Shown: in pieces, positions 1 through 64,000 of the stretch | How the letters are laid out: every line of letters begins with the position of its first letter | Numbering within the stretch: position 1 is the stretch's first letter | Assembly: GCF_033170155.1 (NCBI RefSeq) | Contig: NZ_CP137079.1 | Span: forward strand, 372,001 to 436,000 | From: Raineyella sp. W15-4 | GTDB taxonomy: Bacteria; Actinomycetota; Actinomycetes; Propionibacteriales; Propionibacteriaceae | Direction: 5' to 3' | Length of the DNA stretch: 64,000 nucleotides | Notes under the pieces: model-generated | The model's database searches: none | What the model was told of the DNA's origin: nothing | Seen by the model: the letters and a program-made list of their open reading frames with translations, nothing else | Made by a program: the position numbers and the translations under genes

Positions 1-11
1 CGGCGCCTGGA

Positions 12-55
12 CGGCATCGGGCGCATCCACCACGGAGGGGATGCGCCCGATGCCG
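12..55 (-). terminator. Perfect 17-bp hairpin downstream of ptsH
   Basis: Positions 12-28 are the exact reverse complement of 39-55, with a 10-nt loop. The hairpin lies about 40 nt beyond the ptsH stop and has no obvious U-tract, as is common in high-GC actinobacteria. It probably ends the leftward fructose PTS transcript. It could also serve a gene to the left, outside the window. Confidence 0.75.
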
Positions 56-95
56 GACCCCGGCGTGACGCCGGTATCCGGCTGCTGAGCCGCTG

Positions 96-362
96 TCAGG
101 CGTCGAGATCCTGGGCGACCAGCTCGGCGATCTTCTGCATCGCCTCCTCGTTCTCCGACTCGACGATGACCTCCCGACCCTTCGAGGCGCCGAGCGCCAT
201 GATCAGCAGGGACGAGCTCGCATCGGCGGGCTCCTCGTCCGGATCGTCGGCGAGCGAGATCAGGATCTCGTCGTCGTAGGCCGAGGCGGCCTCGGCGATG
301 ATCGAGGCGGGGCGGGCGTGCAGGCCCACGGCGGAGCCGACGATGACCTTGGTGGACGGCAT
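96..362 (-). CDS. ptsH: PTS phosphocarrier protein HPr
   Basis: This 88-residue cytoplasmic protein has the usual HPr length. The phosphorylatable histidine is His15 in the motif GLHARPAS. A Ser-rich stretch at residues 49-51 lies where Gram-positive HPr carries its regulatory serine; whether it is phosphorylated is not visible here. HPr carries phosphate from enzyme I to the EIIA domain of sugar permeases. The start at 362 is fixed by a strong AAGGAGG ribosome site 5 nt upstream. It is the last gene of the fruK-fruA-ptsH run, 43 bp after fruA, so the general PTS carrier is made together with the fructose permease. Confidence 0.96.
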   Translation of the reverse strand: MPSTKVIVGSAVGLHARPASIIAEAASAYDDEILISLADDPDEEPADASSSLLIMALGASKGREVIVESENEEAMQKIAELVAQDLDA

Positions 363-405
363 GGGATCCTCCTTCGTGATCGGGTGCGGTACAGGATATC
401 GGGCG

Positions 406-2409
406 TCAGGCGCCGACGGCTGCGGGGGTGGCCGGCTCGGTGCCCTCGACGGTCTTCCCGCGGGCGGCCGTCTTGAGCACGATCACCAGGAAGGCGCCGA
501 GTGCGGTGCCGGCGGCGAGGGCCACCAGGAAGCCCCAGATCGGCTGGATCGCGAAGAACACGAAGATGCCGCCGTGGGGCGCCCGCAGGGTGACGTGGAA
601 GGCCATCGACAGCGCGCCGGTGAGCGCACCGCCGGCCATCATCGAGGGGATCACCCGCAGCGGGTCGGCGGCGGCGAACGGGATGGCGCCCTCGGAGATG
701 AACGACGCCCCCAGCAGCCAGGCCGCCCGGCCGTTCTCCCGCTCGACCTCGGTGAAGAGCTTCTTGCGGACGGTGGTGGCCAGTGCCATCGCGAGCGGCG
801 GGACCATGCCGGAGGCCATCACGGCCGCCATGATCATCATCGAGGCCTCGGTGCCTGAGGACAGGCCGGCGGTGGCGAAGAGGTAGGCCGCCTTGTTGAC
901 CGGGCCGCCCAGGTCGAAGCACATCATCAGGCCGAGGACGATGCCGAGCACGATCGAGCCGCCGGCGGACATCCCGGTGAGCCAGTTCTGCAGGGCGGTG
1001 GTGAGCATCGCCAGCGGGCGGCCGAGCAGCAGGTACATCAGCGCGCCGGTGATCAGGGTGGTCAGCAGCGGGATGATCACCACCGGCATCAGGCCGGCCA
1101 ACCAGCGGGGCGCCTTGTAGGAGCCGATCCACATCGCGATCAGGCCGGCCACCAGGCCGGTGACCAGGCCGCCGATGAAGCCGGCGCCGACGGCGACCGA
1201 GATGGCGCCGCCGACGAAGCCGGGGGCGATGCCGGGGCGGCCGGCGAGGGCGTACGCGATGTAGCCGGAGAGGGCCGGGACCAGGAAGTTGAACGCCACC
1301 CCGCCGATGGTGAACAGCACCACACCGAGGTACTCCAGCAGGCCGCCCGGCGGGAGGTTCGCCAGCGAGTTGTTGGTGATGATGTCCTTGGCGGTGGTGC
1401 CGATCCCGATCCCGTACCCGCCGAGCAGGAAGCCGAGGGCGATCAGCAGACCGCCGGCGGCGACGAACGGGATCATGTACGAGACACCGGTCATCAGCGC
1501 CTGCTGGATCCGCTTGCCCCAGCCGAGCTGGCCGGTGTCCTCACCGCCGCCCTCGGTGCCCCCGCCGCCGGCGATCCGGTGACCGTTCGGGTCGTCGGCC
1601 GCGGCGAGTGCCCTGGCGATCAGCCCCTTCGGGTCGGAGATGCCGGCCTTGACGCCGGACTCGGTGCCGGGCTTGCCGGCGAACCGCTCCCGGTCCCGGA
1701 CATTGACGTCGGTCGCGAAGATCACCGCATCGGCCTGCTCGATCGTCTCCCGCGGCAGCGGGGTGAAGCTCGAGGAGCCCTGGGTCTCGACCTGCAGGTC
1801 GAACCCCAGCTCGGCGGCGGCCTGGCTGAGCGAGTCGGCGGCCATGTAGGTGTGGGCGATGCCGGTGGGGCAGCCGGTCACCGCGACCAGCCGGCGCGGC
1901 CCGGCCGCGGCGGTCTCGGTGGTGGTGGCGGCGGCCGACGCGGCGGTGTCCTTGGCGGGCGGGTTGACCACCCCGTCGACCAGGCCGACAACCTCCTCAG
2001 CCGTCCGGGCGGCCCGCAGCGCCGCCACGAAGTCCTTCCGGACCAGGGCCCGGGCGAGCCGGGAGAGCAGCTTGAGGTGTTCCTGGCCCTCGCCCTCGGC
2101 GGCGGCGATCAGGAAGACCAGGTCGGCGTCGCTGTCCTTGTCGCCGAAGTCGACCGGCGGCCGCAGCCGGGCGAAGGCCAGCGAGCCGGTGACGACGTGG
2201 GCGGAGCGGCAGTGCGGGATGGCGATGCCGCCGGGCAGCCCGGTGGCGGCCTTCGCTTCCCGGTCCAATGCGTCGGCGGCGAGGCCGTCCGCCGAGGTGG
2301 CTCGGCCGGTGGCCGCGACCAGGGCGGCGAGGGAGCGGATGACGTCCTCCTTGGTGGCGCCGAGGTCGGCGTCGAGGGTCACCAGCTCCGGGGTGATGAG
2401 GTCAGACAT
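406..2409 (-). CDS. fruA: PTS fructose transporter subunit EIIABC
   Basis: The fructose permease takes up fructose while phosphorylating it to fructose 1-phosphate. The 667-residue protein has all three domains in order A-B-C. EIIA is about residues 1-145 with active His66 in IPHCRS. EIIB is about 172-275 with active Cys180 in VTGCPTGIAH. EIIC is a multi-spanning membrane domain from about 300 to 655. The frame is open further upstream, but ATG 2409 matches the family N-terminus and has AAGGA about 8 nt before it. It overlaps the end of fruK by 8 bp, implying translational coupling. Fructose specificity is inferred from the adjacent 1-phosphofructokinase. Confidence 0.93.
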   Translation of the reverse strand: MSDLITPELVTLDADLGATKEDVIRSLAALVAATGRATSADGLAADALDREAKAATGLPGGIAIPHCRSAHVVTGSLAFARLRPPVDFGDKDSDADLVFLIAAAEGEGQEHLKLLSRLARALVRKDFVAALRAARTAEEVVGLVDGVVNPPAKDTAASAAATTTETAAAGPRRLVAVTGCPTGIAHTYMAADSLSQAAAELGFDLQVETQGSSSFTPLPRETIEQADAVIFATDVNVRDRERFAGKPGTESGVKAGISDPKGLIARALAAADDPNGHRIAGGGGTEGGGEDTGQLGWGKRIQQALMTGVSYMIPFVAAGGLLIALGFLLGGYGIGIGTTAKDIITNNSLANLPPGGLLEYLGVVLFTIGGVAFNFLVPALSGYIAYALAGRPGIAPGFVGGAISVAVGAGFIGGLVTGLVAGLIAMWIGSYKAPRWLAGLMPVVIIPLLTTLITGALMYLLLGRPLAMLTTALQNWLTGMSAGGSIVLGIVLGLMMCFDLGGPVNKAAYLFATAGLSSGTEASMMIMAAVMASGMVPPLAMALATTVRKKLFTEVERENGRAAWLLGASFISEGAIPFAAADPLRVIPSMMAGGALTGALSMAFHVTLRAPHGGIFVFFAIQPIWGFLVALAAGTALGAFLVIVLKTAARGKTVEGTEPATPAAVGA

Positions 2410-3382
2410 GCTGGGAATCCTTAGCGGGGTAGGCGGCGACGGTGGCGCCGTCGGGGTCGGTCTGGTCGGGTCGGGGGACGGTGGTGCCGGGCAGCGCGGT
2501 GGCCGCGGACCCGTACGCCACCGCATGGCGCAGGCAGTCGGCCGGAGCGTCGCCGCGGACATGGGCGAGCAGGAAGCCGGCCAGCGAGGAGTCGCCGGCG
2601 CCGACCGTGCTGATCGGCACGATCGCCGGCGGGGTGGCCGTCCAGGCGCCGTCGGCCGAGGCGAGGACCGCTCCGGCGGCGCCGAGGGTGGCCAGGACGT
2701 ACCTGACGCCCTGGTCGACGACGGCGCGGGCGGCCCGCACGGTCGGGCCGAAGTCGCCGTGTTCGGCGGCCCGCTCCAGCCGGTCGCCGTCGGTGCCGGT
2801 GAGCTGGCCCAGCTCGAACGCGTTGGGTTTGAGCAGGTCCGGGGCCGATCCGGGCAGCCGGGCGGCGAGTGCCTCCAGCGGGGCGTCGGAAGTGTCGACG
2901 GCGATCCGGGCCCCGGTCGGGCGCAGCGCGTCCACCAGGTCGGCGTACCAGTCGGCCCGGGGACCGGGCGGCAGTGAGCCGCACAGGGCGACCCAGGCGG
3001 CGTCCCGGGCCAGGTCCACCAGGGTGTCGCGGAGCACGGCCAGCCCGTCGGGGTCCAGCGGGCTGCCCGGTTCGTTGATCTTCGTGGTGGTGCCGTCGTC
3101 CTCCGACAGGGTGATGTTGGTCCGGACCCGGCCGGTCACCGGGATCGGCCGGTGCGCCACCCCGGCCTCGCGCAGCGCGGCGACGATCGGGTGGGCGCTC
3201 GGGGAGGGGAGAACGGCGACGGAGGGAACCTCGGCGAGGTGCAGCGCCCGGGAGACATTGACCCCCTTGCCGCCGGGGCCGTCGTGGAGCGCGCGGATGC
3301 GGTTCACCCCGCCGCGCAGCAGGGGCTCGTCGAGCTCGGCCGTCCGGTCGATGCTCGGGTTGGCGGTGAAGGTGACGATCAT
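2402..3382 (-). CDS. fruK: 1-phosphofructokinase, PfkB family
   Basis: This 326-residue PfkB-fold kinase phosphorylates fructose 1-phosphate to fructose 1,6-bisphosphate, the step after FruA. The N-terminal GGKGVNVSRAL motif and the C-terminal GAGDS anion-hole and catalytic-base motif are both present. The long open frame upstream of ATG 3382 is antisense to the repressor gene and was discarded. The start codon overlaps the repressor stop (ATGA), and the 3' end overlaps fruA by 8 bp, so repressor, kinase and permease form one tightly coupled operon. The fructose 1-phosphate role, rather than tagatose 6-phosphate, rests on the fruA neighbour. Confidence 0.93.
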   Translation of the reverse strand: MIVTFTANPSIDRTAELDEPLLRGGVNRIRALHDGPGGKGVNVSRALHLAEVPSVAVLPSPSAHPIVAALREAGVAHRPIPVTGRVRTNITLSEDDGTTTKINEPGSPLDPDGLAVLRDTLVDLARDAAWVALCGSLPPGPRADWYADLVDALRPTGARIAVDTSDAPLEALAARLPGSAPDLLKPNAFELGQLTGTDGDRLERAAEHGDFGPTVRAARAVVDQGVRYVLATLGAAGAVLASADGAWTATPPAIVPISTVGAGDSSLAGFLLAHVRGDAPADCLRHAVAYGSAATALPGTTVPRPDQTDPDGATVAAYPAKDSQHV

Positions 3383-4158
3383 ACGATCACGACCTCGGTC
3401 TCGTGGGCGGACAGGGCGGAGGCGAGGGAGGCCGGCGGCTTCCCGTCGGTGATGAGGACATCGATGTCGGACAGGGCGGCGAAACTGATGAAGAAGTCGT
3501 GGCCGAACTTGGAGCGGTCGGCCAGCGCGACGGTGCGCCGGGCGGCGGCGACCATGGCGCGCTTGACCGCCGCCTCGGCGGCGTCGGGGGTGGTCAGGCC
3601 GAAGGTGCCGGAGATCCCGTTGGTGCCGACGAAGGCGATGTCGACCCGGAGTCGGCGCAGTGTCTCCAGGGCGGTGGCGCCGACCGTCGACTGGGTGACC
3701 CCGCGGACCGACCCGCCGAGGATGTGCACGGTGTGCTGGGGGACGGCGGACAGCGTCATCGCGGCAGGCACCGAGTCGGTGACGATGGACAGGTTGTTGA
3801 AGGTGATGCCCGGGGCGACCAGCAGCGCGGCCAGCGCCCCGGTGGATGAGCCGGCGTCGAGGATGATCGTGCCGTCCTGGTGCGGGACGTACGCCAGGGC
3901 GGCCTCGGCCATCGCCCGCTTGGCCCCGGCGTTGGCGATCTCCCGCTCCGGCAGGGTGGTCTCGCGGCCGTCGAACCCGATCACCGGGATCGCCCCGCCG
4001 TGCACCCGCTTGACCACCCCGTCGGCCTCCAGCACGTCCAGGTCGCGGCGGATCGTCTCCGGGGCCACCTCGAACCGGGCGGCCAGGTCGACGACGCGGA
4101 CCCGACCCTCGTTGCGGGCCTCGTCGACGATCGCGGAGCGACGTTCCTCGGCGTACAT
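3379..4158 (-). CDS. DeoR-family repressor, FruR-like
   Basis: This 259-residue DeoR/GlpR-family regulator has an N-terminal helix-turn-helix (residues about 1-57, with the typical VDLAARFEVAPETIRRDL) and a C-terminal sugar-phosphate sensor domain. ATG 4158 is chosen over an earlier in-frame ATG because AGGAGG lies 6 nt before it and the DeoR N-terminus normally starts with xERRxxI. It is the first gene of the fructose operon and divergent from ptsI. It probably represses both and is released by a phosphorylated fructose intermediate, but the effector is an inference from the family. Confidence 0.88.
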   Translation of the reverse strand: MYAEERRSAIVDEARNEGRVRVVDLAARFEVAPETIRRDLDVLEADGVVKRVHGGAIPVIGFDGRETTLPEREIANAGAKRAMAEAALAYVPHQDGTIILDAGSSTGALAALLVAPGITFNNLSIVTDSVPAAMTLSAVPQHTVHILGGSVRGVTQSTVGATALETLRRLRVDIAFVGTNGISGTFGLTTPDAAEAAVKRAMVAAARRTVALADRSKFGHDFFISFAALSDIDVLITDGKPPASLASALSAHETEVVIV

Positions 4159-4200
4159 CGTTGTCCTCCTCGGTGACCGCTGACCGGTCGGGTATCGTGT

Positions 4201-4290
4201 CGTCCAACGAAACACGGTCCTGTGTTTATGCCCGTTTGGGTGCCCGACTGGTCACAAGTATGCCCGATCGTGTTGGAATGTCAACACACT
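4201..4290. promoter_or_regulatory. Divergent fru/ptsI control region with paired GTGTT operators
   Basis: Two inverted repeats lie between the repressor gene and ptsI. AAACAC-N6-GTGTTT spans 4210-4227 and GTGTTG-N6-CAACAC spans 4270-4287. Both have perfect 6-nt arms, and their centres are 60 bp apart. All four arms contain the half-site GTGTT or its complement. A DeoR-type repressor binding site is the natural reading; binding is not shown by the sequence. Confidence 0.55.
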
Positions 4291-4332
4291 TCGCGTACCG
4301 TTGTGCCCGTACGCTTCGAGGAAGAGGTAGAG

Positions 4333-6036
4333 ATGACCACTGCGCAGTTCCCGGCCAAAATCCCGGGTGAGCCCGACCTCCTGGCGGGCCTCGGCGTCGT
4401 GGGGGGCGTCGGTTTCGCCCCGGCCCAGTGGGTGCGCCCCCGTCCGGCCCTGCCGACCCAGGGCGCCGCGGTGCCCGAGGAGGGCCGTCAGGGGGAGAAG
4501 GACCGGTTCGCGGCGGCCGCCGCCGTCGTCGGCAGCCGGCTGTCCGGCCGGGCCGGCATGGTCACCGGCCACGCCTCCGAGGTGCTCGCCGCGACCGCGG
4601 CGCTGGCCACCGACAAGGGCTGGCAGCGGACCGTCAACAAGCTGATCGACCAGGGCGCCCCGGCCGACTGGGCCGCGGTGCAGGCCACCGACACCTTCGT
4701 CGCCAAGTTCGAGAAGATCGGCGGCCTGATGGCCGAGCGGACCACCGACCTGAAGGACGTCCGCGACCGGGTGATCGCCGAACTGCGCGGCGAGCCCGAG
4801 CCGGGCGTCCCCGATCCGGCCTCCCCGGTGGTGCTGCTGGCCGACGACCTCGCCCCGGCCGACACCGCGGGGCTGCGGCCCGAGGTGATCGCCGGCCTGG
4901 TCACCCAGCTGGGCGGCAAGACCAGCCACACCGCGATCATCGCCCGCCAGCTGGGCATCCCGTGCATCGTCGCGGTCGGCGCGCGGCTGGCCGAGATCGG
5001 CGACGGCACCCCGCTGCTGGTCGACGGCGACACCGGCGAGATCGTCCCACACCCGGACGAGCGCGAGGCACAGCGCCGGGTCGAGGAGGCGACCGTGAAG
5101 GCGGAGCGGATCCGCGCCTGGCGCGGCCCGGCCCGGACCCTCGACGGCCATCGGGTCCAGCTGCTCGCCAACGTCCAGGACGGTGCCGCCGCCCGGAAGG
5201 CCGCGGCCCCCGGGATCGCCGAGGGAGTCGGCCTGTTCCGCACCGAGCTGGCCTTCCTCACCGCGCAGGTCGAGCCGGGCCTGGAGGAGCAGACCCAGGT
5301 CTATGCCGAGGTCTTCGAGGCCTTCCGGGGCAAGAAGGTCGTCGTCCGCACCCTCGACGCCGGCTCGGACAAGCCGCTCGCCTTCGCCAACATGCCGCAC
5401 GAGGAGAACCCCTCGCTCGGTGTCCGTGGGATGCGGATCGCCCTGGACAAGCCGGAGATCCTCACCCGCCAGCTGGACGCCATCGCGGCCGCGGCCCGGG
5501 GCACCGATGTCGACGCCTGGGTGATGGCGCCGATGGTCTCCACCGTGCAGGAGGCGGAGTGGTTCGCCGGGCTGTGCCGGGAGCGCGGCCTCTACCCGGG
5601 CATCATGGTCGAGGTGCCGGCGATCGCGCTGGTCGCCGACCAGGTGCTGGAGTACGTCGAGTTCTTCTCGATCGGCACCAACGACCTGTCCCAGTACACG
5701 ATGGCGGCCGACCGGATGTCGCCCTACCTGGCCGGGCTGACCGACCCCTGGCAGCCGGGGGTGCTGAAGCTGGTCCGGCTCACCGCCGAGGCGGGCAAGC
5801 GCCGGGGCAAGGCGGTCGGGGTCTGCGGGGAGGCGGCCGCCGACCCGCAGCTGGCCTGTGTGCTGATCGGTCTGGGAGTCACCTCGCTGTCCGCTGCGGC
5901 GCCGGCGCTGCCGGCGGTCGGCGCCCAGCTGTCCGCGGTGACCCTGGACCAGTGCCGCCGGGCCGCGGAGGCCGCGGTGTCCGCCAAGGGTCCCGTCCAG
6001 GGCCGGGAGGCGGTCGCCGCTATCCTCGCCGGGTGA
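4333..6036 (+). CDS. ptsI: PTS enzyme I (phosphoenolpyruvate-protein phosphotransferase)
   Basis: Enzyme I takes phosphate from phosphoenolpyruvate and passes it to HPr. The 567-residue product has family length. The phosphohistidine is His199 in GGKTSHTAIIA. The C-terminal TIM-barrel half carries the PEP-site motifs GVGLFRTE, RTLDAGSDK and SIGTNDLSQYTMA. ATG 4333 is preferred to the earlier in-frame ATG at 4222 because the intervening codons cover the operator region and do not resemble enzyme I; a purine-rich GAGGAAGAGG precedes it. It is divergent from the fru operon, so the general PTS proteins EI and HPr are both placed under fructose-linked control. Confidence 0.95.
   Translation: MTTAQFPAKIPGEPDLLAGLGVVGGVGFAPAQWVRPRPALPTQGAAVPEEGRQGEKDRFAAAAAVVGSRLSGRAGMVTGHASEVLAATAALATDKGWQRTVNKLIDQGAPADWAAVQATDTFVAKFEKIGGLMAERTTDLKDVRDRVIAELRGEPEPGVPDPASPVVLLADDLAPADTAGLRPEVIAGLVTQLGGKTSHTAIIARQLGIPCIVAVGARLAEIGDGTPLLVDGDTGEIVPHPDEREAQRRVEEATVKAERIRAWRGPARTLDGHRVQLLANVQDGAAARKAAAPGIAEGVGLFRTELAFLTAQVEPGLEEQTQVYAEVFEAFRGKKVVVRTLDAGSDKPLAFANMPHEENPSLGVRGMRIALDKPEILTRQLDAIAAAARGTDVDAWVMAPMVSTVQEAEWFAGLCRERGLYPGIMVEVPAIALVADQVLEYVEFFSIGTNDLSQYTMAADRMSPYLAGLTDPWQPGVLKLVRLTAEAGKRRGKAVGVCGEAAADPQLACVLIGLGVTSLSAAAPALPAVGAQLSAVTLDQCRRAAEAAVSAKGPVQGREAVAAILAG
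6021..6026 (+). promoter_or_regulatory. TATCCT -10 box inside the ptsI 3' end
   Basis: TATCCT is followed by 6 nt and then GTG 6033. This is the same spacing as at many other genes in the window and suggests a leaderless internal promoter for the small exported protein. Confidence 0.4.
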
Positions 6037-6353
6037 GGAAGCTCTGGCCGTTCGCCGTCGCCCTGCTGATCTTCGTCGTGCTGCTGCTCGGGGTCCTCGT
6101 CGGTTCGTACGCCGACCGGCTCCCGGGCGCAGCCCGGACCTGCGAGAAGGGGCTGGGCGTGGCGGGCGGCGCGAGCTGTCAACTCGCCGTCGCCACCCGC
6201 GACAGTGTCCGCACGGTCACCTCGGCCGAGCTGCAGTTCGACGTGACGGCGTACGACCCGGGGTCCCGTACGGACCTGGCCCTCAGCTGCCGGCGCGGTG
6301 AGGTGATCCGCTGCCAGGCCGCCACCGGCCAGGTGGTGGTGATCGCGCCCTAG
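6033..6353 (+). CDS. Small exported or membrane-anchored protein, unknown function
   Basis: The gene encodes 106 residues beginning with a basic tip and one hydrophobic segment (about residues 4-25), then a soluble domain with four cysteines, two near residue 35-50 and two near 88-95, that could form disulfides outside the cell. The GTG start overlaps the ptsI stop codon (GTGA). A TATCCT box 6 nt before it suggests it can also be transcribed on its own without a leader. I do not recognise the family. The coding frame is supported by codon bias and by the sensible signal-anchor, but no function can be read from it. Confidence 0.7.
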   Translation: MRKLWPFAVALLIFVVLLLGVLVGSYADRLPGAARTCEKGLGVAGGASCQLAVATRDSVRTVTSAELQFDVTAYDPGSRTDLALSCRRGEVIRCQAATGQVVVIAP

Positions 6354-6362
6354 CGCGTCGGG

Positions 6363-7211
6363 TCAGCTCGTCACGTCGCGGTGGACGAAGACGGTCCGGG
6401 CGGCGACCAGGAAGACCACGGTGTAGCCCAGGGCCAGCCACAGCCCCCGGACGATGCCGTCGGTGAACACCGGGTCACGGAAGAGGTCGCCGAACGCCAG
6501 CCAGTGATGCACCAGCAGCCACGGGTGCAGCCAGCCGAGCTGTGGGATCGCGTCGAGGATCCACATCAGTGCGGCCACCCCGGTGGTCGCCACCATGGCC
6601 ACGATCGGCTGCTCGGTGAGGGTGGAGATGAACAGCCCGACCGCGGCGAGGGCAGCCAGCCCGGCGGACACGTAGAGGACGGCCAGCACCAGCCGGCCGG
6701 TGGCCTCGGCCATCGGGATGGTGGTGCCGGACAGTGTCGTCATCGGCGGCAGGCCGAAGGCCAGGCCGCCGGCGACCACGCCGGCGGCGGCCACCACGAC
6801 GACACCCTCCACGGCGCCGATCGCCAGCGCCGCGTACTTCGTCAGCAGCAGCCGGGTGCGTGGCACCGGGACGGTGAGCAGGTAACGCAGAGTGCCCAGG
6901 CCGGCCTCCCCGGCGATCGCGTCGCCGGCCAGCACGGCGATGGCGAGTGGCAGGAACAGGGTGAGCTCCACCGAGAGCGCGGCCAGCGCGACGAAGATCC
7001 CGTTCGAGGTGATCGCGCTGAAGAAGTCCGGCCCGTGCCCGCCGCCGGAACCGGAGATCCGGATCGTGACTGCGATCATCACCGGCAGCGCGGCGAGCAC
7101 CAGCAGTCCGAACTGGTTGCGCCGGCGCCCGAGGGTGAGCCGCAGTTCCGAGCCGAGCAGCCGCCAGCACGCGCCGAGGCCGGCCCTGGGTGCCGCCTCA
7201 GCCGCTGACAT
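6363..7211 (-). CDS. ABC-2 type transporter permease
   Basis: This 282-residue integral membrane protein has about six hydrophobic segments and the ABC-2 family layout: a cytoplasmic N-terminus, a first segment near residues 35-50, and a charged loop near 125 with PRTRLLLTKY. It would form the membrane channel of an exporter. Its start overlaps the 3' end of the ATPase gene by 14 bp, so the two are co-translated. The substrate is unknown. The third gene of the operon is a LolA-like exported protein, which hints at an envelope or lipid-related cargo, but that is only context. Confidence 0.88.
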   Translation of the reverse strand: MSAAEAAPRAGLGACWRLLGSELRLTLGRRRNQFGLLVLAALPVMIAVTIRISGSGGGHGPDFFSAITSNGIFVALAALSVELTLFLPLAIAVLAGDAIAGEAGLGTLRYLLTVPVPRTRLLLTKYAALAIGAVEGVVVVAAAGVVAGGLAFGLPPMTTLSGTTIPMAEATGRLVLAVLYVSAGLAALAAVGLFISTLTEQPIVAMVATTGVAALMWILDAIPQLGWLHPWLLVHHWLAFGDLFRDPVFTDGIVRGLWLALGYTVVFLVAARTVFVHRDVTS

Positions 7212-8139
7212 CGAAGCCCTCCCCGGTCAGACCGATGAAGACGTCCTCCAGCGAGGCCGCCCGGACGCCGAACTCCCGGACGCCCACCCCGCCGCGGACC
7301 AGCGCGGCGACGACGGCCTCCGGCTCGAGGCCGTCGGCGGAGGCGGTGACCGTCTCTCCGGTGCGGTCGACATCCTCGGCGCCGAGCCGGCGCAGCACCT
7401 CGCCGGCCCGGTCCGGGTCGGTGGTGACCAGCCGCAGGGTGGCCCGGCCGCGGGCCCGGAGCTCGTCGATCGGCCCCTGGGCGACCAGTCGGCCGTCCCG
7501 CATCACCCCGAGATGGGTGCACACCTGTTCGATCTCGGACAGCAGATGGCTGGACACCAGCACGGTGATGCCCTCGGCGGCCAGCGAACCGATCAGGTGC
7601 CGGACCTCCCGGGTGCCCTGCGGGTCGAGCCCGTTGGTCGGTTCGTCGAGGATCAGCAGATCACGGGGGACCAACAGGCCGGCGGCGATGCCGAGCCGCT
7701 GCTTCATGCCGAGGGAGTAGACCCGGTAGCGCTTGTCCCGGGCCTGGTGCAGACCGACCCGGCGCAGCGCGGCGTCGATCCGGTCGGCCGCCGTCCGGGG
7801 ATCGCTACCGGCGTCGGCGGCGTCGAGCCGGGCCAGGTTGGCCCGGCCGGTGAGCTGCGGGTGGAAAGCCGGGCCCTCGACCAGGGCGCCGACCCGGCCC
7901 AGCACGTCGGGTGCCCGGTCGGGCACCGGGACGCCGAGGACGGAGATCTTGCCGCCGGTGGGGCGGGCCAGGCCGAGCAGCATCCGGATCGTGGTGGTCT
8001 TGCCCGAGCCGTTGGGGCCCAGGAACCCGTACACCGCACCGTCGGGCACCGCCAGGTCGATCGAGTCGACCACCCGGTGGCGGCCGAACTCCTTGGTCAG
8101 CTCGCGGGTGCGGATCGCGGCCGGGGTGTCCTCCGACAC
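7198..8139 (-). CDS. ABC transporter ATP-binding protein
   Basis: The 313-residue ATPase has Walker A GPNGSGKTT (about residues 41-49), the signature YSLGMKQRLGIA, Walker B LLILDEPTNGLD and the H-loop VSSHLL. The C-terminal 80-90 residues form the extra domain common in ABC-2 exporter ATPases of the CcmA/DrrA type. It sits 4 bp after the LolA-like gene and overlaps the permease gene by 14 bp. It energises the neighbouring permease; direction is probably export, judged from the subfamily. Confidence 0.93.
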   Translation of the reverse strand: MSEDTPAAIRTRELTKEFGRHRVVDSIDLAVPDGAVYGFLGPNGSGKTTTIRMLLGLARPTGGKISVLGVPVPDRAPDVLGRVGALVEGPAFHPQLTGRANLARLDAADAGSDPRTAADRIDAALRRVGLHQARDKRYRVYSLGMKQRLGIAAGLLVPRDLLILDEPTNGLDPQGTREVRHLIGSLAAEGITVLVSSHLLSEIEQVCTHLGVMRDGRLVAQGPIDELRARGRATLRLVTTDPDRAGEVLRRLGAEDVDRTGETVTASADGLEPEAVVAALVRGGVGVREFGVRAASLEDVFIGLTGEGFDVSG

Positions 8140-8143
8140 CGGG

Positions 8144-9223
8144 TCAGCCGAGGGCGGCGTACAGCTGGTCGGCGGGCACCGCCCCGACGGCCACCCGGCC
8201 GTCCTCGGTGAGCACGGCGGAGAACAGGGTGCCCTGGAACAGTCGGCCGCTGCCCCACGAACCGCTCACCCTCGGCAGCGCGTCGATCAGCTGCTGGGCC
8301 TGCTTGGCCTGGTCCGAGGCGTCGGCGGAGCCGGTGGGCAGGCTGTCGACCTTCTGCACCACAACGGTGTCCCAGCCGTCGCCGACGACCTTCGGCCGGT
8401 CGGTGGAGCTGGTGCCGGTGGCCGCCTTGTCCGGGGCGGCGGTGGGCGCCGGCTGCTCGGTCACCGTCGTGCCGGCCGGTGCGGTGAAGGTGAAGAGCTT
8501 CGCGTCGGGTGCGGCGTAGTCGATCGAGGTGAAGCCGACCTGCACCGCGTGGTCCTGCGCGCCGACGGCGTCGACGGTGACCTGGAGCACCACGTGGGTC
8601 TGCGCGTCGATCGCCACCCGGGCCGAACGGACCAGTGTCTTCTCGGTCGCCGCGGGGGTGAGGACGAGTTCGTACGCGGCGCGCCCGGCGACCCGGCCGG
8701 TGCCGGTGGTGGTCACCGCGGTGCTGGGCTGGACCGCGGCCAGCAGCTGCTGGGCCGCCTGCTGCGGGGTGGTCGGGGTGGCGCCGGGGGTCGGTGCGGG
8801 CGTTGCGTTCGCCGGGGCGGTGAGCCGGGTGTGGGTGGCGGTCCGGTCGGCGCTGGCGTACGTCCAGACGTCGGAGCCGTTGCGGATCACCGAGGTCTCG
8901 GTGTTGTCACCGATCACCGAGACGCGGCCGCGGTCCTCACCGTCCAGCCAGACCCGCACTGTGTGGTTGCCGGTGAGCAGCCCGGTGAGGCCGGAGGCGT
9001 CCGTGCCGGTGCTGGTCGGCAGGGTGGGCAGGCCGAGATCGGTGCTGGTCTGCACGGTGCCGCTGAGCGTACGGGTGGTGGGGGACTGGACGTCGACGAG
9101 CAACTGTTCGGCCGACCGCTGCGGCAGGTCGGGGGCGGCCTGCGCGCTGGTGGCGGCGATCAGCCCGCCACCCAACAGGACGAGGCCGGCCGCGGCCGCC
9201 GTCCATCGCACCTTGGTGTCCAT
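8144..9223 (-). CDS. LolA-like exported protein
   Basis: The 359-residue protein starts with a classic Sec signal peptide, with hydrophobic residues 9-25 and a likely cut after AQA near residue 29. The mature part resembles the LolA/LppX/RseB beta-fold found in actinobacterial DUF2092-type proteins, which bind lipids or lipoproteins. A low-complexity Ala/Pro/Thr linker lies near residues 140-155. A TAGACT box 6 nt before the ATG suggests a leaderless mRNA and fixes the start. It is the first gene of an operon with an ABC exporter, so it may chaperone or sense the exported cargo. The family call rests on overall pattern and is moderately certain. Confidence 0.7.
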   Translation of the reverse strand: MDTKVRWTAAAAGLVLLGGGLIAATSAQAAPDLPQRSAEQLLVDVQSPTTRTLSGTVQTSTDLGLPTLPTSTGTDASGLTGLLTGNHTVRVWLDGEDRGRVSVIGDNTETSVIRNGSDVWTYASADRTATHTRLTAPANATPAPTPGATPTTPQQAAQQLLAAVQPSTAVTTTGTGRVAGRAAYELVLTPAATEKTLVRSARVAIDAQTHVVLQVTVDAVGAQDHAVQVGFTSIDYAAPDAKLFTFTAPAGTTVTEQPAPTAAPDKAATGTSSTDRPKVVGDGWDTVVVQKVDSLPTGSADASDQAKQAQQLIDALPRVSGSWGSGRLFQGTLFSAVLTEDGRVAVGAVPADQLYAALG

Positions 9224-9229
9224 GCGCCC

Positions 9230-9235
9230 AGTCTA
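9230..9235 (-). promoter_or_regulatory. TAGACT -10 box of the LolA-like operon
   Basis: On the minus strand TAGACT ends exactly 6 nt before ATG 9223, which predicts a leaderless transcript. Confidence 0.55.
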
Positions 9236-9301
9236 CTGGGGGTGAACCGGGGCAGACCCGGCTCCGGTTCACCGGGGAGCTGGTCATCCACTTCCGCTGA
9301 G

Positions 9302-9451
9302 CTATCGGGTGACCCGGTCTCGCCGGTAACCGGGTCGCCGCTTCTCGGCTGTCCAGGTCTCGTCGACCGACGCCTCGTCTGCGACCAGCTGGAACTCGTG
9401 CGGGTGGGAGTGGACCCAGTTCCGGAAGCCTGTCGCGCGTCCCCACCATGA
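9302..9451 (-). other. Intergenic open frame, possible coding remnant
   Basis: The 253-bp gap between the LolA-like gene and the GH31 gene holds a minus-strand frame of 49 codons without an ATG, bounded by stops at 9454 and 9304. Its middle reads NWVHSHPHEFQL followed by a charged tail, which looks more protein-like than random high-GC frames. No family was recognised. It may be a decayed fragment or chance. Confidence 0.2.
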
Positions 9452-9476
9452 TCAGCGCCGTGTGGTTCGTGGTGGC

Positions 9477-11636
9477 TCAGAGCGCCCGGATGCGGCGCGA
9501 GATCGCCGCGGCCCCGGCGTCCTCGACCCGGTGAAAGACCGGCGGCTGGCCGATCAGGGACCGGACCCGGACCACCCGGTCGCCCGGGTACTCCTCTCCG
9601 GTCCACACCAGCACCCACCGGCCCGGCGGCAGCGACACCTCGCGGCCGCCTGCACCGGGCTGCAGCACCGGGGCGACCAGGAAGCTGGGCCCGAAGAAGT
9701 ACTGGTCGTCGCGGCCGGCGGCCGCGGAGCCGGGCACCTCGACCCAGCAGTGCCGGATCGCCGGCAGGTCGTCCGCGACCACCTCGGCTCGGTAGCCGGC
9801 CAGCTCCCGGAACACCCGGGTCTGCTGGGCGAAGGCCGGGGCGGCCGGCTGGTCCCAGACCTGGGCGTTCTCCGCCGGCCGGTTGCTCTCGTGGGTCCGC
9901 AGCACCGGCGACCACACGCACCACTCGCTCCAGCGCAGCAGCAGCTCGGCGTCCCGGCGGGCCCGCACCACCCGCTGGGGCAGTGAGGTGTAGCCGCCGG
10001 CGTCGGCATGCATCAGCGGCAGCCCGCTCACGCCGCCGGCCAGCATGCCGAGCAGGGCGGAGGCCATCCCGTCGTACGCGTCCCAGGAGGTCAGCTGGTC
10101 ACCGGCCCAGTGCGCGGCCCGCGAGCCGCGCCAGGCCGAGCGGTGGAAGACGAACTCGTCGGCGCCCCGCACCGACGCGTTGAGCTGCTCCCACAGCAGC
10201 GGCCACCGGTTGTGCAGCTCGCGCGGGTCGCCGTCGTGCAGCACCGCGTCGAAGGGCAGCGACTCGCCGAAGTCGGCCATCCACCCGCCGGTCCGCGGCA
10301 TCGCGGCGATCACCTCACCGAACCAGGCGTACGCCGCCGGGTTGGTCAGGTCCACCATCGCCGCACCGAACCCGTCCTGGTCGAGGATGTACGGCCCGCC
10401 GTCGGGGTGACCGACCAGGAAGCCGCGTTGCAGCGCCTCGTGGTAGAGGTCGCGGCGCACCCCGCCGGGCTTCTCCCCGGCGTCGACGACGAACGGGTTG
10501 ATGTAGGTGAGCACCCGGATGCCGCGCTGCCCGAGCTCGTCGACCAACTGGTCCCAGTCCGGGTAGAGGCGCCGGTCCAGCTCCCAGGTCCACCACAGCC
10601 GGCTGCCGAAACCGGTACTGCGTTGGCCGACCCAGTCCTGCAGCCACACCCCGGAGATCGCCGCGCCGTCGAGGGCAGCGAGCTTGCGGCGCACCTCGGC
10701 CGACCCGCCCTGCAGGCCGAGGATCGCGCCGGTGCCGGTCCAGCCCGGGACGGTGTCGTGGGGTGCCCGGACCAGCTCCCGCGGGGTCGGGGCGGTCCGC
10801 CAGCGGGCGGTGAGCCGGCGGTCCCAGACCGACACCTCCAGCCGGTCGCGCAGGTCGACCTCGGCCACCCGGTCCTGGCTCCAGTCCAGTCCCCGCAGGC
10901 CCGCAGTGACCAGGGTGGGCATCGGGGCGTACGTGGTGGTCGGTGACCCGCCGGCACCCTGGGTCTTCTCGGCCAGCACGGTCACCGGCTGCTTGCCACG
11001 GCCCACCCCCTGCTCCCGGGTGACCAGCACGACGTCGCGGCCGCGCAGGTCGAAGCCGGTGGCCTGGGCGCCCAGGCCGTGCACCCCCTCGTCGACCGCC
11101 AGGTCGGAGCGGAGCAGCACCAGGTCCGCGTCCGGCACCTCGAGGTCCACCTCGAGCACGTCCCCGCGGGAGCCCAGGGTCAGCTGCCAGTCCGGCCCCT
11201 CGCCAGGTCGGACGCCGAACCGGCCGGTGAGCCGCAGCGTGTCGGTACCGAGGGCCTCGGCGCTCTCGCACCGAGCGTCGGTCCAGATCCGGTCGAGCCG
11301 ACGCCGGTCGCTGAAATGCCCGGTGACGTCGGTCCACTCCAGCGTCCCGCGGCCGGCGCCGATCACGCCGGCCCGCGCCCACCACACCGGTGTCCCGGCG
11401 CGCAGCACCCGGAACCGTCGGTTCCGCGGCACTCCGGGCCCGCCCAGCTCCACCCGGTGCCCGCCGAGGTCGTACGTCCCGGCGGCCGGTCCGGGATCCC
11501 AACTGCCCGCCGGCAGCTGCGGCGGCGGGGCGTACGGGCTGCGGACGGCGATCCCGCCGGCCGTCAGGGCTCCCACGGCCAGCACACCGCCGCCCAGCGC
11601 CAGTGCCGACCGTCGATCCACCCGCATGGCTGCCAT
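9477..11636 (-). CDS. Exported GH31 glycosidase, sulfoquinovosidase-like
   Basis: This 719-residue family 31 hydrolase begins with a Tat-like export signal (VDRRSALALGGG, then a hydrophobic stretch to about residue 31). The nucleophile is Asp455 in WMADFGES and the acid is Asp513 in AGDQLTSW. Residues that recognise the sulfonate of sulfoquinovose in E. coli YihQ (Q262, Q288, R301, W304, Y508) have counterparts Gln309, Gln333, Arg346, Trp349 and Tyr549, with identical spacing for Q-R-W and for acid-Tyr. ATG 11636 has GAGGTGG 4 nt upstream. YihQ is cytoplasmic; this one appears to be exported. No sulfoglycolysis genes are adjacent. A general alpha-glucosidase is the alternative. Confidence 0.8.
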   Translation of the reverse strand: MAAMRVDRRSALALGGGVLAVGALTAGGIAVRSPYAPPPQLPAGSWDPGPAAGTYDLGGHRVELGGPGVPRNRRFRVLRAGTPVWWARAGVIGAGRGTLEWTDVTGHFSDRRRLDRIWTDARCESAEALGTDTLRLTGRFGVRPGEGPDWQLTLGSRGDVLEVDLEVPDADLVLLRSDLAVDEGVHGLGAQATGFDLRGRDVVLVTREQGVGRGKQPVTVLAEKTQGAGGSPTTTYAPMPTLVTAGLRGLDWSQDRVAEVDLRDRLEVSVWDRRLTARWRTAPTPRELVRAPHDTVPGWTGTGAILGLQGGSAEVRRKLAALDGAAISGVWLQDWVGQRSTGFGSRLWWTWELDRRLYPDWDQLVDELGQRGIRVLTYINPFVVDAGEKPGGVRRDLYHEALQRGFLVGHPDGGPYILDQDGFGAAMVDLTNPAAYAWFGEVIAAMPRTGGWMADFGESLPFDAVLHDGDPRELHNRWPLLWEQLNASVRGADEFVFHRSAWRGSRAAHWAGDQLTSWDAYDGMASALLGMLAGGVSGLPLMHADAGGYTSLPQRVVRARRDAELLLRWSEWCVWSPVLRTHESNRPAENAQVWDQPAAPAFAQQTRVFRELAGYRAEVVADDLPAIRHCWVEVPGSAAAGRDDQYFFGPSFLVAPVLQPGAGGREVSLPPGRWVLVWTGEEYPGDRVVRVRSLIGQPPVFHRVEDAGAAAISRRIRAL

Positions 11637-11657
11637 CGTTCCACCTCGGGTGCCATG

Positions 11658-11663
11658 TACGGT
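11658..11663 (+). promoter_or_regulatory. TACGGT -10 box of the AarF-like gene
   Basis: TACGGT is followed by 6 nt and then ATG 11670, predicting a leaderless transcript and favouring this ATG over the one at 11655. Confidence 0.45.
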
Positions 11664-11669
11664 GGTCCC

Positions 11670-13337
11670 ATGCCCGGTCACCTCCAGAGGTACCGCGAGA
11701 TCGCCCAGGTGCTCTCCCGCAACGGCCTCTACGCCACGGCCTACCAGGCCGGTCTGGGCCGTTGGCTGCCCTCGCTGGGACACGGCTACGTCAATCCGCG
11801 CGAGGACGACGACATCCGCCCGGAGATCCTCGTCCAGACCTTCCGGGACCTTGGCACCACGTACGTGAAGTTCGGCCAGGCGCTGTCGATGCGCCGCGAC
11901 CTGCTGCCGGACGCCTACTGTGACGCGCTGGGCACGCTGACCGACAGCGAACCGCCGATCCCGGTCTCCGACATCCGGGCCGTGGTGCGGGCCGACCTCG
12001 GCGCCGACGTCGGGGAGCTGTTCGCTTCCTTCGACGAGGTGGCGATCGCGACCGCCTCGATCGGCCAGGTGCATGCCGCGGTGCTGAAGGACGGCCGCGA
12101 CGTGGTGGTGAAGGTGCGCAAGCCGGGCGTGGTGGACAAGGTCACCGAGGACCTGGAGATCCTCGGCAACATCGCCCGACACCTGGAGCGCAACTCGGGC
12201 TTCTTCTCCGACATCGGGGTCACCGGTCTGGTGGAGGAGTTCAGCCGGGCGCTGCGGGCCGAGATGGACTACACCATCGAGGCGCACGCCTGCGAGGAGT
12301 TCGGCACCTACTTCGCCGGCGACAAGCGGATCCACATCCCCTGGATCCACTGGGACACCAGCTCCACCCGGGTGCTGACGATGGAGCGGCTGACCGGGAT
12401 CCGGGTCGACAACGTCACCGCCCTCGACGCCGAGGGCGTCGACCGGCACTCGCTGGCCCTGCGCAGCTGCGAGATGCTGCTGCGGATGGTCTTCGAGATG
12501 GGGAAGTTCCACGCCGATCCGCACTCGGGCAACCTGCTGATCGAGCCGGACGGCACCATCGGTGTGATCGACTTCGGCATGGTCGGCCGGATGACCGCGA
12601 CGATGACCCGCCAGTTCGCGGCGATCATCGTCGGGATGTACCGCAACGACGCCAACGTCGTCGCCGAGGCACTGGTCGCCCTGGCCCCGCCGCGCGGCCG
12701 GCTGGACCGCTCGGCGCTGCGCCGCGAGGTCTCCGGGCTGCTCGCCGCGATGGAGGGGCGCCGGCTCACCGACGTGCGGATGGTCGACGTCGGGATGTAC
12801 CTGTTCCGGATCGTCCGCAACCAGCGGCTGGCGTTGCCGGCGGACATCGTCCTGCTGGTCCGGATGCTGACCATCGTGGACGGGCTGGGCCGCCGCCTCG
12901 ACCCGACGTTCGCCCTCTCCGACGCGCTGAACCCGTTCGCCGAGCGGCTGCTGCTGCAGCGCCTCGACCCGCGCTACTGGGCCGGCCGGGCCCGCGAGGC
13001 GACCCTCGACGCGGTGATGTTCAGCACCGAACTGCCCTCGTACGCCCGCCGGCTGGTGGAGCGGCTGGACAAGGACGGGGTGGACATCAACCTGCGGGCC
13101 GAGGAGTTCGACCCACTGGTCACCCGGGTCGAGGGGATGACCGACCGGCTGGTGCTCGGCATGGTGGTGGCCGCGATGATCGCGGGCGGCTCCAACATCC
13201 TGGTCGCGAACACCGACCGGTTGGGCCGGTTCGCCGGCCCGGTCCTCGGCGGCATGTGGGCGGTCCTCGGCGCCACCGGCGGCTATCTGGCCTGGACCGG
13301 CCGGCCCTGGGGACGGGTGAAGGGCCGCAAGCGCTGA
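11670..13337 (+). CDS. AarF/UbiB/ABC1-family atypical kinase
   Basis: The 555-residue protein has the hallmark UbiB-family motifs in order: KFGQALSMRRD (the KxGQ motif, near residue 70), the nucleotide-binding VVVKVRKPG, the catalytic HADPHSGNLL and the metal-binding IDFGMVG. One or two hydrophobic segments near the C-terminus suggest membrane attachment. UbiB proteins support isoprenoid quinone biosynthesis or lipid handling through ATPase activity; in an actinobacterium the quinone would be menaquinone, and the exact role is not established. It is divergent from the GH31 gene and 40 bp ahead of the acyl-CoA ligase gene. Confidence 0.9.
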   Translation: MPGHLQRYREIAQVLSRNGLYATAYQAGLGRWLPSLGHGYVNPREDDDIRPEILVQTFRDLGTTYVKFGQALSMRRDLLPDAYCDALGTLTDSEPPIPVSDIRAVVRADLGADVGELFASFDEVAIATASIGQVHAAVLKDGRDVVVKVRKPGVVDKVTEDLEILGNIARHLERNSGFFSDIGVTGLVEEFSRALRAEMDYTIEAHACEEFGTYFAGDKRIHIPWIHWDTSSTRVLTMERLTGIRVDNVTALDAEGVDRHSLALRSCEMLLRMVFEMGKFHADPHSGNLLIEPDGTIGVIDFGMVGRMTATMTRQFAAIIVGMYRNDANVVAEALVALAPPRGRLDRSALRREVSGLLAAMEGRRLTDVRMVDVGMYLFRIVRNQRLALPADIVLLVRMLTIVDGLGRRLDPTFALSDALNPFAERLLLQRLDPRYWAGRAREATLDAVMFSTELPSYARRLVERLDKDGVDINLRAEEFDPLVTRVEGMTDRLVLGMVVAAMIAGGSNILVANTDRLGRFAGPVLGGMWAVLGATGGYLAWTGRPWGRVKGRKR

Positions 13338-13365
13338 CCTCCGGCGCGGCCCACCTACGGCCGCG

Positions 13366-13371
13366 TAACCT
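13366..13371 (+). promoter_or_regulatory. TAACCT -10 box of the acyl-CoA ligase gene
   Basis: TAACCT is followed by 6 nt and then ATG 13378. The ligase gene therefore probably has its own leaderless promoter despite lying only 40 bp after the previous gene. Confidence 0.5.
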
Positions 13372-13377
13372 GATCGC

Positions 13378-15090
13378 ATGACCGCGTCCTCCGTGTCTTC
13401 CACGCCGTCCGCCACGCCCCCCTGGGTCGCCGCCTACCAGCCCGGGGTCCCCGCCGAGATCGAGTTGCCGACCACCTCGTTGGTGGAGATGTTCGAACGC
13501 TCGGTGGCCGAGGGCGGTGCGGCCGTGGCGATGACCTTCTTCGGCCGCACCACCACGTACGCCGCCCTCGGCGAGCAGGTCCTCCGTGCTGCCGAGGGGC
13601 TGCGCCGGCTGGGCGTACGCGCCGGCGACCGGGTCGCCCTGATGCTGCCGAACTGTCCCCAGCACGTCGTCGCGTTCTACGCGGCGCTGCGGCTGGGCGC
13701 CGTCGTGGTGGAGCACAATCCGCTCTACACCGCCCACGAACTGGACGAGCTGTTCGCCGACCACGGCGCCCGGGTGGCGATCGCCTGGGACGTCGCGGTG
13801 GGCAAGCTGCAGGAGTTCCCGGCCGAGCTCCGCCCGGACGTCATCATCGCGGTGAACCTGGTGGAAGAGTTCCCGGTGGCGATGCGGGCCGCCCTGCGGC
13901 TGCCGGTGGGCTCGCTGCGCCGGACCCGCGCCGCGCTGACCGCGCCGACCCGCGGGACGATGCGGTGGCGGGCACTGCTGGCGGATCAGCCGGTCGACCC
14001 GGAGGTGCCGCGGCCCACGGTGCAGGACCTCGCGGTGATCCAGTACACCTCGGGCACCACCGGGCACCCGAAGGGGGCGATGCTCACCCACTTCAACCTC
14101 TACGCCAATGCCCTGCAGGGCAAGGCCTGGATGAAGGACGCGCAGTACCGCACGGAGAACTTCTACGCGGTGCTGCCGATGTTCCACGCCTTCGGGATGA
14201 CCCTCTACCTGACCTACGGCGTGCTGCGGCAGGCGAACCTGGTGCTGTTCCCGAAGTTCGACGTCGACCTGGTGCTGAAGGCGGCGAAGCGGTTCCCGCC
14301 GACGGTCTACTGCGCCGTCCCGCCGATCTACGAACGGACCGCGCGGGCGGCGATCGAGCGTGGGGTGTCGCTGGCGTCGGCGAAGTTCTGCATCTCCGGG
14401 GCGATGGCGCTGACCGATCCGATCGTCGAGCTGTGGGAGTCGGTCTCCGGCGGGCTGCTCGTCGAGGGGTACGGGATGACCGAGTCCTCGCCGGTGGCGC
14501 TCGGCAACCCGTTCTGGCCGACCCGGCGCACCGGCACCATCGGGGTGCCGTTCCCCTCCACCCTGATGAAGGTGGTCGACCCCGACGACCCGACCCGCGA
14601 GGTGGCGCAGGGGGAGCGCGGCGAACTGCTGCTCAAGGGCCCGCAGGTGTTCCAGGGCTACTGGAACAACCCCGAGGAGACCGCGAAGACCCTGTTGCCC
14701 GACGGCTGGCTGCGGACCGGCGACATCGTCGTGGTCGACGCCGACGGCTATACCACCATCGTCGACCGGGCCAAGGAGCTGATCATCACCGGTGGGTTCA
14801 ATGTCGCCCCCTCCGAGGTCGAGGAGGTGATCCGGGCGATCCCGGGGGTGAAGGACGTCGCGGTGGTCGGCAGACGGCGCCCGGACGGCTCCGAGACCGT
14901 CATCGCGGTGGTCGAGCCCGAGCCCGGCGCCCGGATCGACGAGGACGCCGTCCGGACCCACTGCCGGGGGCTGCTCGCCGCCTACAAGGTGCCCCGCCGG
15001 GTGATCACCGCCGAGGGGGAGCTGCCACGGTCGATGCTCGGCAAGGTGCTGCGCAAGCAGGTCCGGGAGGCGCTGCCGGCGGACCTGTGA
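13378..15090 (+). CDS. Long-chain fatty acid-CoA ligase (FadD-like)
   Basis: The 570-residue ANL-superfamily enzyme activates a carboxylic acid as an acyl adenylate and transfers it to CoA. Motifs are YTSGTTGHPKGAM (phosphate-binding loop, about residues 223-235), GYGMTES, DGWLRTGD and the C-terminal catalytic Lys within LGKVLRKQ near residue 560. Length and motifs match long-chain FadD enzymes better than acetate or benzoate ligases, but chain length cannot be read. It is the last gene before a strong hairpin that separates it from the convergent amidase operon. Confidence 0.88.
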   Translation: MTASSVSSTPSATPPWVAAYQPGVPAEIELPTTSLVEMFERSVAEGGAAVAMTFFGRTTTYAALGEQVLRAAEGLRRLGVRAGDRVALMLPNCPQHVVAFYAALRLGAVVVEHNPLYTAHELDELFADHGARVAIAWDVAVGKLQEFPAELRPDVIIAVNLVEEFPVAMRAALRLPVGSLRRTRAALTAPTRGTMRWRALLADQPVDPEVPRPTVQDLAVIQYTSGTTGHPKGAMLTHFNLYANALQGKAWMKDAQYRTENFYAVLPMFHAFGMTLYLTYGVLRQANLVLFPKFDVDLVLKAAKRFPPTVYCAVPPIYERTARAAIERGVSLASAKFCISGAMALTDPIVELWESVSGGLLVEGYGMTESSPVALGNPFWPTRRTGTIGVPFPSTLMKVVDPDDPTREVAQGERGELLLKGPQVFQGYWNNPEETAKTLLPDGWLRTGDIVVVDADGYTTIVDRAKELIITGGFNVAPSEVEEVIRAIPGVKDVAVVGRRRPDGSETVIAVVEPEPGARIDEDAVRTHCRGLLAAYKVPRRVITAEGELPRSMLGKVLRKQVREALPADL

Positions 15091-15091
15091 G

Positions 15092-15127
15092 GCGGGTGCC
15101 CTCCGCCCGTGAGCGGAGGGCACCCGC
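15092..15127. terminator. Perfect 15-bp bidirectional hairpin
   Basis: Positions 15092-15106 and 15113-15127 are exact reverse complements around a 6-nt loop. The hairpin lies between the convergent acyl-CoA ligase and amidase genes and begins 1 nt after the ligase stop. There is no U-tract on either side. It probably insulates the amide island on its left edge. Confidence 0.8.
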
Positions 15128-15152
15128 GCCGATGACCTGGCGGTGCCCCGCG

Positions 15153-16703
15153 TCAGGCGTGCGCAGAGGCGGTCAGCGGCGACGGGAACTCGCCGCGGAT
15201 CCGTTCCCAGGCCGCCGCCACCCGGAGCCCCAGGGCATCGTCGAACCGCGGTGCGACGATCATCATGCCGACCGGCAGGCCGTCGGACAGTCCCGCGGGC
15301 ACCGAGGTGGCGGGGTGACCCGAGATGTCGAACGGCGCGGTGTTGCCCACCATGTCGAGTGCCTTCCCGGCGTATTCCTCCGGCTCGGCCGAGGGATCGA
15401 CGAGCGGGGCCGGGAGGAAGGGGATGGTCGGCAGCACCAGGACGTCGTAGGCGGTGAGCGCCCGGTCATAGGCGTCGATGAGGTAGGGCACCAGGCGCCG
15501 GGCCCGGGCGTACACGGCGCCTCCGGTGGTCCTCAGGGTGTATTCGCCGGTCACCGCGAGGGAGCGCACCGTGTCTGCGAGCCGGTCCGCCTGCTCGAAC
15601 CGCTGGCGACCGAAGTACTCCATGATGGCCGGATCGTAGTAGCCGTCGACGTTCAGCCCGTACCCACTGCCGTTGAGCATCTGGTAGGTGGCGCCGTCGG
15701 TCGCGATCACGTTCCACAGATCGAGGGCGACGTCGCGGTGCCAGGGCACACTCACCTCGCCGACACTGGCGCCCGCCTCCCGGAGCGCCTCGGCCGCTTC
15801 GCGCACGGTCCGGTCCACGCCCGGGTCCGACACCCCGGGGATGCCGAAGCCCTCCCGGAGCAGGCCGATCCGCAGTCCCTCGACACCGAGTCCGAGCGAT
15901 CCGACATAGTCCTGCGGGGCATGCCCGTCGAGCTGGCGCGGGTCGAGTCCGTCACGTCCGGCGATCACCCCCAGGGTGACGGCGACGTCCGTGACGGAAC
16001 GGGCCATCGGGCCGATGTGGTCGATCGTGCGTTCGATCGGGAACGCTCCGGTGTAGGGCACCAGGGTGTGCGTCGGCTTGTGGCCGACCACACCGCTCCA
16101 CGCCGAGGGCATCCGGATCGATCCGCCCTGGTCGCAGCCGATGGCGATGTCGACCTGGCCGGTGGCCAGCAGCACCGCGCTGCCGCTGGACGAACCGCCC
16201 GCCGACCGGGTGGGATCCCAGGGATTCGTCACCGGGGCGGGCTTGGAGGTGAAGCTGGCGCCGGAGAGGCACAGGTCCTCACAGACGGACTTCCCGACGA
16301 TGGTCCCGCCGGCTGCGAGCAGACGGGTGACGACCGTGGCGTCCTCCTGGGCGACGAAACCCTCGAGGCTGTACGAACCGTTCATCAGCGGCAGGCCGGC
16401 CACCGAGACGTTGTCCTTGATGGCGATGGTCTTGCCGTCGAGCGGCCCGCGGCCGGTCGGCGGGATCACCGTGGTGGCTGCCCAGGCGCCGTGGGGATCG
16501 TCCTCCGGGGCGGCCTTGCCCACCGGCCGGTCCACTTCCGGCACCGTGACGGTCGTGTCGTAGAGAGCGTCGATCCGGTCGTACGAGTCGAGCGTTGCGG
16601 CAGCCATGCGCTGGAACGCTCCGACCTCGTCGGCCGTGAGGTGGTAGCCCTGCCTGCCGGCGGCTTCGGTGATCTGGTCAGTGGTCGGGCGTGGGATGGT
16701 CAT
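15153..16703 (-). CDS. Amidase-signature amidase (enantioselective AmdA type)
   Basis: The 516-residue enzyme hydrolyses carboxamides to acid and ammonia with a Ser-cisSer-Lys triad: Lys96 in AIKDNV, cis-Ser in the GGSSSGS loop (about 171-172) and nucleophile Ser195 in DQGGSIR. The whole protein closely follows the Rhodococcus enantioselective amidases known from nitrile-hydratase clusters, for example MNGS, DATVVTRLLAAG and CEDLCLSG. No nitrile hydratase is present here. ATG 16703 overlaps the amiB stop (ATGA) and has GAGGAG upstream. Having this enzyme beside AmiE gives the operon two amidases of unrelated folds, probably for different amide sizes. Confidence 0.92.
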   Translation of the reverse strand: MTIPRPTTDQITEAAGRQGYHLTADEVGAFQRMAAATLDSYDRIDALYDTTVTVPEVDRPVGKAAPEDDPHGAWAATTVIPPTGRGPLDGKTIAIKDNVSVAGLPLMNGSYSLEGFVAQEDATVVTRLLAAGGTIVGKSVCEDLCLSGASFTSKPAPVTNPWDPTRSAGGSSSGSAVLLATGQVDIAIGCDQGGSIRMPSAWSGVVGHKPTHTLVPYTGAFPIERTIDHIGPMARSVTDVAVTLGVIAGRDGLDPRQLDGHAPQDYVGSLGLGVEGLRIGLLREGFGIPGVSDPGVDRTVREAAEALREAGASVGEVSVPWHRDVALDLWNVIATDGATYQMLNGSGYGLNVDGYYDPAIMEYFGRQRFEQADRLADTVRSLAVTGEYTLRTTGGAVYARARRLVPYLIDAYDRALTAYDVLVLPTIPFLPAPLVDPSAEPEEYAGKALDMVGNTAPFDISGHPATSVPAGLSDGLPVGMMIVAPRFDDALGLRVAAAWERIRGEFPSPLTASAHA

Positions 16704-17800
16704 TGTGTGTTCTCCTCTTCGTGTCTCGGGTGGGATCGGGGGCTGGGGGGTCGTGGGGGAGCTCGGCGACAGTGCACCTCGCCGTCGACGAGGGCGACCT
16801 CGATGGTGCGGGGCTGATCGGGAGTGGTGCCGCCGGTCGCTTCGAGGAAGCGGGCGATCGGCAACGTCAGCTCGGACCTGAGGGTGCGGTGGAGGGCCCG
16901 GATCCCGTACGTCGGGTTGAAGCCGAGGTCGGTGAGGTGGTCGATCACCTCGGGACGGACATCGATCCGGATGCCCCGTTGCTGTGCCTGGTCGACGTAG
17001 GCGTGGACCTCCCGGGCGGCCACGGTCGCTGCGGTAGTCCGGTCGACCCGGTCGAACAGGATGACGTGGTCCAGTCTGTTGAGGAACTCCGGATCGAAGA
17101 ACCGGGTCACCGATCTCGCGTACACCCCGAGTTCCGCGCCGGCCATCCCGGGCGGGTAGCTCAGTTGGCCGGCCAAGGAGGCGACGTCGTCGGAGCCGCG
17201 GGCCAGCTGTCCGTTCCGGAGGTCCCGGGCGAGCTCCCGGAATCTCCGGAACGTCCGGCGGTGGGTCCGGTCCGCCTCGCGGACGCCGAGATTGGCGGTC
17301 AGGATGACGATGCAGTTGCGGAAGTCGAGTTCCCGGGTGCCGCTCGCGAGCCGCAACAGCCCGTTGTCCAGGATGTGCAGCAGGGAGCGCAACACCGTGG
17401 GGTGGGCCTTCTCGACCTCGTCGAAGAGGACGATGCCGGGCACGCCCGGGGTCGATTCGATCCGTGCGGCGTCGAAGACCGTGTGGCCTTCCCTGCTGCC
17501 GGCGTAGCCGGGGGGCGCACCGCTGATGCTCGCCACGTAGTGCTCCTGGGCGAAGCCGCTCATGTCGACCCGGCAGTAGTCGTCCGGGCCCGAGCGCAGG
17601 GCGGAGGCGAGCGCCCTGGCGGTCTCGGTCTTTCCCACTCCCGTCGGCCCGACGAACAGCATCGAGACGAGCGGGCGCCCGGGCCGGCCGAGCCCCGACT
17701 GCAGGACCGTCACGGTGTCCACCAGCGCCTGGATCGCATGATCCTGACCGGCGATCCGTGCTCTCAGCTGCCGCTCGACGACGGCGGTCCGGCTGTCCAC
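16700..17800 (-). CDS. amiB: AmiB, Clp-like AAA+ ATPase of the amidase operon
   Basis: The 366-residue protein is essentially a lone ClpB/ClpA D2 module. Walker A is GPTGVGKT (residues 51-58), the aromatic pore loop is GAPPGYAGSREG (Tyr99), Walker B is IVLFDE (123-128), the arginine-finger region reads FLNRLD, and sensor 2 lies in YGIRALHR before a ClpB D2-like C-terminal domain. No N-domain, first ATPase ring or obvious ClpP-binding IGF loop is present. A Clp-related AmiB of unknown job occurs in the Pseudomonas aeruginosa amidase operon between amiE and amiC. Here it lies between amiE and the second amidase and overlaps the latter by 4 bp. The pore loop suggests it remodels a protein. Confidence 0.85.
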   Translation of the reverse strand: MDSRTAVVERQLRARIAGQDHAIQALVDTVTVLQSGLGRPGRPLVSMLFVGPTGVGKTETARALASALRSGPDDYCRVDMSGFAQEHYVASISGAPPGYAGSREGHTVFDAARIESTPGVPGIVLFDEVEKAHPTVLRSLLHILDNGLLRLASGTRELDFRNCIVILTANLGVREADRTHRRTFRRFRELARDLRNGQLARGSDDVASLAGQLSYPPGMAGAELGVYARSVTRFFDPEFLNRLDHVILFDRVDRTTAATVAAREVHAYVDQAQQRGIRIDVRPEVIDHLTDLGFNPTYGIRALHRTLRSELTLPIARFLEATGGTTPDQPRTIEVALVDGEVHCRRAPPRPPSPRSHPRHEEENTQ

Positions 17801-17830
17801 GACGAGCTCCTCGGTCCGGAGTTAGGTACG

Positions 17831-18868
17831 TCAGGCTTCCATCACCTGCTCGGAGGGCAGGTCGTACACGGGGCAGTCCGCCACGCCGATGGTCGACCGG
17901 GTGATCGCCTCCACCTGCTCCTGGGCACGATGGGCATCGGTCACCCACGTCCGGTAGAAGTCGAACGGACAGTCGGCGATGCCCTTGTCCCCGTCGCCGG
18001 CGTTCCAGACGCCGGTGTAACCGCGGTGGAGGAGCTTGAAGAGGTGGTTCTGCGCCTGGTCGTTCGCCCGGGCGTCCCGGATCTCGGGGATCGAGAGCTG
18101 CGCGAACTGGATGCCGTACGGCTCCTCCCCGGTCTCGCCGAGCGTCCGACCGTCGAAGCCGATGACCGCTGAATGGCCGAAGTAGGTGTAGACCCCGTCG
18201 AAGCCGGCGCAGTTGGCCACCGCCACGTAGACGTTGTTCGCCCACGCCATCGCCTTCGCCATCAGCACCTGCTGGTCCTTGGACGGGTACATGTACCCCT
18301 GGCAACGGACCACCAGCTCGGCCCCCTTCATCGCACAGTCGCGCCAGATCTCGGGATAGTTGCCGTCGTCGCAGATGATCAGGGACATCCTGATGCCCTT
18401 CGGGCCTACGGAGACGTGGGTGCCGTCACCCGGGTACCACCCCTCGATCGGGTTCCAGGGGAGCACCTTGCGGTACTTCTGCACGATGGTGCCGGTGTCG
18501 TCGATCAGGACGACGGTGTTGTACGGCGGCTTGTTCGGGTGGTCCTCGTGCCGCTCCCCGGTGAGGGAGAAGACACCCCAGACCTTGGCTTCACGGCACG
18601 CCGCAGAGAAGATCTCGGTCTCCGGCCCGGGGACCGTCGTGGCGGTCGCGTACATCTCCTCGGTGTCGTACATGATGCCGAAGGTGGAGTACTCCGGGAA
18701 CACGATCAGGTCCATGCCGGGAAGCCCGGACTTCACGCCCTTGACCAGGTCGGCGATGGCCGAGGCGTTCGCCAGGACTTCGGCCGTGGTGTGAAGCCGG
18801 GGAATGGGGTAGTTCACCACGGCCACGCCGACCGTGTCGGGAGACGAGCTGATATCACCGTGCCGCAT
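17831..18868 (-). CDS. amiE: Aliphatic amidase AmiE
   Basis: The 345-residue nitrilase-superfamily enzyme hydrolyses short aliphatic amides such as acetamide and propionamide to the acid plus ammonia. The N-terminus MRHGDISSS is diagnostic of AmiE. Catalytic residues fall at the canonical numbers: Glu59, Lys134, Glu142 and Cys166 ([10 protein letters not shown]). Length and alignment are collinear with the Pseudomonas aeruginosa enzyme, so it is neither a generic nitrilase nor a formamidase. It precedes amiB by 30 bp. The 146-bp gap upstream is unusually AT-rich for this window and holds two TTCY-N4-GGAA motifs, so the gene probably has its own regulated promoter. Confidence 0.97.
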
Positions 18869-18894
18869 GTCTGAGCCCTTCTTGGTGAAGATTG

Positions 18895-18950
18895 TTCCGT
18901 ATGGAAATAACTATTACGCCTGTTTGTTGCGGAGATGTTTCTGAATGGAA
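18895..18950. promoter_or_regulatory. Two TTCY-N4-GGAA operator-like motifs upstream of amiE
   Basis: TTCCGTATGGAA lies at 18895-18906 and TTCTGAATGGAA at 18939-18950, with starts 44 bp apart, close to four helical turns. The second sits inside a longer perfect inverted repeat TGTTTC-N6-GAAACA (18936-18953). The stretch is locally AT-rich. The same 12-bp pattern recurs upstream of the transporter operon at 20753-20764. Confidence 0.5.
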
Positions 18951-19014
18951 ACACTTGCGGGATGTCTGCTCGTGACGTGTGGACGGGCGCCGGGGTCTGG
19001 TCTCGCGGGTGGGG

Positions 19015-20091
19015 TCAGGCGGCCCCGCGCCAGGTCGCCACGACCTCGAAGTCGTAGCCGTCCGCCTCGGCCAGGTGGAGGTTCTGGTCTGCTTGGTTGC
19101 CCTCGAACGACAGGAGTCCGCGGGGGGTCTCCAGGTGCAGCCCGTCGATCACCCGATCCGTGTCCGGGACCCGTGGACTGCCGGCCCGCTCGGCGATCGC
19201 CTTGACCGCCCAGATGCTGTCGTAGCAGGACTCTGCCGGAGCGGTGAGGGGTGGCGCAACGCCCCCCTCGGCCGACGAGTACGCGGACAGCAGGCCGGCG
19301 GAGCCGGCGGTGTGGAGGGTGCGGAAGAAGCCGCCGGTGGAGAAGAGGTTCCGGGTGCCGTCAATGCCGCTGGCCATCAGCATGCTCTCCTCCATCAGCG
19401 GGCTGAGCCGGGTGGTGGTCCGATGCAGGCCTCTGGCGGCGAACCCGCGGTTGAACTCGACCGCGTTGTGTCCGAGCTTGAGCAGCAGGATCCCGTCACA
19501 GTGGACCGTGGGCAGGATGTCCAGGAGCCGCTTCTGCCGGTCGAGGGCAGGGCTGGTCTGGTCGCCGAAGAAGACCGCCCCGAGCAGATCGATGTCGGAG
19601 CCGACTCTCAGCGCCTCGAGTGTCCGGTAGGTCTGGCGGGGCCAGACATAGTCGTCCCCGACCACCAACCAGCGTCGCGCACGGTGGCTCGCGGCCAACC
19701 TCCGCAGCGCCGGCATCAGCTGGGATGCCGGCGTCTCGCCGAGACAGTACGTACCCCTGCGGGTCTCGTTGCCCTCGTAGACGGCGGAATAGACGTACGG
19801 GACTCTGCCGGCGATCAGTGGCACCAGCCGGTTGCGCAGGGAGCTGTCGTGCCAGCCGGTCACGGCGTCGAGTCGGCCGTCGCGGATCCCGCGGTCGACG
19901 GCGGTCATCACCTCCCGGGGGTCGGCGCCGCCGTCGATGAACTCCAGGGCGACCTCTCGCCCGAGGATGCCGTCGGTTGCGTTGATCTGCTGGGCGGCGA
20001 ACTCCGAAGCCGCCTCGGCGGCCGCGCCGAACATCCCGGCCGCGTGCTGGAACGGGATGATGACCCCGATCCGTATCGCCATCTGCTGCAT
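19015..20091 (-). CDS. AmiC-like amide-sensor (periplasmic-binding-protein fold, no signal peptide)
   Basis: The 358-residue protein has the type I periplasmic-binding fold of the Leu/amide group (start IRIGVIIPFQHAAGMFG, hinge region DDYVWPR), but there is no signal peptide or lipobox, so it should stay in the cytoplasm. This is the defining property of AmiC, which senses amides and in Pseudomonas controls the antiterminator AmiR. No AmiR/ANTAR gene lies in the window, so the partner here is unknown; the MarR gene next door is one candidate. Sequence divergence from Pseudomonas AmiC is large, so the orthology is moderate. It is 146 bp upstream of amiE on the same strand. Confidence 0.72.
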   Translation of the reverse strand: MQQMAIRIGVIIPFQHAAGMFGAAAEAASEFAAQQINATDGILGREVALEFIDGGADPREVMTAVDRGIRDGRLDAVTGWHDSSLRNRLVPLIAGRVPYVYSAVYEGNETRRGTYCLGETPASQLMPALRRLAASHRARRWLVVGDDYVWPRQTYRTLEALRVGSDIDLLGAVFFGDQTSPALDRQKRLLDILPTVHCDGILLLKLGHNAVEFNRGFAARGLHRTTTRLSPLMEESMLMASGIDGTRNLFSTGGFFRTLHTAGSAGLLSAYSSAEGGVAPPLTAPAESCYDSIWAVKAIAERAGSPRVPDTDRVIDGLHLETPRGLLSFEGNQADQNLHLAEADGYDFEVVATWRGAA

Positions 20092-20254
20092 GTGTCGCCC
20101 CTATCGGGATCAGTGCCCACCGCGACCGTCTGGTGTGCTCCGGTAGGACGCTATCCTCGCGGCGTTGCAGGGCCGTGACGGACCCGTTCCAGGTTGGGCG
20201 TCGGTCGGCGTGGCGCGTGTCGGTGTCCGGCGGCCGGGCCGTCGGGTGACCGGT

Positions 20255-20260
20255 TACAGT
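20255..20260 (+). promoter_or_regulatory. TACAGT -10 box of the MarR gene
   Basis: TACAGT is followed by 6 nt and then GTG 20267. This spacing selects GTG 20267 as a leaderless start over earlier in-frame starts. Confidence 0.5.
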
Positions 20261-20266
20261 CGACCT

Positions 20267-20665
20267 GTGACGAGGGAGAGCGGCTTGCCAGGTGCGGAGG
20301 TGACACCGGGAGCCGGGTCGGTCCAGCGCCGGCTGAGTGATGCCATCGTCGGTGGCCGGCGAGCGGCGGATGCCGTTCGGTCGGTCCTTGCGGGCGCCGG
20401 GCTCTCCCTCGAAGGGTGGTTGGTGCTCGTCGCCCTCGCGCGACAGAACGGTCTGATCATGTCGGAGATCGCCGAGCGTACCCGGAGCAGCAATGCGACG
20501 TTGACCCGGCACGTCGACACCTTGGTGCAGCAGGCGCTGGTGTACCGCGAGGTGGTCCACGACGACCGCCGGCAGATCGCGGTCTATGCCTCTCGGCGGG
20601 GTCTGGCCCTGGTGTCCCGGCTCGAGTCCGAACTGCGCGCCGAGGAGGGGCCCGGCCAGTCCTGA
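20267..20665 (+). CDS. MarR-family transcriptional regulator
   Basis: The 132-residue protein has the MarR winged helix at about residues 45-110: SLEGWLVLVALA, IAERTRSSNATLTRHVDTLV as the helix-turn-helix, and the wing DDRRQIAVY. GTG 20267 is chosen because a TACAGT box ends 6 nt before it; the frame stays open upstream without MarR-like sequence. It lies between the divergent amiC-amiE and urt operons and is likely to control at least one of them. MarR proteins usually respond to small carboxylates or aromatics, so an amide or its acid product is a plausible ligand. Confidence 0.82.
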   Translation: MTRESGLPGAEVTPGAGSVQRRLSDAIVGGRRAADAVRSVLAGAGLSLEGWLVLVALARQNGLIMSEIAERTRSSNATLTRHVDTLVQQALVYREVVHDDRRQIAVYASRRGLALVSRLESELRAEEGPGQS

Positions 20666-20751
20666 CCGGGCCTCCCGGCAGCGGGTGTTGCCGGTTACGG
20701 TCACGTGAAGATACTTTCAATCGGTATCAATGTCGCCAGGTCCATCATATG

Positions 20752-20765
20752 CTTCCAAGTGGAAG
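20752..20765. promoter_or_regulatory. CTTCC-N4-GGAAG motif upstream of the ABC importer operon
   Basis: A perfect inverted repeat with 5-nt arms and a 4-nt spacer sits about 32 bp before the importer's first start codon. Its core matches the TTCY-N4-GGAA motifs upstream of amiE, which suggests a shared regulator. Confidence 0.5.
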
Positions 20766-20796
20766 GAAATAGTTCGACCGGGTGAAATGGAGAATC

Positions 20797-21492
20797 ATGG
20801 AATCGGATGTCCTGGTCTGCTCAGGGGTGACCGTCTCATTCGGCGCGGTCAAGGTGCTGCACGGAGTGGACATGACGGTGCGGAGGGGAGAGGTCCACGT
20901 CCTTGTCGGCCCGAACGGTGCCGGGAAGACCACTCTGGCGAATGCCATCACCGGCCACGCGCCGGTGGCGACCGGCGAGATCCGCCTGTGCGGTCGGCGT
21001 CTGGACGGCCCGCCCTGGAAGCGGGCGAAGCGTGGGGTCGGTCGCAAGTTCCAGGTGCCCAGGGTGTTTCCCCGACTCTCGGCGGCGGACAACCTCCGGG
21101 TCGCGGGCGGGCGGGGCGAAGCGCTCCGGGTGCCGTACGCCGACGCGGGAAGGGCCTGGGGCAAGGAGATCAGCCACGGGGAACGCCAACAGTTGGAACT
21201 CGACATGGTCCACATGACCAGACCCGTCCTGGTGGTGCTGGACGAGCCCACGGCGGGGATGCCGGCGGAGGAGCGGATCAGACTGGCGGAGCAGATCAGG
21301 TCCCGCAAGGGTGACGCTGCGTACCTCATCGTCGAGCATGATCTCCAGTTCGTCCGCCTCGTCGCGGACCGTGTCTCGTTCCTGCAGGAGGGTCGGCTCG
21401 AACTGACCGGCAGCTACGACGAGGTCAGCACGCACCCCCGGGTGATCTCCGCCTACCTGGGCGAGGCGATCGAGAGCCGGGCCGTGCGATGA
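20797..21492 (+). CDS. urtD: Urea/amide-type ABC transporter ATP-binding protein UrtD
   Basis: The 231-residue ATPase belongs to the branched-chain amino acid/urea importer group. Walker A is GPNGAGKTT (residues 38-46), Walker B is VLVVLDEPT and the signature is SHGERQ. SHGxxQ in place of LSGGQ is typical of UrtD rather than LivG. ATG 20797 follows GGAGA; GTG 20782 in the same frame is the alternative. It is the first gene of a five-gene importer operon whose order D-E-A-B-C differs from the usual urtABCDE. With no urease nearby and AmiE opposite, amide uptake is more likely than urea uptake. Confidence 0.85.
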   Translation: MESDVLVCSGVTVSFGAVKVLHGVDMTVRRGEVHVLVGPNGAGKTTLANAITGHAPVATGEIRLCGRRLDGPPWKRAKRGVGRKFQVPRVFPRLSAADNLRVAGGRGEALRVPYADAGRAWGKEISHGERQQLELDMVHMTRPVLVVLDEPTAGMPAEERIRLAEQIRSRKGDAAYLIVEHDLQFVRLVADRVSFLQEGRLELTGSYDEVSTHPRVISAYLGEAIESRAVR

Positions 21493-22214
21493 CGGCCACC
21501 CATGCGATGACAGCCACCACGGTGATCGCCGGGGCAGCCCTGCGGGTGCGCGACCTCAGCGTGTTCCGTGAGGACATCCGGGTGGTCCGCGACGTCGCCC
21601 TCGCGATCGACCCGGGCGAGTCGCTGGGCATCCTGGGCCACAACGGGGCGGGCAAGACGTCGCTGATCGAGGGGATCGTCGGTCTTCTCCGCACCCGCGG
21701 CGACATCGACCTCTTCGGTGACACGGTGAGGGGAACGCCGGGCTCTGGCCGGGCCCGCTCCGGGATGGCGCTGGTGCCCCAGGGCCGGCGACTGATCGCC
21801 GACATGACCGTCGAGGAGAACCTGCGGACGGCGCTCCTGGCGCCCGGAGGCGGTGGACCTCGGATCGATGTCGACGAGCTGTTCCCAGGACTGCGGGAGC
21901 TGTCGAAACGGAAGGCGGGCCTGCTGTCCGGCGGACAACAGCAACAGGTGGCCATCGCCCGGGCCCTGCTGCGGCGACCGAAGGTTCTCATCCTCGACGA
22001 GCCGACCGAAGGGCTGTCCCCGCTGCTCATCGCGGAGATCGTCCGCGTCCTCGGCGAACTCCGTGGTCTCGGCGTCTCGATCCTGCTCGCCGAGCAGCAC
22101 CATCACGTGATCGCCTCCTCCTGCGATCGCTACCTGACCATCCGATCGGGGCAGATCGTCGCCCGGGGAGAGACCTCGGACGGACGACTCGACTCCTACG
22201 CCGAACAGCTGTGA
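21489..22214 (+). CDS. urtE: Urea/amide-type ABC transporter ATP-binding protein UrtE
   Basis: This is the second importer ATPase, with 241 residues. It carries Walker A GHNGAGKTS, the signature LLSGGQQQQVAIARAL and Walker B VLILDEPTEGLSP, with the Q-loop VPQGRRL. The EPTEG and GGQQQQ wording is typical of UrtE. The ATG overlaps the urtD stop (ATGA), so the two ATPases are translated together and should form a heterodimer under the UrtB-UrtC channel. The next gene, for the binding protein, follows after 67 bp that include a small hairpin. Confidence 0.87.
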   Translation: MTATHAMTATTVIAGAALRVRDLSVFREDIRVVRDVALAIDPGESLGILGHNGAGKTSLIEGIVGLLRTRGDIDLFGDTVRGTPGSGRARSGMALVPQGRRLIADMTVEENLRTALLAPGGGGPRIDVDELFPGLRELSKRKAGLLSGGQQQQVAIARALLRRPKVLILDEPTEGLSPLLIAEIVRVLGELRGLGVSILLAEQHHHVIASSCDRYLTIRSGQIVARGETSDGRLDSYAEQL

Positions 22215-22235
22215 GTCCTCACCACAGCACAGGCC

Positions 22236-22252
22236 GATCCGCTGACCGGATC
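22236..22252 (+). other. Small hairpin between urtE and urtA
   Basis: GATCCG and CGGATC flank a 5-nt loop in the 67-bp gap before the binding-protein gene. It may stabilise or adjust expression of the more abundant lipoprotein; it is too weak to call a terminator. AAAGGAACG upstream of ATG 22282 is the ribosome site. Confidence 0.3.
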
Positions 22253-22281
22253 ACCCACCACCCAACGAAAGGAACGACATC

Positions 22282-23568
22282 ATGAACATCTCCCACGGCA
22301 ACGGAGCACCCGTCTCCGGCCGCGTCCGACCATCCATCCGGGTACATCGCAGGCTTCTCGCGGGGGTCGCCCTCGCCGGGGCACTGGCGATGACGACCAC
22401 GGCGTGCTCCGGCGGCGCGAATCAGCGGGCCGCCGCGGACGGGAACACCATCAAGCTCGGCCTCCTCTACTCGCTGACCGGCGACCTGGCCACGGTCGAG
22501 ACGCCGATGCATGACGCCGCGCTGCTGGCCGTCGACGAGATCAACGCCGCGGGTGGCATCAACGGCAAGAAGATCGAACCGGTGGTGGAGGACTACGCCT
22601 CGGACAATGCCAAGGCGGTCGAGAAGGCCAACAAACTGATCGAGGACGACCATGTCGTGGCCACCCTCGGGATGTACACCTCGGCCAGCCGCCTCGCGGT
22701 GTTGCCCAAGTTCGAGCAGTCCAATTCCCTGCTCCTCTACGCGGTGGTGACCGAGGGGTTGGAGTGCAGCCCGAACGTCATCTACACCGGCATCACGCCG
22801 TCCCAGACGCTGGAGCAGACCATCCCGTGGATGTTGCAGCACCTCGGCAAGAAGGTCTACCTGGTCGGGTCGGACTACATCTACCCGCACACCGTGAACG
22901 CCATCGCGAAGAAGCTGATCGAGCAGAACGGCGGCGAAGTCGTCGCGGATGACTACTTCCCCCTCGGCAGCACCGAGTTCGGCACCGCCGTCTCCAAGAT
23001 CAAGAACAGCAATGCCGATGTCGTGTTCTCGTCCCTGGTCGCCGGGTCGATCCCGGCCTTCTACAAGCAGTACCACGCCGGCGGCCTGGACTTCCAGCAG
23101 CGGCCGCTGGTCTCGTCGATCACGTCCGAGGCGGAGATCGCCGGCATGGGTGCCGACAATGCGGTGGGCAGCTACACCGCTTCGTCGTACTTCCAGTCGA
23201 TCGATTCGCCCACGAACGACGCCTTCGTCAAGGCGATCAAGGCGAAGTACGGCAGCGGGCAGTTCACCGATCGTGAGATGGCTGCCGCCTACAGCACCGT
23301 CTACATGTTCAAGAAGGCCGTCGAGTCCGCTGGTGGTGACCTCTCCACCGACCATCTGAAGAAGGTCTTCCCGGGTACGAGCGTCGAGGGGCCACAAGGG
23401 ACGGTGACGGTCGAGTCGAACAACAACACGACCATGACCTCACTGCTCGGCAAGGTCAACGCCTCGGGACAGTTCGACGTCGTGCAGGACTTCGGCCAGG
23501 TGAAGGCGGACCCCTTCCCGGCCTCGGTGGTGCCGAACCCGCCCACCTGTCCGGTCCGGGTCAAGTGA
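22282..23568 (+). CDS. urtA: Urea/amide-type ABC transporter substrate-binding lipoprotein UrtA
   Basis: The 428-residue protein has a long basic N-terminus, one hydrophobic segment and a lipobox ending at Cys42 (TTAC), so it is a membrane-anchored receptor outside the cell. The mature part follows UrtA and AmiC closely: GDLATVETPMHDAALLA, EGLECSPNVIYTG, VGSDYIYP and PLGSTEF. Those motifs place it in the urea/short-amide group rather than with the branched-chain amino acid binders. FmdD of the formamide importer is a close functional parallel. The ligand is inferred as a short aliphatic amide from AmiE on the opposite strand. Confidence 0.88.
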   Translation: MNISHGNGAPVSGRVRPSIRVHRRLLAGVALAGALAMTTTACSGGANQRAAADGNTIKLGLLYSLTGDLATVETPMHDAALLAVDEINAAGGINGKKIEPVVEDYASDNAKAVEKANKLIEDDHVVATLGMYTSASRLAVLPKFEQSNSLLLYAVVTEGLECSPNVIYTGITPSQTLEQTIPWMLQHLGKKVYLVGSDYIYPHTVNAIAKKLIEQNGGEVVADDYFPLGSTEFGTAVSKIKNSNADVVFSSLVAGSIPAFYKQYHAGGLDFQQRPLVSSITSEAEIAGMGADNAVGSYTASSYFQSIDSPTNDAFVKAIKAKYGSGQFTDREMAAAYSTVYMFKKAVESAGGDLSTDHLKKVFPGTSVEGPQGTVTVESNNNTTMTSLLGKVNASGQFDVVQDFGQVKADPFPASVVPNPPTCPVRVK

Positions 23569-23601
23569 CCCGGATGCTCCGGGGAAGGTGAGGAGGACAT
23601 C

Positions 23602-24456
23602 GTGTCGATCGTTCTTCAGGTGCTGTTCCAGGGGCTCGGGATCGGGTCCGTCCTGCTGCTGGGTGCCCTCGGACTGATGATCATCTACGGGGTGATGGGG
23701 ATCGTGAACCTCGCCCACGGTGAGTTCGTGATGGTCGGCGCCTACGCCTCCGTCGTCGTGTCGACGGTCGGCATGTCGTGGCTGTCGATCCCTGCCGCAG
23801 TCCTTGTCGCCGGTGCGCTGGGGCTCCTCGTCGACGTGGTCGTGGTGAGGTATTTCTACAACAACCCGGTGGCGTCGATGCTCGGGACCTTCGGCATCGG
23901 CATGGTCCTGCAGAGCGTCGTCCTGCTCGTCTTCGGCCCGAACCTCCAACGATCCGAGCAGCCGATCACCGCCTCGGTCCCGATCGGCTTCGGGCAGAGC
24001 TTCTCGGTGTGGCGGCTCGTACTGATCGGTGTCGCCGTCGTCACGACGATAGGCCTCGGGCTGGTCCTGGCCCGGACGAAGTACGGGCTCACGGTCAGGT
24101 TGGTCACGGCGGACCGTCAGGTCGCCTCGACGCTCGGGATCCGGTCCAAGCGGACCAACCGGTGGACCTTCGCCCTGGGCTGTGCCCTTGCCGGGTTCGG
24201 CGGCGCCCTGGCCGCACCACTGGCCAATGTGTCGCCCACGATGGGGGTCACCTACCTGGCGAACTCCTTCCTGGTCGTCGTACTGGCGAGGCTGGGGGAT
24301 GTCCGCTCGACCGCCCTGTGGTCGGCGGCGCTCGGGGTGGGGCTGGCCGGGGTTGCCGCGGTGTCGAATGATGTCGTCGCCACGATCATCATCTGGGTGG
24401 CGGCCCTGGCCATCGTCGCCGTCCGTCGAACCGAGCTCAGTGCGGTCCGGGTGTGA
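23602..24456 (+). CDS. urtB: Urea/amide-type ABC transporter permease UrtB
   Basis: This 284-residue LivH-family permease has about eight membrane segments and the family motifs GVMGIVNLAHGEF near the N-terminus and GLGLVLARTKYGL in the cytoplasmic coupling region. The GTG start at 23602 has AAGGTGAGGAGG upstream. It ends by overlapping the start region of urtC. It is shorter than some proteobacterial UrtB proteins, which carry an extra periplasmic N-terminal domain; the short form resembles LivH and FmdE. Confidence 0.9.
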   Translation: MSIVLQVLFQGLGIGSVLLLGALGLMIIYGVMGIVNLAHGEFVMVGAYASVVVSTVGMSWLSIPAAVLVAGALGLLVDVVVVRYFYNNPVASMLGTFGIGMVLQSVVLLVFGPNLQRSEQPITASVPIGFGQSFSVWRLVLIGVAVVTTIGLGLVLARTKYGLTVRLVTADRQVASTLGIRSKRTNRWTFALGCALAGFGGALAAPLANVSPTMGVTYLANSFLVVVLARLGDVRSTALWSAALGVGLAGVAAVSNDVVATIIIWVAALAIVAVRRTELSAVRV

Positions 24457-25631
24457 TGGGAGAAATGGACATGAAGAAGCTTTCCGACCTCCTGCCGGGT
24501 CTCCGTGGGGGCGGCACACATCGTTTCGGCCCCACGGCCACCCCGAAACCGCTGACGGCCGGCCTGGTCCTGCTGGCGTTCCTGCTCGCACCGGCAGCGC
24601 TCGGCGGGTACGGATCCGGACTCGTGGCGCTGTACCTCCCGCTGGTGCTGCTGGCCCTGAGCGCCGATCTCCTCTGGGGCCTCAACGGGGTGGTGTCCTT
24701 CGGGCATGCCGCGTTCTTCACCGCCGGGGCCTATCTGGCGGCACTGATCGTCGGCGGACCCGGAGACTCGGCCGCGGGCACACTGAGCTATCTGCAGGCG
24801 ACGAACGTCGGTGCGGGGCCCGGAGACGTCTGGCGGGGGGTGTTCGAGGCGCTGGCTGCGGTGCGGATCCTGGGCGTGTCCGTCCTGGCGCTCCTCCTCC
24901 CCGCCGTGGTCGTCGGCCTCTTCGGGCTGGTGCTGGGACTGGTCCTGTTCCGGCTGCCGTCGCCCGAGGTCTATGTGCCGCTGATGACACTCGGACTCGG
25001 TGTGATCATGACGACGAGCCTCGTCGGGGTGTCGTTCCTGGGAGCGAGCAACGGGCTCTCCAACATCCCCTCGTTCGTAGCGGACACCTGGCTCACCCGG
25101 ATCGCCGGGGACGGGATGGGCAAGTACTACTTCAACCTGCTCTTCCTGGTCGTGGCGTACGGCGTCTACTGGTGGTTCCGTGGGTCGTCGTGGGGCCGCC
25201 GCTGGCTGGGGTCGGGTGATTCGCCGCTGCGCCTGGACGCGCTGGGGTACCGGGCGAATCTGACCCGCAGCCTGGGCTTCGGCGCCTCGGCCGCACTGGC
25301 CGGATTCGCCGGCGCGCTCTATGTCGGGTCGATCGGATTCGTCGCTCCGGCGCAGGCCGCCGTGGGACAGTCGGCGATGGTGCTGATCTGGGTCGCGGTC
25401 GGGCGTCCGGGCAGCTTCTTCGGGCCGCTGGTCGGAGTCCTGACGATCCAGATCAGCTCGTTCTTCCTGTCCGGCGTGCTGAAGAACAGCTGGCAACTCG
25501 TCCTCGGCGTCATCCTGATCCTGGTGGTCGTGCTGATGACACGGGCCGCCGAGATCCGAGCGTTCGTCCGGCGGACAGTGCGTCGTGCCGAGCGCCCCCC
25601 GGTCGAGCGGGTCGCGTCGGCGAGCGAATGA
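24456..25631 (+). CDS. urtC: Urea/amide-type ABC transporter permease UrtC
   Basis: This LivM-family permease of about 391 residues is the second half of the importer channel. It contains about nine hydrophobic segments and the motif WGLNGVVSFGHAAFF that marks LivM/UrtC. Several starts are possible: ATG 24456 overlaps the urtB stop, while ATG 24471 has a better-spaced GGGAGA. It is the last gene of the importer operon, 19 bp before an 11-bp terminator stem. The C-terminal tail is basic and cytoplasmic. Confidence 0.88.
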   Translation: MGEMDMKKLSDLLPGLRGGGTHRFGPTATPKPLTAGLVLLAFLLAPAALGGYGSGLVALYLPLVLLALSADLLWGLNGVVSFGHAAFFTAGAYLAALIVGGPGDSAAGTLSYLQATNVGAGPGDVWRGVFEALAAVRILGVSVLALLLPAVVVGLFGLVLGLVLFRLPSPEVYVPLMTLGLGVIMTTSLVGVSFLGASNGLSNIPSFVADTWLTRIAGDGMGKYYFNLLFLVVAYGVYWWFRGSSWGRRWLGSGDSPLRLDALGYRANLTRSLGFGASAALAGFAGALYVGSIGFVAPAQAAVGQSAMVLIWVAVGRPGSFFGPLVGVLTIQISSFFLSGVLKNSWQLVLGVILILVVVLMTRAAEIRAFVRRTVRRAERPPVERVASASE

Positions 25632-25650
25632 TGTGACCGTTGGCGGTCCT

Positions 25651-25686
25651 GGGTCGCCGGGCGGGTGTCCCGCGCCCCGGCGACCC
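25651..25686. terminator. 11-bp hairpin ending the importer operon
   Basis: GGGTCGCCGGG at 25651-25661 pairs with its exact complement at 25676-25686, and the loop holds a nested 4-bp stem. It lies between convergent urtC and the unknown gene on the minus strand, marking the right edge of the amide island. Confidence 0.75.
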
Positions 25687-25690
25687 GGGA

Positions 25691-26371
25691 TCAGCGTCGC
25701 GGCCGGCCGGTGGGCCGCGGCCGGCCGGTGAGGGCGTGGGCCACCGCCGCGGCGATGGCGACCCCGTTGAGCGCGTCCTCGGTGGTTTGCGGCACCCGGT
25801 CCAGACGCTCGGCGACCACCGTGATGCCCTGGAGGGTCACGCTCCAGGGCAGCTGGGTGGCCATCAGCAACGTACGGACCGCGGGGCCGACGGTCATCCG
25901 GCCGAGCAGCTCGTCGTCGGTGAGGATCGCGAACCGGCCGTCGAAGTCGGCGTGTCCGGTGTGGTGGACGGTGCCGCCGACCGCGCGACGGCGTTCCTCG
26001 AGCAGGTCGATCGGCACGATCCGCACCTCGTTGAGCGGGAACGGCAGCCGGATCCAGCAGATCGTCGCGTGGGTCCGGCGCCCGTGCCGCGCGGGATCCG
26101 CCTCGTGGACGACGTGCGCGACACAGAACTCCTGACCGTGATAGCTGCCGGCGAAACCCTCCCGGAACCGCAGCCGCCGCTGCCACTCCCGCAGTCTCGG
26201 TGGCGGTGGGCGCAGCCGGGAGGCGTCGTCGGTGTAGGTCCATCCCCGCGCCGTAGCGCCGGAGCGGAGCGCCGTCAGGCGACGGTGTTCACGTCGCGGG
26301 GCGCCGATGGCGATCGTGGCCAGCCAACCGACCAGCGGCAGGGTGATCAACAGCACCAGCCAGGTGCCCAT
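25691..26371 (-). CDS. Membrane-anchored protein of unknown function
   Basis: The 226-residue protein starts with one hydrophobic helix (about residues 3-24) followed by a basic stop-transfer RREHRR and a soluble cytoplasmic domain. The domain has a beta-rich pattern with FRVxGSYHGxEF-like and LPFPLNEVRIVP segments, as in several unnamed actinobacterial proteins. I do not recognise the family. The ATG overlaps the stop of a 27-codon frame (ATGA) that has its own promoter-like box, so the pair may be a leader peptide and its gene. No functional link to the cobalamin genes upstream is visible. Confidence 0.75.
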   Translation of the reverse strand: MGTWLVLLITLPLVGWLATIAIGAPRREHRRLTALRSGATARGWTYTDDASRLRPPPPRLREWQRRLRFREGFAGSYHGQEFCVAHVVHEADPARHGRRTHATICWIRLPFPLNEVRIVPIDLLEERRRAVGGTVHHTGHADFDGRFAILTDDELLGRMTVGPAVRTLLMATQLPWSVTLQGITVVAERLDRVPQTTEDALNGVAIAAAVAHALTGRPRPTGRPRR

Positions 26372-26454
26372 CAGGACCGTCCCCTCGTCGGGGCCTGGTC
26401 GAGGATCGCGGGGACGTCGGAGGGCCCGGCGGGGCGTACGCGAGGATCGGCCAT
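26371..26454 (-). CDS. 27-residue frame with a GNAT-like N-terminus
   Basis: The frame begins MADPRVRPAGPSDVPAIL, which looks like the first strand and helix of a GNAT acetyltransferase, then diverges and stops. It overlaps the next gene's start by ATGA. A TACCCT box ends 6 nt before its ATG, so it would be the first thing translated on a leaderless mRNA. It may be a remnant of an acetyltransferase now serving as a translated leader, or chance similarity. Confidence 0.4.
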   Translation of the reverse strand: MADPRVRPAGPSDVPAILDQAPTRGRS

Positions 26455-26460
26455 GCGATC

Positions 26461-26466
26461 AGGGTA
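26461..26466 (-). promoter_or_regulatory. TACCCT -10 box ahead of the 27-residue frame
   Basis: On the minus strand TACCCT is followed by 6 nt and then ATG 26454. It directly follows the cbiB stop codon, so the two downstream frames probably form a separate unit. Confidence 0.4.
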
Positions 26467-26467
26467 G

Positions 26468-27421
26468 TCAACGGTGGTTCGCCGGGCCCCGATCGGCTGC
26501 CGGGCCACTGCCGGCGCCGGCCACCGTGACGGCCACCGCCACCGCCAGGGTCCCGAGCTGCACCCGGCGGGCGAGCCGGACCGCTCGAGCCACATCCCGC
26601 GGCTCCGCCCGGCGACCGTCCCCCAGCTCACCGCGGTCCTCCACAATGCCGCCGTAGGCGTTCGACCCACCGAGGCGGATCCCCAGCGCGCCGGCGAAGG
26701 CGGCCTCGATCTGCCCGCCGTTCGGGCTGGGGTGCGCCGCGGTGTCCTCGCGGATCGCCCGCCAGGCCCCGGCCGAGGTCCCCGCGGCGAGCGCGGCGCC
26801 GAGCCGGGCCGGCAGCCAGTTGACCGCGTCGTCGAGCCGGGCGGCCACCTTCCCGAACCGCTCGTAGCGGTCGTTGCGGTAGCCGATCATCGCGTCGAGG
26901 GTGTTGATCGCCCGATGGGCCACCATCCCCGGCGCGCCGGCGAGCGCGCCCCAGACCAGCGGGGCGACCACGGCGTCGGAGGTGTTCTCGGCCAGCGACT
27001 CGATCGCGGCCCGGGTGACGCCGGCCGCGTCCAGCGCCCACGGATCCCGGCCGACCAGATGGCTGACCTGTTCCCGTGCGGCGGACAGATCCTCCCGCTC
27101 GAGGTGGCCGGCGACCGCCGAGGCCTCCCGCTCCAGTGACCGGCCGCCGAGCACGGTCCAGGTGACCAGCGCCGTCCAGACGACGTCGGCGACGGGCCGG
27201 TGGCGGACCGACCGCTGCACCAGCGCGGCCGCGAGCGTCGCCGCTCCCACCAGCAGCCCCACGTGTTCAGCCCCCGCGGCCACCGAGTCGGCGTACGTAC
27301 GCCGCTCCAGTCGGCCGGCCACCCGGCCGAACGCCGCCACCGGGTGCCCCCGGCGGGGATCGCCGAGCAACCGGTCCAGCCCGAACCCGAGGGCCAGCCC
27401 GAGAGCCCGGGAGCAGCTCAC
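26468..27421 (-). CDS. cbiB: Adenosylcobinamide-phosphate synthase CbiB/CobD
   Basis: The 317-residue membrane enzyme attaches the aminopropanol arm to adenosylcobyric acid. Motifs seen are DRLLGDPRRGHPV near the N-terminus, the segment ESLAENTSDAVVAPL, and HPSPNGGQIEAAFAGALG with YGG further on, all typical of CbiB/CobD. GTG 27421 overlaps the cobS stop (GTGA), which favours it over the neighbouring GTG 27424. Several hydrophobic helices are present at both ends. Together with cobS and cobT it supplies late steps of cobalamin assembly; cobU/cobP, needed between them, is not in the window. Confidence 0.92.
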   Translation of the reverse strand: MSCSRALGLALGFGLDRLLGDPRRGHPVAAFGRVAGRLERRTYADSVAAGAEHVGLLVGAATLAAALVQRSVRHRPVADVVWTALVTWTVLGGRSLEREASAVAGHLEREDLSAAREQVSHLVGRDPWALDAAGVTRAAIESLAENTSDAVVAPLVWGALAGAPGMVAHRAINTLDAMIGYRNDRYERFGKVAARLDDAVNWLPARLGAALAAGTSAGAWRAIREDTAAHPSPNGGQIEAAFAGALGIRLGGSNAYGGIVEDRGELGDGRRAEPRDVARAVRLARRVQLGTLAVAVAVTVAGAGSGPAADRGPANHR

Positions 27422-28200
27422 CACGCGATCACCGCTGCCACGGCGAGCCCGGCCGCGGCCGCCTCGACGGTGGCGCCGAGGACATCGCCGGTGATGCCGC
27501 CGAGCCGGCGGACACACCACCACAGCAGCACCCCGGCGGCCAGCGGCCCGCCGGCTGTGGCGATCACACCGGCCCACCAGGTCGCCCCGGTCACCACCGC
27601 GACTCCGGCCAGCGCCGCCGCCCAGACCAGCCAGACGACCACCGCGCCGTACCACGGCACCGACCCGGCGACCGCCTGCCCGAGCCCCTCGGGCCGGGCC
27701 GCCGGCACGCCGCGCAGGCAGCCCAGCACGAGCGCCGCCCGCGAGGCGCAGACCAGCGCCGCGACCAGCAGCCAGCCCAGCGGGCCCGCCAGCAGCGCGC
27801 CGTACGACGCCGCCTGCAGGCCCAGCACCACGACCAGCGTGCCGGCCCCCATCGGGCCGACGTCGCCGGTGCGCATGATCTCGAGCGCCCGGTCGCGGTC
27901 CCAGGAGGAGCCGAGTCCGTCGGCGGTGTCGGCCAGCCCGTCCCAGTGCATGGCCCGGGTGAGCTGGGCGACGATCCCGACGACCAGCAGGCCCCCGACC
28001 AGGCCGGGAGCGCCGAGCCGTACCGCTCCCCAGCCGGCCAGACCTGCTGCCAGCGCGACCGGCACCATCACCACCGAACCGACGGTCATCGCCGTCCGGG
28101 CGATCGGCCGGGTGACCTGGGCGATCGGCCCGGCAGGGATCCGGGTGAGGGTGCCGAGAGCCAGTCGCCAGCCGTCGGCCGGCCCGGGCTCAGCTGACAT
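27418..28200 (-). CDS. cobS: Adenosylcobinamide-GDP ribazoletransferase CobS
   Basis: The 260-residue integral membrane protein joins activated cobinamide to alpha-ribazole, the last assembly step of cobalamin. The N-terminal FLTRIP-type motif reads GTLTRIPAG, and the active-site region reads RAMHWDGLADTADGLGSSWDRDRALEIMRTGDVGPMG, split here over the expected loops. Seven or so hydrophobic helices follow. It overlaps cobT by 11 bp and cbiB by 4 bp, so the three are one translationally coupled operon behind a cobalamin riboswitch. Confidence 0.94.
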   Translation of the reverse strand: MSAEPGPADGWRLALGTLTRIPAGPIAQVTRPIARTAMTVGSVVMVPVALAAGLAGWGAVRLGAPGLVGGLLVVGIVAQLTRAMHWDGLADTADGLGSSWDRDRALEIMRTGDVGPMGAGTLVVVLGLQAASYGALLAGPLGWLLVAALVCASRAALVLGCLRGVPAARPEGLGQAVAGSVPWYGAVVVWLVWAAALAGVAVVTGATWWAGVIATAGGPLAAGVLLWWCVRRLGGITGDVLGATVEAAAAGLAVAAVIAW

Positions 28201-29224
28201 CAGCCAGCGTCGCCATCTCCCGCATCAGCGCGATCCCGGACCGCACCAGCGGGACCGCGGAGGCCGCTCCGGTCCCCTCGCCGAGGCGCAGGCCCAGATC
28301 GAGGATCGGTCGCAGCCCCAGCCGCTCGATGGCGTACGACAGCCCGGGCTCGGGGGAGCGGTGGCCGGCCCGCATCCAGGTCTTGGCGCCCGGGGCGATG
28401 GACTCCGCCATCGTCGCCTCGGCGCCGGCGATCACACCGTCGACCAGTACCGGCACCCCGGCCCGGGCCGCCGCGATCATGTAGCCGGTGGCCGCGGCGA
28501 TGTCCGCGGACCCCAGGCAGGCCAGCCGTTCGATCGGGTCGGCGAGCCGGTCGCCGCAGCGGGCGATCGCCTCGTCGATCACCGCCGCCTTCCGCAGCCG
28601 ACCGGCCTCGTCGAGTCCGGTGCCGATGCCGGTCACCTCGGCCGCCGGCACACCGTACGTGGCGGCGATCAGCGCGGCGGACGGGGTGGTGTTGCCGATG
28701 CCCAGATCGCCGGCGATCAGCAGCTGGGCCCCGGCGGCGATCTCCTCGGCGGCGACGGCCTCCCCCTCGGCGAGTGCCTGCTCGGCCTCGGCGCGGGTCA
28801 GCGCGTCCTCGACCCGGATGTTGCCCGAGCCGCGGCGGACCTTGTGGGCGGTCACCGCCGCGGGAACATCCAGGTCGGCGTCCACCCCGATGTCCAGGAG
28901 GCGTACGTGGATGCCGTACTGCCGGGCGATCACGCTGATCCCGGCCTTGCCGGCCAGGATGCCGTGGACCATGCCGACGGTGATCGCGGTGGGGTAGACC
29001 GACACCCCGTCCGCGGCGACGCCGTGGTCACCGGCGAAGACGACGGTGCGGATGTTGTCCAGTGGGGCGGGCGGCACCTGGCCCTGCGCCGCGGCGATCC
29101 AGCAGCCGAGTTCGACGAGGCCGTGCAGGGCGCCGGTCGGCATCGCCAGCGTGTCGCAGTGGGCGAGCGCGGCGGCGTACACCTCGGTGTCGGGTGGGGT
29201 GATGGTGAGTGAGGTGATGGTCAT
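28190..29224 (-). CDS. cobT: Nicotinate-nucleotide-dimethylbenzimidazole phosphoribosyltransferase CobT
   Basis: The 344-residue cytosolic enzyme makes alpha-ribazole phosphate, the lower ligand precursor. Motifs include VVFAGDHGVAADGVS, the Gly-rich GDLGIGNTTPSAAL, and the C-terminal catalytic region with GLSYAIERLGLRPILDL and LRLGEGTGA. Length is typical. GGAGGATCG precedes ATG 29224. It is the first large gene downstream of the cobalamin riboswitch and of a 19-codon frame, so its expression should fall when cobalamin is plentiful. Confidence 0.95.
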   Translation of the reverse strand: MTITSLTITPPDTEVYAAALAHCDTLAMPTGALHGLVELGCWIAAAQGQVPPAPLDNIRTVVFAGDHGVAADGVSVYPTAITVGMVHGILAGKAGISVIARQYGIHVRLLDIGVDADLDVPAAVTAHKVRRGSGNIRVEDALTRAEAEQALAEGEAVAAEEIAAGAQLLIAGDLGIGNTTPSAALIAATYGVPAAEVTGIGTGLDEAGRLRKAAVIDEAIARCGDRLADPIERLACLGSADIAAATGYMIAAARAGVPVLVDGVIAGAEATMAESIAPGAKTWMRAGHRSPEPGLSYAIERLGLRPILDLGLRLGEGTGAASAVPLVRSGIALMREMATLADVS

Positions 29225-29341
29225 CGATCCTCCGAGGGGTGGAGGCGCGCCCGGATCCGCAGAAGGCCCTGTGGATACGAGTGAGTGGAATCGGACCGAA
29301 CATCACGGCCCGGGCACGCCGCCACGTCTGGTATGGGCGCG

Positions 29342-29401
29342 TCAGGCGGTGCGGTCGTGAGCGGGGCTGTCGGTGGCCGAGCAGCGGAACGGATCGCTCA
29401 T
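29342..29401 (-). CDS. 19-residue upstream frame between riboswitch and cobT
   Basis: An ATG at 29401 with GGAGAGGA 5-6 nt upstream opens a 19-codon frame (MSDPFRCSATDS...) that ends 117 nt before cobT. It lies just after the riboswitch, where a sequestered ribosome site is expected. The peptide has no recognisable family. Similar short frames after cobalamin riboswitches have been reported in mycobacteria as part of the control mechanism; here that is an inference. Confidence 0.45.
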   Translation of the reverse strand: MSDPFRCSATDSPAHDRTA

Positions 29402-29435
29402 GGTGTCCTCTCCGGGATGGCGCGTCCCAGTCGTG

Positions 29436-29530
29436 GGTGAACGCGGGCCGAGTTCCTGACTTGGACTCACAGTGGCGCGACCGTGCCGGATTCCCACCGG
29501 CTTCCTCGGGTACCGCGTGTTGCGTGGCAA
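29436..29530 (-). promoter_or_regulatory. Cobalamin (adenosylcobalamin-type) riboswitch
   Basis: Read on the minus strand, the core matches the cobalamin aptamer in order: CGGTACCCGAGGAAGCCGGTG, then GAATCCGGCACGG, then GCCACTGTGA and finally AGTCAGGAAC. An outer stem pairs the CGCGG near 29517 with CCGCGTT near 29440-29446. It lies upstream of cobT-cobS-cbiB. A ribosome-site-bearing short frame follows immediately, so control is probably translational. Its 5' edge almost touches the stop codon of the cation efflux gene at 29533. Exact ends are approximate. Confidence 0.88.
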
Positions 29531-29532
29531 GC

Positions 29533-30441
29533 CTACACTCCCGGCATGTCCTCGTGATCGCGGTGCCCCGGTGGCTCGAGTTGGAACGTCGAATGCTCCA
29601 CCGACACCGGGAAATGCCCGGCCACACAGCTCTGCAGAGTGTCCAGCAGATGGGGTGCGGTGCCGGTGCGGAAGCACTCCTCCTCGACCACCACATGGGC
29701 GCTGAGCACCGGCAGGCCGGTGGCGATCGTGCTCGCGTGCAGGTCGTGCACCTCGAGGACGTGGTCGACCGCCAACAGGTGCCGACGCACCTCGGCCAGG
29801 TCGAGGCCCTTTGGCGTCCACTCCAGCAGCACCGTGGTCGAGAAGCGGAGCAGAGCCAGTGTCCGGGGGATGATCAGCACGGCGATGACCATCGCGGCGA
29901 CCGCGTCGGCGCGCAGCCAGCCGAGCGTCCCGATCAGCACCGCCGAGACGATCACCGCGACCGACCCGAGCGCGTCGTTGACGACCTCCAGGAAGGCCGT
30001 GCGGAGGTTGAGGTTGACGTCGCGGTGGCCGAGCAGGACGGCGAGCGACACCAGGTTCCCGACCAAGCCGATGACGCCGAAGATCAGCAGGGCGCCGGAG
30101 GGCACCTCCGGTGGCTGCAGCAACCGCCGGACGCCGTCGATCAGCGCGTACACCCCGACCGCCAGCAGGATCGCGGCCTGCCACTGGGCGGAGATCACCT
30201 CGGCGCGCCGGAACCCCCAGGTGCGGCGCTCATCCGGCGGCCGGGTCGCCAGCCGGGCGGCGACCAGCGCCATCGTCAGGCCGGCCACGTCGGTGAGCAT
30301 GTGGGCAGCGTCGGTGAGCAGCGACAGGCTGCGGGTCAGCGCCGCACCGACCACCTCGGCCACCAGCACCGTCGCGGTGATCGCCAGGGCCACCATCAAC
30401 CGGCGCCGAGGGGCGAGGCCGTGGTCGTGGTCGTGTCCCAT
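29533..30441 (-). CDS. Cation diffusion facilitator family metal efflux protein
   Basis: The 302-residue membrane protein has the CDF layout: a His-rich N-terminal tip (GHDHDHG), six membrane segments with metal-site motifs SLLTDAAHMLTDV in helix 2 and EVVNDALGSVAV in helix 5, and a C-terminal cytoplasmic metallochaperone-like domain containing VHDLHAST. The HxxxD/DxxxD pattern fits zinc, possibly also cobalt. ATG 30441 is supported by a TAAGAT box 7 nt upstream. Its end abuts the cobalamin riboswitch, so a cobalt link is conceivable but unproven. Confidence 0.9.
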   Translation of the reverse strand: MGHDHDHGLAPRRRLMVALAITATVLVAEVVGAALTRSLSLLTDAAHMLTDVAGLTMALVAARLATRPPDERRTWGFRRAEVISAQWQAAILLAVGVYALIDGVRRLLQPPEVPSGALLIFGVIGLVGNLVSLAVLLGHRDVNLNLRTAFLEVVNDALGSVAVIVSAVLIGTLGWLRADAVAAMVIAVLIIPRTLALLRFSTTVLLEWTPKGLDLAEVRRHLLAVDHVLEVHDLHASTIATGLPVLSAHVVVEEECFRTGTAPHLLDTLQSCVAGHFPVSVEHSTFQLEPPGHRDHEDMPGV

Positions 30442-30448
30442 GGAGTCG

Positions 30449-30454
30449 ATCTTA
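30449..30454 (-). promoter_or_regulatory. TAAGAT -10 box of the cation efflux gene
   Basis: On the minus strand TAAGAT is followed by 7 nt and then ATG 30441, consistent with a leaderless start and with the lack of a Shine-Dalgarno site. Confidence 0.45.
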
Positions 30455-30538
30455 GGTGTGCTGATCAGGGGAGGCCGGTCCATCGGGTGATGGGGTGTCC
30501 GTCGTCGCGTTGGTGCGGGGTGTGAGTAGCGAGCCGTC

Positions 30539-30715
30539 TCACTGCGGGCGTCGGGGCCAGGCACAGGTGGTGCACTCCTGGCTCCGCCGGGCCCGGATGA
30601 CGTTCCAGGCGAGCACGGCGATCCCCAGCATGATGCCGGCGACCGGGTGCACGGTGACGCCGACCACCAGGCCCAGCATCAGCGGGACGGAGACGGCGCA
30701 GGGTGACAGGGGCAT
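30539..30715 (-). CDS. 58-residue membrane protein with CxxC, under a CsoR-like operator
   Basis: The product starts MPLSPCAVSVPLML, has one or two closely spaced hydrophobic segments (about residues 7-40), a basic turn RARR and a C-terminal CTTCAW motif. Together with Cys6 it has three cysteines, so metal or persulfide binding is plausible. ATG 30715 is 6 nt after a TAGGGT box, so the transcript is probably leaderless. A TACCCC-type palindrome of CsoR/CstR style sits directly upstream of that box. I know no named family; the frame is supported by promoter, operator and hydrophobic pattern together. Confidence 0.65.
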   Translation of the reverse strand: MPLSPCAVSVPLMLGLVVGVTVHPVAGIMLGIAVLAWNVIRARRSQECTTCAWPRRPQ

Positions 30716-30721
30716 GACACC

Positions 30722-30727
30722 ACCCTA
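30722..30727 (-). promoter_or_regulatory. TAGGGT -10 box of the 58-residue protein gene
   Basis: On the minus strand TAGGGT ends 6 nt before ATG 30715, predicting a leaderless mRNA. Confidence 0.5.
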
Positions 30728-30733
30728 GCCGAT

Positions 30734-30747
30734 TACCCCTGGGGGTA
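30734..30747. promoter_or_regulatory. CsoR/CstR-like operator TACCCCTGGGGGTA
   Basis: This near-perfect GC-tract palindrome flanked by TA/TA matches the CsoR-family operator style (TACCCC...GGGGTA). It lies 7 nt upstream of the TAGGGT box, in the spacer where a repressor would block polymerase. No CsoR gene is in the window, so the regulator would act in trans. Confidence 0.55.
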
Positions 30748-30754
30748 TTGTCGT

Positions 30755-31228
30755 TCAGACGGCTCCGGGGAAGCCGAACTGCCGCCACGCCTCGTACGTC
30801 GCGATCGCGGTGGCGTTGGACAGGTTCAGCGACCGGTTGCCCGGCCGCATCGGGATCCGGATCTGCTCGGTCACCCGGCCATCGGCCAGCACCGCGGGAT
30901 CCAGGCCGGTCGGCTCCGGGCCGAACAGCAGCACGTCGCCCTCCCGGTAGGTGATGTCGGTGTGGCGTACGGTCGCGTGCGAGGTGAATGCGAAGACCCG
31001 GGCCGGCAGCAGCGCCGCGTACGCCGCCTCGAGGTCCTCGTGCACGGTGACGTGCGCCATGTCGTGGTAGTCCAGGCCCGCCCGCCGCAGATGGGTGTCG
31101 TCCATCGAGAAGCCCAGCGGTCCGGCCAGGTGCAGCGGTGCCCCGGTGATGGCGGCCAGCCGGATGGTGGCGCCGGTGTTGTGCGGGATGCGGGGGGAGT
31201 GGAAGAGGATGTGGACCGGGCAGGACAT
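30755..31228 (-). CDS. trmL: tRNA (cytidine(34)-2'-O)-methyltransferase
   Basis: The 157-residue SPOUT methyltransferase methylates the wobble ribose of tRNA-Leu isoacceptors in E. coli. The N-terminus reads HILFHSPRIPHNTGATIRLAA, and the knotted SAM site has LLFGPEPTGLD, IPMRPGNRSLNLSNATAIATYEAW in three consecutive blocks. Length is exactly that of TrmL. It lies 13 bp after the pseudouridine synthase gene on the same strand; both act on RNA, and a tRNA gene is nearby. Confidence 0.93.
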   Translation of the reverse strand: MSCPVHILFHSPRIPHNTGATIRLAAITGAPLHLAGPLGFSMDDTHLRRAGLDYHDMAHVTVHEDLEAAYAALLPARVFAFTSHATVRHTDITYREGDVLLFGPEPTGLDPAVLADGRVTEQIRIPMRPGNRSLNLSNATAIATYEAWRQFGFPGAV

Positions 31229-31241
31229 GCCGGTCAGTCTC

Positions 31242-32162
31242 TCACGCCGCCTCGTCCGGCCAGTGGTGCGCGAGCCGGCTGGTGAAGGTCCGCGGGTCCC
31301 CGCTGATCGGGTCGGTGAAGGCCAGTGTCCGGGCGACTAGCTCCAGCGGAGTGGAGAAGTCGTCGATGTCCACCTCACGGACCTCCGGGTACAGCGGGTC
31401 GCCGAGGATCGGGATGCCGAGCCCGGTCAGGTGGACCCGCAGTTGGTGCGTCTTCCCGGTGGTGGGGGTGAGCAGGTAGCGCCCGTACGCCCCGCGCTGT
31501 TCGACCAGGTCGACGACGGTCCGACTGTTCGGCTCCCGATCCGCCAGCACGTCGGTTTGCCACACCCCGCGGCGCTTGTGCAGGTGGTTCGCCACCTCGC
31601 GGGGAAAGGTGAGCTCGGGACGGACCATGGCGAGGGCGGTGTAGGTCTTGGTCACCAGCCGCTGCTCGAAGAGCTGTTGGTACGGCGCCCGCCAGCGGCG
31701 TTCGGTGGTGAGCAGCAGCACCCCGCCGGTCAACCGGTCGAGCCGGTGCGCGGGGGACAGCTCGGGCAGGCCGAGGGCGTCGCGCAGCCGGACGACCACC
31801 GACTGGGTGACGTGACGCCCGCGCGGGATGGAGGACAGGAAGTGCGGCTTGTCGACCACGACGATCCGCTCGTCGCGGTGCAGCACCCGGATCTCGAAGG
31901 GCACCACCGGCTCGTCGCGCAGGTCCCGATGGAACCAGACGAAGGTGTGCGGGGCGTACGCCTCGGCACCGCTGAGCGGCGTCCCGTCATCGATCACGAA
32001 GCGCCCCGCGGCGAGCATCGCCTCGACCGGCGCGTCCGTCGCCAGTCGGTCCACCAGGAATGCCCGCATCGTCGGCCAGGGTGCCGGCCGGTCCGCATCC
32101 GGTGTCCGCACCCAGGCGGCCGACAGGCCGTGGCGGAGGGGAAGCGGGGAACGCGGCGGCAC
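31242..32162 (-). CDS. RluA-family pseudouridine synthase
   Basis: The 306-residue enzyme has the RluA-family catalytic motif HRLDRLTGGVLLL with the active Asp near residue 142, the downstream KTYTALAMV, and the KTHQLRVHL motif near the C-terminus. There is no S4 domain, which separates it from RluD-type enzymes; the target RNA cannot be read. GTG 32162 is the start, 6 nt after a TAGGCT box. It is divergent from tRNA-Gly and cotranscribed with trmL. Confidence 0.9.
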   Translation of the reverse strand: MPPRSPLPLRHGLSAAWVRTPDADRPAPWPTMRAFLVDRLATDAPVEAMLAAGRFVIDDGTPLSGAEAYAPHTFVWFHRDLRDEPVVPFEIRVLHRDERIVVVDKPHFLSSIPRGRHVTQSVVVRLRDALGLPELSPAHRLDRLTGGVLLLTTERRWRAPYQQLFEQRLVTKTYTALAMVRPELTFPREVANHLHKRRGVWQTDVLADREPNSRTVVDLVEQRGAYGRYLLTPTTGKTHQLRVHLTGLGIPILGDPLYPEVREVDIDDFSTPLELVARTLAFTDPISGDPRTFTSRLAHHWPDEAA

Positions 32163-32168
32163 CCGGTC

Positions 32169-32174
32169 AGCCTA
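32169..32174 (-). promoter_or_regulatory. TAGGCT -10 box of the pseudouridine synthase gene
   Basis: On the minus strand TAGGCT is followed by GACCGG and then GTG 32162. The identical box and spacer precede pheA on the other strand. Confidence 0.55.
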
Positions 32175-32199
32175 CGTGCCGCGGGTCGCGGAACGGGAG

Positions 32200-32228
32200 T
32201 TCTCGGGTCGCTGAGGGTGGAGTACAGT
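32200..32228 (+). promoter_or_regulatory. Candidate promoter of tRNA-Gly
   Basis: TTCTCG at 32200 and TACAGT at 32223 are separated by 17 bp and lie about 25 nt before the tRNA. The -35 match is weak. Confidence 0.4.
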
Positions 32229-32252
32229 CGGCTGGGCGTCAACGAACGCGAT

Positions 32253-32323
32253 GCGGGTGAGGCCCAAGGGTGGGGCGCCACACTTCCGGTGTGGAGGTTC
32301 AGGTTCGAGTCCTGGCGCCCGCT
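32253..32323 (+). tRNA. tRNA-Gly(UCC)
   Basis: A 71-nt cloverleaf folds with acceptor GCGGGTG/CGCCCGC, a 4-bp D stem, anticodon stem CCACA/TGTGG around the loop CTTCCGG (anticodon TCC at 32285-32287), and a T arm with TTCGAGT. The discriminator is T and CCA is not encoded. Position 8, almost always U, is A here, and the anticodon loop has G37-G38, so it is somewhat unusual. Confidence 0.85.
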
Positions 32324-32348
32324 CCGATCATCTTCGGAGAGGGCGGGC

Positions 32349-33599
32349 ATGGGCGTACGACAGATGTTCGCCGACACCCGCCCCCTCCACGACGACCACT
32401 TCCGACGGCTGTGGATCGCCAATATCATCACCGTCATCGGTGCCCAGCTCACCGTCGTCGCGGTGCCGGCGCAGATCTATGCGCTCACCGGCAGCTCCGC
32501 CTACGTGGGCCTGACCGGCCTCTTCGGTCTGGTGCCGCTGGTGGTCTTCGGCCTGTGGGGTGGGGCATTGGCCGACGCGATGGACCGGCGCCGGCTGATG
32601 GTGCTGTCCACCGTCGGCCTGATCGCCACCTCTGCACTGTTCTGGGCCCAGTCGGCCCTCGGCACCGGCAACGTCTGGCTGATCCTGGGGATCTTCGCGG
32701 TCCAGCAGGCCTTCTTCGCGGTCAACCAGCCGACCCGGACCTCGATCCTGCCGCGGCTGCTGCCCGCTGGGCAGCTGCCGGCGGCCAACTCACTCAACAT
32801 GACCGTGATGCAGTTCGGCGCGATCGCCGGTCCGCTGGTGGGCGGGGCGCTGATCCCGGTGCTCGGCTTCTCCTGGCTGTATCTGGCCGACACCGTGCTG
32901 CTCTTCGCCACGCTGTGGGCGGCGGTCCGGCTGCCCGCGCTGCCGCCGACTGCCGGGGAGCGCCAGGGGGTGCCGGGGCTGCGCTCGGTGGTCGAGGGGC
33001 TGGGCTACCTGCGCGGCCAGCCGGTGCTGATGATGTCCTTCCTGGTGGACCTGATCGCGATGGTCTTCGGGATGCCCCGGGCACTGTTCCCGCAGCTTGC
33101 CCACGAGTCCTTCGGGGGCCCGGCCGAGGGCGGCACCGCTTTCGCCCTGTTGTTCGCCGCGATTCCCGCCGGGGCGCTGCTGGGCGGCATCTTCTCCGGC
33201 TGGATCTCCCGGGTCACCAGGCAGGGGCTGGCGGTGGTGCTGTGCATTGTCGCCTGGGGCGCGGCGATGCTCGGCTTCGGGCTGTTCGCCGGGGTGGGGC
33301 TGTTGCTGCCCGCACTCGGCTTGCTCGCGGTGGGCGGTGCGGCGGACATGGCCTCGGCAGCGTTCCGGCAGACCATCCTGCAGGAGGCCGCCAGCGACGA
33401 GGTGCGCGGCCGGCTGCAGGGCATCTTCATCGTTGTGGTGGCCGGCGGGCCACGGCTGGCGGACACCCTGCACGGCGGGGCCGCCGCGGTGCTGGGCACG
33501 GTTGCTGCAACCGCCGGTGGCGGGGTGGCGGTGATCGCCGGGGTGGTGCTGGCGGCGCTGCTGGTGCCGTCGTTCGTCCGCTACCGGGTCACCCGCTGA
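32349..33599 (+). CDS. MFS transporter, EntS-like exporter
   Basis: The 416-residue protein has twelve predicted membrane segments and the MFS-type loop GGALADAMDRRRLM between helices 2 and 3. The overall pattern, with QPTRTSILPRLLP and a second-half loop SGWISRVTRQG, fits the DHA3/EntS family of multidrug or siderophore exporters. ATG 32349 follows GGAGAGG. It starts 26 nt after tRNA-Gly, and its last 11 bp overlap the convergent mismatch glycosylase gene. The substrate is unknown. Confidence 0.88.
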   Translation: MGVRQMFADTRPLHDDHFRRLWIANIITVIGAQLTVVAVPAQIYALTGSSAYVGLTGLFGLVPLVVFGLWGGALADAMDRRRLMVLSTVGLIATSALFWAQSALGTGNVWLILGIFAVQQAFFAVNQPTRTSILPRLLPAGQLPAANSLNMTVMQFGAIAGPLVGGALIPVLGFSWLYLADTVLLFATLWAAVRLPALPPTAGERQGVPGLRSVVEGLGYLRGQPVLMMSFLVDLIAMVFGMPRALFPQLAHESFGGPAEGGTAFALLFAAIPAGALLGGIFSGWISRVTRQGLAVVLCIVAWGAAMLGFGLFAGVGLLLPALGLLAVGGAADMASAAFRQTILQEAASDEVRGRLQGIFIVVVAGGPRLADTLHGGAAAVLGTVAATAGGGVAVIAGVVLAALLVPSFVRYRVTR

Positions 33600-34194
33600 G
33601 GGGTCTGGCGGCGGTGGTTCCGCCGGCCCGCGGGATCCCGGCGGCGTCGGCGGCGGCACCGTACGCCGCAGCCAGGCTGGTGACGGTCTCGTGCGCGTTG
33701 AGGCCGGACGGATTGGGCAGCACCCACAACGGGGTGCCGTCGAGGTCCTCGGGCTGGCGGCCCGGGCGGGCCTTCGGCCGGCGGAACCCGGTGCGGTAGG
33801 CCGAGATCCCGACGACCGCCACCACCCGGGGGTGGTGGGCGGTGACCGTACGCTCCAGCCGGGCCGCCCCGGCGCGGAGCTCCTCGGCGGTCAGCTCGTC
33901 GGCCCGGGCGGTGGCCCGGGCCACCAGGTTGGTGATGCCCAGGCCGAGGGCCGCCACCGCGGCGCGATCGGCCGGCCGCATGCCAGCGGTGCAGTCGATC
34001 GGGTAGTCGGTGATCCCGGCCGCGAAGAGAGCCGGCCAGAACCGGTTGCCGGGGCGGGCGAAATGAGCGCCGGTGGCGCCCGACCACAGGCTCGGGTTGA
34101 TGCCCACCACCAGCAGTCTCAGCGGGTCGGGCAGGATGTCGGGAATCGTCCGCCCCGCCGCGGCGGCGAGGTCGGCGGGGGTGGGACGGGGCAC
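33589..34194 (-). CDS. mug: G/U mismatch-specific uracil-DNA glycosylase (Mug/TDG family)
   Basis: The 201-residue enzyme removes uracil or damaged pyrimidines opposite guanine. The active-site motif reads LLVVGINPSLWSGATG followed by HFARPGNRFWPAL, with the catalytic Asn in GINPS, and the intercalation motif is NPSGLNAH. The GTG start has GGAGGACAA some 10 nt upstream. The tail beyond residue 185 is low-complexity. It overlaps the MFS gene 3' end by 11 bp. Confidence 0.92.
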   Translation of the reverse strand: MPRPTPADLAAAAGRTIPDILPDPLRLLVVGINPSLWSGATGAHFARPGNRFWPALFAAGITDYPIDCTAGMRPADRAAVAALGLGITNLVARATARADELTAEELRAGAARLERTVTAHHPRVVAVVGISAYRTGFRRPKARPGRQPEDLDGTPLWVLPNPSGLNAHETVTSLAAAYGAAADAAGIPRAGGTTAARPLSG

Positions 34195-34227
34195 CCGCTC
34201 ATTGTCCTCCGGTCCGGTCCACCCGCC

Positions 34228-35574
34228 TCATGTTCGGAGGCGGGTGGTGCCCTGGTTGGTGACGAGGAAGTGCTGGCCGCGCGGGGTCTGCCAGTGCCAC
34301 TGCCCGGGCCGGGGCTGGGTGAGCTGATAGCCGCCGTGGGTCCGGGCCCGATGCGCGGTCCGGCCCAACGGACCCAGGTTGGGGATCGCGGTCGGCCCGC
34401 CCCGCGCCCACGGGATCGTGTGGTCCGCGTCGGCCTGCCGGGCAGAGAGACTGCCGTAGGGCACGACCTCTACCGGCTGGGCGGCCAGCAACTGTTCCCG
34501 CATCCGATCAGGCACCTCGTAGGCGTCGACCGGGACCGAGTCGGCGTGGTCGATGACCCGGGTGAGGCGGACCCGGCAGCCGGCGAGCAACTGCCCCAGG
34601 GCGGTCCGGGCCAGCGGGCCGCGCCCTTCCACCCGGGCCACGTCCGCCTCCGGGGTGGTGTGGACATACAGGTGCACGACCGGAGTCTGGCCGGGATGCC
34701 GGCCACGGGCCAGCAGGCCCAGCGCACGGGCCCGGCGATTGTCCAGGTCCGACTCGTCGCCGCCGGCGGCGAGGTCGGCGGCCATCGCCGCGAGGGTCTG
34801 GTCGAGCTGAGTGGCGTCGGCGGCATCCAACACCCCGAACACGTCGCACGCCCCACCCGTTCCCTGACGGGGATACAGGTCGAGACGACGCCGGTGCCGG
34901 GCCCGTTCCTGCCGGTCGGCGGTGGCCGGATCGGCGGCGGCGATCTCCCCGTCCAGCAATCGCTGCGCGCGAGCCCAGGACAGACCGGGGATGCGGTCCC
35001 CGATCCGATCATCGATCCACACGGCCGCGACCGCCGACAGCGGGTGACAGCGTCTGGCGACCTGGACCGCCCGCCAGACGGGGAGGCGGCCGTGAACCAT
35101 CTGGTTCCACAGCTTGGGGTGGCGCCATTTCAGATCCAGCGCGTCGGAGATCACCAGCCTCGCCCGGTCCGGCGCGATCCCGAGCGCGCCGCCGACCTCC
35201 AGGTGCAGGAACTCCGGCACCGCCGGGGCTCCTTCACCTCCCAGGGGGACAAGCTGTTCGCGGTCGACCGGTGCGGTGGCTTCGACGAGGTCGGCGACCA
35301 GGGCCAGGCGGCGGATCTCGGCGAACCGGGCCAGGGCCTCGATTTCGGCGAGTTGGTCGAGATGGTCCGCGGGGTCTTCGGGCAGGCCGTAGCCGGCGGT
35401 CACCGCGACCGGATCACCCCCGTCACCCTCGGGATGATCCGGGTCGGCGAGCGTCACCATCAGCCCATCGGCGAGCAGGGACGCACCGTCGGCAACCGGC
35501 CGGGCCGGCGGGCGCCGGAACAGGCCGGGTCCGTCGGGCAGGCCCGGCAGCGGTGGTGTGGTCTCCTCGTTCAT
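34228..35574 (-). CDS. DUF222/HNH endonuclease-domain protein (13E12 type)
   Basis: The 448-residue protein has an N-terminal DUF222 helical domain (about residues 50-330) and a C-terminal HNH-like motif: ADADHTIPWARGGPTAIPNLGPLGRTAHRA. The Cys residues that often frame this zinc-finger-like HNH are absent. Such proteins are abundant, often multi-copy, in actinobacteria and their role is unknown. GGAGG lies only 1 nt before ATG 35574, too close to act as a ribosome site; instead a TACCTT box 6 nt upstream suggests a leaderless start. Confidence 0.85.
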   Translation of the reverse strand: MNEETTPPLPGLPDGPGLFRRPPARPVADGASLLADGLMVTLADPDHPEGDGGDPVAVTAGYGLPEDPADHLDQLAEIEALARFAEIRRLALVADLVEATAPVDREQLVPLGGEGAPAVPEFLHLEVGGALGIAPDRARLVISDALDLKWRHPKLWNQMVHGRLPVWRAVQVARRCHPLSAVAAVWIDDRIGDRIPGLSWARAQRLLDGEIAAADPATADRQERARHRRRLDLYPRQGTGGACDVFGVLDAADATQLDQTLAAMAADLAAGGDESDLDNRRARALGLLARGRHPGQTPVVHLYVHTTPEADVARVEGRGPLARTALGQLLAGCRVRLTRVIDHADSVPVDAYEVPDRMREQLLAAQPVEVVPYGSLSARQADADHTIPWARGGPTAIPNLGPLGRTAHRARTHGGYQLTQPRPGQWHWQTPRGQHFLVTNQGTTRLRT

Positions 35575-35580
35575 GCCTCC

Positions 35581-35586
35581 AAGGTA
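35581..35586 (-). promoter_or_regulatory. TACCTT -10 box of the HNH gene
   Basis: On the minus strand TACCTT is followed by GGAGGC and then ATG 35574. Confidence 0.45.
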
Positions 35587-35607
35587 GAGGAGGCCTCTGA
35601 CACTCAA

Positions 35608-35642
35608 TCGGACATCTGACCGCATCCGGTCGGATGTCCGAC
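35608..35642. promoter_or_regulatory. Inverted repeat between divergent HNH and unknown genes
   Basis: TCGGACATC at 35608-35616 is the exact complement of 35633-35641 across 16 nt. The right arm is also part of the palindrome GTCGGA-TG-TCCGAC (35629-35642). It lies between the two divergent -10 boxes and could be a shared operator. Confidence 0.45.
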
Positions 35643-35650
35643 CCCCGGTC

Positions 35651-35656
35651 TACTGT
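35651..35656 (+). promoter_or_regulatory. TACTGT -10 box of the small unknown gene
   Basis: TACTGT is followed by 7 nt and then ATG 35664. Confidence 0.4.
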
Positions 35657-35663
35657 CGATGCC

Positions 35664-35975
35664 ATGCCGTCCTACCGCGTCGCCCTGCAGGTCACCGAGG
35701 TCCGCGCCGGGCATTGCCCGGGCGAGGTGTTGACGACGGCCGCCGCGGCCGCCGGGCGGCTGGCTCACCTGGACAAGCCCGACCTGGTGATGGAGGACGG
35801 GCTGCCCTGGGTGGTGGTCCGGTTCAGCATCGACCCGACCGGCCGGGCCGAGGAGGACGACCGGGCCGGGTCGATCGCCGATGAGGTGGCACGGGCGGTC
35901 GGCGCGGTCGCCGAGGTCCAGCGCACCCGGGTCAGCCGACGGGTGAGAGGAGAGTGGCTGATCGTCGCGCGCTGA
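35664..35975 (+). CDS. Small conserved-looking protein of unknown function
   Basis: The 103-residue soluble protein has no signal peptide or cysteine cluster; it has one Cys (residue 19). It alternates beta strands (YRVALQVTEVRAG, WVVVRFSID) with helices in a TIM-like or swapped-hairpin pattern and ends in a basic strand. I do not recognise the family. ATG 35664 is 7 nt after a TACTGT box. It ends 17 bp before the dihydroxyacetone kinase gene and is probably cotranscribed with it. Confidence 0.65.
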   Translation: MPSYRVALQVTEVRAGHCPGEVLTTAAAAAGRLAHLDKPDLVMEDGLPWVVVRFSIDPTGRAEEDDRAGSIADEVARAVGAVAEVQRTRVSRRVRGEWLIVAR

Positions 35976-35992
35976 TTGTGTTTCACTGGGAC

Positions 35993-37666
35993 ATGTCCGC
36001 AAAACTGCTCAACGACCCGTCCGATGTCGTGCAGGAGGCCCTCGAGGGCCTGGTCCTGGTGCAGCCGGGGCTGGGTCTGTTGGAGGACCGTACGACCGTC
36101 ATCCGCGCCGACCGGCGCACCGACGGTCCGGGGGACCGGTCGGTCCCGGTGGCCGTGATCACCGGGGGCGGCGGCGGACACGACCCGTCGGATGCCGGAT
36201 TCGTCGGTCGTGGGATGCTGACCGCGGCGGTCACCGGCGGCATCTTCTCCTCGCCCGGAGCCGACGCCGTCCACCAGGCGATCCGTGCGGTCACCGGCGC
36301 GGCGGGCTGCCTGCTGGTGGTGAAGAACTACACCGGCGACCGACTCAACTTCCAGCTCGGGGCCGAACTCGCCCGCGCCGACGGCTACCGGGTGGCGGCG
36401 GTCTTCGTCGCCGACGACGTCGCCCTGGCCGAGACCGAGGACCACGCCGGTCGCCGAGGACTCGCCGGCACCGTCCTGGTCGAGAAGGTCGCCGGCGCGC
36501 TGGCCGAGCAGGGCCGTCCGCTGGAGGAGGTGCGGTCCCTCGCCCAGGCGGTCGCCGACCGGCTCGGCACCGTCAACGCCGGGCTGTCCGCCTGCACCGT
36601 GCCGGGGCTGCCGTCGCCCAGCTTCGAGCTGCGTGCCGACGAGGTCGAGCTCGGGCTCGGCATCCACGGCGAGCCGGGCGTCCGCCGGATCCGGGCGACC
36701 GATGCGGACAAGCTGATCCACATCATGCTGTCCCGGATCGCGACCGAGCGGGGCATCCGGGCCGGCGCCCGGGTGGTGGCCCTGGTCGGTGGCGCCGGCG
36801 CCACCCCGCCGATCGAGCTGTCCATCGCCACCCGGGCGGTGGTCCGGGAACTGGAGCTGCGACGGATCGAGGTGACCCGGCTCTACCGCGGGGAGGTGAT
36901 GACCAGCCTGGACATGGCCGGGGTCTCGGTCACCCTACTGGCGCTGGAGGAGCACGCCGAACAGGTGCTGGCGGCCTTCGACGCGCCGACCGCGGCGCTC
37001 GCCTGGCCGGGCCGCGGGGTCGACACACCACCCACCCTGGTCACCGTCGCGGTGCCGATGCCGGCGGCGGGCGAGGGCGACCTCGGCACGCCCGACGCCG
37101 GGATCCGGGCCGCCCTCGACGTCGCCTGCCAGGCCGTCCTCGACAGCGAGACCGAACTGACCCGGCTCGACCAGCAGGTCGGCGACGGCGACCTCGGCCA
37201 GGCGCTGGCCCGCGGGGCGTACGGCTGGTTCGACGACCCGGTCGAGGGGGACGCGAACCACCTGCTGCGGCACCTGTCCGCCATCGTCCGGCGGGAGGTC
37301 GGCGGCAGCTCCGGCGCGCTGTACGCGATGGGACTGCTGCGGGCCGCCGAGGCGCTCGAGCGGGGCGCCGACTGGGGTGGCGCGCTCGCCGCGGCGGTCG
37401 CGGGCATCGCCGACCTGGGGGCTGCGGCGCCCGGGGACGGCACCATGCTCGACGCCCTCGCCCCGGCCGCCGAGGTTTGGGACGAGGGGCCGGACGCGGT
37501 GGTCGAAGCGGCCCGTCGGGGGGCCGCGGCGACGGTCGGGGCGGTGGCCCGGCGGGGCCGGGCCAGCTACCTCGGGGAGCGCGCCCAGGGCTATCCCGAC
37601 CCGGGCGCGGTCGCCGTCGTCCGGTGGCTGGAGGCCGTCGCCGGTTTCCGGCCGAGAGGCATCTGA
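35993..37666 (+). CDS. ATP-dependent dihydroxyacetone kinase, DhaK-DhaL single chain
   Basis: The 557-residue enzyme phosphorylates dihydroxyacetone. The N-terminal DhaK domain (about 1-330) has the GGGGGHDP loop and the substrate-binding His in GIHGEPG near residue 225. The C-terminal DhaL domain (about 365-557) has the Mg-ATP motif QVGDGDLG and GGSSGALY. Fusion of K and L in one chain marks the ATP-dependent type rather than the PTS-dependent DhaKLM system, although PTS genes exist at the left end of the window. ATG 35993 was chosen because it matches the DhaK N-terminus; the frame is open 39 nt further upstream. Confidence 0.93.
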   Translation: MSAKLLNDPSDVVQEALEGLVLVQPGLGLLEDRTTVIRADRRTDGPGDRSVPVAVITGGGGGHDPSDAGFVGRGMLTAAVTGGIFSSPGADAVHQAIRAVTGAAGCLLVVKNYTGDRLNFQLGAELARADGYRVAAVFVADDVALAETEDHAGRRGLAGTVLVEKVAGALAEQGRPLEEVRSLAQAVADRLGTVNAGLSACTVPGLPSPSFELRADEVELGLGIHGEPGVRRIRATDADKLIHIMLSRIATERGIRAGARVVALVGGAGATPPIELSIATRAVVRELELRRIEVTRLYRGEVMTSLDMAGVSVTLLALEEHAEQVLAAFDAPTAALAWPGRGVDTPPTLVTVAVPMPAAGEGDLGTPDAGIRAALDVACQAVLDSETELTRLDQQVGDGDLGQALARGAYGWFDDPVEGDANHLLRHLSAIVRREVGGSSGALYAMGLLRAAEALERGADWGGALAAAVAGIADLGAAAPGDGTMLDALAPAAEVWDEGPDAVVEAARRGAAATVGAVARRGRASYLGERAQGYPDPGAVAVVRWLEAVAGFRPRGI

Positions 37667-37767
37667 CAAGGGCGTACGCCGGGGCCCGGTGCCGTACGGG
37701 GTGTACGGGATCGTACGGATCTGTCGCCGGGGGTGGCGCCGGCCGGGGCCGGCGGGGAGGATCAGAG

Positions 37768-37797
37768 TGTCATCGCTTCTGGGGGGAAGCGATGACA
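37768..37797 (+). terminator. Perfect 12-bp hairpin downstream of the dihydroxyacetone kinase gene
   Basis: TGTCATCGCTTC and its exact complement flank a 6-nt loop about 100 nt after the kinase stop. TGTTCTT follows the stem, giving a partial U-rich tail. This is the likely terminator of the kinase operon. Confidence 0.7.
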
Positions 37798-37807
37798 TGT
37801 TCTTCCG

Positions 37808-37858
37808 GACGAGACCCGGATCGGGACGAGACCCGGATCGGGACGAGACCCGGATCGG
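37808..37858. repeat. Three tandem copies of a 17-bp unit
   Basis: The unit GGACGAGACCCGGATCG occurs three times in a row without change (37808, 37825, 37842). It lies between two hairpins in the 287-bp gap separating the convergent kinase and citrate synthase genes. No coding role is evident. Confidence 0.9.
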
Positions 37859-37874
37859 AGCGGCCCGGATGACG

Positions 37875-37910
37875 AGGGCCCCGGACACCGCCGTGGCGGT
37901 CCGGGGCCCT
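37875..37910 (-). terminator. GC-rich hairpin downstream of citrate synthase
   Basis: AGGGCCCCGGAC pairs with its exact complement at 37899-37910, and the inner ACCGCC/GGCGGT segments extend the stem with a small bulge. It starts 44 nt past the gltA stop and probably ends its transcript, and backs up the kinase terminator from the other side. Confidence 0.7.
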
Positions 37911-37953
37911 GTCGCTCGGTCAGCGCCGAGCGGAGCGGTTCAGGCCGGGTGGA

Positions 37954-39240
<1,287 letters not shown>

Positions 39241-39485
39241 CCATTACTCCCTTGTAGTCATTGCTGCCCACCGTGGACCCTAGCAAAGCGGCCCCGACCT
39301 CGTGGGTCGATCGACGGACGGCACTTTGAGCCGACGCGCCAGAGGGGGGCGCCGGCGATGGAGGACGTGCACCGATGCGCCGCTCCCACACTTCTCCTGG
39401 CCACCGGTGTCGATTGCCGCCATTCTGCCGCCGTGCCGTCCACGATGTGTGTGGCCGTTCCATAATGTGAGGACTTCCACGTGGC

Positions 39486-39491
39486 TAGGCT
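39486..39491 (+). promoter_or_regulatory. TAGGCT -10 box of the GH13 gene
   Basis: TAGGCT is followed by 7 nt and then ATG 39499. The rest of the 258-bp gap (39241-39498) to gltA shows no gene; CATAAT near 39463 is another possible -10 element. Confidence 0.5.
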
Positions 39492-39498
39492 GGGGGCC

Positions 39499-40791
39499 AT
39501 GACCGTGAGCCAGCCAGCCTGGGTCGACTACGCCGTGTGGTGGCACTGCTACCCCCTCGGGTTCACCGGGGCCGAGCGTACGTCGGTCGCCGGCGATGCC
39601 GTCCACCATCGCCTGAACCACCTGATCGGATGGCTGGACTACCTGGTCTCCATCGGCTGCAACGGTCTGCTGCTGGGGCCGGTCTTCGCCTCCGTCTCGC
39701 ACGGCTACGACACCGTCGACCACTATCGGGTGGACCCGCGGCTGGGGGACGAGGGGGACCTGCGCCGGCTGGTCGACGAGGCCCACCGGCGCGGCATCCG
39801 GGTGGTCCTGGACGGTGTCTTCAACCACCTGGCGCGGACCCATCCGATCGTCGTCCGGGCCGAGGCGGCCGGCCCCGGCACCCCGGACGGGTCCTGGGTG
39901 CGCTGGGTCGACGGCTACGTCCGCTGCTTCGAGGGCAACCTCGACCTGCCGGAGCTGGACCTGTCCACCCCGGCCGTTCGCGACTACGTCGTCGGCGTGA
40001 TGGAGCACTGGCTGCGGTTCGGCATCGACGGGTGGCGGCTGGACGCGGCGTACGCCCCGGGGCCGGAGGCCTGGGCGCCGATCACTGCGCGGGTGCGGGC
40101 CGACTTCCCGGAGGCCTGGCTGGTCGGCGAGGTGATCCACGGCGACCTGCCCGACTTCGTCCGCCGCTCCGGGGTGCACAGCGTCACCCAGTACGAGCTG
40201 TGGAAGGCGATCTGGTCCTCGCTCAACGACGCGAACTTCTGGGAGCTGGCCCACGCACTGGAACGGCACCGGGACTTCCTGCGGACCTTCGTCCCGCAGA
40301 CCTTCATCGGCAACCACGACGTGTCCCGGATCCGCAGCACCCTGAACGACGACCGCCACCTCGGCCATGCCATGGTGCTGCTCTGCGTGCTGCCCGGCAT
40401 CCCGTCGATCTACTACGGCGACGAGCAGGGGTTTGTGGGGATCAAGGAGGACCGGCCGGGCGGTGACGACCAGATCCGGCCGGCGATGCCGCCGCTGCCG
40501 GAGAACCTCTCCCTGCTGGGACGTCCGATCCTGGCCCGGCAGCAGGCGCTGATCGGGGTGCGGCGCCGCCATCCCTGGCTGGTCCGGGCCGACGTCGAGG
40601 TGATCGCGGTGACCAACGAGACGATCGTCCTGGGCTGCACCAGCGGGTCGGGCGAGGGCCGTCAGGAGATCGCGGTCGCGCTCAACGTCGACGACGGGCC
40701 CCGGCCGATGCCGGGCGGCACGGTGATCGCCCACAGCGGTGAGGACCTGCTGGAGATCGAGCCGCACGGCTGGGCGGTGCTGGAACGCTGA
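39499..40791 (+). CDS. GH13 alpha-amylase-family protein
   Basis: This 430-residue alpha-amylase-fold protein has the full catalytic triad: Asp182 in GWRLDAA, Glu211 in VGEVIH and Asp274 in FIGNHD. Region I reads GVFNH. It lacks the usual longer C-terminal beta domain, ending soon after a short AVALNVDD strand set, and there is no signal peptide, so it acts in the cytoplasm on maltodextrin, trehalose or a similar sugar. The exact specificity cannot be read. ATG 39499 is set by a TAGGCT box 7 nt before it. Confidence 0.85.
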   Translation: MTVSQPAWVDYAVWWHCYPLGFTGAERTSVAGDAVHHRLNHLIGWLDYLVSIGCNGLLLGPVFASVSHGYDTVDHYRVDPRLGDEGDLRRLVDEAHRRGIRVVLDGVFNHLARTHPIVVRAEAAGPGTPDGSWVRWVDGYVRCFEGNLDLPELDLSTPAVRDYVVGVMEHWLRFGIDGWRLDAAYAPGPEAWAPITARVRADFPEAWLVGEVIHGDLPDFVRRSGVHSVTQYELWKAIWSSLNDANFWELAHALERHRDFLRTFVPQTFIGNHDVSRIRSTLNDDRHLGHAMVLLCVLPGIPSIYYGDEQGFVGIKEDRPGGDDQIRPAMPPLPENLSLLGRPILARQQALIGVRRRHPWLVRADVEVIAVTNETIVLGCTSGSGEGRQEIAVALNVDDGPRPMPGGTVIAHSGEDLLEIEPHGWAVLER

Positions 40792-40809
40792 CCGGCGGGA
40801 GCCGGTCAG
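40788..40809. terminator. 9-bp hairpin between convergent genes
   Basis: CTGACCGGC and its complement flank the loop GGGA, starting at the GH13 stop codon and lying about 50 nt past the EcsC stop on the other strand. Confidence 0.65.
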
Positions 40810-40858
40810 GGCTGGAACGCTGGCCGCCGGCCGGTGCTGACCGCCGGGTGCGGCGGGG

Positions 40859-41536
40859 TCAGCCGCCGATCGCCCGGCGCTGCACCAGTTCGCCGCGGGC
40901 GAACGCGCCGATCTGCCGGGTGGCGACACCGTCGAAGACCGCGCCGATCCCGCCGCCGATGATCGGGATCCGCTTGGTGGCGAGCACCCCGACGGACTTG
41001 CCGCCGTGGGTGGTGAGCAGGGCGGTGACGACCTTCTCCGACACCACCTCGTAGAGGGCCGGGTTCGCCACCGGAGCGGTGGCGACCAGCAGCGGGGTCC
41101 CGGGCAGCTTGCCCTTCCCGACCAGGCGGGAGACCTCCTCGCCGCCCATCAGGCACATCAGGATCGCGGTCCGCACCCGGGTGTCCTCGATGTCGTAGCC
41201 GCGCAGGTGCGCGATCGCCGCGACCATCCGGGTCTGCAGCACGGCCAGTCCGACCAGATTGATCGGCAGGCTGATCGCGGTGACCACCAGGCCACCGACA
41301 TTGCTGAGGAACCCCGAGGTGGAGGCCAGCGCGATGTGCGAGGTGATCACCGCGTCGATCGCCTCGTCAGGGCGTGGGTGCTTCTGCAGGTGCTTGGCGG
41401 CCACCGACTTCGCGCCCGGCAGCGAGGTCGAGCCGTCGATGGCGAGATCGAGGATGCGGCGCAGGGTCGAACCGGCCGCCACCCGGGCCGCGTTGCGGGA
41501 CACCTCGCCGGAGGTGCCGGTCTGCTCGTCCACCAT
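40859..41536 (-). CDS. EcsC-family protein
   Basis: The 225-residue protein carries the EcsC domain, with helices including LASTSGFLSNVGGLVVTAIS and the Gly-rich C-terminal IPIIGGGIGAVFDG. The family is named after a gene near a Bacillus ABC exporter; its biochemical role is unknown. Two hydrophobic stretches suggest membrane association. ATG 41536 is 6 nt after a TACGCT box. It is divergent from aat. Confidence 0.85.
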   Translation of the reverse strand: MVDEQTGTSGEVSRNAARVAAGSTLRRILDLAIDGSTSLPGAKSVAAKHLQKHPRPDEAIDAVITSHIALASTSGFLSNVGGLVVTAISLPINLVGLAVLQTRMVAAIAHLRGYDIEDTRVRTAILMCLMGGEEVSRLVGKGKLPGTPLLVATAPVANPALYEVVSEKVVTALLTTHGGKSVGVLATKRIPIIGGGIGAVFDGVATRQIGAFARGELVQRRAIGG

Positions 41537-41542
41537 GGGGCC

Positions 41543-41548
41543 AGCGTA
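41543..41548 (-). promoter_or_regulatory. TACGCT -10 box of the EcsC gene
   Basis: On the minus strand TACGCT is followed by GGCCCC and then ATG 41536. Confidence 0.5.
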
Positions 41549-41602
41549 CGTCGTGGCGGGCCGCCGGCCGGTCCGGGAAGTCACCCATCGTCACCGTAGC
41601 CC

Positions 41603-41608
41603 GATAAT
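41603..41608 (+). promoter_or_regulatory. GATAAT -10 box of aat
   Basis: GATAAT is followed by 6 nt and then ATG 41615, again a leaderless arrangement. Confidence 0.5.
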
Positions 41609-41614
41609 GGCTGC

Positions 41615-42337
41615 ATGGCCCGCCCCTATCTCGACCCTGCCCCGCTGCCGGGACCGGGGCAGTGGGTCGGCCAGGACCTCGTCGCGCTGACCCTCGGGAT
41701 GGACGCCCCGTTGGTGATGCGCGCCTACGTCAACGCGATGTTCCCGATGCCGGTGGACGACTGGATCGGCTGGTTCTCCCCGGTGCGGCGCGGGATCCTC
41801 CCGCTGGACGCGCTCCGGGTGCCCCGGTCGCTGCGGAAGAGCGCCCGGCATTACCAGGTGACCGTCGACCGGGACTTCGACGCCGTGCTCGCCGCCTGCG
41901 CCGGCCAGGACCGCGACGGCGGCTGGATCGACCCCGACGTGGTGGCGATCTACACCGAGCTGCACCGGGCCGGCCGGGCGCACTCGGTGGAGACCCGGAC
42001 GCCGGACGGCCGGCTGGTCGGCGGCCTCTACGGGGTCGGCTACGGCGGGCTGTTCGCCGGCGAGTCGATGTTCCACGACCCGCAGGCCGGCCGGGACGCC
42101 TCCAAGGTGGCCCTGATGGGTCTGGTGGCGATGCTGCGGGCCGGCGGTCGGCCCGAGCAGCGGCTGCTCGACGTGCAGTGGCGCACCGACCACCTGGCCA
42201 CCCTCGGGGTGACCGAGATCTCCCGGGAGGACTACCTGGTCCGGCTGCGTCGAGCCGTGGAACTGCCGCAGCCCGCCTGGGTGATGCCGCCCGACTGGCG
42301 GACCGGGTGCCTGCCCACGGCTAGCCTGGGCCAGTGA
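41615..42337 (+). CDS. aat: Leucyl/phenylalanyl-tRNA-protein transferase
   Basis: The 240-residue enzyme adds Leu or Phe from aminoacyl-tRNA to proteins with N-terminal Lys or Arg, marking them for ClpAP-type degradation. Motifs are AYVNAMFPM, GWFSPVRRGILPLD, and GVGYGGLFAGESMF with DASKVAL after it, as in E. coli Aat. It begins 6 nt after GATAAT. Its stop overlaps the next start (GTGATG). Confidence 0.94.
   Translation: MARPYLDPAPLPGPGQWVGQDLVALTLGMDAPLVMRAYVNAMFPMPVDDWIGWFSPVRRGILPLDALRVPRSLRKSARHYQVTVDRDFDAVLAACAGQDRDGGWIDPDVVAIYTELHRAGRAHSVETRTPDGRLVGGLYGVGYGGLFAGESMFHDPQAGRDASKVALMGLVAMLRAGGRPEQRLLDVQWRTDHLATLGVTEISREDYLVRLRRAVELPQPAWVMPPDWRTGCLPTASLGQ
42322..42327 (+). promoter_or_regulatory. 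TAGCCT -10 box of the mannosyltransferase gene
   Basis: TAGCCT lies inside the end of aat, followed by 6 nt and then GTG 42334, which makes GTG 42334 the favoured start over ATG 42337. Confidence 0.5.
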
Positions 42338-43956
42338 TGCGTACGTCCTGGTTGCCGCCGGCCGGACTGACCTGGCGGAACAGCCCGCGGGTCGGCCTGG
42401 GGCTGATCCTGCTCGCCACGGTGCTGACCGTGGCGATCGGCGCGCTCGGCCCGTCGGCGGTGACGCTGACCCTGGGCCCGCGGACGTCCCTGCTGCCGCC
42501 GTACTACCTGCCGTCCGGGCTGATCCCCGTCCCGGGGGAGTGGGTGGTCTCCGGGGTGTTGTTCGCCGCGGTGATCATCGGCGGCGTCGGTCTGTCGATC
42601 GCGGTCCGGGCGCTCCGTGACGGCTGGACACCCAAGGTCTGGCGGGTGTTCACCTTCGGCGTGGTGCTCAACCTGGCGACGTTGACGGTGCCACCGCTGA
42701 CCTCCGCGGACGTGCTGATGTACGCGGCCTACGGCCGGCTGCAGGCCCTCGGGATGAATCCGTACGACATCACCCCGGCGGCGGTGTTCCGCAGCCAGTT
42801 CGACCCGGTGCTGCGGTGGACCGAACGGCCCTGGCAGGACACCCCCAGCGTGTATGGGCCGATCATGACCTGGGTGCAGCTGCTGGCCAACCGGTTCGGC
42901 GGGGTCAACATGCACGACATCGTCTTCTGGTTGCAGCTGTCCGCGTTCGTCCCGTTCCTGGTCACCAGCGCGGTGGTGGTCTGGCTCGCCCACGGCGACG
43001 AGCAGCTCAAGGGCCGGGCCGCACTGCTCACCATCGCCAACCCGCTGCTGATCTGGGCGATCACCGCCGGCGCGCACAACGAGGGCTGGTCGGTGATGTT
43101 CGCCATGCTCGGCATCATGCTGATGCGCCGGACCTCGGTCGGGGCCGGGGTGATGATCGGCCTGGCCGGCGCCTGCAAGCTCAGCATCGGCCTGTACGGG
43201 GTGGCGATGGTGTGGGGCTACCGGCGCCAACCGCGCAAGCTGGCCGGGCTGGTGGCCGGCACCGCACTGTCGATGGGGCTGCTCTACGGGCTGTTCGCGC
43301 CCGGGGCACTGTTCGCCGCGCTGCGCAACACCGCCTACGTCTCGGTCGGGTCGTGGGCCCAGCCGTTCTACACCGTGCTGACCTATTACCTCACCGTCCC
43401 GGCGGCGACCGGGGTGCTCAATCTCTTCTCCGTCGCCGGCACCGCGATCGTCGCCTGGATGCTGTCCCGGGTGCTGCCCTGGCATCCGATCGCCGGCACC
43501 CCCGAGGGGGTGGCGCCCGACCGGGACCCGATCACCGTCGCGGTCCGCACCGCCCTGCTGCTGTCGGTCGGCTGGCTCACCACCTCGCTCTACACCCTGT
43601 CCTGGTACGACCTGATCGCCTGGGCACCGCTGGTGCTGATCGGCCCCAGCTGGCTCGACGGGCTGTTCATCTGGCGCGGGGTCTTCCTCTCGCTGTCCTA
43701 CATCCCCGGCCGCGGCTTGGACTACGGGGAGAGCCTCAGCGCGGTCGCCGCACGGATCCGGGACACCTTCTCCCCGGCCGTCCAGTGGGCGGTGCTCGCC
43801 GTGATCGCCTGGTGGTGGCACCAGGACGCGCTGCGCCGCCGGGCGGACCGGACCGGCCCGGCCCCGACGCTGCGGGAACGCTGGTGCGGTGCGCTGGCCA
43901 CCGTCGGCTCCTATCGGGACGCGCTCGTGCACCGGGGCCGACCGCCGTTAGGCTGA
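42334..43956 (+). CDS. MptB-like polyprenol-phosphate-mannose-dependent mannosyltransferase
   Basis: The 540-residue GT-C glycosyltransferase has about thirteen membrane segments. Family signatures are SADVLMYAAYGRLQALGMNPY just after helix 3, with the acidic catalytic pair in its first loop, and PSVYGPIMTW. Such enzymes (MptA/MptB, GT87/DUF2029-type) build the alpha-1,6-mannan core of lipomannan or similar envelope glycolipids. Whether it is MptB itself or a paralogue is not decided. GTG 42334 is set by the TAGCCT box. Confidence 0.8.
   Translation: MMRTSWLPPAGLTWRNSPRVGLGLILLATVLTVAIGALGPSAVTLTLGPRTSLLPPYYLPSGLIPVPGEWVVSGVLFAAVIIGGVGLSIAVRALRDGWTPKVWRVFTFGVVLNLATLTVPPLTSADVLMYAAYGRLQALGMNPYDITPAAVFRSQFDPVLRWTERPWQDTPSVYGPIMTWVQLLANRFGGVNMHDIVFWLQLSAFVPFLVTSAVVVWLAHGDEQLKGRAALLTIANPLLIWAITAGAHNEGWSVMFAMLGIMLMRRTSVGAGVMIGLAGACKLSIGLYGVAMVWGYRRQPRKLAGLVAGTALSMGLLYGLFAPGALFAALRNTAYVSVGSWAQPFYTVLTYYLTVPAATGVLNLFSVAGTAIVAWMLSRVLPWHPIAGTPEGVAPDRDPITVAVRTALLLSVGWLTTSLYTLSWYDLIAWAPLVLIGPSWLDGLFIWRGVFLSLSYIPGRGLDYGESLSAVAARIRDTFSPAVQWAVLAVIAWWWHQDALRRRADRTGPAPTLRERWCGALATVGSYRDALVHRGRPPLG
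43949..43954 (+). promoter_or_regulatory. TAGGCT -10 box of pheA
   Basis: TAGGCT is followed by GACCGG and then GTG 43961. The box overlaps the stop codon of the mannosyltransferase gene. Confidence 0.55.
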
Positions 43957-43960
43957 CCGG

Positions 43961-44920
43961 GTGCCTCCTCTGACCTACGGATATTTCGGCCCGGCCGGGA
44001 CCTTCACCCACCAGGCGCTGCTGCTGATCGCCGCCGACGAGGATGTGCTGACCCCGTTCCGGTCCGTGGTCGCCGCGCTGGACGCGGTCCGTGCCGGGGA
44101 GATCGACGCCGCCTTCGTCCCGATCGAGAACTCCCTGGAGGGCGGGGTCAGCGCCACCCTGGACTACCTGGCCGACGACTCGCAGCCGCTGATGATCCGC
44201 CGGGAGGTGCTGCTGCCGGTGGAGTTCGCGCTGTGCGTACGCCCCGGCACCGCGCTCGGCGACGTACGCGCCGTGCTCACCCACCCGCACGCCGCCGCGC
44301 AGACCCGGCTGTGGGTGGCCCGGCACCTGCCCCGCGCCGTCGTCACCGAGGGCCCCTCGACGGCCGGGGCGGCGGTCGAGGTGGCCGACCCGGATTCCCC
44401 CCACGACGCGGCGATCTGTGCCCGGGTGGCGGGGGAGATGAACGGTCTGGAGATCCTCGCCGACGGCATCGCCGACAACGAGGACGCGGTGACCCGGTTC
44501 GTCGTCGTCACCCGGCCGGCCACCCCGTCGCCGGCGACCGGCGCCGACAAGACCACCCTGGTCGCCTACATGCGGGTCGACCGGTCGGGGTCGCTGCTCG
44601 GCATCCTGGAACAGATCGCCGGACACGGGGTGAACATGACCCGGATCGAGTCCCGGCCGACCAAACAGGCGCTGGGCAGCTACTGCTTCTCGATCGACGC
44701 GGAGGGTCACATCGACGACCCGCGGATGCAGGAGACGCTCACCGGGCTGCACCGGGTGTGCGCCAAGGTGACCTTCCTCGGCTCCTACCCGCGGGCGGAC
44801 CGGCAGGCGCCGATCCTCGACGAGGGGCAGACCAACGAGGCGTACGCCGCCGCCCGGCAGTGGCTGGACGGGCTGCGCCACCCGGGCGGCGAGAGCCGCG
44901 GCCGCCCGGGACAGCGGTAG
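43961..44920 (+). CDS. pheA: Prephenate dehydratase
   Basis: The 319-residue enzyme converts prephenate to phenylpyruvate in phenylalanine biosynthesis. The PDT domain shows GPAGTFTHQAL at the start, PIENSLEGGV, and the catalytic TRF motif in EDAVTRFVVV. A C-terminal ACT domain (about 200-280) carries the Phe-binding ESRPTK motif, so feedback inhibition by phenylalanine is expected. There is no chorismate mutase domain. GTG 43961 is 6 nt after a TAGGCT box. Confidence 0.96.
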   Translation: MPPLTYGYFGPAGTFTHQALLLIAADEDVLTPFRSVVAALDAVRAGEIDAAFVPIENSLEGGVSATLDYLADDSQPLMIRREVLLPVEFALCVRPGTALGDVRAVLTHPHAAAQTRLWVARHLPRAVVTEGPSTAGAAVEVADPDSPHDAAICARVAGEMNGLEILADGIADNEDAVTRFVVVTRPATPSPATGADKTTLVAYMRVDRSGSLLGILEQIAGHGVNMTRIESRPTKQALGSYCFSIDAEGHIDDPRMQETLTGLHRVCAKVTFLGSYPRADRQAPILDEGQTNEAYAAARQWLDGLRHPGGESRGRPGQR

Positions 44921-44923
44921 GCT
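44918..44923 (+). promoter_or_regulatory. TAGGCT -10 box of the lipoprotein gene
   Basis: TAGGCT spans the pheA stop codon, followed by 6 nt and then ATG 44930. Confidence 0.5.
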
Positions 44924-44929
44924 GCGGCC

Positions 44930-45472
44930 ATGTCGAGGACCTTCCGGGTGGCCGCCGCGGCCGCGGTGGCCGGCACGGTGCTCACCGGTGGCACGCTGCT
45001 GGCTGGGTGCGCCGCAGGGACGACACCGGTGACCCCGGCGACGCCCACCCCGACGGCGGTCGCACCCGGTGGCACCCTGCAGCGCCCGCTCTACTCACTG
45101 GTGGTCCCGCAGGGCTGGACGGATCTCGGGTCGTCCGACACCTCCGGCCAGATCGACGCCTACCTCGCCAGGGACGGGCTGAGCTCCGGGGTGTCGTTCA
45201 GCGTCTACCTCGACGCCAGCGGCCGGACCCGCGAGACCCTGGTGCAACAGGCCAAGGCGGCGATGCCGGGAGCCACCGACGCCCCGGCGGTGACCGTGGG
45301 CGGCAAGCAACTGACCGGGCTGCAGGCCGAGGCCGAGGGCCTGGTGCTGCACCAGTACTACGTCGAGACCGGCGGCACGCTGGTGGCGCTGAACTGGTCC
45401 TGGCCCAAGGACGACCAGACCGCCCCCGCCGACGTCCAGCGGATCCTCGACAGCCTCACCTGGGCACCCTGA
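44930..45472 (+). CDS. Putative lipoprotein of the LpqN/LpqT type
   Basis: The 180-residue protein has a signal peptide ending in the lipobox LLAGC (Cys27), a short Thr/Pro linker, and a domain beginning YSLVVPQGWTDLG. That opening resembles the Mog1/PsbP-like domain of actinobacterial LpqN/LpqT lipoproteins, which lie on the outer face of the membrane. The function is unknown. Its 3' end overlaps the convergent lipid kinase gene by 17 bp. Confidence 0.75.
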   Translation: MSRTFRVAAAAAVAGTVLTGGTLLAGCAAGTTPVTPATPTPTAVAPGGTLQRPLYSLVVPQGWTDLGSSDTSGQIDAYLARDGLSSGVSFSVYLDASGRTRETLVQQAKAAMPGATDAPAVTVGGKQLTGLQAEAEGLVLHQYYVETGGTLVALNWSWPKDDQTAPADVQRILDSLTWAP

Positions 45473-47030
45473 GCACCAGTGCCCCCGGCACCACCTCGGC
45501 GGTGAGCCGGGTGCAGGTGCCCTGCGGGTCGCCGTCCAGCTCGTAGCGGTCCGGGTGGTCCACGACGATCTCGACGCTCCGCCCGGTCAGCCGGCGCAGC
45601 CGCTCGTCGGTGCGGTCGCCGCGGGTCAGCACCCGGGTGAAGACGCTCAGCCAGTCGCGGATCCCGCGCGGGGAGGCGACCACCAGGTCGAGCAGCCCGT
45701 CGTCGGCGCGGGCGTCCGGCATCAGCTGGATGCCGCCCTGGAGCAGGCCGACGTTGCCGATCAGCACCAGATGGGCCCGGGTGCGCAGCGCCGGCTCCCC
45801 GTCCAGCGAGATCCGGGTGTCCAGCGCCGGGTGGTTGGCGTGCCGGGCGGCCGACAGCACGTACGCCCCGTTGCCGATCGCCCGCTTCAGCTCCGTGGCG
45901 GCCTCCCCGACGATCGCCGCGTCGATGCCGATCCCGGCCATCACGCAGAAGTGGTCCGGTTCGCCGTCGTCGGCCTGCATCCGGATCAGGTCGATGGTCC
46001 GGTCCTCGCCCTCGAAGGCAGTCTCCAGGGCCCGGACCTCGTCGAGCGGGATCGCCAGGTTGCGGGCGAGCAGGTTGCCGGTGCCCGCCGGGACGACGGC
46101 CAGCGGGATGCCGGTGCCCGCCAGGCCGGCCGCGATCACCCGTACGGTCCCGTCGCCGCCGGCACCGATCACCAGGTCGACCCCCTTGCGGACCGCGATC
46201 GCCGTCATCTCGATCCCGGGATCGTCCTCGGTGGTCGGCAGCCAGATCGCCCGCCGCCAGCCGCGGCCGGTGAGCTCGAACTCGACATGGCGGACGAAGG
46301 TGGGCACGTCGAGCACCTTCGTCGGGTTGTAGATCACCGCCGCCCGGGGCTGCTCCTCGGTCTCCGTGGTCCCGGCGTCCCGATCGGTGGGGGCCGGGTC
46401 GGCGTGCACGTGCACCCGGGTCAGCAGCAGCGCCCAGCCGGCCGACAACGCCCCCCACAGGGCGCCGCCGACGATGTCGGAGAACCAGTGCGCGCCCAGG
46501 CCCCACCGGTCCAGGCCGTAGAACAGCACCAGCACCGCGCCGCCGACCCACCAGCCGCGGGTGGTGGCGTGCGACTGCCGGGTGGTCATCATCGTCGCGG
46601 TGATCATCACCACCGCCGTCATCACGGCGGCCAGGTGCGCGGACGGGTAGCCCCAGCCGCTCACCCCGAGGATGTCGGGGGCGGTGGCCGGGCGCGGCAT
46701 CCGCAGCACCACCTTCGCGACCTCGACGCCGGCCCAGGACAGCGCGACGGCGAGCAGGATCGCCCAGGTGAGCTCCCGCAGCCGACGCCGGTAGGCCCAC
46801 CAGGCCAGCACCGCCAGGCCGGTGTAGAGCACCACCGGGGCGCCGACCACGCCGATCGAGGCCAGCACCTGGAACGGGCCGCCGGCGCGGTCCAGCGGCG
46901 GGTCGAGCAGCAGCGCCCGGTCGAGCGGGCCGAGCAGCCCGGACGCCGCCGCTGCGGTCCACACCACGTACGCCAGCAGCAGCGCCGGCGGCAGCCACCG
47001 GCGAAGATGGCGGGGAAGGGGCCGGGACAT
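45456..47030 (-). CDS. PAP2 phosphatase fused to a diacylglycerol-kinase-like domain
   Basis: The 524-residue protein combines two lipid-acting modules. The N-terminal half (about 1-205) is a membrane PAP2 phosphatase with KVVLRMPRP, YPSAH and the final GLGAHWFSDIV catalytic motif. The C-terminal half (about 225-524) is a DAGK/sphingosine-kinase-like catalytic domain with YNPTK, the ATP-site IGAGGDGTVR and PAGTGNLLARN. One module removes and the other adds a phosphate on lipids, so a phosphatidic or polyprenyl lipid cycle is suggested. ATG 47030 is 6 nt after TAGGAT. Confidence 0.88.
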   Translation of the reverse strand: MSRPLPRHLRRWLPPALLLAYVVWTAAAASGLLGPLDRALLLDPPLDRAGGPFQVLASIGVVGAPVVLYTGLAVLAWWAYRRRLRELTWAILLAVALSWAGVEVAKVVLRMPRPATAPDILGVSGWGYPSAHLAAVMTAVVMITATMMTTRQSHATTRGWWVGGAVLVLFYGLDRWGLGAHWFSDIVGGALWGALSAGWALLLTRVHVHADPAPTDRDAGTTETEEQPRAAVIYNPTKVLDVPTFVRHVEFELTGRGWRRAIWLPTTEDDPGIEMTAIAVRKGVDLVIGAGGDGTVRVIAAGLAGTGIPLAVVPAGTGNLLARNLAIPLDEVRALETAFEGEDRTIDLIRMQADDGEPDHFCVMAGIGIDAAIVGEAATELKRAIGNGAYVLSAARHANHPALDTRISLDGEPALRTRAHLVLIGNVGLLQGGIQLMPDARADDGLLDLVVASPRGIRDWLSVFTRVLTRGDRTDERLRRLTGRSVEIVVDHPDRYELDGDPQGTCTRLTAEVVPGALVLRVPR

Positions 47031-47036
47031 GGAACG

Positions 47037-47042
47037 ATCCTA
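47037..47042 (-). promoter_or_regulatory. TAGGAT -10 box of the PAP2-kinase gene
   Basis: On the minus strand TAGGAT is followed by CGTTCC and then ATG 47030. Confidence 0.55.
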
Positions 47043-47069
47043 GGCGTCCCCGCCGCCGCGGAGGGCGGC

Positions 47070-47075
47070 TAGGCT
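47070..47075 (+). promoter_or_regulatory. TAGGCT -10 box of serS
   Basis: TAGGCT is followed by 7 nt and then GTG 47083. It is only 27 bp from the divergent TAGGAT box, so the two core promoters overlap. Confidence 0.55.
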
Positions 47076-47082
47076 GACCATC

Positions 47083-48351
47083 GTGATTGATCCCAAGCTG
47101 CTGCGCTCCGACCCCGACCGCGTACGCGCCTCGCAGAGGGCCCGCGGGGAGTCCGCGTCCGCCGTCGACGACCTGCTCGCCCTGGACGAGAAGCGCCGCA
47201 CCGCGATCACCGCGTACGAGACCCGACGCGCCGAGCAGAAGGACCTCGGCAAGCTGGTCGGCCGGGCCAAGGGGGCGGAGAAGCAGGAGCTGCTGGAGCA
47301 CACCAAGGTGCTCGCCGCCGAGGTGAAGGAACTGGAAGCCACGAGCAAGGAGGCCGACGCCGTCTTCACCGACCGGCTGCGCGGCCTGGGCAACCTGATC
47401 GCCCCCGGCGTGCCGACCGGCGGCGAGGACGACTTCGTGGTGATCGAGGCGATCGGCACCCCCCGCGACTTCGCGGCCGAGGGATTCACCCCGCGCGACC
47501 ACCTCGAACTCGGGGAGATCCTCGGCGCGATCGACATGGAGCGCGGCGCAAAGGTGTCCGGCTCCCGGTTCTACTACCTCACCGGGGCGGGCGCCGAACT
47601 GGAACTGGCGCTGATCAACCTGGCGATGCGCAAGGCGCTGGACTGGGGCTTCACCCCGATCATCCCGCCGGCGCTGGTGAAGCCGGCCGCGATGGAGGGC
47701 ACCGGCTTCCTCGGCCAGGCCGCCGAGGACGTCTACCGGCTGGAGCGCGACGACATGTACCTGGTCGGCACCGCCGAGGTGCCGCTGGCCGGCTACCACA
47801 TGGACGAGATCGTCGAGTCGCTGCCGAAGCACTACGTCGGCTACAGCCCGTCCTACCGGCGCGAGGCCGGATCGTACGGCAAGGACACCCGCGGCATCTT
47901 CCGGGTGCACTGGTTCGACAAGGTCGAGATGTTCGTCTACTGCGACCCCGACGACGCCGAGCGGGAGCACCACCGGCTGCTCGGCTTCGAGAAGGAGTTC
48001 CTCGAGGCACTGGAGCTGCCGTTCCGGGTGATCGATGTGGCCTCCGGCGACCTCGGGCTGTCGGCCGCGAGGAAGTTCGACTGCGAGGCCTGGCTGCCCA
48101 CCCAGCAGACCTACCGTGAGGTCACCTCGACGTCCAACTGCACCGACTTCCAGGCCCGCCGGCTCAACATCCGCGGCCGGTTCGAGGACGGCACCGCGCC
48201 GCTGGCGACCCTCAACGGTACGCTGTGCGCGGTGACCCGGATCATCGTCATGCTGCTGGAGAACCACCAGCAGGCCGACGGATCGGTCCGGGTGCCGACG
48301 GCCCTGCGGCCCTACCTCGGGCGCGACGTCCTGCGGCCCCTCCAGGGCTGA
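47083..48351 (+). CDS. serS: Serine-tRNA ligase
   Basis: The 422-residue class II synthetase charges tRNA-Ser. The N-terminal coiled-coil arm (about residues 25-105) that grips the long variable arm of tRNA-Ser is followed by the catalytic core with motif 2 [14 protein letters not shown] and motif 3 region [19 protein letters not shown]. The GTG start follows a TAGGCT box by 7 nt. Two tRNA-Ser genes lie 3 and 11 kb downstream but are not obviously linked in transcription. Confidence 0.97.
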
Positions 48352-48360
48352 GTCCTGCGG

Positions 48361-49158
48361 GTGCCCGGGAGCTGGCGGCCACGCCTGGTGGCCCTCGACA
48401 TCGACGGCACGATCGTCGACCACGACTCGGTGCTGCCCGCGCCGCTCGGCGACGCCATCCGGCGGATCGCGGCGCAGGGCACCCGGGTGGTGCTGTCCAC
48501 CGGCCGGTCCTGGCACGACACCCGCGACCTGGCCGACCGGCTGGACCTGCCGGAGGGGCCGTACGTCTGCTCGAACGGGGCGGTGGTGGTCCGCTACCCG
48601 CCGATGGACGTGCTCCGGATGGTCACCTTCGACCCGGCCGACGTGATCGAGCGGGTGCAGCGGATGGCTCCGCAGGCGCTGATCGCGGTCGAGGAGGTCG
48701 GCCGAGGCTACCGGCTCAACGCCCCGTTCCCGCCCGGCGACCTGTCCGGCACGATGGAGGTGGTCGGGGTGGACGACCTCGCCTCCCGGCCGGTCACCCG
48801 GGTGATCGTCCGTGACCCCGGCAGCTCACCCGAGGACTTCCTCGACCTGGCCGAACGGCTCGGTCTGCACGGCGTCTCGTACTACATCGGCTGGAGCGCC
48901 TGGCTCGACATCGCCCCTGAGGGCGTGCACAAGGCGATGGCACTGGCCGATGTCTGTGCCCGCCGCGGGATCGACCCGGCCGATGTGCTGGCCCTCGGCG
49001 ACGGCCGCAACGACATCGAGATGCTGCGCTGGGCCGGTCGGGGCGTGGCCCTCGGCGACGCCCCGCTGGAGGTCCGGCTCGCCGCCGACGCGGTCACCGG
49101 GACGTTCGACGAGGGCGGCACCCTCGCCGAACTGTCCCGGTGGTTCGACCTGGACTGA
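48361..49158 (+). CDS. HAD-superfamily hydrolase, Cof type
   Basis: The 265-residue phosphatase has HAD motif I LVALDIDGTIVDHD (nucleophile Asp14), motif II LSTGRS and the Cof-family motif III/IV ALGDGRNDIEMLRWAG. It should dephosphorylate a small sugar phosphate or cofactor. GTG 48361 starts 9 bp after the serS stop, so it is probably cotranscribed with serS. The substrate is unknown. Confidence 0.9.
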   Translation: MPGSWRPRLVALDIDGTIVDHDSVLPAPLGDAIRRIAAQGTRVVLSTGRSWHDTRDLADRLDLPEGPYVCSNGAVVVRYPPMDVLRMVTFDPADVIERVQRMAPQALIAVEEVGRGYRLNAPFPPGDLSGTMEVVGVDDLASRPVTRVIVRDPGSSPEDFLDLAERLGLHGVSYYIGWSAWLDIAPEGVHKAMALADVCARRGIDPADVLALGDGRNDIEMLRWAGRGVALGDAPLEVRLAADAVTGTFDEGGTLAELSRWFDLD

Positions 49159-49183
49159 ATCCGGGGCCGGAGCGGTCGGCCGC

Positions 49184-49789
49184 TCAGGCGGCGGCCAGCG
49201 AGGCCTTCCCCTCCGGGGCGGCGGGACGGGACCCGTCGCTGTGCACCACGACCGCCCGGGCCGTCATCACCTCGTCGCGGCTCGGCGGGGTGAGCTCCCC
49301 GCCCGGCCGGGGCGCCTGCGAGACGCCGGCGGCCTCGGCCCGGGCCCGACGCAGGTGCCGCTTGACGGTCGACAGGGAGCAGCCGAGCCGCTGCGCGATG
49401 GTCTCCAGCGACATGTGCGGGTTCTGCGCCCGCAGCCGGACGATCTCGGCATGGTTGACCTGGTGCGGGGAGGCGGACACACCGGTGAGCGAGTCGAGGT
49501 CGTCCGGGCCGACGGACAGCTCGAGGAGCACCCGCATCCGGCGCCGCTGCGGCTCGGTGGTGCCGGCCACGAAACCGGCCACGTCGTGTTCCACCACCGC
49601 CCGGTAGAGGCAGTCCTGCAGTGCGCAGCACCCCGCGCAGATCGCCGTCGCCCGGCGGGCCATCGCCGACCGTTCCCGACGTTGCTCGGCCGTGGCCGAC
49701 CGACCCGGGTCGTCCTCCAGCAACGGATGCTGGTACAGCTCTGGGTGCGCGGTGCACCCGGCCTCGGTGACAGAAACGCTCACGGTCAT
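49184..49789 (-). CDS. WhiB-like iron-sulfur protein fused to a helix-turn-helix
   Basis: The 201-residue protein begins with a WhiB domain. Four cysteines, Cys12, Cys51, Cys54 and Cys60, follow the pattern C-X38-C-X2-C-X5-C that binds a 4Fe-4S cluster; Cys55 is an extra one. The usual GVWGG turn is replaced by GFVAGTTEPQRRR. A C-terminal extension (about 112-153) is a sigma-region-4/LuxR-like helix-turn-helix, MSLETIAQRLGCSLSTVKRHL. Most WhiB proteins lack a separate DNA-binding domain, so this one could bind DNA on its own. The target is unknown. Confidence 0.85.
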   Translation of the reverse strand: MTVSVSVTEAGCTAHPELYQHPLLEDDPGRSATAEQRRERSAMARRATAICAGCCALQDCLYRAVVEHDVAGFVAGTTEPQRRRMRVLLELSVGPDDLDSLTGVSASPHQVNHAEIVRLRAQNPHMSLETIAQRLGCSLSTVKRHLRRARAEAAGVSQAPRPGGELTPPSRDEVMTARAVVVHSDGSRPAAPEGKASLAAA

Positions 49790-49914
49790 CCCCTACTCGT
49801 GTGACGTATCAGTGTGGTGTTGTCCGTACGGTTGGACGTCCGGACACCTGGGGATGGTTCCCTGACCGGGTGAAAGGTCGGGGGCGGGAAGGTGAACGCC
49901 GGGTTACCGCGGGA

Positions 49915-50505
49915 TCAGAGGTACATGCCGCCCTGCCCCGGGCCCTGGCCCGGCATCGGATGCGGCGGGGTGAGGGGATTCTGCTGGGTGGGGAGTTCCC
50001 GGCGGCCCCGCTCGAGCTGGGCCCGGGCGGCCATCTGCTGGGCGACCAGGGCGGTCTGGATGCCCTGGAAGAGTCCCTCCAGCCAGCCGACGAGCTGCGC
50101 CTGGGCGATCCGCAGCTCGTCGTCGGACGGGGTGTGCGCCGGGGTGAACGGCCGGGCCAGTCGCTCCAGCTCGTCGGCCAGGGTCGGGCTGAGACCGTCC
50201 TTGAGCTCCGTCACCGACGTCGCATGCAGCTCCGCCAGCCGCTGCCGGCTGGCCTCGTCCAACGGAGCCGCCCGTTCCTCGTCCAACAGCCGCTGGATCA
50301 TCGTGGCGATCCGCATCACCTTGGCCGGTTCCTCGACCTGGTCGGTGACCGAGCCGTCCTGCCCCGCGGGGCGGTCGGTACGGTCACCCGCCACCGCCAT
50401 CTCCTCGGGGCCGACGACATACACCCGGCCGTCGTCCGTACGACCGGCGAGGACCTGCTGCTCGTTCGTGCCGCCGGGGGTACCGTCCTGCCGTTGCTCG
50501 CTCAT
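49915..50505 (-). CDS. bpa: Bacterial proteasome activator Bpa
   Basis: The 196-residue protein matches the DUF2587/Bpa family, an ATP-independent ring that docks on the 20S proteasome. The N-terminal strand reads RVYVVGPEEM. The helical core (about 60-150) includes KVMRIATMIQRLLDEERAAPLDE and ends GLFQGIQTALVAQQM. After a Pro/Gly-rich tail the chain ends GGMYL, where mycobacterial Bpa ends GQYL, the motif that opens the proteasome gate. ATG 50505 follows TAGACT by 6 nt. It implies that the organism encodes a 20S proteasome elsewhere. Confidence 0.92.
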   Translation of the reverse strand: MSEQRQDGTPGGTNEQQVLAGRTDDGRVYVVGPEEMAVAGDRTDRPAGQDGSVTDQVEEPAKVMRIATMIQRLLDEERAAPLDEASRQRLAELHATSVTELKDGLSPTLADELERLARPFTPAHTPSDDELRIAQAQLVGWLEGLFQGIQTALVAQQMAARAQLERGRRELPTQQNPLTPPHPMPGQGPGQGGMYL

Positions 50506-50511
50506 GGGTCG

Positions 50512-50517
50512 AGTCTA
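50512..50517 (-). promoter_or_regulatory. TAGACT -10 box of bpa
   Basis: On the minus strand TAGACT is followed by CGACCC and then ATG 50505. Confidence 0.55.
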
Positions 50518-50576
50518 GGAGGCGTCGTGGCGCCGGACACCCGGGGCACCGGGAAGCCCGGAGGCAGGAAGCCGGA

Positions 50577-51554
50577 CTAGCGGACCAGGACGATCTTGCC
50601 GCGATGCCCCGGGGCGTCCATCAGCTCGTGTGCCCGGCGGACCTCGTCGAACGGCACCCGCTGGGTACGCAGCGGCCGGATGATCCCCTCGGCCAGCATC
50701 GGCCAGACCACCTTCGCCACCCGGGCACAGATTGCCGCCTTCTCGGCGGGCGGCCGGAAGCGCAGCGACGTGGCGTGGATGCTGGCCCGCTTGTTGAGCA
50801 GCAGGCCGAGGTCGAGTTCGCCCTTGCGCCCGCCCTGCAGGCCGATCGTCACCTGCCGGCCGCCGACGGCCAGTGCCCGGACGTTCAGCGGCAGGTACTT
50901 GGCGCCCATGATGTCGAGGATGACGTCGGCGCCGTGACGATCGGTGAGCTCCTTCACCGCGGACACCCAGTCCTCGTGGTAGTCGAGGGCGTGGTCCGCG
51001 CCGAGGGCGCGGCAGTAGTCGAGGTTCTCCGCGGAGCCGGCGGTGGTCAGCACGGTGCAGCCCAGGCCCTTGGCGTACGGGATGGCGAACGACCCGATGC
51101 CACCCGCCCCGCCGTGCACCAGGAAGGTCTCGCCGGGCGCCAGCCGGGCCAGGTCCAGGTTGGACACCACCGTCGCGGCGACCTCGAGGATCCCGGCGGC
51201 GTCGACCAGGTCCATCTCCGGGGGCGCCGGGACCAGCTGGCCGGCCGGGGCGACGACGTACTCGGCGTACCCGCCGGAGGCCAGCAGCACCAGGCACTCC
51301 TGGCCGGGCTGCCAGCCGGTGACGCCTTCGCCGAGCTCCGCCACCACGCCGGAGACCTCCAGCCCGATGGTGTCCGGATGGCCGGGCGGCGGCGGGTAGT
51401 GCCCCTGGCGCTGCAGGATGTCCGCCCGGTTCACCCCGGCGGCGACGACCCGCACCAGCACCTCCCCGGGGCCGGGGACGGGCCGCTCCACCTCGACGAT
51501 CTGCAGGGCCTCGGGTCCGCCCGGCTCGGGGGCGAGAATCGCGCGCATGAACAT
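50577..51554 (-). CDS. NAD(P)H:quinone oxidoreductase, zinc-free MDR family
   Basis: The 325-residue medium-chain reductase has the quinone oxidoreductase start (PEALQIVEVERPVPGPGEVLVRV), AAGVNRAD, and the nucleotide-binding loop HGGAGGIGSFAI. The zinc ligands of alcohol dehydrogenases are absent. It resembles the PIG3 (TP53I3) subgroup, which reduces small quinones with NADPH. Two starts are possible, ATG 51554 and ATG 51548; the first is given. It is divergent from tRNA-Ser(UGA). Confidence 0.9.
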   Translation of the reverse strand: MFMRAILAPEPGGPEALQIVEVERPVPGPGEVLVRVVAAGVNRADILQRQGHYPPPPGHPDTIGLEVSGVVAELGEGVTGWQPGQECLVLLASGGYAEYVVAPAGQLVPAPPEMDLVDAAGILEVAATVVSNLDLARLAPGETFLVHGGAGGIGSFAIPYAKGLGCTVLTTAGSAENLDYCRALGADHALDYHEDWVSAVKELTDRHGADVILDIMGAKYLPLNVRALAVGGRQVTIGLQGGRKGELDLGLLLNKRASIHATSLRFRPPAEKAAICARVAKVVWPMLAEGIIRPLRTQRVPFDEVRRAHELMDAPGHRGKIVLVR

Positions 51555-51604
51555 GGTCCCAGCCTCGCACACAGGCTTCGCTAGGATCGAGAGTGATCCT
51601 CATT

Positions 51605-51691
51605 GGCGAGATCGCATAGTGGACTAGTGCAGCCGCCTTGAAAGCGGCCGAGCGGGTGACCGTTCCGTGGGTTCGAATCCCACTCTCGCCG
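51605..51691 (+). tRNA. tRNA-Ser(UGA)
   Basis: An 87-nt class II tRNA has acceptor GGCGAGA/TCTCGCC, anticodon stem GCCGC/GCGGC around CTTGAAA (anticodon TGA), a long variable arm and a T arm with GTTCGAATC. The discriminator is G, as required for tRNA-Ser. CCA is not encoded. Confidence 0.96.
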
Positions 51692-51692
51692 C

Positions 51693-52136
51693 GTGAACAG
51701 CTACCGCCTGGACGCAGTCCTGCCCGCCCGTGCCTTCGGCATCGCCGCCGGCCTGCTGATCGTGGGCGGGGTGCTGTTGGTGGCGGCGACCGGGCTGCAC
51801 TGGCACGTCGTGATGACTGTCATCGCGACCGTGCTGGTGCTGCTCGGCGCCGTGCAACTGACCCTCGCGCTGATCGTCGCGTTCCGCGGCCGGGTCCGGA
51901 TCACCCTCGACGACGACGGCTATCGGCTGTCTGCCCTGGGCCGGACCAGCGAGCGGAGCTGGACCGAGATCAGCCGGGCCACCGTGACCGAGGACCAGCT
52001 GCGGCTCTATCCCCGTGAGGACGAGGCGCACCCCGACCGGGTCCCGTTGCTGGACCCGGCGCGGGGTGCGGAGCTCGACCGGCTGGCGGCCGAGGTCACC
52101 GAGCGGATGCGGGCGGCGTACGGCCGGCTCGACTGA
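51693..52136 (+). CDS. Small membrane protein starting next to tRNA-Ser
   Basis: The 147-residue protein has two membrane segments (about residues 13-33 and 38-63) followed by a cytoplasmic PH-like domain with RVRITLDDDGYRLSALGR and SWTEISRATV, as in YcxB/PH-domain membrane proteins. Its GTG start is 1 nt after the mature tRNA end, with no room for a ribosome site. If the frame is right, it would be translated from an mRNA released by tRNA 3' processing, or from a downstream start; the only later Met is near residue 41, inside the second helix. Confidence 0.75.
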   Translation: MNSYRLDAVLPARAFGIAAGLLIVGGVLLVAATGLHWHVVMTVIATVLVLLGAVQLTLALIVAFRGRVRITLDDDGYRLSALGRTSERSWTEISRATVTEDQLRLYPREDEAHPDRVPLLDPARGAELDRLAAEVTERMRAAYGRLD

Positions 52137-52159
52137 GACGTCGCCGCGGGGTCATCCGA

Positions 52160-54577
52160 TCACTCCTCGGCCAGGGCCTGGGCCGGGCTGACCCGGGCCG
52201 CGGCGGACCCCGGCACCACCGAGGCCAGCCAGCCGGCGGCGACCGCGACGGCGGCCACCGCCAGCAACCGGCCCCAGGGGATGACGATCAGCACGGTGCT
52301 GATGCCGCCGAGCAGGGCGTACGCCCCGGCGACGCCGTAGCCGATCCCCAGGCCGATCCCGAGCAGGGTGCCGATCACCGCCAGCACCACCGCCTCCCAG
52401 CCGAGCATCCCGCGCAACTGGCCGCGGGTCAGCCCCAGGGCGCGCAGCAGCCCGCTCTCCCGGGTCCGCTCCAGCACCGACAGGCTGAGCGTGTTGCCGA
52501 TGCCGATCACCGCGATGACCACGGCCACCGCGAGCAGGCCGATCACCACCGCGAGCATGGTGTCCACCATCCCGGTGACCTGCTCCCGTTGCGCGGCGGC
52601 GCCGGCCACCTGGGCCTCGGTGCCGGCGGCCCGGCTGACGTCCTCGACCACCTGGGCCGGATCGCTGCCCGGGGCGAACCGCAGCCAGACCGCAGCGGTG
52701 GCGTCCGGCGCGATCCGGTGCAGGGTGGCGGGGGTGACCACCGAGTTCAGCCGGTCGCCGGCGACCACCGCGGTCACCGTCACCTCCCCGGCCGGGCCGC
52801 GCAGGGTGACCCGCTGCCCGTCGACCAGGCCGGACTCCGGCGACGCGACGATGGTGTCGTCGCGCAGCCCGGCGGCCACCCGGTCGTCGCGCAGCACCCG
52901 CTCGGCGTCCGGGGACAGTGCCACCGCGGTGATCGTCCGGTCCCGGCCGCCGCTGGCTGCCTTCAGCTCCGCCGTGGGCACCCGGGCCGCGGCGGCTACA
53001 CCGGTGGTGTGCGCCATCCGGTCGTACGTGGCGGTGGACATCGTGGCGGCCGGCTGGGCGATCGCGTCGACCGGGAAGGCCCGGTCCAGCTCGGCGGTCG
53101 CGGTGCGGTTGCCGGAGGCGGCGCCGACCAGCATCAGGGCGACCAGGGTGGTGCCGATCACCAGCGCGGAGGCGGTGGCGGCGGCCCGCAGCGGGTTGCG
53201 CCGGGCGTTCTCCGCAGCCAGTTCGCCGGTCAGCCCGCCGAGCCGGCCAGTCAGCCGGGACAGCCCGGCGGCGCAGGCAGGTACCAGCCACCGACCCAGC
53301 ATCACGACGCCCACCAGGGAGAGCGCGCCGCCGGCCAGCCCGGGCACCAGGGCGTGGCCGACCGCACCGTACACCAGCAGGGCGGCGCCACCGGCGGTCG
53401 CCACCGCGCCGAGGATCGCCCGGAGCAGCCCGCCGCGGGAACGCAGGGCGGCCGGCTCCAGCGGCCGCAGCGCGGCCATCGGCGACACCCGGGTCGCGGC
53501 GCGGGCCGGGGCCAGGGCACAGGCCACGGTGAGGACGATCCCGGCGACCAGCGGCACCACCAGGCTCCACCAGGACGGGGTGAACGCGACCAGTTCCATC
53601 GTGGTGCCGCGGGACAGCCGGACAGCCAGCGCGGCGAGGACGCCGCCGAGCAGGACGCCGCCGAGCGAGCCGAGGCCGCCGACCAGCAGCGCCTCACCGA
53701 GCACGTCGCGGAACACCTGCCGCCGGGTCGCCCCGACACAGCGCAGCAGGGCCAGCGCCCGGGTCCGCTGGGCCACCACGATGGTGAAGGTGTTGGTGAT
53801 CACCAGTGCGGCGGCGACCAGGGCGATCACCGCGAAACCGAGGATCAGGCCCTGCAGTTCGGCCAGCCCGTGGGTGTAGTCCTGGATCCGCTGGTCGATC
53901 TCGGCCTGGCCGGTGCGGACGGTGAGCCGGGCGTCGCGGACCGCCGGCACGGCGGCGACGGCATCGCGGAGGGCGGCGGGATCCGCGCCGTCGACGAAGA
54001 CCTCGTCGTAGCCCGGGGTGGTGCTCACCGCGAAGACCTGGTCGGGGACCGCGTAGGCGGTCGAGGAGCCGGCCAGTGGATCGTTCGGGACCGCGACGAT
54101 GCCGACCACCCGCAGCGCGGTCGGGCCGGCGTCGGTGAACGGGGTGACCACGATGTCCTGGCCGACGGTCAGCTGACGGACCCGGGCGGTGGTGGCATCC
54201 ACGGCGATCTCGCCGGTCCGGGCCGGCAGGGCACCGGCCTCCAGCCGATACTCCTCGGGCTGCGGGAGGGTGGAGAAGACCAGGGTCTCCTCGCGGCCCT
54301 CGACCTGCTGGACAGTGGTCGCCCGGGCCGCGCCGCGCACCCCGGTCACGCCGGGCAGCCGGCGGATCGCGTCCAGCCCGGCGGGCGGCAGTCCGGTCGC
54401 CTTGTTGTCGGAGCTGGGCACGGTGAGCACCGTGGCGGCGGTGCCGACGCTCGCCGCGGCCCGGTCCCGCATGGTGGCCCGCAGCCCGTCGCCGAGCAAC
54501 ATGCTGAGGGCCACGAAGGTGATGCCGAGGACGACGGTGACGAAGGCCGCCACCAGCCGGCGTGGTTCGCGCAGCAT
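52160..54577 (-). CDS. MacB/FtsX-type ABC transporter permease
   Basis: The 805-residue permease has two FtsX units. Each has one helix, a large extracellular domain and then three helices: residues about 10-330 (with VAQRTRALALLRCVGATRRQV in the coupling region) and about 420-800 (with SVLERTRESGLLRALGLTRGQL). The N-terminus LREPRRLVAAFVTVVLGI is typical of antimicrobial-peptide or lipoprotein exporters of this group. It lies 2 bp after its ATPase gene and behind a two-component system, a common arrangement for peptide-antibiotic response modules. Confidence 0.92.
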   Translation of the reverse strand: MLREPRRLVAAFVTVVLGITFVALSMLLGDGLRATMRDRAAASVGTAATVLTVPSSDNKATGLPPAGLDAIRRLPGVTGVRGAARATTVQQVEGREETLVFSTLPQPEEYRLEAGALPARTGEIAVDATTARVRQLTVGQDIVVTPFTDAGPTALRVVGIVAVPNDPLAGSSTAYAVPDQVFAVSTTPGYDEVFVDGADPAALRDAVAAVPAVRDARLTVRTGQAEIDQRIQDYTHGLAELQGLILGFAVIALVAAALVITNTFTIVVAQRTRALALLRCVGATRRQVFRDVLGEALLVGGLGSLGGVLLGGVLAALAVRLSRGTTMELVAFTPSWWSLVVPLVAGIVLTVACALAPARAATRVSPMAALRPLEPAALRSRGGLLRAILGAVATAGGAALLVYGAVGHALVPGLAGGALSLVGVVMLGRWLVPACAAGLSRLTGRLGGLTGELAAENARRNPLRAAATASALVIGTTLVALMLVGAASGNRTATAELDRAFPVDAIAQPAATMSTATYDRMAHTTGVAAAARVPTAELKAASGGRDRTITAVALSPDAERVLRDDRVAAGLRDDTIVASPESGLVDGQRVTLRGPAGEVTVTAVVAGDRLNSVVTPATLHRIAPDATAAVWLRFAPGSDPAQVVEDVSRAAGTEAQVAGAAAQREQVTGMVDTMLAVVIGLLAVAVVIAVIGIGNTLSLSVLERTRESGLLRALGLTRGQLRGMLGWEAVVLAVIGTLLGIGLGIGYGVAGAYALLGGISTVLIVIPWGRLLAVAAVAVAAGWLASVVPGSAAARVSPAQALAEE

Positions 54578-54579
54578 CG

Positions 54580-55281
54580 TCAGCGCTCCTCGTCGGCGAC
54601 GATCCGCCCGTCGGCGAGCCGGACGATCCGGTCGGCGTACGAGGCCGCCTGCGCGTCGTGGGTGACCATCACGATCGTCTGGCCGAACTCGTCGACGCTG
54701 CGGCGCAGGAAACCCATCAGGTCCGCGCCGGCCACCGAGTCCAGCGCCCCGGTCGGCTCGTCGGCGAAGACCACCTCGGGCCGGGTGACCAGGGCACGGG
54801 CCACCGCGACCCGCTGCTGCTGGCCGCCGGAGAGCTCGGCCGGGCGGTGATCGAGCCGGTCGGCCAGCCCGAGCACCTCGACCAGCCGGTCGAACCAGTC
54901 CCGGTCCGGGCGGCGCCGGGCCAGCCGCAGCGGCAGCAGGATGTTCGCCCGCGCGTCGAGGGTGGGCAGCAGGTTGAACGCCTGGAAGACGAACCCCACC
55001 CGGTCACGGCGCAGCACCGTCAGGTCATGGTCGTTGAGCGTGGTGATGTCGGTGTCGCCGATCCAGGCATGTCCCGAGGTGACCGCGTCGAGGCCGGCAG
55101 CGCAGTGCATCAGGGTGGACTTGCCGGACCCGGACGGCCCCATGATCGCGGTGAACCTGCCGGCGGGGAACTCCACGCTGACCCCGTCCAGGGCTCGTAC
55201 GGCGGTGTCGCCGGATCCGTAGATCCGGGTCAGGTCGGCGGTCCGGACGGCGGCGCGTGGTGGCGCGGTGATCGTGGTCAT
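54580..55281 (-). CDS. MacB-type ABC transporter ATP-binding protein
   Basis: The 233-residue ATPase shows Walker A GPSGSGKST, the Q-loop FVFQAFNLLPTL, signature ELSGGQQQRVAVARAL and Walker B VVFADEPTGALD, as in LolD/MacB/BceA enzymes. ATG 55281 starts the MTTITAPP sequence; a CAGAGT box lies 7 nt before it. It pairs with the FtsX permease 2 bp downstream. The 131-bp gap to the response regulator gene contains a CCCGGGG inverted repeat that may be its control site. Confidence 0.94.
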   Translation of the reverse strand: MTTITAPPRAAVRTADLTRIYGSGDTAVRALDGVSVEFPAGRFTAIMGPSGSGKSTLMHCAAGLDAVTSGHAWIGDTDITTLNDHDLTVLRRDRVGFVFQAFNLLPTLDARANILLPLRLARRRPDRDWFDRLVEVLGLADRLDHRPAELSGGQQQRVAVARALVTRPEVVFADEPTGALDSVAGADLMGFLRRSVDEFGQTIVMVTHDAQAASYADRIVRLADGRIVADEER

Positions 55282-55345
55282 GGCCCCCACTCTGCTCGCC
55301 GCCCGGCCCACCGACATCGGTCCGCGGGCCGGATCGGGGGATACG

Positions 55346-55371
55346 CCCGGGGTCGTAGGGGACGCCCCGGG
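55346..55371. promoter_or_regulatory. CCCGGGG-N12-CCCCGGG inverted repeat
   Basis: Perfect 7-nt arms flank 12 nt, 65-90 bp upstream of the exporter ATPase start. It could be the binding site of the adjacent response regulator, or a weak hairpin after it. Confidence 0.35.
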
Positions 55372-55412
55372 GGACCCTCCCCAGGGTCGCGGCCGGATCA
55401 GCCCCGGGCACC

Positions 55413-56087
55413 CTAGGGGCGCGGCCGGACCAGTCCCGCGTCGTACGCCAGGACGACCATCTGCACCCGGTCCCGCAGCGCGAGCTTGGCGAGGATGTGG
55501 CCGATGTGGGTCTTCACGGTGGCCTCGGAGAGGAACAGCTCGTCGGCGATCTCGGCGTTCGTCAGCCCGCGGCCGACCGCCCCGAGCACCTCCCGCTCCC
55601 GGGCGGTCAGCGCCGCCAGCCGCTCGTCGGGGGTGCGCAGGTCGATATTGTCGGCCAGCTGCGGTCGCAGCCGGTCCAACAGCCGCCGGGTCGCCGACGG
55701 GGCGACCACCGCGTCGCCGGAGTGCACCGCCCGGATCGCGGCGAGCAGTTCCTCCGGCCCGGCGTCCTTGAGCAGGAAGCCCGACGCGCCGGCGCCGAGG
55801 GCGGCGTACACGTACTCGTCGAGGTCGAAGGTGGTGAGCACGATCACCCGGGCCGCCGGGTCCGTGGCGAGGATCCGGCGGGTCGCCTCGACCCCATCGA
55901 GGCGCGGCATCCGGATGTCGATCAGCACGATGTCCGGCGCCAGCCGGCCGGCCAGTGCGACCGCCTCCACCCCGTCGCCCGCCTCCCCGACGACGGTGAT
56001 ATCGGGCTGGGCGTCCAGCACCATCCGGAACCCGGCCCGGACCAGGGCCTGGTCGTCGACCAGCAGGACGTGGACGGGTGCGGTCAC
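55413..56087 (-). CDS. NarL/LuxR-family response regulator
   Basis: The 224-residue regulator has a receiver domain with phosphoacceptor Asp57 (VLIDIRMPRLDG), switch Thr in VLTTF and Lys in FLLKDAG, then a LuxR helix-turn-helix TAREREVLGAVGRGLTNAEIA followed by SEATVKTHIGHILAKL. GTG 56087 overlaps the kinase stop (GTGA). It probably controls the ABC exporter genes directly downstream. Confidence 0.94.
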   Translation of the reverse strand: MTAPVHVLLVDDQALVRAGFRMVLDAQPDITVVGEAGDGVEAVALAGRLAPDIVLIDIRMPRLDGVEATRRILATDPAARVIVLTTFDLDEYVYAALGAGASGFLLKDAGPEELLAAIRAVHSGDAVVAPSATRRLLDRLRPQLADNIDLRTPDERLAALTAREREVLGAVGRGLTNAEIADELFLSEATVKTHIGHILAKLALRDRVQMVVLAYDAGLVRPRP

Positions 56088-57247
56088 GGGCGGGACTCCT
56101 CGGCGGGCAGGGTGGCGATCACCTCGAACCCGTCGGGACGCGGACCGGCCACCAGCTCCCCATCGTAGGCGGCGACCCGTTCCTGCATCCCGATCAGGCC
56201 ATGGCCACTGCCGTCCGCGGTGGACCGGCCCCGCCCGTCGGGGCTGGGGCGGCGGCCGGTGTTGACCACGGCGATCCGCAGGCCGTCGGACCGGTGGGTC
56301 AGGGTGACCTCGGCGGTGGCATCGGGCCCGGCGTGGCGGAGCACGTTGGTCAGCGCCTCCTGGACGATCCGGTAGCCGGTCAGCTCCGCCCCCGCCCCGA
56401 GCGGCGGGTGCGCCTGCGGGTCGCCCCGTTCGGCGTACGTCACCGGCAGGCCGGTCTCCCGGGTGGCGGCGACCAGCGCCGGGATGCCCTCCAGCGAGGC
56501 CTCCGGCTCCCAGTCGACCGGTCCTCCGGTGCCGTCCCGGAGCACCCCGACCAGTCGGCGGGTCTCCGTCAGGGCGGTCCGGGCGGTCGCGGCGACCGTC
56601 TCCAGGGTGCTCGCGTCCTGCCCGTGGAGCCGGGCCAGATAGGCGCCGCCGTCGGCCTGGACGACGATGACGGACAGCGAGTGGGCCACCACGTCGTGCA
56701 TCTCCCGGGCGATCCGGGTCCGTTCCTCGCCGGCGGCCCGCCGCCGCAGCGCCAGCTCGGTGCGCCGGCGCTCGGCGCCGAGCCGGCCCATGAACCAGGC
56801 CGCGGCGCAGACCACGAAGGCGGCGATCGCGTCGCCGACGCTGGTCATCACCGGACGGAAGTCGCGGGACATCCCCCAGTCGATCCCGGCGGCGACCGAC
56901 GCGGCCGCGGCGATCAGCAGCCAGAGCCGGGCCCGGCGCGGAGCGGTCCGGGTGGCGACCGAGTGCAGCACGATCGGCACGGTGACGTTGGCGAAGGACG
57001 GCAGGTCGGCCACCGCGAGCTGGACCAGATGGGCCGGGAACAGGGCCAGCGCCGCCCACTGCGGATGGGTCCGGCGGATCACCAGCGGCAGGACGTACGC
57101 CACCGACCACACCACGTACGGCCACTGGGGCCCGGAATGGTGCAGGGCCAGCGTCGACCCCAGGGTGGGCGGGAAGAGCAGCGCGGCGATCAGGCCATCG
57201 CCGACCATCGGGTGACGGACGAACCAGGACCTCAGCGCCGCGATCAC
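56084..57247 (-). CDS. Sensor histidine kinase, HisKA_3 type
   Basis: The 387-residue kinase has an N-terminal block of about five membrane segments without an extracellular sensor domain (residues 1-160), then the dimerisation helix with the phospho-His in AREMHDVVAHSLSV, and an ATPase domain with IVQEALTNVLRHA and GLIGMQERV. Such intramembrane-sensing kinases pair with NarL regulators. The start is GTG 57247. It is the first gene of the kinase-regulator-ATPase-permease run. Confidence 0.92.
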   Translation of the reverse strand: MIAALRSWFVRHPMVGDGLIAALLFPPTLGSTLALHHSGPQWPYVVWSVAYVLPLVIRRTHPQWAALALFPAHLVQLAVADLPSFANVTVPIVLHSVATRTAPRRARLWLLIAAAASVAAGIDWGMSRDFRPVMTSVGDAIAAFVVCAAAWFMGRLGAERRRTELALRRRAAGEERTRIAREMHDVVAHSLSVIVVQADGGAYLARLHGQDASTLETVAATARTALTETRRLVGVLRDGTGGPVDWEPEASLEGIPALVAATRETGLPVTYAERGDPQAHPPLGAGAELTGYRIVQEALTNVLRHAGPDATAEVTLTHRSDGLRIAVVNTGRRPSPDGRGRSTADGSGHGLIGMQERVAAYDGELVAGPRPDGFEVIATLPAEESRP

Positions 57248-57260
57248 CGTGCGCGCCCGG

Positions 57261-58814
57261 TCACTTCACCCAGTACGGCGGGTTCGCGGTGGCCTCCTCG
57301 GCGGCCACCGGGTCGTACGCACACACCGAGCGGACATTGACACTGGTCTCGGACGGGGACGGCGAGGGGGTCGGTGTCGGCGTCGCGGTGGTCCGGGAGC
57401 TGCGGGTCGGGGTGGGCGTGGGGGTCGGTGTCGGGGTGGTCGGCGCGGCCGGAGCGGCGGGGGTGGTGGCCGGCGTCTTGGCGTACGACTCCTTGATCGC
57501 CTCCTGCACCTGGGTCTTCATCAGCGCGAAGTCGGGGTGCGCCGAGCGGAACCCGGCCACGCCGTTGGTGAAGACGATCGACCGGATGTTCGCCGACCGC
57601 ATCAGCAGGGCGAGGTTGAGCACCGACGGCAGGTCCTCCTGCGGGATGTCGGTGAGCACCACTCCCTGGAACTCGCGGGCGATGGCTTCGTAGCGGCTCA
57701 GCAGGTTGGGGACGTTGGCCTGGTCGGCGAGGGCGCTGATCACACAGCGCTGCCGGCTCATCCGCTGGAAGTCGTCGGAGCCGTACCGGCCGCGGGCGTA
57801 CCAGAGCGCCTGGTTGCCGTCGAGGTGCTGGGAGGGGCCGGGGGAGAGCCACTGCTTGGGCGGCACGTGCGCGTCGGTGCTGCCGCCCATCGGGATGTAG
57901 CTGTTGATGTTGACCGTGACCCCACCCATGGCGTCGATCAGCCGCTCGAAACCGGCCAGGTCGACGACCGCGTAGTAGTCGATCGGGATGCCCATTGCCT
58001 CACCGACCGCCGCTTTCATCGCGTCACCGCCGGCATGCGTCGTGTCCGGGAAGAGGCCGGGGTGCTGCTCTGGGACGAACTCGTAGAGGGCGTTGAGGAA
58101 GTACAGCGGGTCGTCGGCGTTGTAGCCGTCGTACCACCCGTCCGGATAGGCCTCGCGCAGCGGCCCGGCCGGGAAGGGCATCCGGGCGGTGTTGCGGGGC
58201 AGCCCGAAGAGCACGGTGTCGCCGGTGGTGGTGTCGATCGAGGCGACCATCACCGTGTCGGTGCGCATCCCGGTCCGGTCCGGTCCGGAGTCACCGCCGA
58301 GCAGCAGGATGTTGAGCCGGCCCTTCTCCTTCCACACCTGGGGGACGGTACCCGCCATCTGGGCGGTGTTGCCACCGAACACGGCCCGGACCAGGTCCGC
58401 CTGCGACCAGGCGTAGCGGACGCCGACCGCGGACGGCGCCGCGACGGCGAAGGTGAGCACCACGACCATCAGGAACCCCGCCCAGCGCTGCCACCGGCGC
58501 ACCGGGAGCGGCCGGACACGCAGGTGCACCGCGACGATCGTTCCCACCCAGGCCAGCCCGACGACCCCCAGCCCCGCCCCGGCGACGCGCAGGAAGGCCG
58601 GGTTGACGACCAGCGCCAGCGCCCACTCACGATGCACCGCGATGACCACCCCGAGCGCCGCCGCGGCGCCGACGACCAAGGCGATGACGAGGTTGCCGAG
58701 GGCACGATGGCCCGCACGGATGAGTCCGACCCCGGGAACGACGGTGGTCAGGACGGTCCATCCGGTGGCGCCGGCGAAGGAGTCGGCGCGCAGCCGGTCG
58801 TGCTGGGGGTCCAT
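57261..58814 (-). CDS. LytR-CpsA-Psr (LCP) family cell-wall ligase
   Basis: The 517-residue protein has four membrane helices (within residues 18-135), then the extracellular LCP domain with LLLGGDSGPDRTGMRTDTVMVASID, LPRNTARMPFP and the later ARGRYGSDDFQRMSRQ; these carry the Asp/Arg residues that bind the pyrophosphate of the polyprenyl donor. After residue 430 comes a long Thr/Pro linker and a short tail. LCP enzymes attach secondary polymers to peptidoglycan. Four helices rather than one is a known variant. GGAG precedes ATG 58814. Confidence 0.9.
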   Translation of the reverse strand: MDPQHDRLRADSFAGATGWTVLTTVVPGVGLIRAGHRALGNLVIALVVGAAAALGVVIAVHREWALALVVNPAFLRVAGAGLGVVGLAWVGTIVAVHLRVRPLPVRRWQRWAGFLMVVVLTFAVAAPSAVGVRYAWSQADLVRAVFGGNTAQMAGTVPQVWKEKGRLNILLLGGDSGPDRTGMRTDTVMVASIDTTTGDTVLFGLPRNTARMPFPAGPLREAYPDGWYDGYNADDPLYFLNALYEFVPEQHPGLFPDTTHAGGDAMKAAVGEAMGIPIDYYAVVDLAGFERLIDAMGGVTVNINSYIPMGGSTDAHVPPKQWLSPGPSQHLDGNQALWYARGRYGSDDFQRMSRQRCVISALADQANVPNLLSRYEAIAREFQGVVLTDIPQEDLPSVLNLALLMRSANIRSIVFTNGVAGFRSAHPDFALMKTQVQEAIKESYAKTPATTPAAPAAPTTPTPTPTPTPTRSSRTTATPTPTPSPSPSETSVNVRSVCAYDPVAAEEATANPPYWVK

Positions 58815-58889
58815 GGATGCTCCGAGCCGTCAAGAATGAGTTTCCCCCAATGTAACGCGCCGTTCAGCTGGAGCTCTGGTAACCCGACC

Positions 58890-59300
58890 TCACGTCCCGA
58901 TGACCTCGGCAGGGACACGGGCGAGTCCTCGGGACACCAGATCGCGGACGTCGCAGCTGACCAGCACGGCTCCGGCACGGCGAGCCGCCGCCACGTACGC
59001 CGCGTCGTAGACCGAGATGCCGTGATCGCCGGCGATGGCCGTCGCGCTCGCCAGCAGCGCCGGGTCGGCCCGCTCGAGTCCGCCGTCATCGGCGAGCGCC
59101 GCCACCCGGGCGCGGAGCCGATCGGCGGCCGCCGGGTCGCGCCAGGCCCGGACCGCGACATTCGCCACCTCGTAGTACGCGAGGTCGAGGGTGGCCAGCG
59201 GGTCGTCACGGTTGAGCAACCGGACGGCGTCGCGGTGATGCTGATCGTCGGAATCCTCACTCGCCAGGAGGACACTGGCATCGAGCAGCCACAGGTTCAC
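58890..59300 (-). CDS. vapC: PIN-domain toxin VapC
   Basis: The 136-residue protein is a PIN-fold ribonuclease, with acidic residues in LLDASV (Asp8), YEVANV (Glu44), VYDAAYVAAA and SCDVRDLV. VapC toxins cut tRNA or rRNA when freed from their antitoxin. The ATG overlaps the antitoxin stop (ATGA), the standard toxin-antitoxin layout. tRNA-Ser(GCU) lies just upstream of the operon, but no target can be inferred from that. Confidence 0.9.
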   Translation of the reverse strand: MNLWLLDASVLLASEDSDDQHHRDAVRLLNRDDPLATLDLAYYEVANVAVRAWRDPAAADRLRARVAALADDGGLERADPALLASATAIAGDHGISVYDAAYVAAARRAGAVLVSCDVRDLVSRGLARVPAEVIGT

Positions 59301-59533
59301 CGTTCGGGCCGATTCGCCTTGAGGACCTCCGCGACACGACCGCCGTGCCCGCGGGCGTGATCACCCGCCGCAGCGATCTCCTCCATCCGCGCCGCACGGC
59401 GGATGCTGCGCTGGTGCAGTGCGTCCTCTGCGAATGTGCGCAGCAGCGCACTGCGGGTGGTCCCGCGCCGATCCGCCTCGGCGTCAATGGCCCTCAGCAC
59501 CTCATCGGGGAACGACACCATGACCTTTACCAT
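59297..59533 (-). CDS. vapB: Ribbon-helix-helix antitoxin VapB
   Basis: The 78-residue protein has an N-terminal ribbon-helix-helix (VKVMVSFPDEVLRAIDAEADRRGTTRSALL in two blocks) that binds DNA and a C-terminal charged tail that would wrap the VapC toxin. TATACT ends 6 nt before ATG 59533, so the operon should be leaderless. Autoregulation by the toxin-antitoxin complex is expected from the family. Confidence 0.88.
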   Translation of the reverse strand: MVKVMVSFPDEVLRAIDAEADRRGTTRSALLRTFAEDALHQRSIRRAARMEEIAAAGDHARGHGGRVAEVLKANRPER

Positions 59534-59539
59534 GGCCTG

Positions 59540-59545
59540 AGTATA
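59540..59545 (-). promoter_or_regulatory. TATACT -10 box of vapBC
   Basis: On the minus strand TATACT is followed by CAGGCC and then ATG 59533; TCGACC 16 nt further upstream is a possible -35. This is the best -10 match in the window. Confidence 0.6.
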
Positions 59546-59681
59546 GCCGGTATTGCCGCCGGGTCGACGATCCTGGCGCGGCGACCACGGCCGGGCAGTC
59601 GGTGCGTTCCGGTTGGACCGCCCGGGGCGGAATCTGTAGCATGAACCCTCGGTACTCGGGGCCTCGCGGCTCCTCGTGCTC

Positions 59682-59772
59682 GGAGGCGTCGCCTAGTCCG
59701 GTCTATGGCGCCCGCCTGCTAAGCGGGTTTGGGACCTCAATCCCATCGCGGGTTCAAATCCCGCCGCCTCCG
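59682..59772 (+). tRNA. tRNA-Ser(GCU)
   Basis: A 91-nt class II tRNA has acceptor GGAGGCG/CGCCTCC, anticodon stem CCCGC/GCGGG around CTGCTAA (anticodon GCT), a long variable arm and a T arm with GTTCAAATC. The discriminator is G. CCA is not encoded. Confidence 0.96.
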
Positions 59773-59782
59773 CCCTTGTGAG

Positions 59783-59833
59783 GTGTCCCGGTCCACCCGG
59801 AACGGAAATGTCTTTCCGGGTGACCCGGGACAC
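59783..59833 (+). terminator. Long 20-bp hairpin after tRNA-Ser(GCU)
   Basis: Positions 59783-59802 pair with 59814-59833 with two internal mismatches and an 11-nt loop. It starts 11 nt after the tRNA and probably ends its transcript. A TAGAGT box at 59835 directly follows and may start acs transcription. Confidence 0.7.
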
Positions 59834-59913
59834 ACTAGAGTGCTCCCCGTTCCGCGTACGGGAACCCCGGGCATCGGGCCCGAGGGTCGTACGCCGTTGA
59901 CGAAGGAGTCACC

Positions 59914-61809
<1,896 letters not shown>

Positions 61810-61851
61810 GCCGACCGGGACACCGGCCCGACGGCCGGGCGCTCCCTGGGG

Positions 61852-62733
61852 TCACTCCTCGGCGGACTCCAGCGCCGCGAGCAGCCGGGCGGTGGTCTCG
61901 GCGTCGACGACCACCGCCCGGCCGTCCAGAGCCCGCACCGGGGCGGCCAGCCGGGTGCTCGACAGCAGCCACAGGGCGTCCGCCGCCGCCAGTTCCGTGG
62001 TGGTGATCCGGCGGTACTCGCAGGGATGCCCGGCCTGCTCGAGGTGGGTGAAGGCCCGGGCCTGGGTGGTGCCGGCGAGGATCCCCTGGTCGGTGTCGGG
62101 GGTGGCGTACGTGCCGCCGAAGCGGGCCAGCACCGTCGAGGTGGGGCCCTCCAGCGCGTAACCGTCGCTGCTGGTGAAGATCACGTCGTCGGCGCCGCGC
62201 CGGGCCGCCTCCCGCAGCACCGCCTTGTTCACCGCGTAGGACAGCGTCTTGGCGCCCTGGAGCAGCCACGGCGAGGTCTGGGCGACGTCCTGGCGGTAGC
62301 CCCGGTCGAGGGTGACCACCCGGATGCCGTCGCGGCGCGCGGCGGTGAAGTCGTCGGCCTTGGCGACGTACGCCCAGCCGATCGGCACCCCGGTGCCCTC
62401 GATCCCGCGGGTCATGATGAACTTCACGTACGCCCGTCCCGCCGCGCCGTACGCGGCGACGGCCGCCAGGATCGTGGCGCGCCAGACGTCGAGCCGGGGC
62501 GCCGGCAGGTCGAGGATCCGCGCCGACCGGGCGAACCGGCGCAGGTGCGCGTCGAGCGCCTGGACGTGCCCCTGCAGCACCCCGGCGGTCTCGAAGATGC
62601 CGTCACCGCGGGTCACCGACAGGTCCAGCACGGTGAGCTGCGGTGCGGCCGGGTCGGCCCGGTGGAACGACTGTCCGGGGGTGGGGACGCCCTCGGCGAG
62701 GTCGTCGACGAAGAACAGGACGGGGGTGGTCAT
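61852..62733 (-). CDS. PLP class IV aminotransferase or aminodeoxychorismate lyase-like
   Basis: The 293-residue fold-type IV PLP enzyme starts with VLDLSVTRGDGIFETAGV, binds the cofactor through Lys in GAKTLSYAVNKAVLREA and has the downstream ALEGPTSTVL motif. The family includes branched-chain and D-amino acid aminotransferases and 4-amino-4-deoxychorismate lyase (PabC); the sequence alone does not decide. It overlaps the upstream racemase-like gene by 4 bp (ATGA), which ties it to N-acyl or D-amino acid metabolism at least as well as to folate. Confidence 0.82.
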   Translation of the reverse strand: MTTPVLFFVDDLAEGVPTPGQSFHRADPAAPQLTVLDLSVTRGDGIFETAGVLQGHVQALDAHLRRFARSARILDLPAPRLDVWRATILAAVAAYGAAGRAYVKFIMTRGIEGTGVPIGWAYVAKADDFTAARRDGIRVVTLDRGYRQDVAQTSPWLLQGAKTLSYAVNKAVLREAARRGADDVIFTSSDGYALEGPTSTVLARFGGTYATPDTDQGILAGTTQARAFTHLEQAGHPCEYRRITTTELAAADALWLLSSTRLAAPVRALDGRAVVVDAETTARLLAALESAEE

Positions 62734-63902
62734 CGGAGATCGCGCTCCTCGGGTCGGCGGGGGATCGGGGTCGGGGTCGGTCGGGGGCTGCCGGCGGTGT
62801 CGTACGCCCGCAGCAGGTTGGTCTGGATCCATTGTCGGTCGACGTCGTGGCCGATGCCCGGTCCGGTGGGCACCTCGACCCACCCGTCGCGGGCGACGAC
62901 CGGCGGGGTGACGATGTCGCGGGCGTAGTACTTGTCGGAGCCGGAGACGTCGGAGGGCAGCGAGAAGCCGGCCAGCGAGGAGAGTGCGACATTGGCCGCC
63001 CGGCCGATCCCGAACTCGTGCATCCCGCCGCACCAGACCGGGATGCCGGCCGCCGCCGCCAGGTCGTGGGCCTGCCGGGCCCGGGTCAGGCCGCCCATCC
63101 GGGACACCTTGATGTTCAGCACCCGGCCGGCGCGCAGGGCGATCATCGTCCGCAGGTCGTCGAGGTCGGTGACCGACTCGTCCAGGCAGACCGGGGTGGC
63201 GATCCGCTCCTGGAGCCGGGCGTGGCCGAGGAAGTCACGGACCCCGAAGGGCTGCTCGATCATCGTCAGGCCGTACGCGTCGAGGGCCGCCAGCCGGCCG
63301 ATGGTCTCCTCGTCGGGGCGGAACGCGGCGTTGGCGTCCACGTGCAGGTCGAGATCGGGATGGGCCGTGCGGACCGCCCGGACCGGTTCCAGCAGCCAGT
63401 CCGGGCCGATCTTCAGCTTCACCCGGTGGTAGCCGTGCGCCACCTGCCGGGCCACCTGGGTGAGCAGGTCGTCGATCGTCGGCTCGATCCCCAGCGAGAC
63501 CCCGGCCCGGACCCGCGCCCGGGTGCCGCCCAGCGCGGCGGCCAGCGCCACCCCCTGCTGCCGGGACCAGAGGTCCCAGCCGGCCCCGGCGAAGCCGGCC
63601 TTGGCGAACTCATGGCCACGGATCGCCGCCCAGCTCTGTTCGGCGTCCTCCGGCCGGTCCCAGACCGCCCCGAGGACCCGCGGAACGAGGAAGTCGACCG
63701 CGACGGCCCAGGCCGTCCCGGTGGTCTCCGAGCAGTAGAACGGCCCGGCGGGCGAGGCGATCTCGCCCCAGCCGACCGCCCCGGCCTCGTCGGTCAGCTC
63801 GACCAGGATGTGGTCCAGCGAGGCCTTGCTGTGGGAGCTGGTGCGGAACCGGTGGACCAGCGGCAGCCGCACCTCGTACAGCCGGATCCGGGTGATCCTC
63901 AT
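62730..63902 (-). CDS. o-Succinylbenzoate synthase / N-acylamino acid racemase-like enzyme
   Basis: The 390-residue enolase-superfamily enzyme has the OSBS/NSAR subgroup residues: KxK in RVKLKI, metal ligands in DANAAF, IEQP and DES, and the second Lys in LNIKVSR. Bacillus- and Amycolatopsis-type enzymes of this subgroup can do both menaquinone synthesis and N-succinylamino acid racemisation. No other men gene is next to it. It is sandwiched by ATGA overlaps between an upstream gene (cut by the window end) and a class IV aminotransferase, favouring the amino-acid role. A Pro/Arg-rich tail of about 20 residues is extra. Confidence 0.85.
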   Translation of the reverse strand: MRITRIRLYEVRLPLVHRFRTSSHSKASLDHILVELTDEAGAVGWGEIASPAGPFYCSETTGTAWAVAVDFLVPRVLGAVWDRPEDAEQSWAAIRGHEFAKAGFAGAGWDLWSRQQGVALAAALGGTRARVRAGVSLGIEPTIDDLLTQVARQVAHGYHRVKLKIGPDWLLEPVRAVRTAHPDLDLHVDANAAFRPDEETIGRLAALDAYGLTMIEQPFGVRDFLGHARLQERIATPVCLDESVTDLDDLRTMIALRAGRVLNIKVSRMGGLTRARQAHDLAAAAGIPVWCGGMHEFGIGRAANVALSSLAGFSLPSDVSGSDKYYARDIVTPPVVARDGWVEVPTGPGIGHDVDRQWIQTNLLRAYDTAGSPRPTPTPIPRRPEERDLR

Positions 63903-64000
63903 CGCTCCTCCTCGGCGGGGGTCTCGGGGTCGTCGCGGGGTGGGTCGTCAGGGGACGGGTCGTCGTAGAGCGCGAGCCGCGAGGTCAGCACGTCACGCCG
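63899..64000 (-). CDS. C-terminal end of an upstream protein (partial)
   Basis: The last 33 codons of a minus-strand gene enter from the right edge, reading ...LTSRLALYDDPS and then an acidic Asp/Pro/Glu-rich tail ending EEER. The stop overlaps the racemase-like start (ATGA), so it belongs to the same operon. Too little is present to identify it. Confidence 0.7.
   Translation of the reverse strand, partial: RRDVLTSRLALYDDPSPDDPPRDDPETPAEEER

Follow-up and report, generated by a model that had tools for sequence, protein, structure and literature searches.

A putative amide-scavenging regulon combining an AmiC/MarR pair, two amidases and a Urt-type ABC importer in Raineyella sp. W15-4

Organization of the gene block and proposed regulon

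In the 64-kb stretch of DNA analyzed here (the window), a block of amidase, sensor, regulator and importer genes probably constitutes an inducible amide-scavenging regulon, by which simple amides would be sensed, imported and cleaved for nitrogen. The interval 15153–25631 was filled by amiE, an AmiB-like gene, a second amidase gene, an AmiC-like gene, marR and five importer genes, with a strong hairpin on either side (Table 1). The parts are known singly; the combination of importer, enzymes and predicted common control switch is new.

In the proposed mechanism, a small extracellular amide would be captured by a UrtA/AmiC-family binding protein and brought in by the UrtB/C-like permeases together with the UrtD/E-like ATPases. 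Both AmiE and the amidase-signature enzyme would cleave the amide to ammonia and a carboxylic acid, probably with AmiB assisting AmiE as a Clp-type ATPase. The AmiC-like sensor would bind the amide in the cytoplasm. MarR would keep both operons off by binding palindromes (consensus ATACTTCCAATTGGAAGTAT) that occur in pairs in the promoters of amiE and urtD, and amide-loaded AmiC would relieve this repression. We infer the binding of MarR to these sites, the repression, the signalling from AmiC to MarR and the identity of the amide carried. More broadly, we lean slightly toward the view that a two-part amide switch, in which a cytoplasmic sensor of the AmiC/UrtA fold governs a MarR repressor acting at a conserved palindrome, is widespread in Actinobacteria and captured an amide ABC importer here. 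The same fold would then detect the amide twice, in the importer's binding protein outside the membrane and in the sensor inside it.

Table 1. Positions in the window of the genes, hairpins and predicted operators of the block
Feature	Position	Strand	Evidence or remark
Hairpin 1	15092..15127		between AMP-ligase gene and amidase operon; ~-40 kcal/mol; z -5.4 (+) / -4.8 (-)
Amidase-signature amidase	15153..16703	-	PF01425; NF005565, 704.9 bits
AmiB-like Clp/AAA_2 ATPase	16700..17800	-	PF07724, PF10431
AmiE aliphatic amidase	17831..18868	-	NCBIfam NF009802, 662.6 bits (cut-off 427)
Predicted MarR operator, amiE site 1	18891..18910		core TTCCGTATGGAA 18895-18906; PWM 22.0, rank 2
Predicted MarR operator, amiE site 2	18935..18954		core 18939-18950; PWM 14.3, rank 4
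AmiC-like periplasmic-binding-protein-type (PBP) sensor	19015..20091	-	PF13458, 171.6 bits
MarR regulator	~20267..20665	+	PF12802, PF01047; start codon chosen by eye
Predicted MarR operator, urtD site 1	20711..20730		core 20715-20726; PWM 21.3, rank 3
Predicted MarR operator, urtD site 2	20749..20768		core TTCCAAGTGGAA 20753-20764; PWM 28.3, rank 1
Importer ATPase, UrtD-like	~20797..21492	+	TIGR03411, 189.1 bits (cut-off 304.1); start chosen by eye, alternative GTG at 20782
Importer ATPase, UrtE-like	21489..22214	+	TIGR03410, 207 bits (cut-off 285.8)
Importer substrate-binding protein	22282..23568	+	PF13433, 396.2 bits; TIGR03407, 365.7 bits (cut-off 492.75)
Importer permease, UrtB-like	23602..24456	+	TIGR03409, 207 bits (cut-off 250.3)
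Importer permease, UrtC-like	24453..25631	+	TIGR03408, 129.3 bits (cut-off 296.2)
Hairpin 2, 3' of urtC	25651..25686		-45.5 kcal/mol; z -4.3 (+) / -3.3 (-)

The profile matches bore out the gene identities given in the preliminary description (AmiE, AmiB-like, AmiC-like, MarR, amidase-signature amidase and importer) and its importer gene order, D-E-A-B-C. The two hairpins that it took as the bounds were both real, folding far better than shuffled sequences, and hairpin 1 folded on both strands, but a terminator scan listed neither. A promoter scan found no sigma-70-type promoter within 15000–25800. The top solved-structure match of AmiE was 2UXY (625.5 bits), and the nearest solved structure to the amidase-signature amidase was 3A1K (582.7 bits by phmmer). 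The amiB gene lay directly downstream of amiE, as does a homologue in 35 of 54 actinobacterial amiE loci, and it shared a 4-bp overlap with the amidase-signature gene. Structure matches of the AmiC-like sensor included 1PEA and 1QNL; the sensor matched six plasmid sensors at 38–45% and further sensors compared at up to 50%. Because no signal peptide was seen by eye, the sensor was taken as cytoplasmic.

The ami operon of Pseudomonas aeruginosa has the content amiEBCRS. The window shares AmiE, AmiB and AmiC with it, whereas it has MarR and the importer instead of AmiS and of an AmiR beside AmiC. In line with the absence of AmiS and of a neighboring AmiR noted earlier, PF02293 (AmiS) had no match in the genome, although of 14 control genomes a single one was positive, with a score under the cut-off, and the only ANTAR protein in the genome was encoded ~2 Mb away, none lying beside AmiC. 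However, the earlier idea that a Pseudomonas operon had been "rebuilt" through loss of AmiR was not supported. In the window marR was divergent from the adjacent amiC, and the same pairing occurred in 79 of 80 actinobacterial AmiC loci; this is the actinobacterial norm, so a missing AmiR indicates no rebuilding. What sets the window apart from other actinobacterial AmiC/MarR loci is that an importer stands where AmiS is usual.

Predicted operators in the amiE and urtD promoters

We scanned the window with a position weight matrix (PWM) built from 35 distinct foreign sites, taken from other actinobacterial marR-amiC gaps. Its four best matches in the window all fell in the amiE and urtD promoters, two in each, and the next score was 8.4. 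One site in each promoter was close to the start codon, amiE site 1 being 26 bp before that of amiE and urtD site 2 being 32 bp before the chosen start of urtD. The weakest of the four was amiE site 2, whose score fell inside the range of the shuffle maxima (mean 12.2, largest 19.9). When the PWM columns were permuted (n = 2000), 8 matrices placed all four top matches in both promoters and none reached 28.3; permuted AT-rich models are drawn to AT-rich promoters, with 1028 of the 2000 placing at least one of the four top matches there. Exact TTCCNNNNGGAA was present in two copies in the window, one per promoter, and at least two copies arose in 1 of 100 shuffles. The palindrome stood upstream of structural genes in the window and in part of the other loci, and the 12-mer TTCCAAGTGGAA recurred identically in the marR-amiC gaps of L062, L078, L079, L093 and L098.

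The palindrome was first noticed in the window; the two following tests left the window out, the first being seeded with the window motif. In 85 foreign marR-amiC gaps, a set that includes near-identical species, exact TTCCNNNNGGAA occurred 18 times in 19,400 bp versus 50 times in 1,723,849 bp overall, so that 18 of the 50 exact sites fell in ~1% of the sequence. Five palindromes of matching composition, taken as controls, had no copy in the gaps, but they were rare overall as well (3–20 each). Among 3,328 palindromes tested on 62 non-redundant gaps, TTCC-4-GGAA was found in 11 against an expectation of 0.38, and TCCA-2-TGGA, nested inside it, in 12 against 0.45. The palindrome or a near copy was present in 47 of the 85 gaps and 38 had no site within one mismatch; therefore, it is not universal to the marR-amiC pair.

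Two loci outside the PWM set also had high-scoring sites: in L121 the two best scores (31.9 and 26.6) were both in the amiE-amiB gap, and in L124 the best score (21.5) was upstream of urtA beside AmiC/MarR. The best scores in six proteobacterial importer loci (L117–L120, L126 and L131) were 12.4–20.7, and values in that range therefore mean little in those loci. A genome-wide palindrome search allowing three mismatches gave no enrichment (92 versus 88 in the reversed control). The genome-wide count of TTCCNNNNGGAA, found at 60 places, was uninformative; among the 50 listed, 20 were one other sequence, TTCCCGCGGGAA.

The palindrome might belong to another transcription factor, or MarR might be an activator, with AmiC regulating something else; we regard this as unlikely, although it is the strongest of the alternatives. 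Binding of MarR is a prediction, the PWM scan found no good site in the window's own marR-amiC gap, and the 38 foreign gaps without a site point the same way. Against another factor stands the concentration of exact sites in marR-amiC gaps, and the placement of one site shortly before the start codon in both promoters would suit a repressor. The signs may nevertheless differ between systems. The acetamidase operon of Mycobacterium smegmatis resembles the block, judging by paper titles, in that its inducible amidase is governed by AmiC together with a second regulator that acts negatively: work by Parish in 2001 is said to have identified amiA as a negative regulator, and AmiC was reportedly described as a positive regulator by Venkatesan in 2018. 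No account of an AmiC/MarR operator was found in the literature searched, which was covered in part.

Nitrogen scavenging is often under GlnR-type control, and a global regulator of this type could mainly control both operons, leaving AmiC/MarR a minor role or another target. GlnR-like half-site pairs were present at 18926 and 18937 in the amiE promoter and at 20694 in the urtD promoter, and an exact pair stood at 20164 in the marR-amiC gap. However, the pattern occurred 30 times window-wide against 28.3 expected from shuffles, which is not above chance, and it is the TTCCNNNNGGAA palindrome that is enriched in the AmiC/MarR gaps of other genomes. Predominant control by GlnR thus appears quite improbable. 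GlnR-type and AmiC/MarR control can coexist.

If control by AmiC and MarR is correct, the predicted operator would mark amide regulons in many Actinobacteria, including the amidase loci of Mycobacterium/Mycolicibacterium, and would offer a simple binding test for an AmiC sensor working without AmiR.

Substrate type of the importer

The five genes A, B, C, D and E of a UrtABCDE-type importer were all present. Urea-transporter families were the best NCBIfam matches for all five proteins, but every score was under the curated urea-transporter cut-off; the label "Urt-type" is therefore right and "Urt" unproven. The importer might accordingly carry urea, or urea and amides, and merely adjoin an amidase operon to which it is unrelated. 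Elsewhere among Actinobacteria, urt-like genes stand ~5 kb from AmiC/MarR in L095, L096 and L100, accompanied by urease in L095 and L100, the two of these loci covered by the urease scan; in L124 AmiC/MarR stands beside a urea-type urt operon.

The binding protein, which had a lipobox-like N-terminus by eye, was compared with UrtA, whose urea site comprises W120, S122, Y141, Q144, E146, Y190, N246 and S274 (PMC10392092). In the alignment, S122, Y141, E146 and Y190 were retained and three residues were replaced (W120Y, Q144V and N246V); the S274 column, which depends on the alignment, held I. AmiC of P. aeruginosa (1PEA) has Y, P and V at the positions of W120, Q144 and N246. The urease-adjacent proteins L128 and L130 likewise lacked Q144 and N246, so these residues are an imperfect label for the urea type. 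In the binding-protein tree, a seven-row clade with support of 100/99 joined the window protein with five amidase-linked proteins (Rhizobium, Roseibium, Shinella, Aestuarium and Ancylobacter) and one urease-linked protein (Aminobacter). Placement of the window protein with the urea type, a group chosen after earlier trees, was rejected (p-AU 0.0018). The amidase-linked proteins of Caballeronia (L126) and Klebsiella (L127) were outside this clade and grouped with the urease-linked L128. As judged from its sequence, the importer's binding protein falls outside the urea type.

In agreement with the preliminary description, urease alpha (PF00449) had no match in the genome, with a control positive in 4 of 14 genomes. 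Nitrile hydratase alpha had no match in the genome, but as none of the control genomes was positive, this result is no evidence of its absence. The scores under the cut-offs, the replaced residues, the rejected urea-type placement and the lack of a urease alpha match argue against a urea importer, and the paired palindrome common to both promoters argues against unrelated halves; we give this alternative about one chance in ten. The earlier proposal of a single regulon for amide uptake and hydrolysis instead gained sequence support from the paired palindromes at both operons, the binding protein and the absence of a urease alpha match. An amide importer here would caution that Urt-like subunits may also belong to transporters of amides; W120, Q144 and N246 of UrtA help, imperfectly, to separate urea-type from other binding proteins.

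Comparison with known systems and distribution

Actinobacterial AmiC/MarR amidase loci share with the window an AmiC-like sensor, a divergent MarR and AmiE; examples are those of a Mycolicibacterium arabiense plasmid (L027), Mycobacterium/Mycolicibacterium (L062, L064, L071, L076, L078 and L079) and Saccharopolyspora (L033, L034 and L036). Unlike the window, 43 of 54 actinobacterial amiE loci had AmiS nearby, and in none of the 54, some of which were cut by contig ends, did an importer gene (A, B or C) lie 6 kb or less from AmiC. The same search around the 80 AmiC loci examined also found none.

Conversely, alphaproteobacterial amidase operons of Rhizobium etli (L117), Shinella (L118), Aestuarium (L119), Ancylobacter (L120) and Roseibium (L131) combine AmiE with a binding protein and a UrtBCDE-like importer in a single cluster. 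In L117, L120 and L131 an AmiC-like sensor adjoins the cluster, but its neighbor is an ANTAR protein of the AmiR type. The importer genes in these operons, unlike those of the window, are in the order A-B-C-D-E, upstream of amiE and on a single strand. The genes 3' of amiE encode CbbQ/VWA (L117, L118 and L131), an AAA ATPase (L119) or urease (L120).

A Urt-type importer beside an aliphatic amidase is already described in Proteobacteria, in the parts of the sources consulted: an amiE-amiC-amiR-ABC operon on a Klebsiella plasmid and amiE-fmdAB-urtABCDE in Pseudomonas veronii (PMC13209695), and urt genes beside amidases in Bradyrhizobium (PMC3098086). Both sources suggest amide transport for such amidase-coupled importers. 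These proteobacterial systems share the coupling with the window but differ in having AmiR with AmiC, or neither found, and MarR is unmentioned in the parts consulted (PMC13209695, PMC3098086). What is unusual is the union of the AmiC/MarR module with a Urt-type importer, each half being already known.

The earlier expectation of a neighborhood conserved in relatives did not hold for the complete block, which turned up in none of the other genomes examined, while its two halves recur separately. The lack of a second complete block would suit chance neighbors with no functional link, which is nonetheless very improbable, as the set amiE, amiB, amiC and marR is also found in other genomes, Alphaproteobacteria repeatedly pair the importer with amiE, and the palindromes are common to both promoters. 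When 396 genomes from the phylum were searched for AmiB at E 1e-65, only the genome itself and G443 gave a match. Within the order, amiE was present in 3 of 147 genomes, its own included, and in the other two (G011 and G015) the 18 kb examined contained nothing else of the block. This rarity of amiE, together with the GC content of the block (68.1% versus 72.8%), suggests that the block may have arrived by horizontal transfer.

Layout of the amidase-importer block

The window, positions 372001-436000 of a 3.96-Mb genome in one contig, contained a block of ten genes in two opposed groups flanked by two hairpins. Family scans bore out the gene names and the importer order D-E-A-B-C of the preliminary description: AmiE scored far above the threshold set for the aliphatic amidase equivalog, and all five importer proteins fell below the urea transporter cut-offs. 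The amiB and amidase-signature amidase genes overlapped by 4 bp, as did the importer genes at D/E and at B/C. The hairpins probably act as terminators; both were absent from the terminator scan output, and a promoter scan of the block region found no sigma-70-type promoter. Neither AmiS nor urease alpha was found in the genome, in agreement with the preliminary description.

Features of the block and its surroundings in the window
Feature	Position	Strand	Basis
AMP-binding ligase	13378-15090		
Hairpin	15092-15127		folding vs shuffles, z -5.4
Amidase-signature amidase	15153-16703	-	family scans
amiB	16700-17800	-	family scans
amiE	17831-18868	-	family scans
amiE-promoter site	18895		matrix score 22.0, rank 2
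GlnR-like half-site pair	18926-18952		
amiE-promoter site	18939		matrix score 14.3, rank 4
amiC	19015-20091	-	family scans
GlnR-like half-site pair	20164-20179		
marR	about 20267-20665	+	family scans
GlnR-like half-site pair	20694-20709		
urtD-promoter site	20715		matrix score 21.3, rank 3
urtD-promoter site	20753		matrix score 28.3, rank 1
urtD-E-A-B-C-like genes	about 20797-25631	+	family scans
Hairpin	25651-25686		folding vs shuffles, z -4.3
CobS and DBI_PRT phosphoribosyltransferase	27418-29550		PF02654, PF02277
Cobalamin riboswitch	29430-29550	-	

AmiC with MarR in Actinobacteria

An alignment of seven AmiC-like sensors, compared with genome_contigs (84,980 species), found 247 relatives, the closest 50% identical, and the best 80 of the 247 were analysed. 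MarR lay upstream of AmiC on the opposite strand in 79 of these 80 loci, within 700 bp in 78, and AmiE within 6 kb of AmiC in 54, some loci being cut by contig ends. With the same restriction, AmiB was immediately 3' of amiE in 35 of the 54 amiE-bearing loci, AmiS was near 43, and none had importer gene A, B or C nearby. Among six plasmid loci opened, MarR adjoined the sensor in the gene tables of five; in the sixth (L030) it was missing from the gene table and found by tblastn. MarR beside AmiC is thus the actinobacterial norm, and such amidase loci are common in Actinobacteria. The missing AmiR, earlier read as a sign of a rebuilt operon, therefore calls for no particular explanation, whereas the presence of the importer does.

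A palindrome shared by the two promoters

The palindrome TTCCNNNNGGAA occurred exactly twice in the window, with one copy ahead of amiE and the other ahead of urtD; at least two copies appeared in 1 of 100 shuffles. In 85 marR-amiC gaps from 88 loci, bounded by tblastn matches and including some near-identical species, it occurred 18 times in 19,400 bp, compared with 50 occurrences in the full 1,723,849 bp. None of five control palindromes matched to it in composition was present in the gaps, but these were scarce overall too (3-20 each). When each of the 3,328 possible palindromes with arms of 4 bases and internal gaps of 0-12 was counted in 62 non-redundant marR-amiC gaps, TTCC-4-GGAA was found in 11 (0.38 expected) and TCCA-2-TGGA, nested in it, in 12 (0.45 expected). 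These two had the most matches among strong-ratio palindromes, the two with higher ratios resting on just 4 and 5 gaps.

A weight matrix with consensus ATACTTCCAATTGGAAGTAT, for which 35 distinct sites of other genomes were used, placed its four best window matches in the amiE and urtD promoters, as pairs 44 and 38 bp apart, respectively; the fifth-best match scored 8.4. None of 2000 column-permuted palindromic matrices reached 28.3, and 8 of 2000 also put all four top matches in the two promoters, since these are AT-rich. Block shuffles of the window gave maxima with a mean of 12.2 and a highest value of 19.9, so that the fourth site, taken by itself, could be due to chance. Two loci outside the matrix set were in agreement, their best matches being in the amiE-amiB gap (L121; 31.9 and 26.6) and upstream of urtA, where AmiC/MarR adjoins the urt operon (L124; 21.5). 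No site within one mismatch was present in 38 of the 85 gaps, the matrix scan found no good site in the window's own marR-amiC gap, and six proteobacterial importer loci, where no site was expected, had best scores of 12.4-20.7. A loose genome-wide palindrome search showed no enrichment.

GlnR-like half-site pairs, one of them exact, lay in each of the block's three regulatory gaps; the pattern was not above chance across the window. In the whole genome, TTCCCGCGGGAA made up 20 of 50 listed TTCCNNNNGGAA places (60 in all), for example 87270/87341, 177861/177886, 495635/495706 and 738090/738216; among the matches listed there were four pairs 25-126 bp apart and none between 1.04 and 3.08 Mb.

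The importer and its binding protein

The four best plasmid relatives of the binding protein belonged to alphaproteobacterial clusters of importer and aliphatic amidase; two of these four loci, and the Roseibium locus as well, carried an AmiC-like sensor next to an ANTAR protein. In a tree of 21 importer proteins, the window protein formed a clade (support 100/99) with amidase-linked Rhizobium, Roseibium, Shinella, Aestuarium and Ancylobacter and urease-linked Aminobacter; a third group joined amidase-linked Caballeronia and Klebsiella with urease-linked Methylobacterium. A tree constrained to place the window protein with the urea type, a group named after earlier trees, was rejected (p-AU 0.0018).

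The urea-site residues of UrtA have been reported, eight being conserved (PMC10392092). W120, Q144 and N246 were all kept in eleven aligned proteins: 8HIC, urease-linked G234 (L123), urea-carboxylase-linked L129, G246 (L122), G307 (L124) and six further proteins of the order (L140, L141, L143-L146). The window binding protein has Y, V and V there, and AmiC (1PEA) Y, P and V. Q144 and N246 were missing in 7 of 7 amidase- or formamidase-linked importers examined, and also in urease-adjacent L128 and L130, so this residue signature is indicative but falls short of proof. On the sequence evidence, the importer lies outside the urea type.

Proposed regulon and its origin

A small amide would be captured outside the cell and brought in by the importer; AmiC would sense it, and AmiE together with the second amidase would hydrolyse it. 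MarR would repress both operons at the paired predicted sites until AmiC reports amide. Repression as the sign of regulation and contact between AmiC and MarR are what we infer. For Mycobacterium smegmatis, paper titles describe AmiA as a negative regulator of acetamidase and AmiC as a positive one, which fits MarR repression relieved through AmiC. The frequent place of AmiB directly after amiE suggests that it helps AmiE. We consider it quite likely that the block is an inducible amide-scavenging regulon of importer and amidases under AmiC/MarR; the proteobacterial matrix scores, the range of the shuffles around the fourth site and the existence of a third importer group lower this confidence slightly.

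The block was the lowest-GC stretch of its length in the window (68.1%, compared with 72.8% elsewhere). Of 147 genomes examined in the order, 3 carried AmiE, the present genome among them, and no other block genes were found within the 18 kb read in the two others; in two same-genus genomes, no similar binding protein was detected at E 1e-50. The block thus looks to have been acquired by transfer.

Urt-type importers beside aliphatic amidases were described for Bradyrhizobium in 2010, where an amide was named as the probable cargo (PMC3098086), and for Klebsiella and Pseudomonas in 2026 (PMC13209695). As far as partial literature coverage shows, the union of such an importer with an AmiC/MarR amidase locus is new, as is the predicted operator tying them together.

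Related loci and neighbouring genes

In L124 (G307:C8:250000-268000), a urea-type urt operon adjoins AmiC and MarR, with a strong palindrome copy upstream of urtA (site 9941) and no amidase or urease among six neighbouring ORFs scanned; urea importers, too, may therefore come under AmiC/MarR control. In L095, L096 and L100 (Isoptericola, Ruania), the AmiC/MarR pair lay downstream of urt-like importer genes at a distance of about 5 kb; amiE was not detected, and no good palindrome adjoined the pair. Urease alpha lay between the pair and the importer genes in the two scanned (L095, L100), as did a NicO nickel transporter in L095.

The AMP-binding ligase gene of the window and the amidase operon converge on the hairpin between them, and the matrix scan found no predicted operator near the ligase gene; in L027 and L028, an acetate-CoA ligase followed amiB. 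Beyond the importer, the window carries CobS and DBI_PRT genes with a cobalamin riboswitch.
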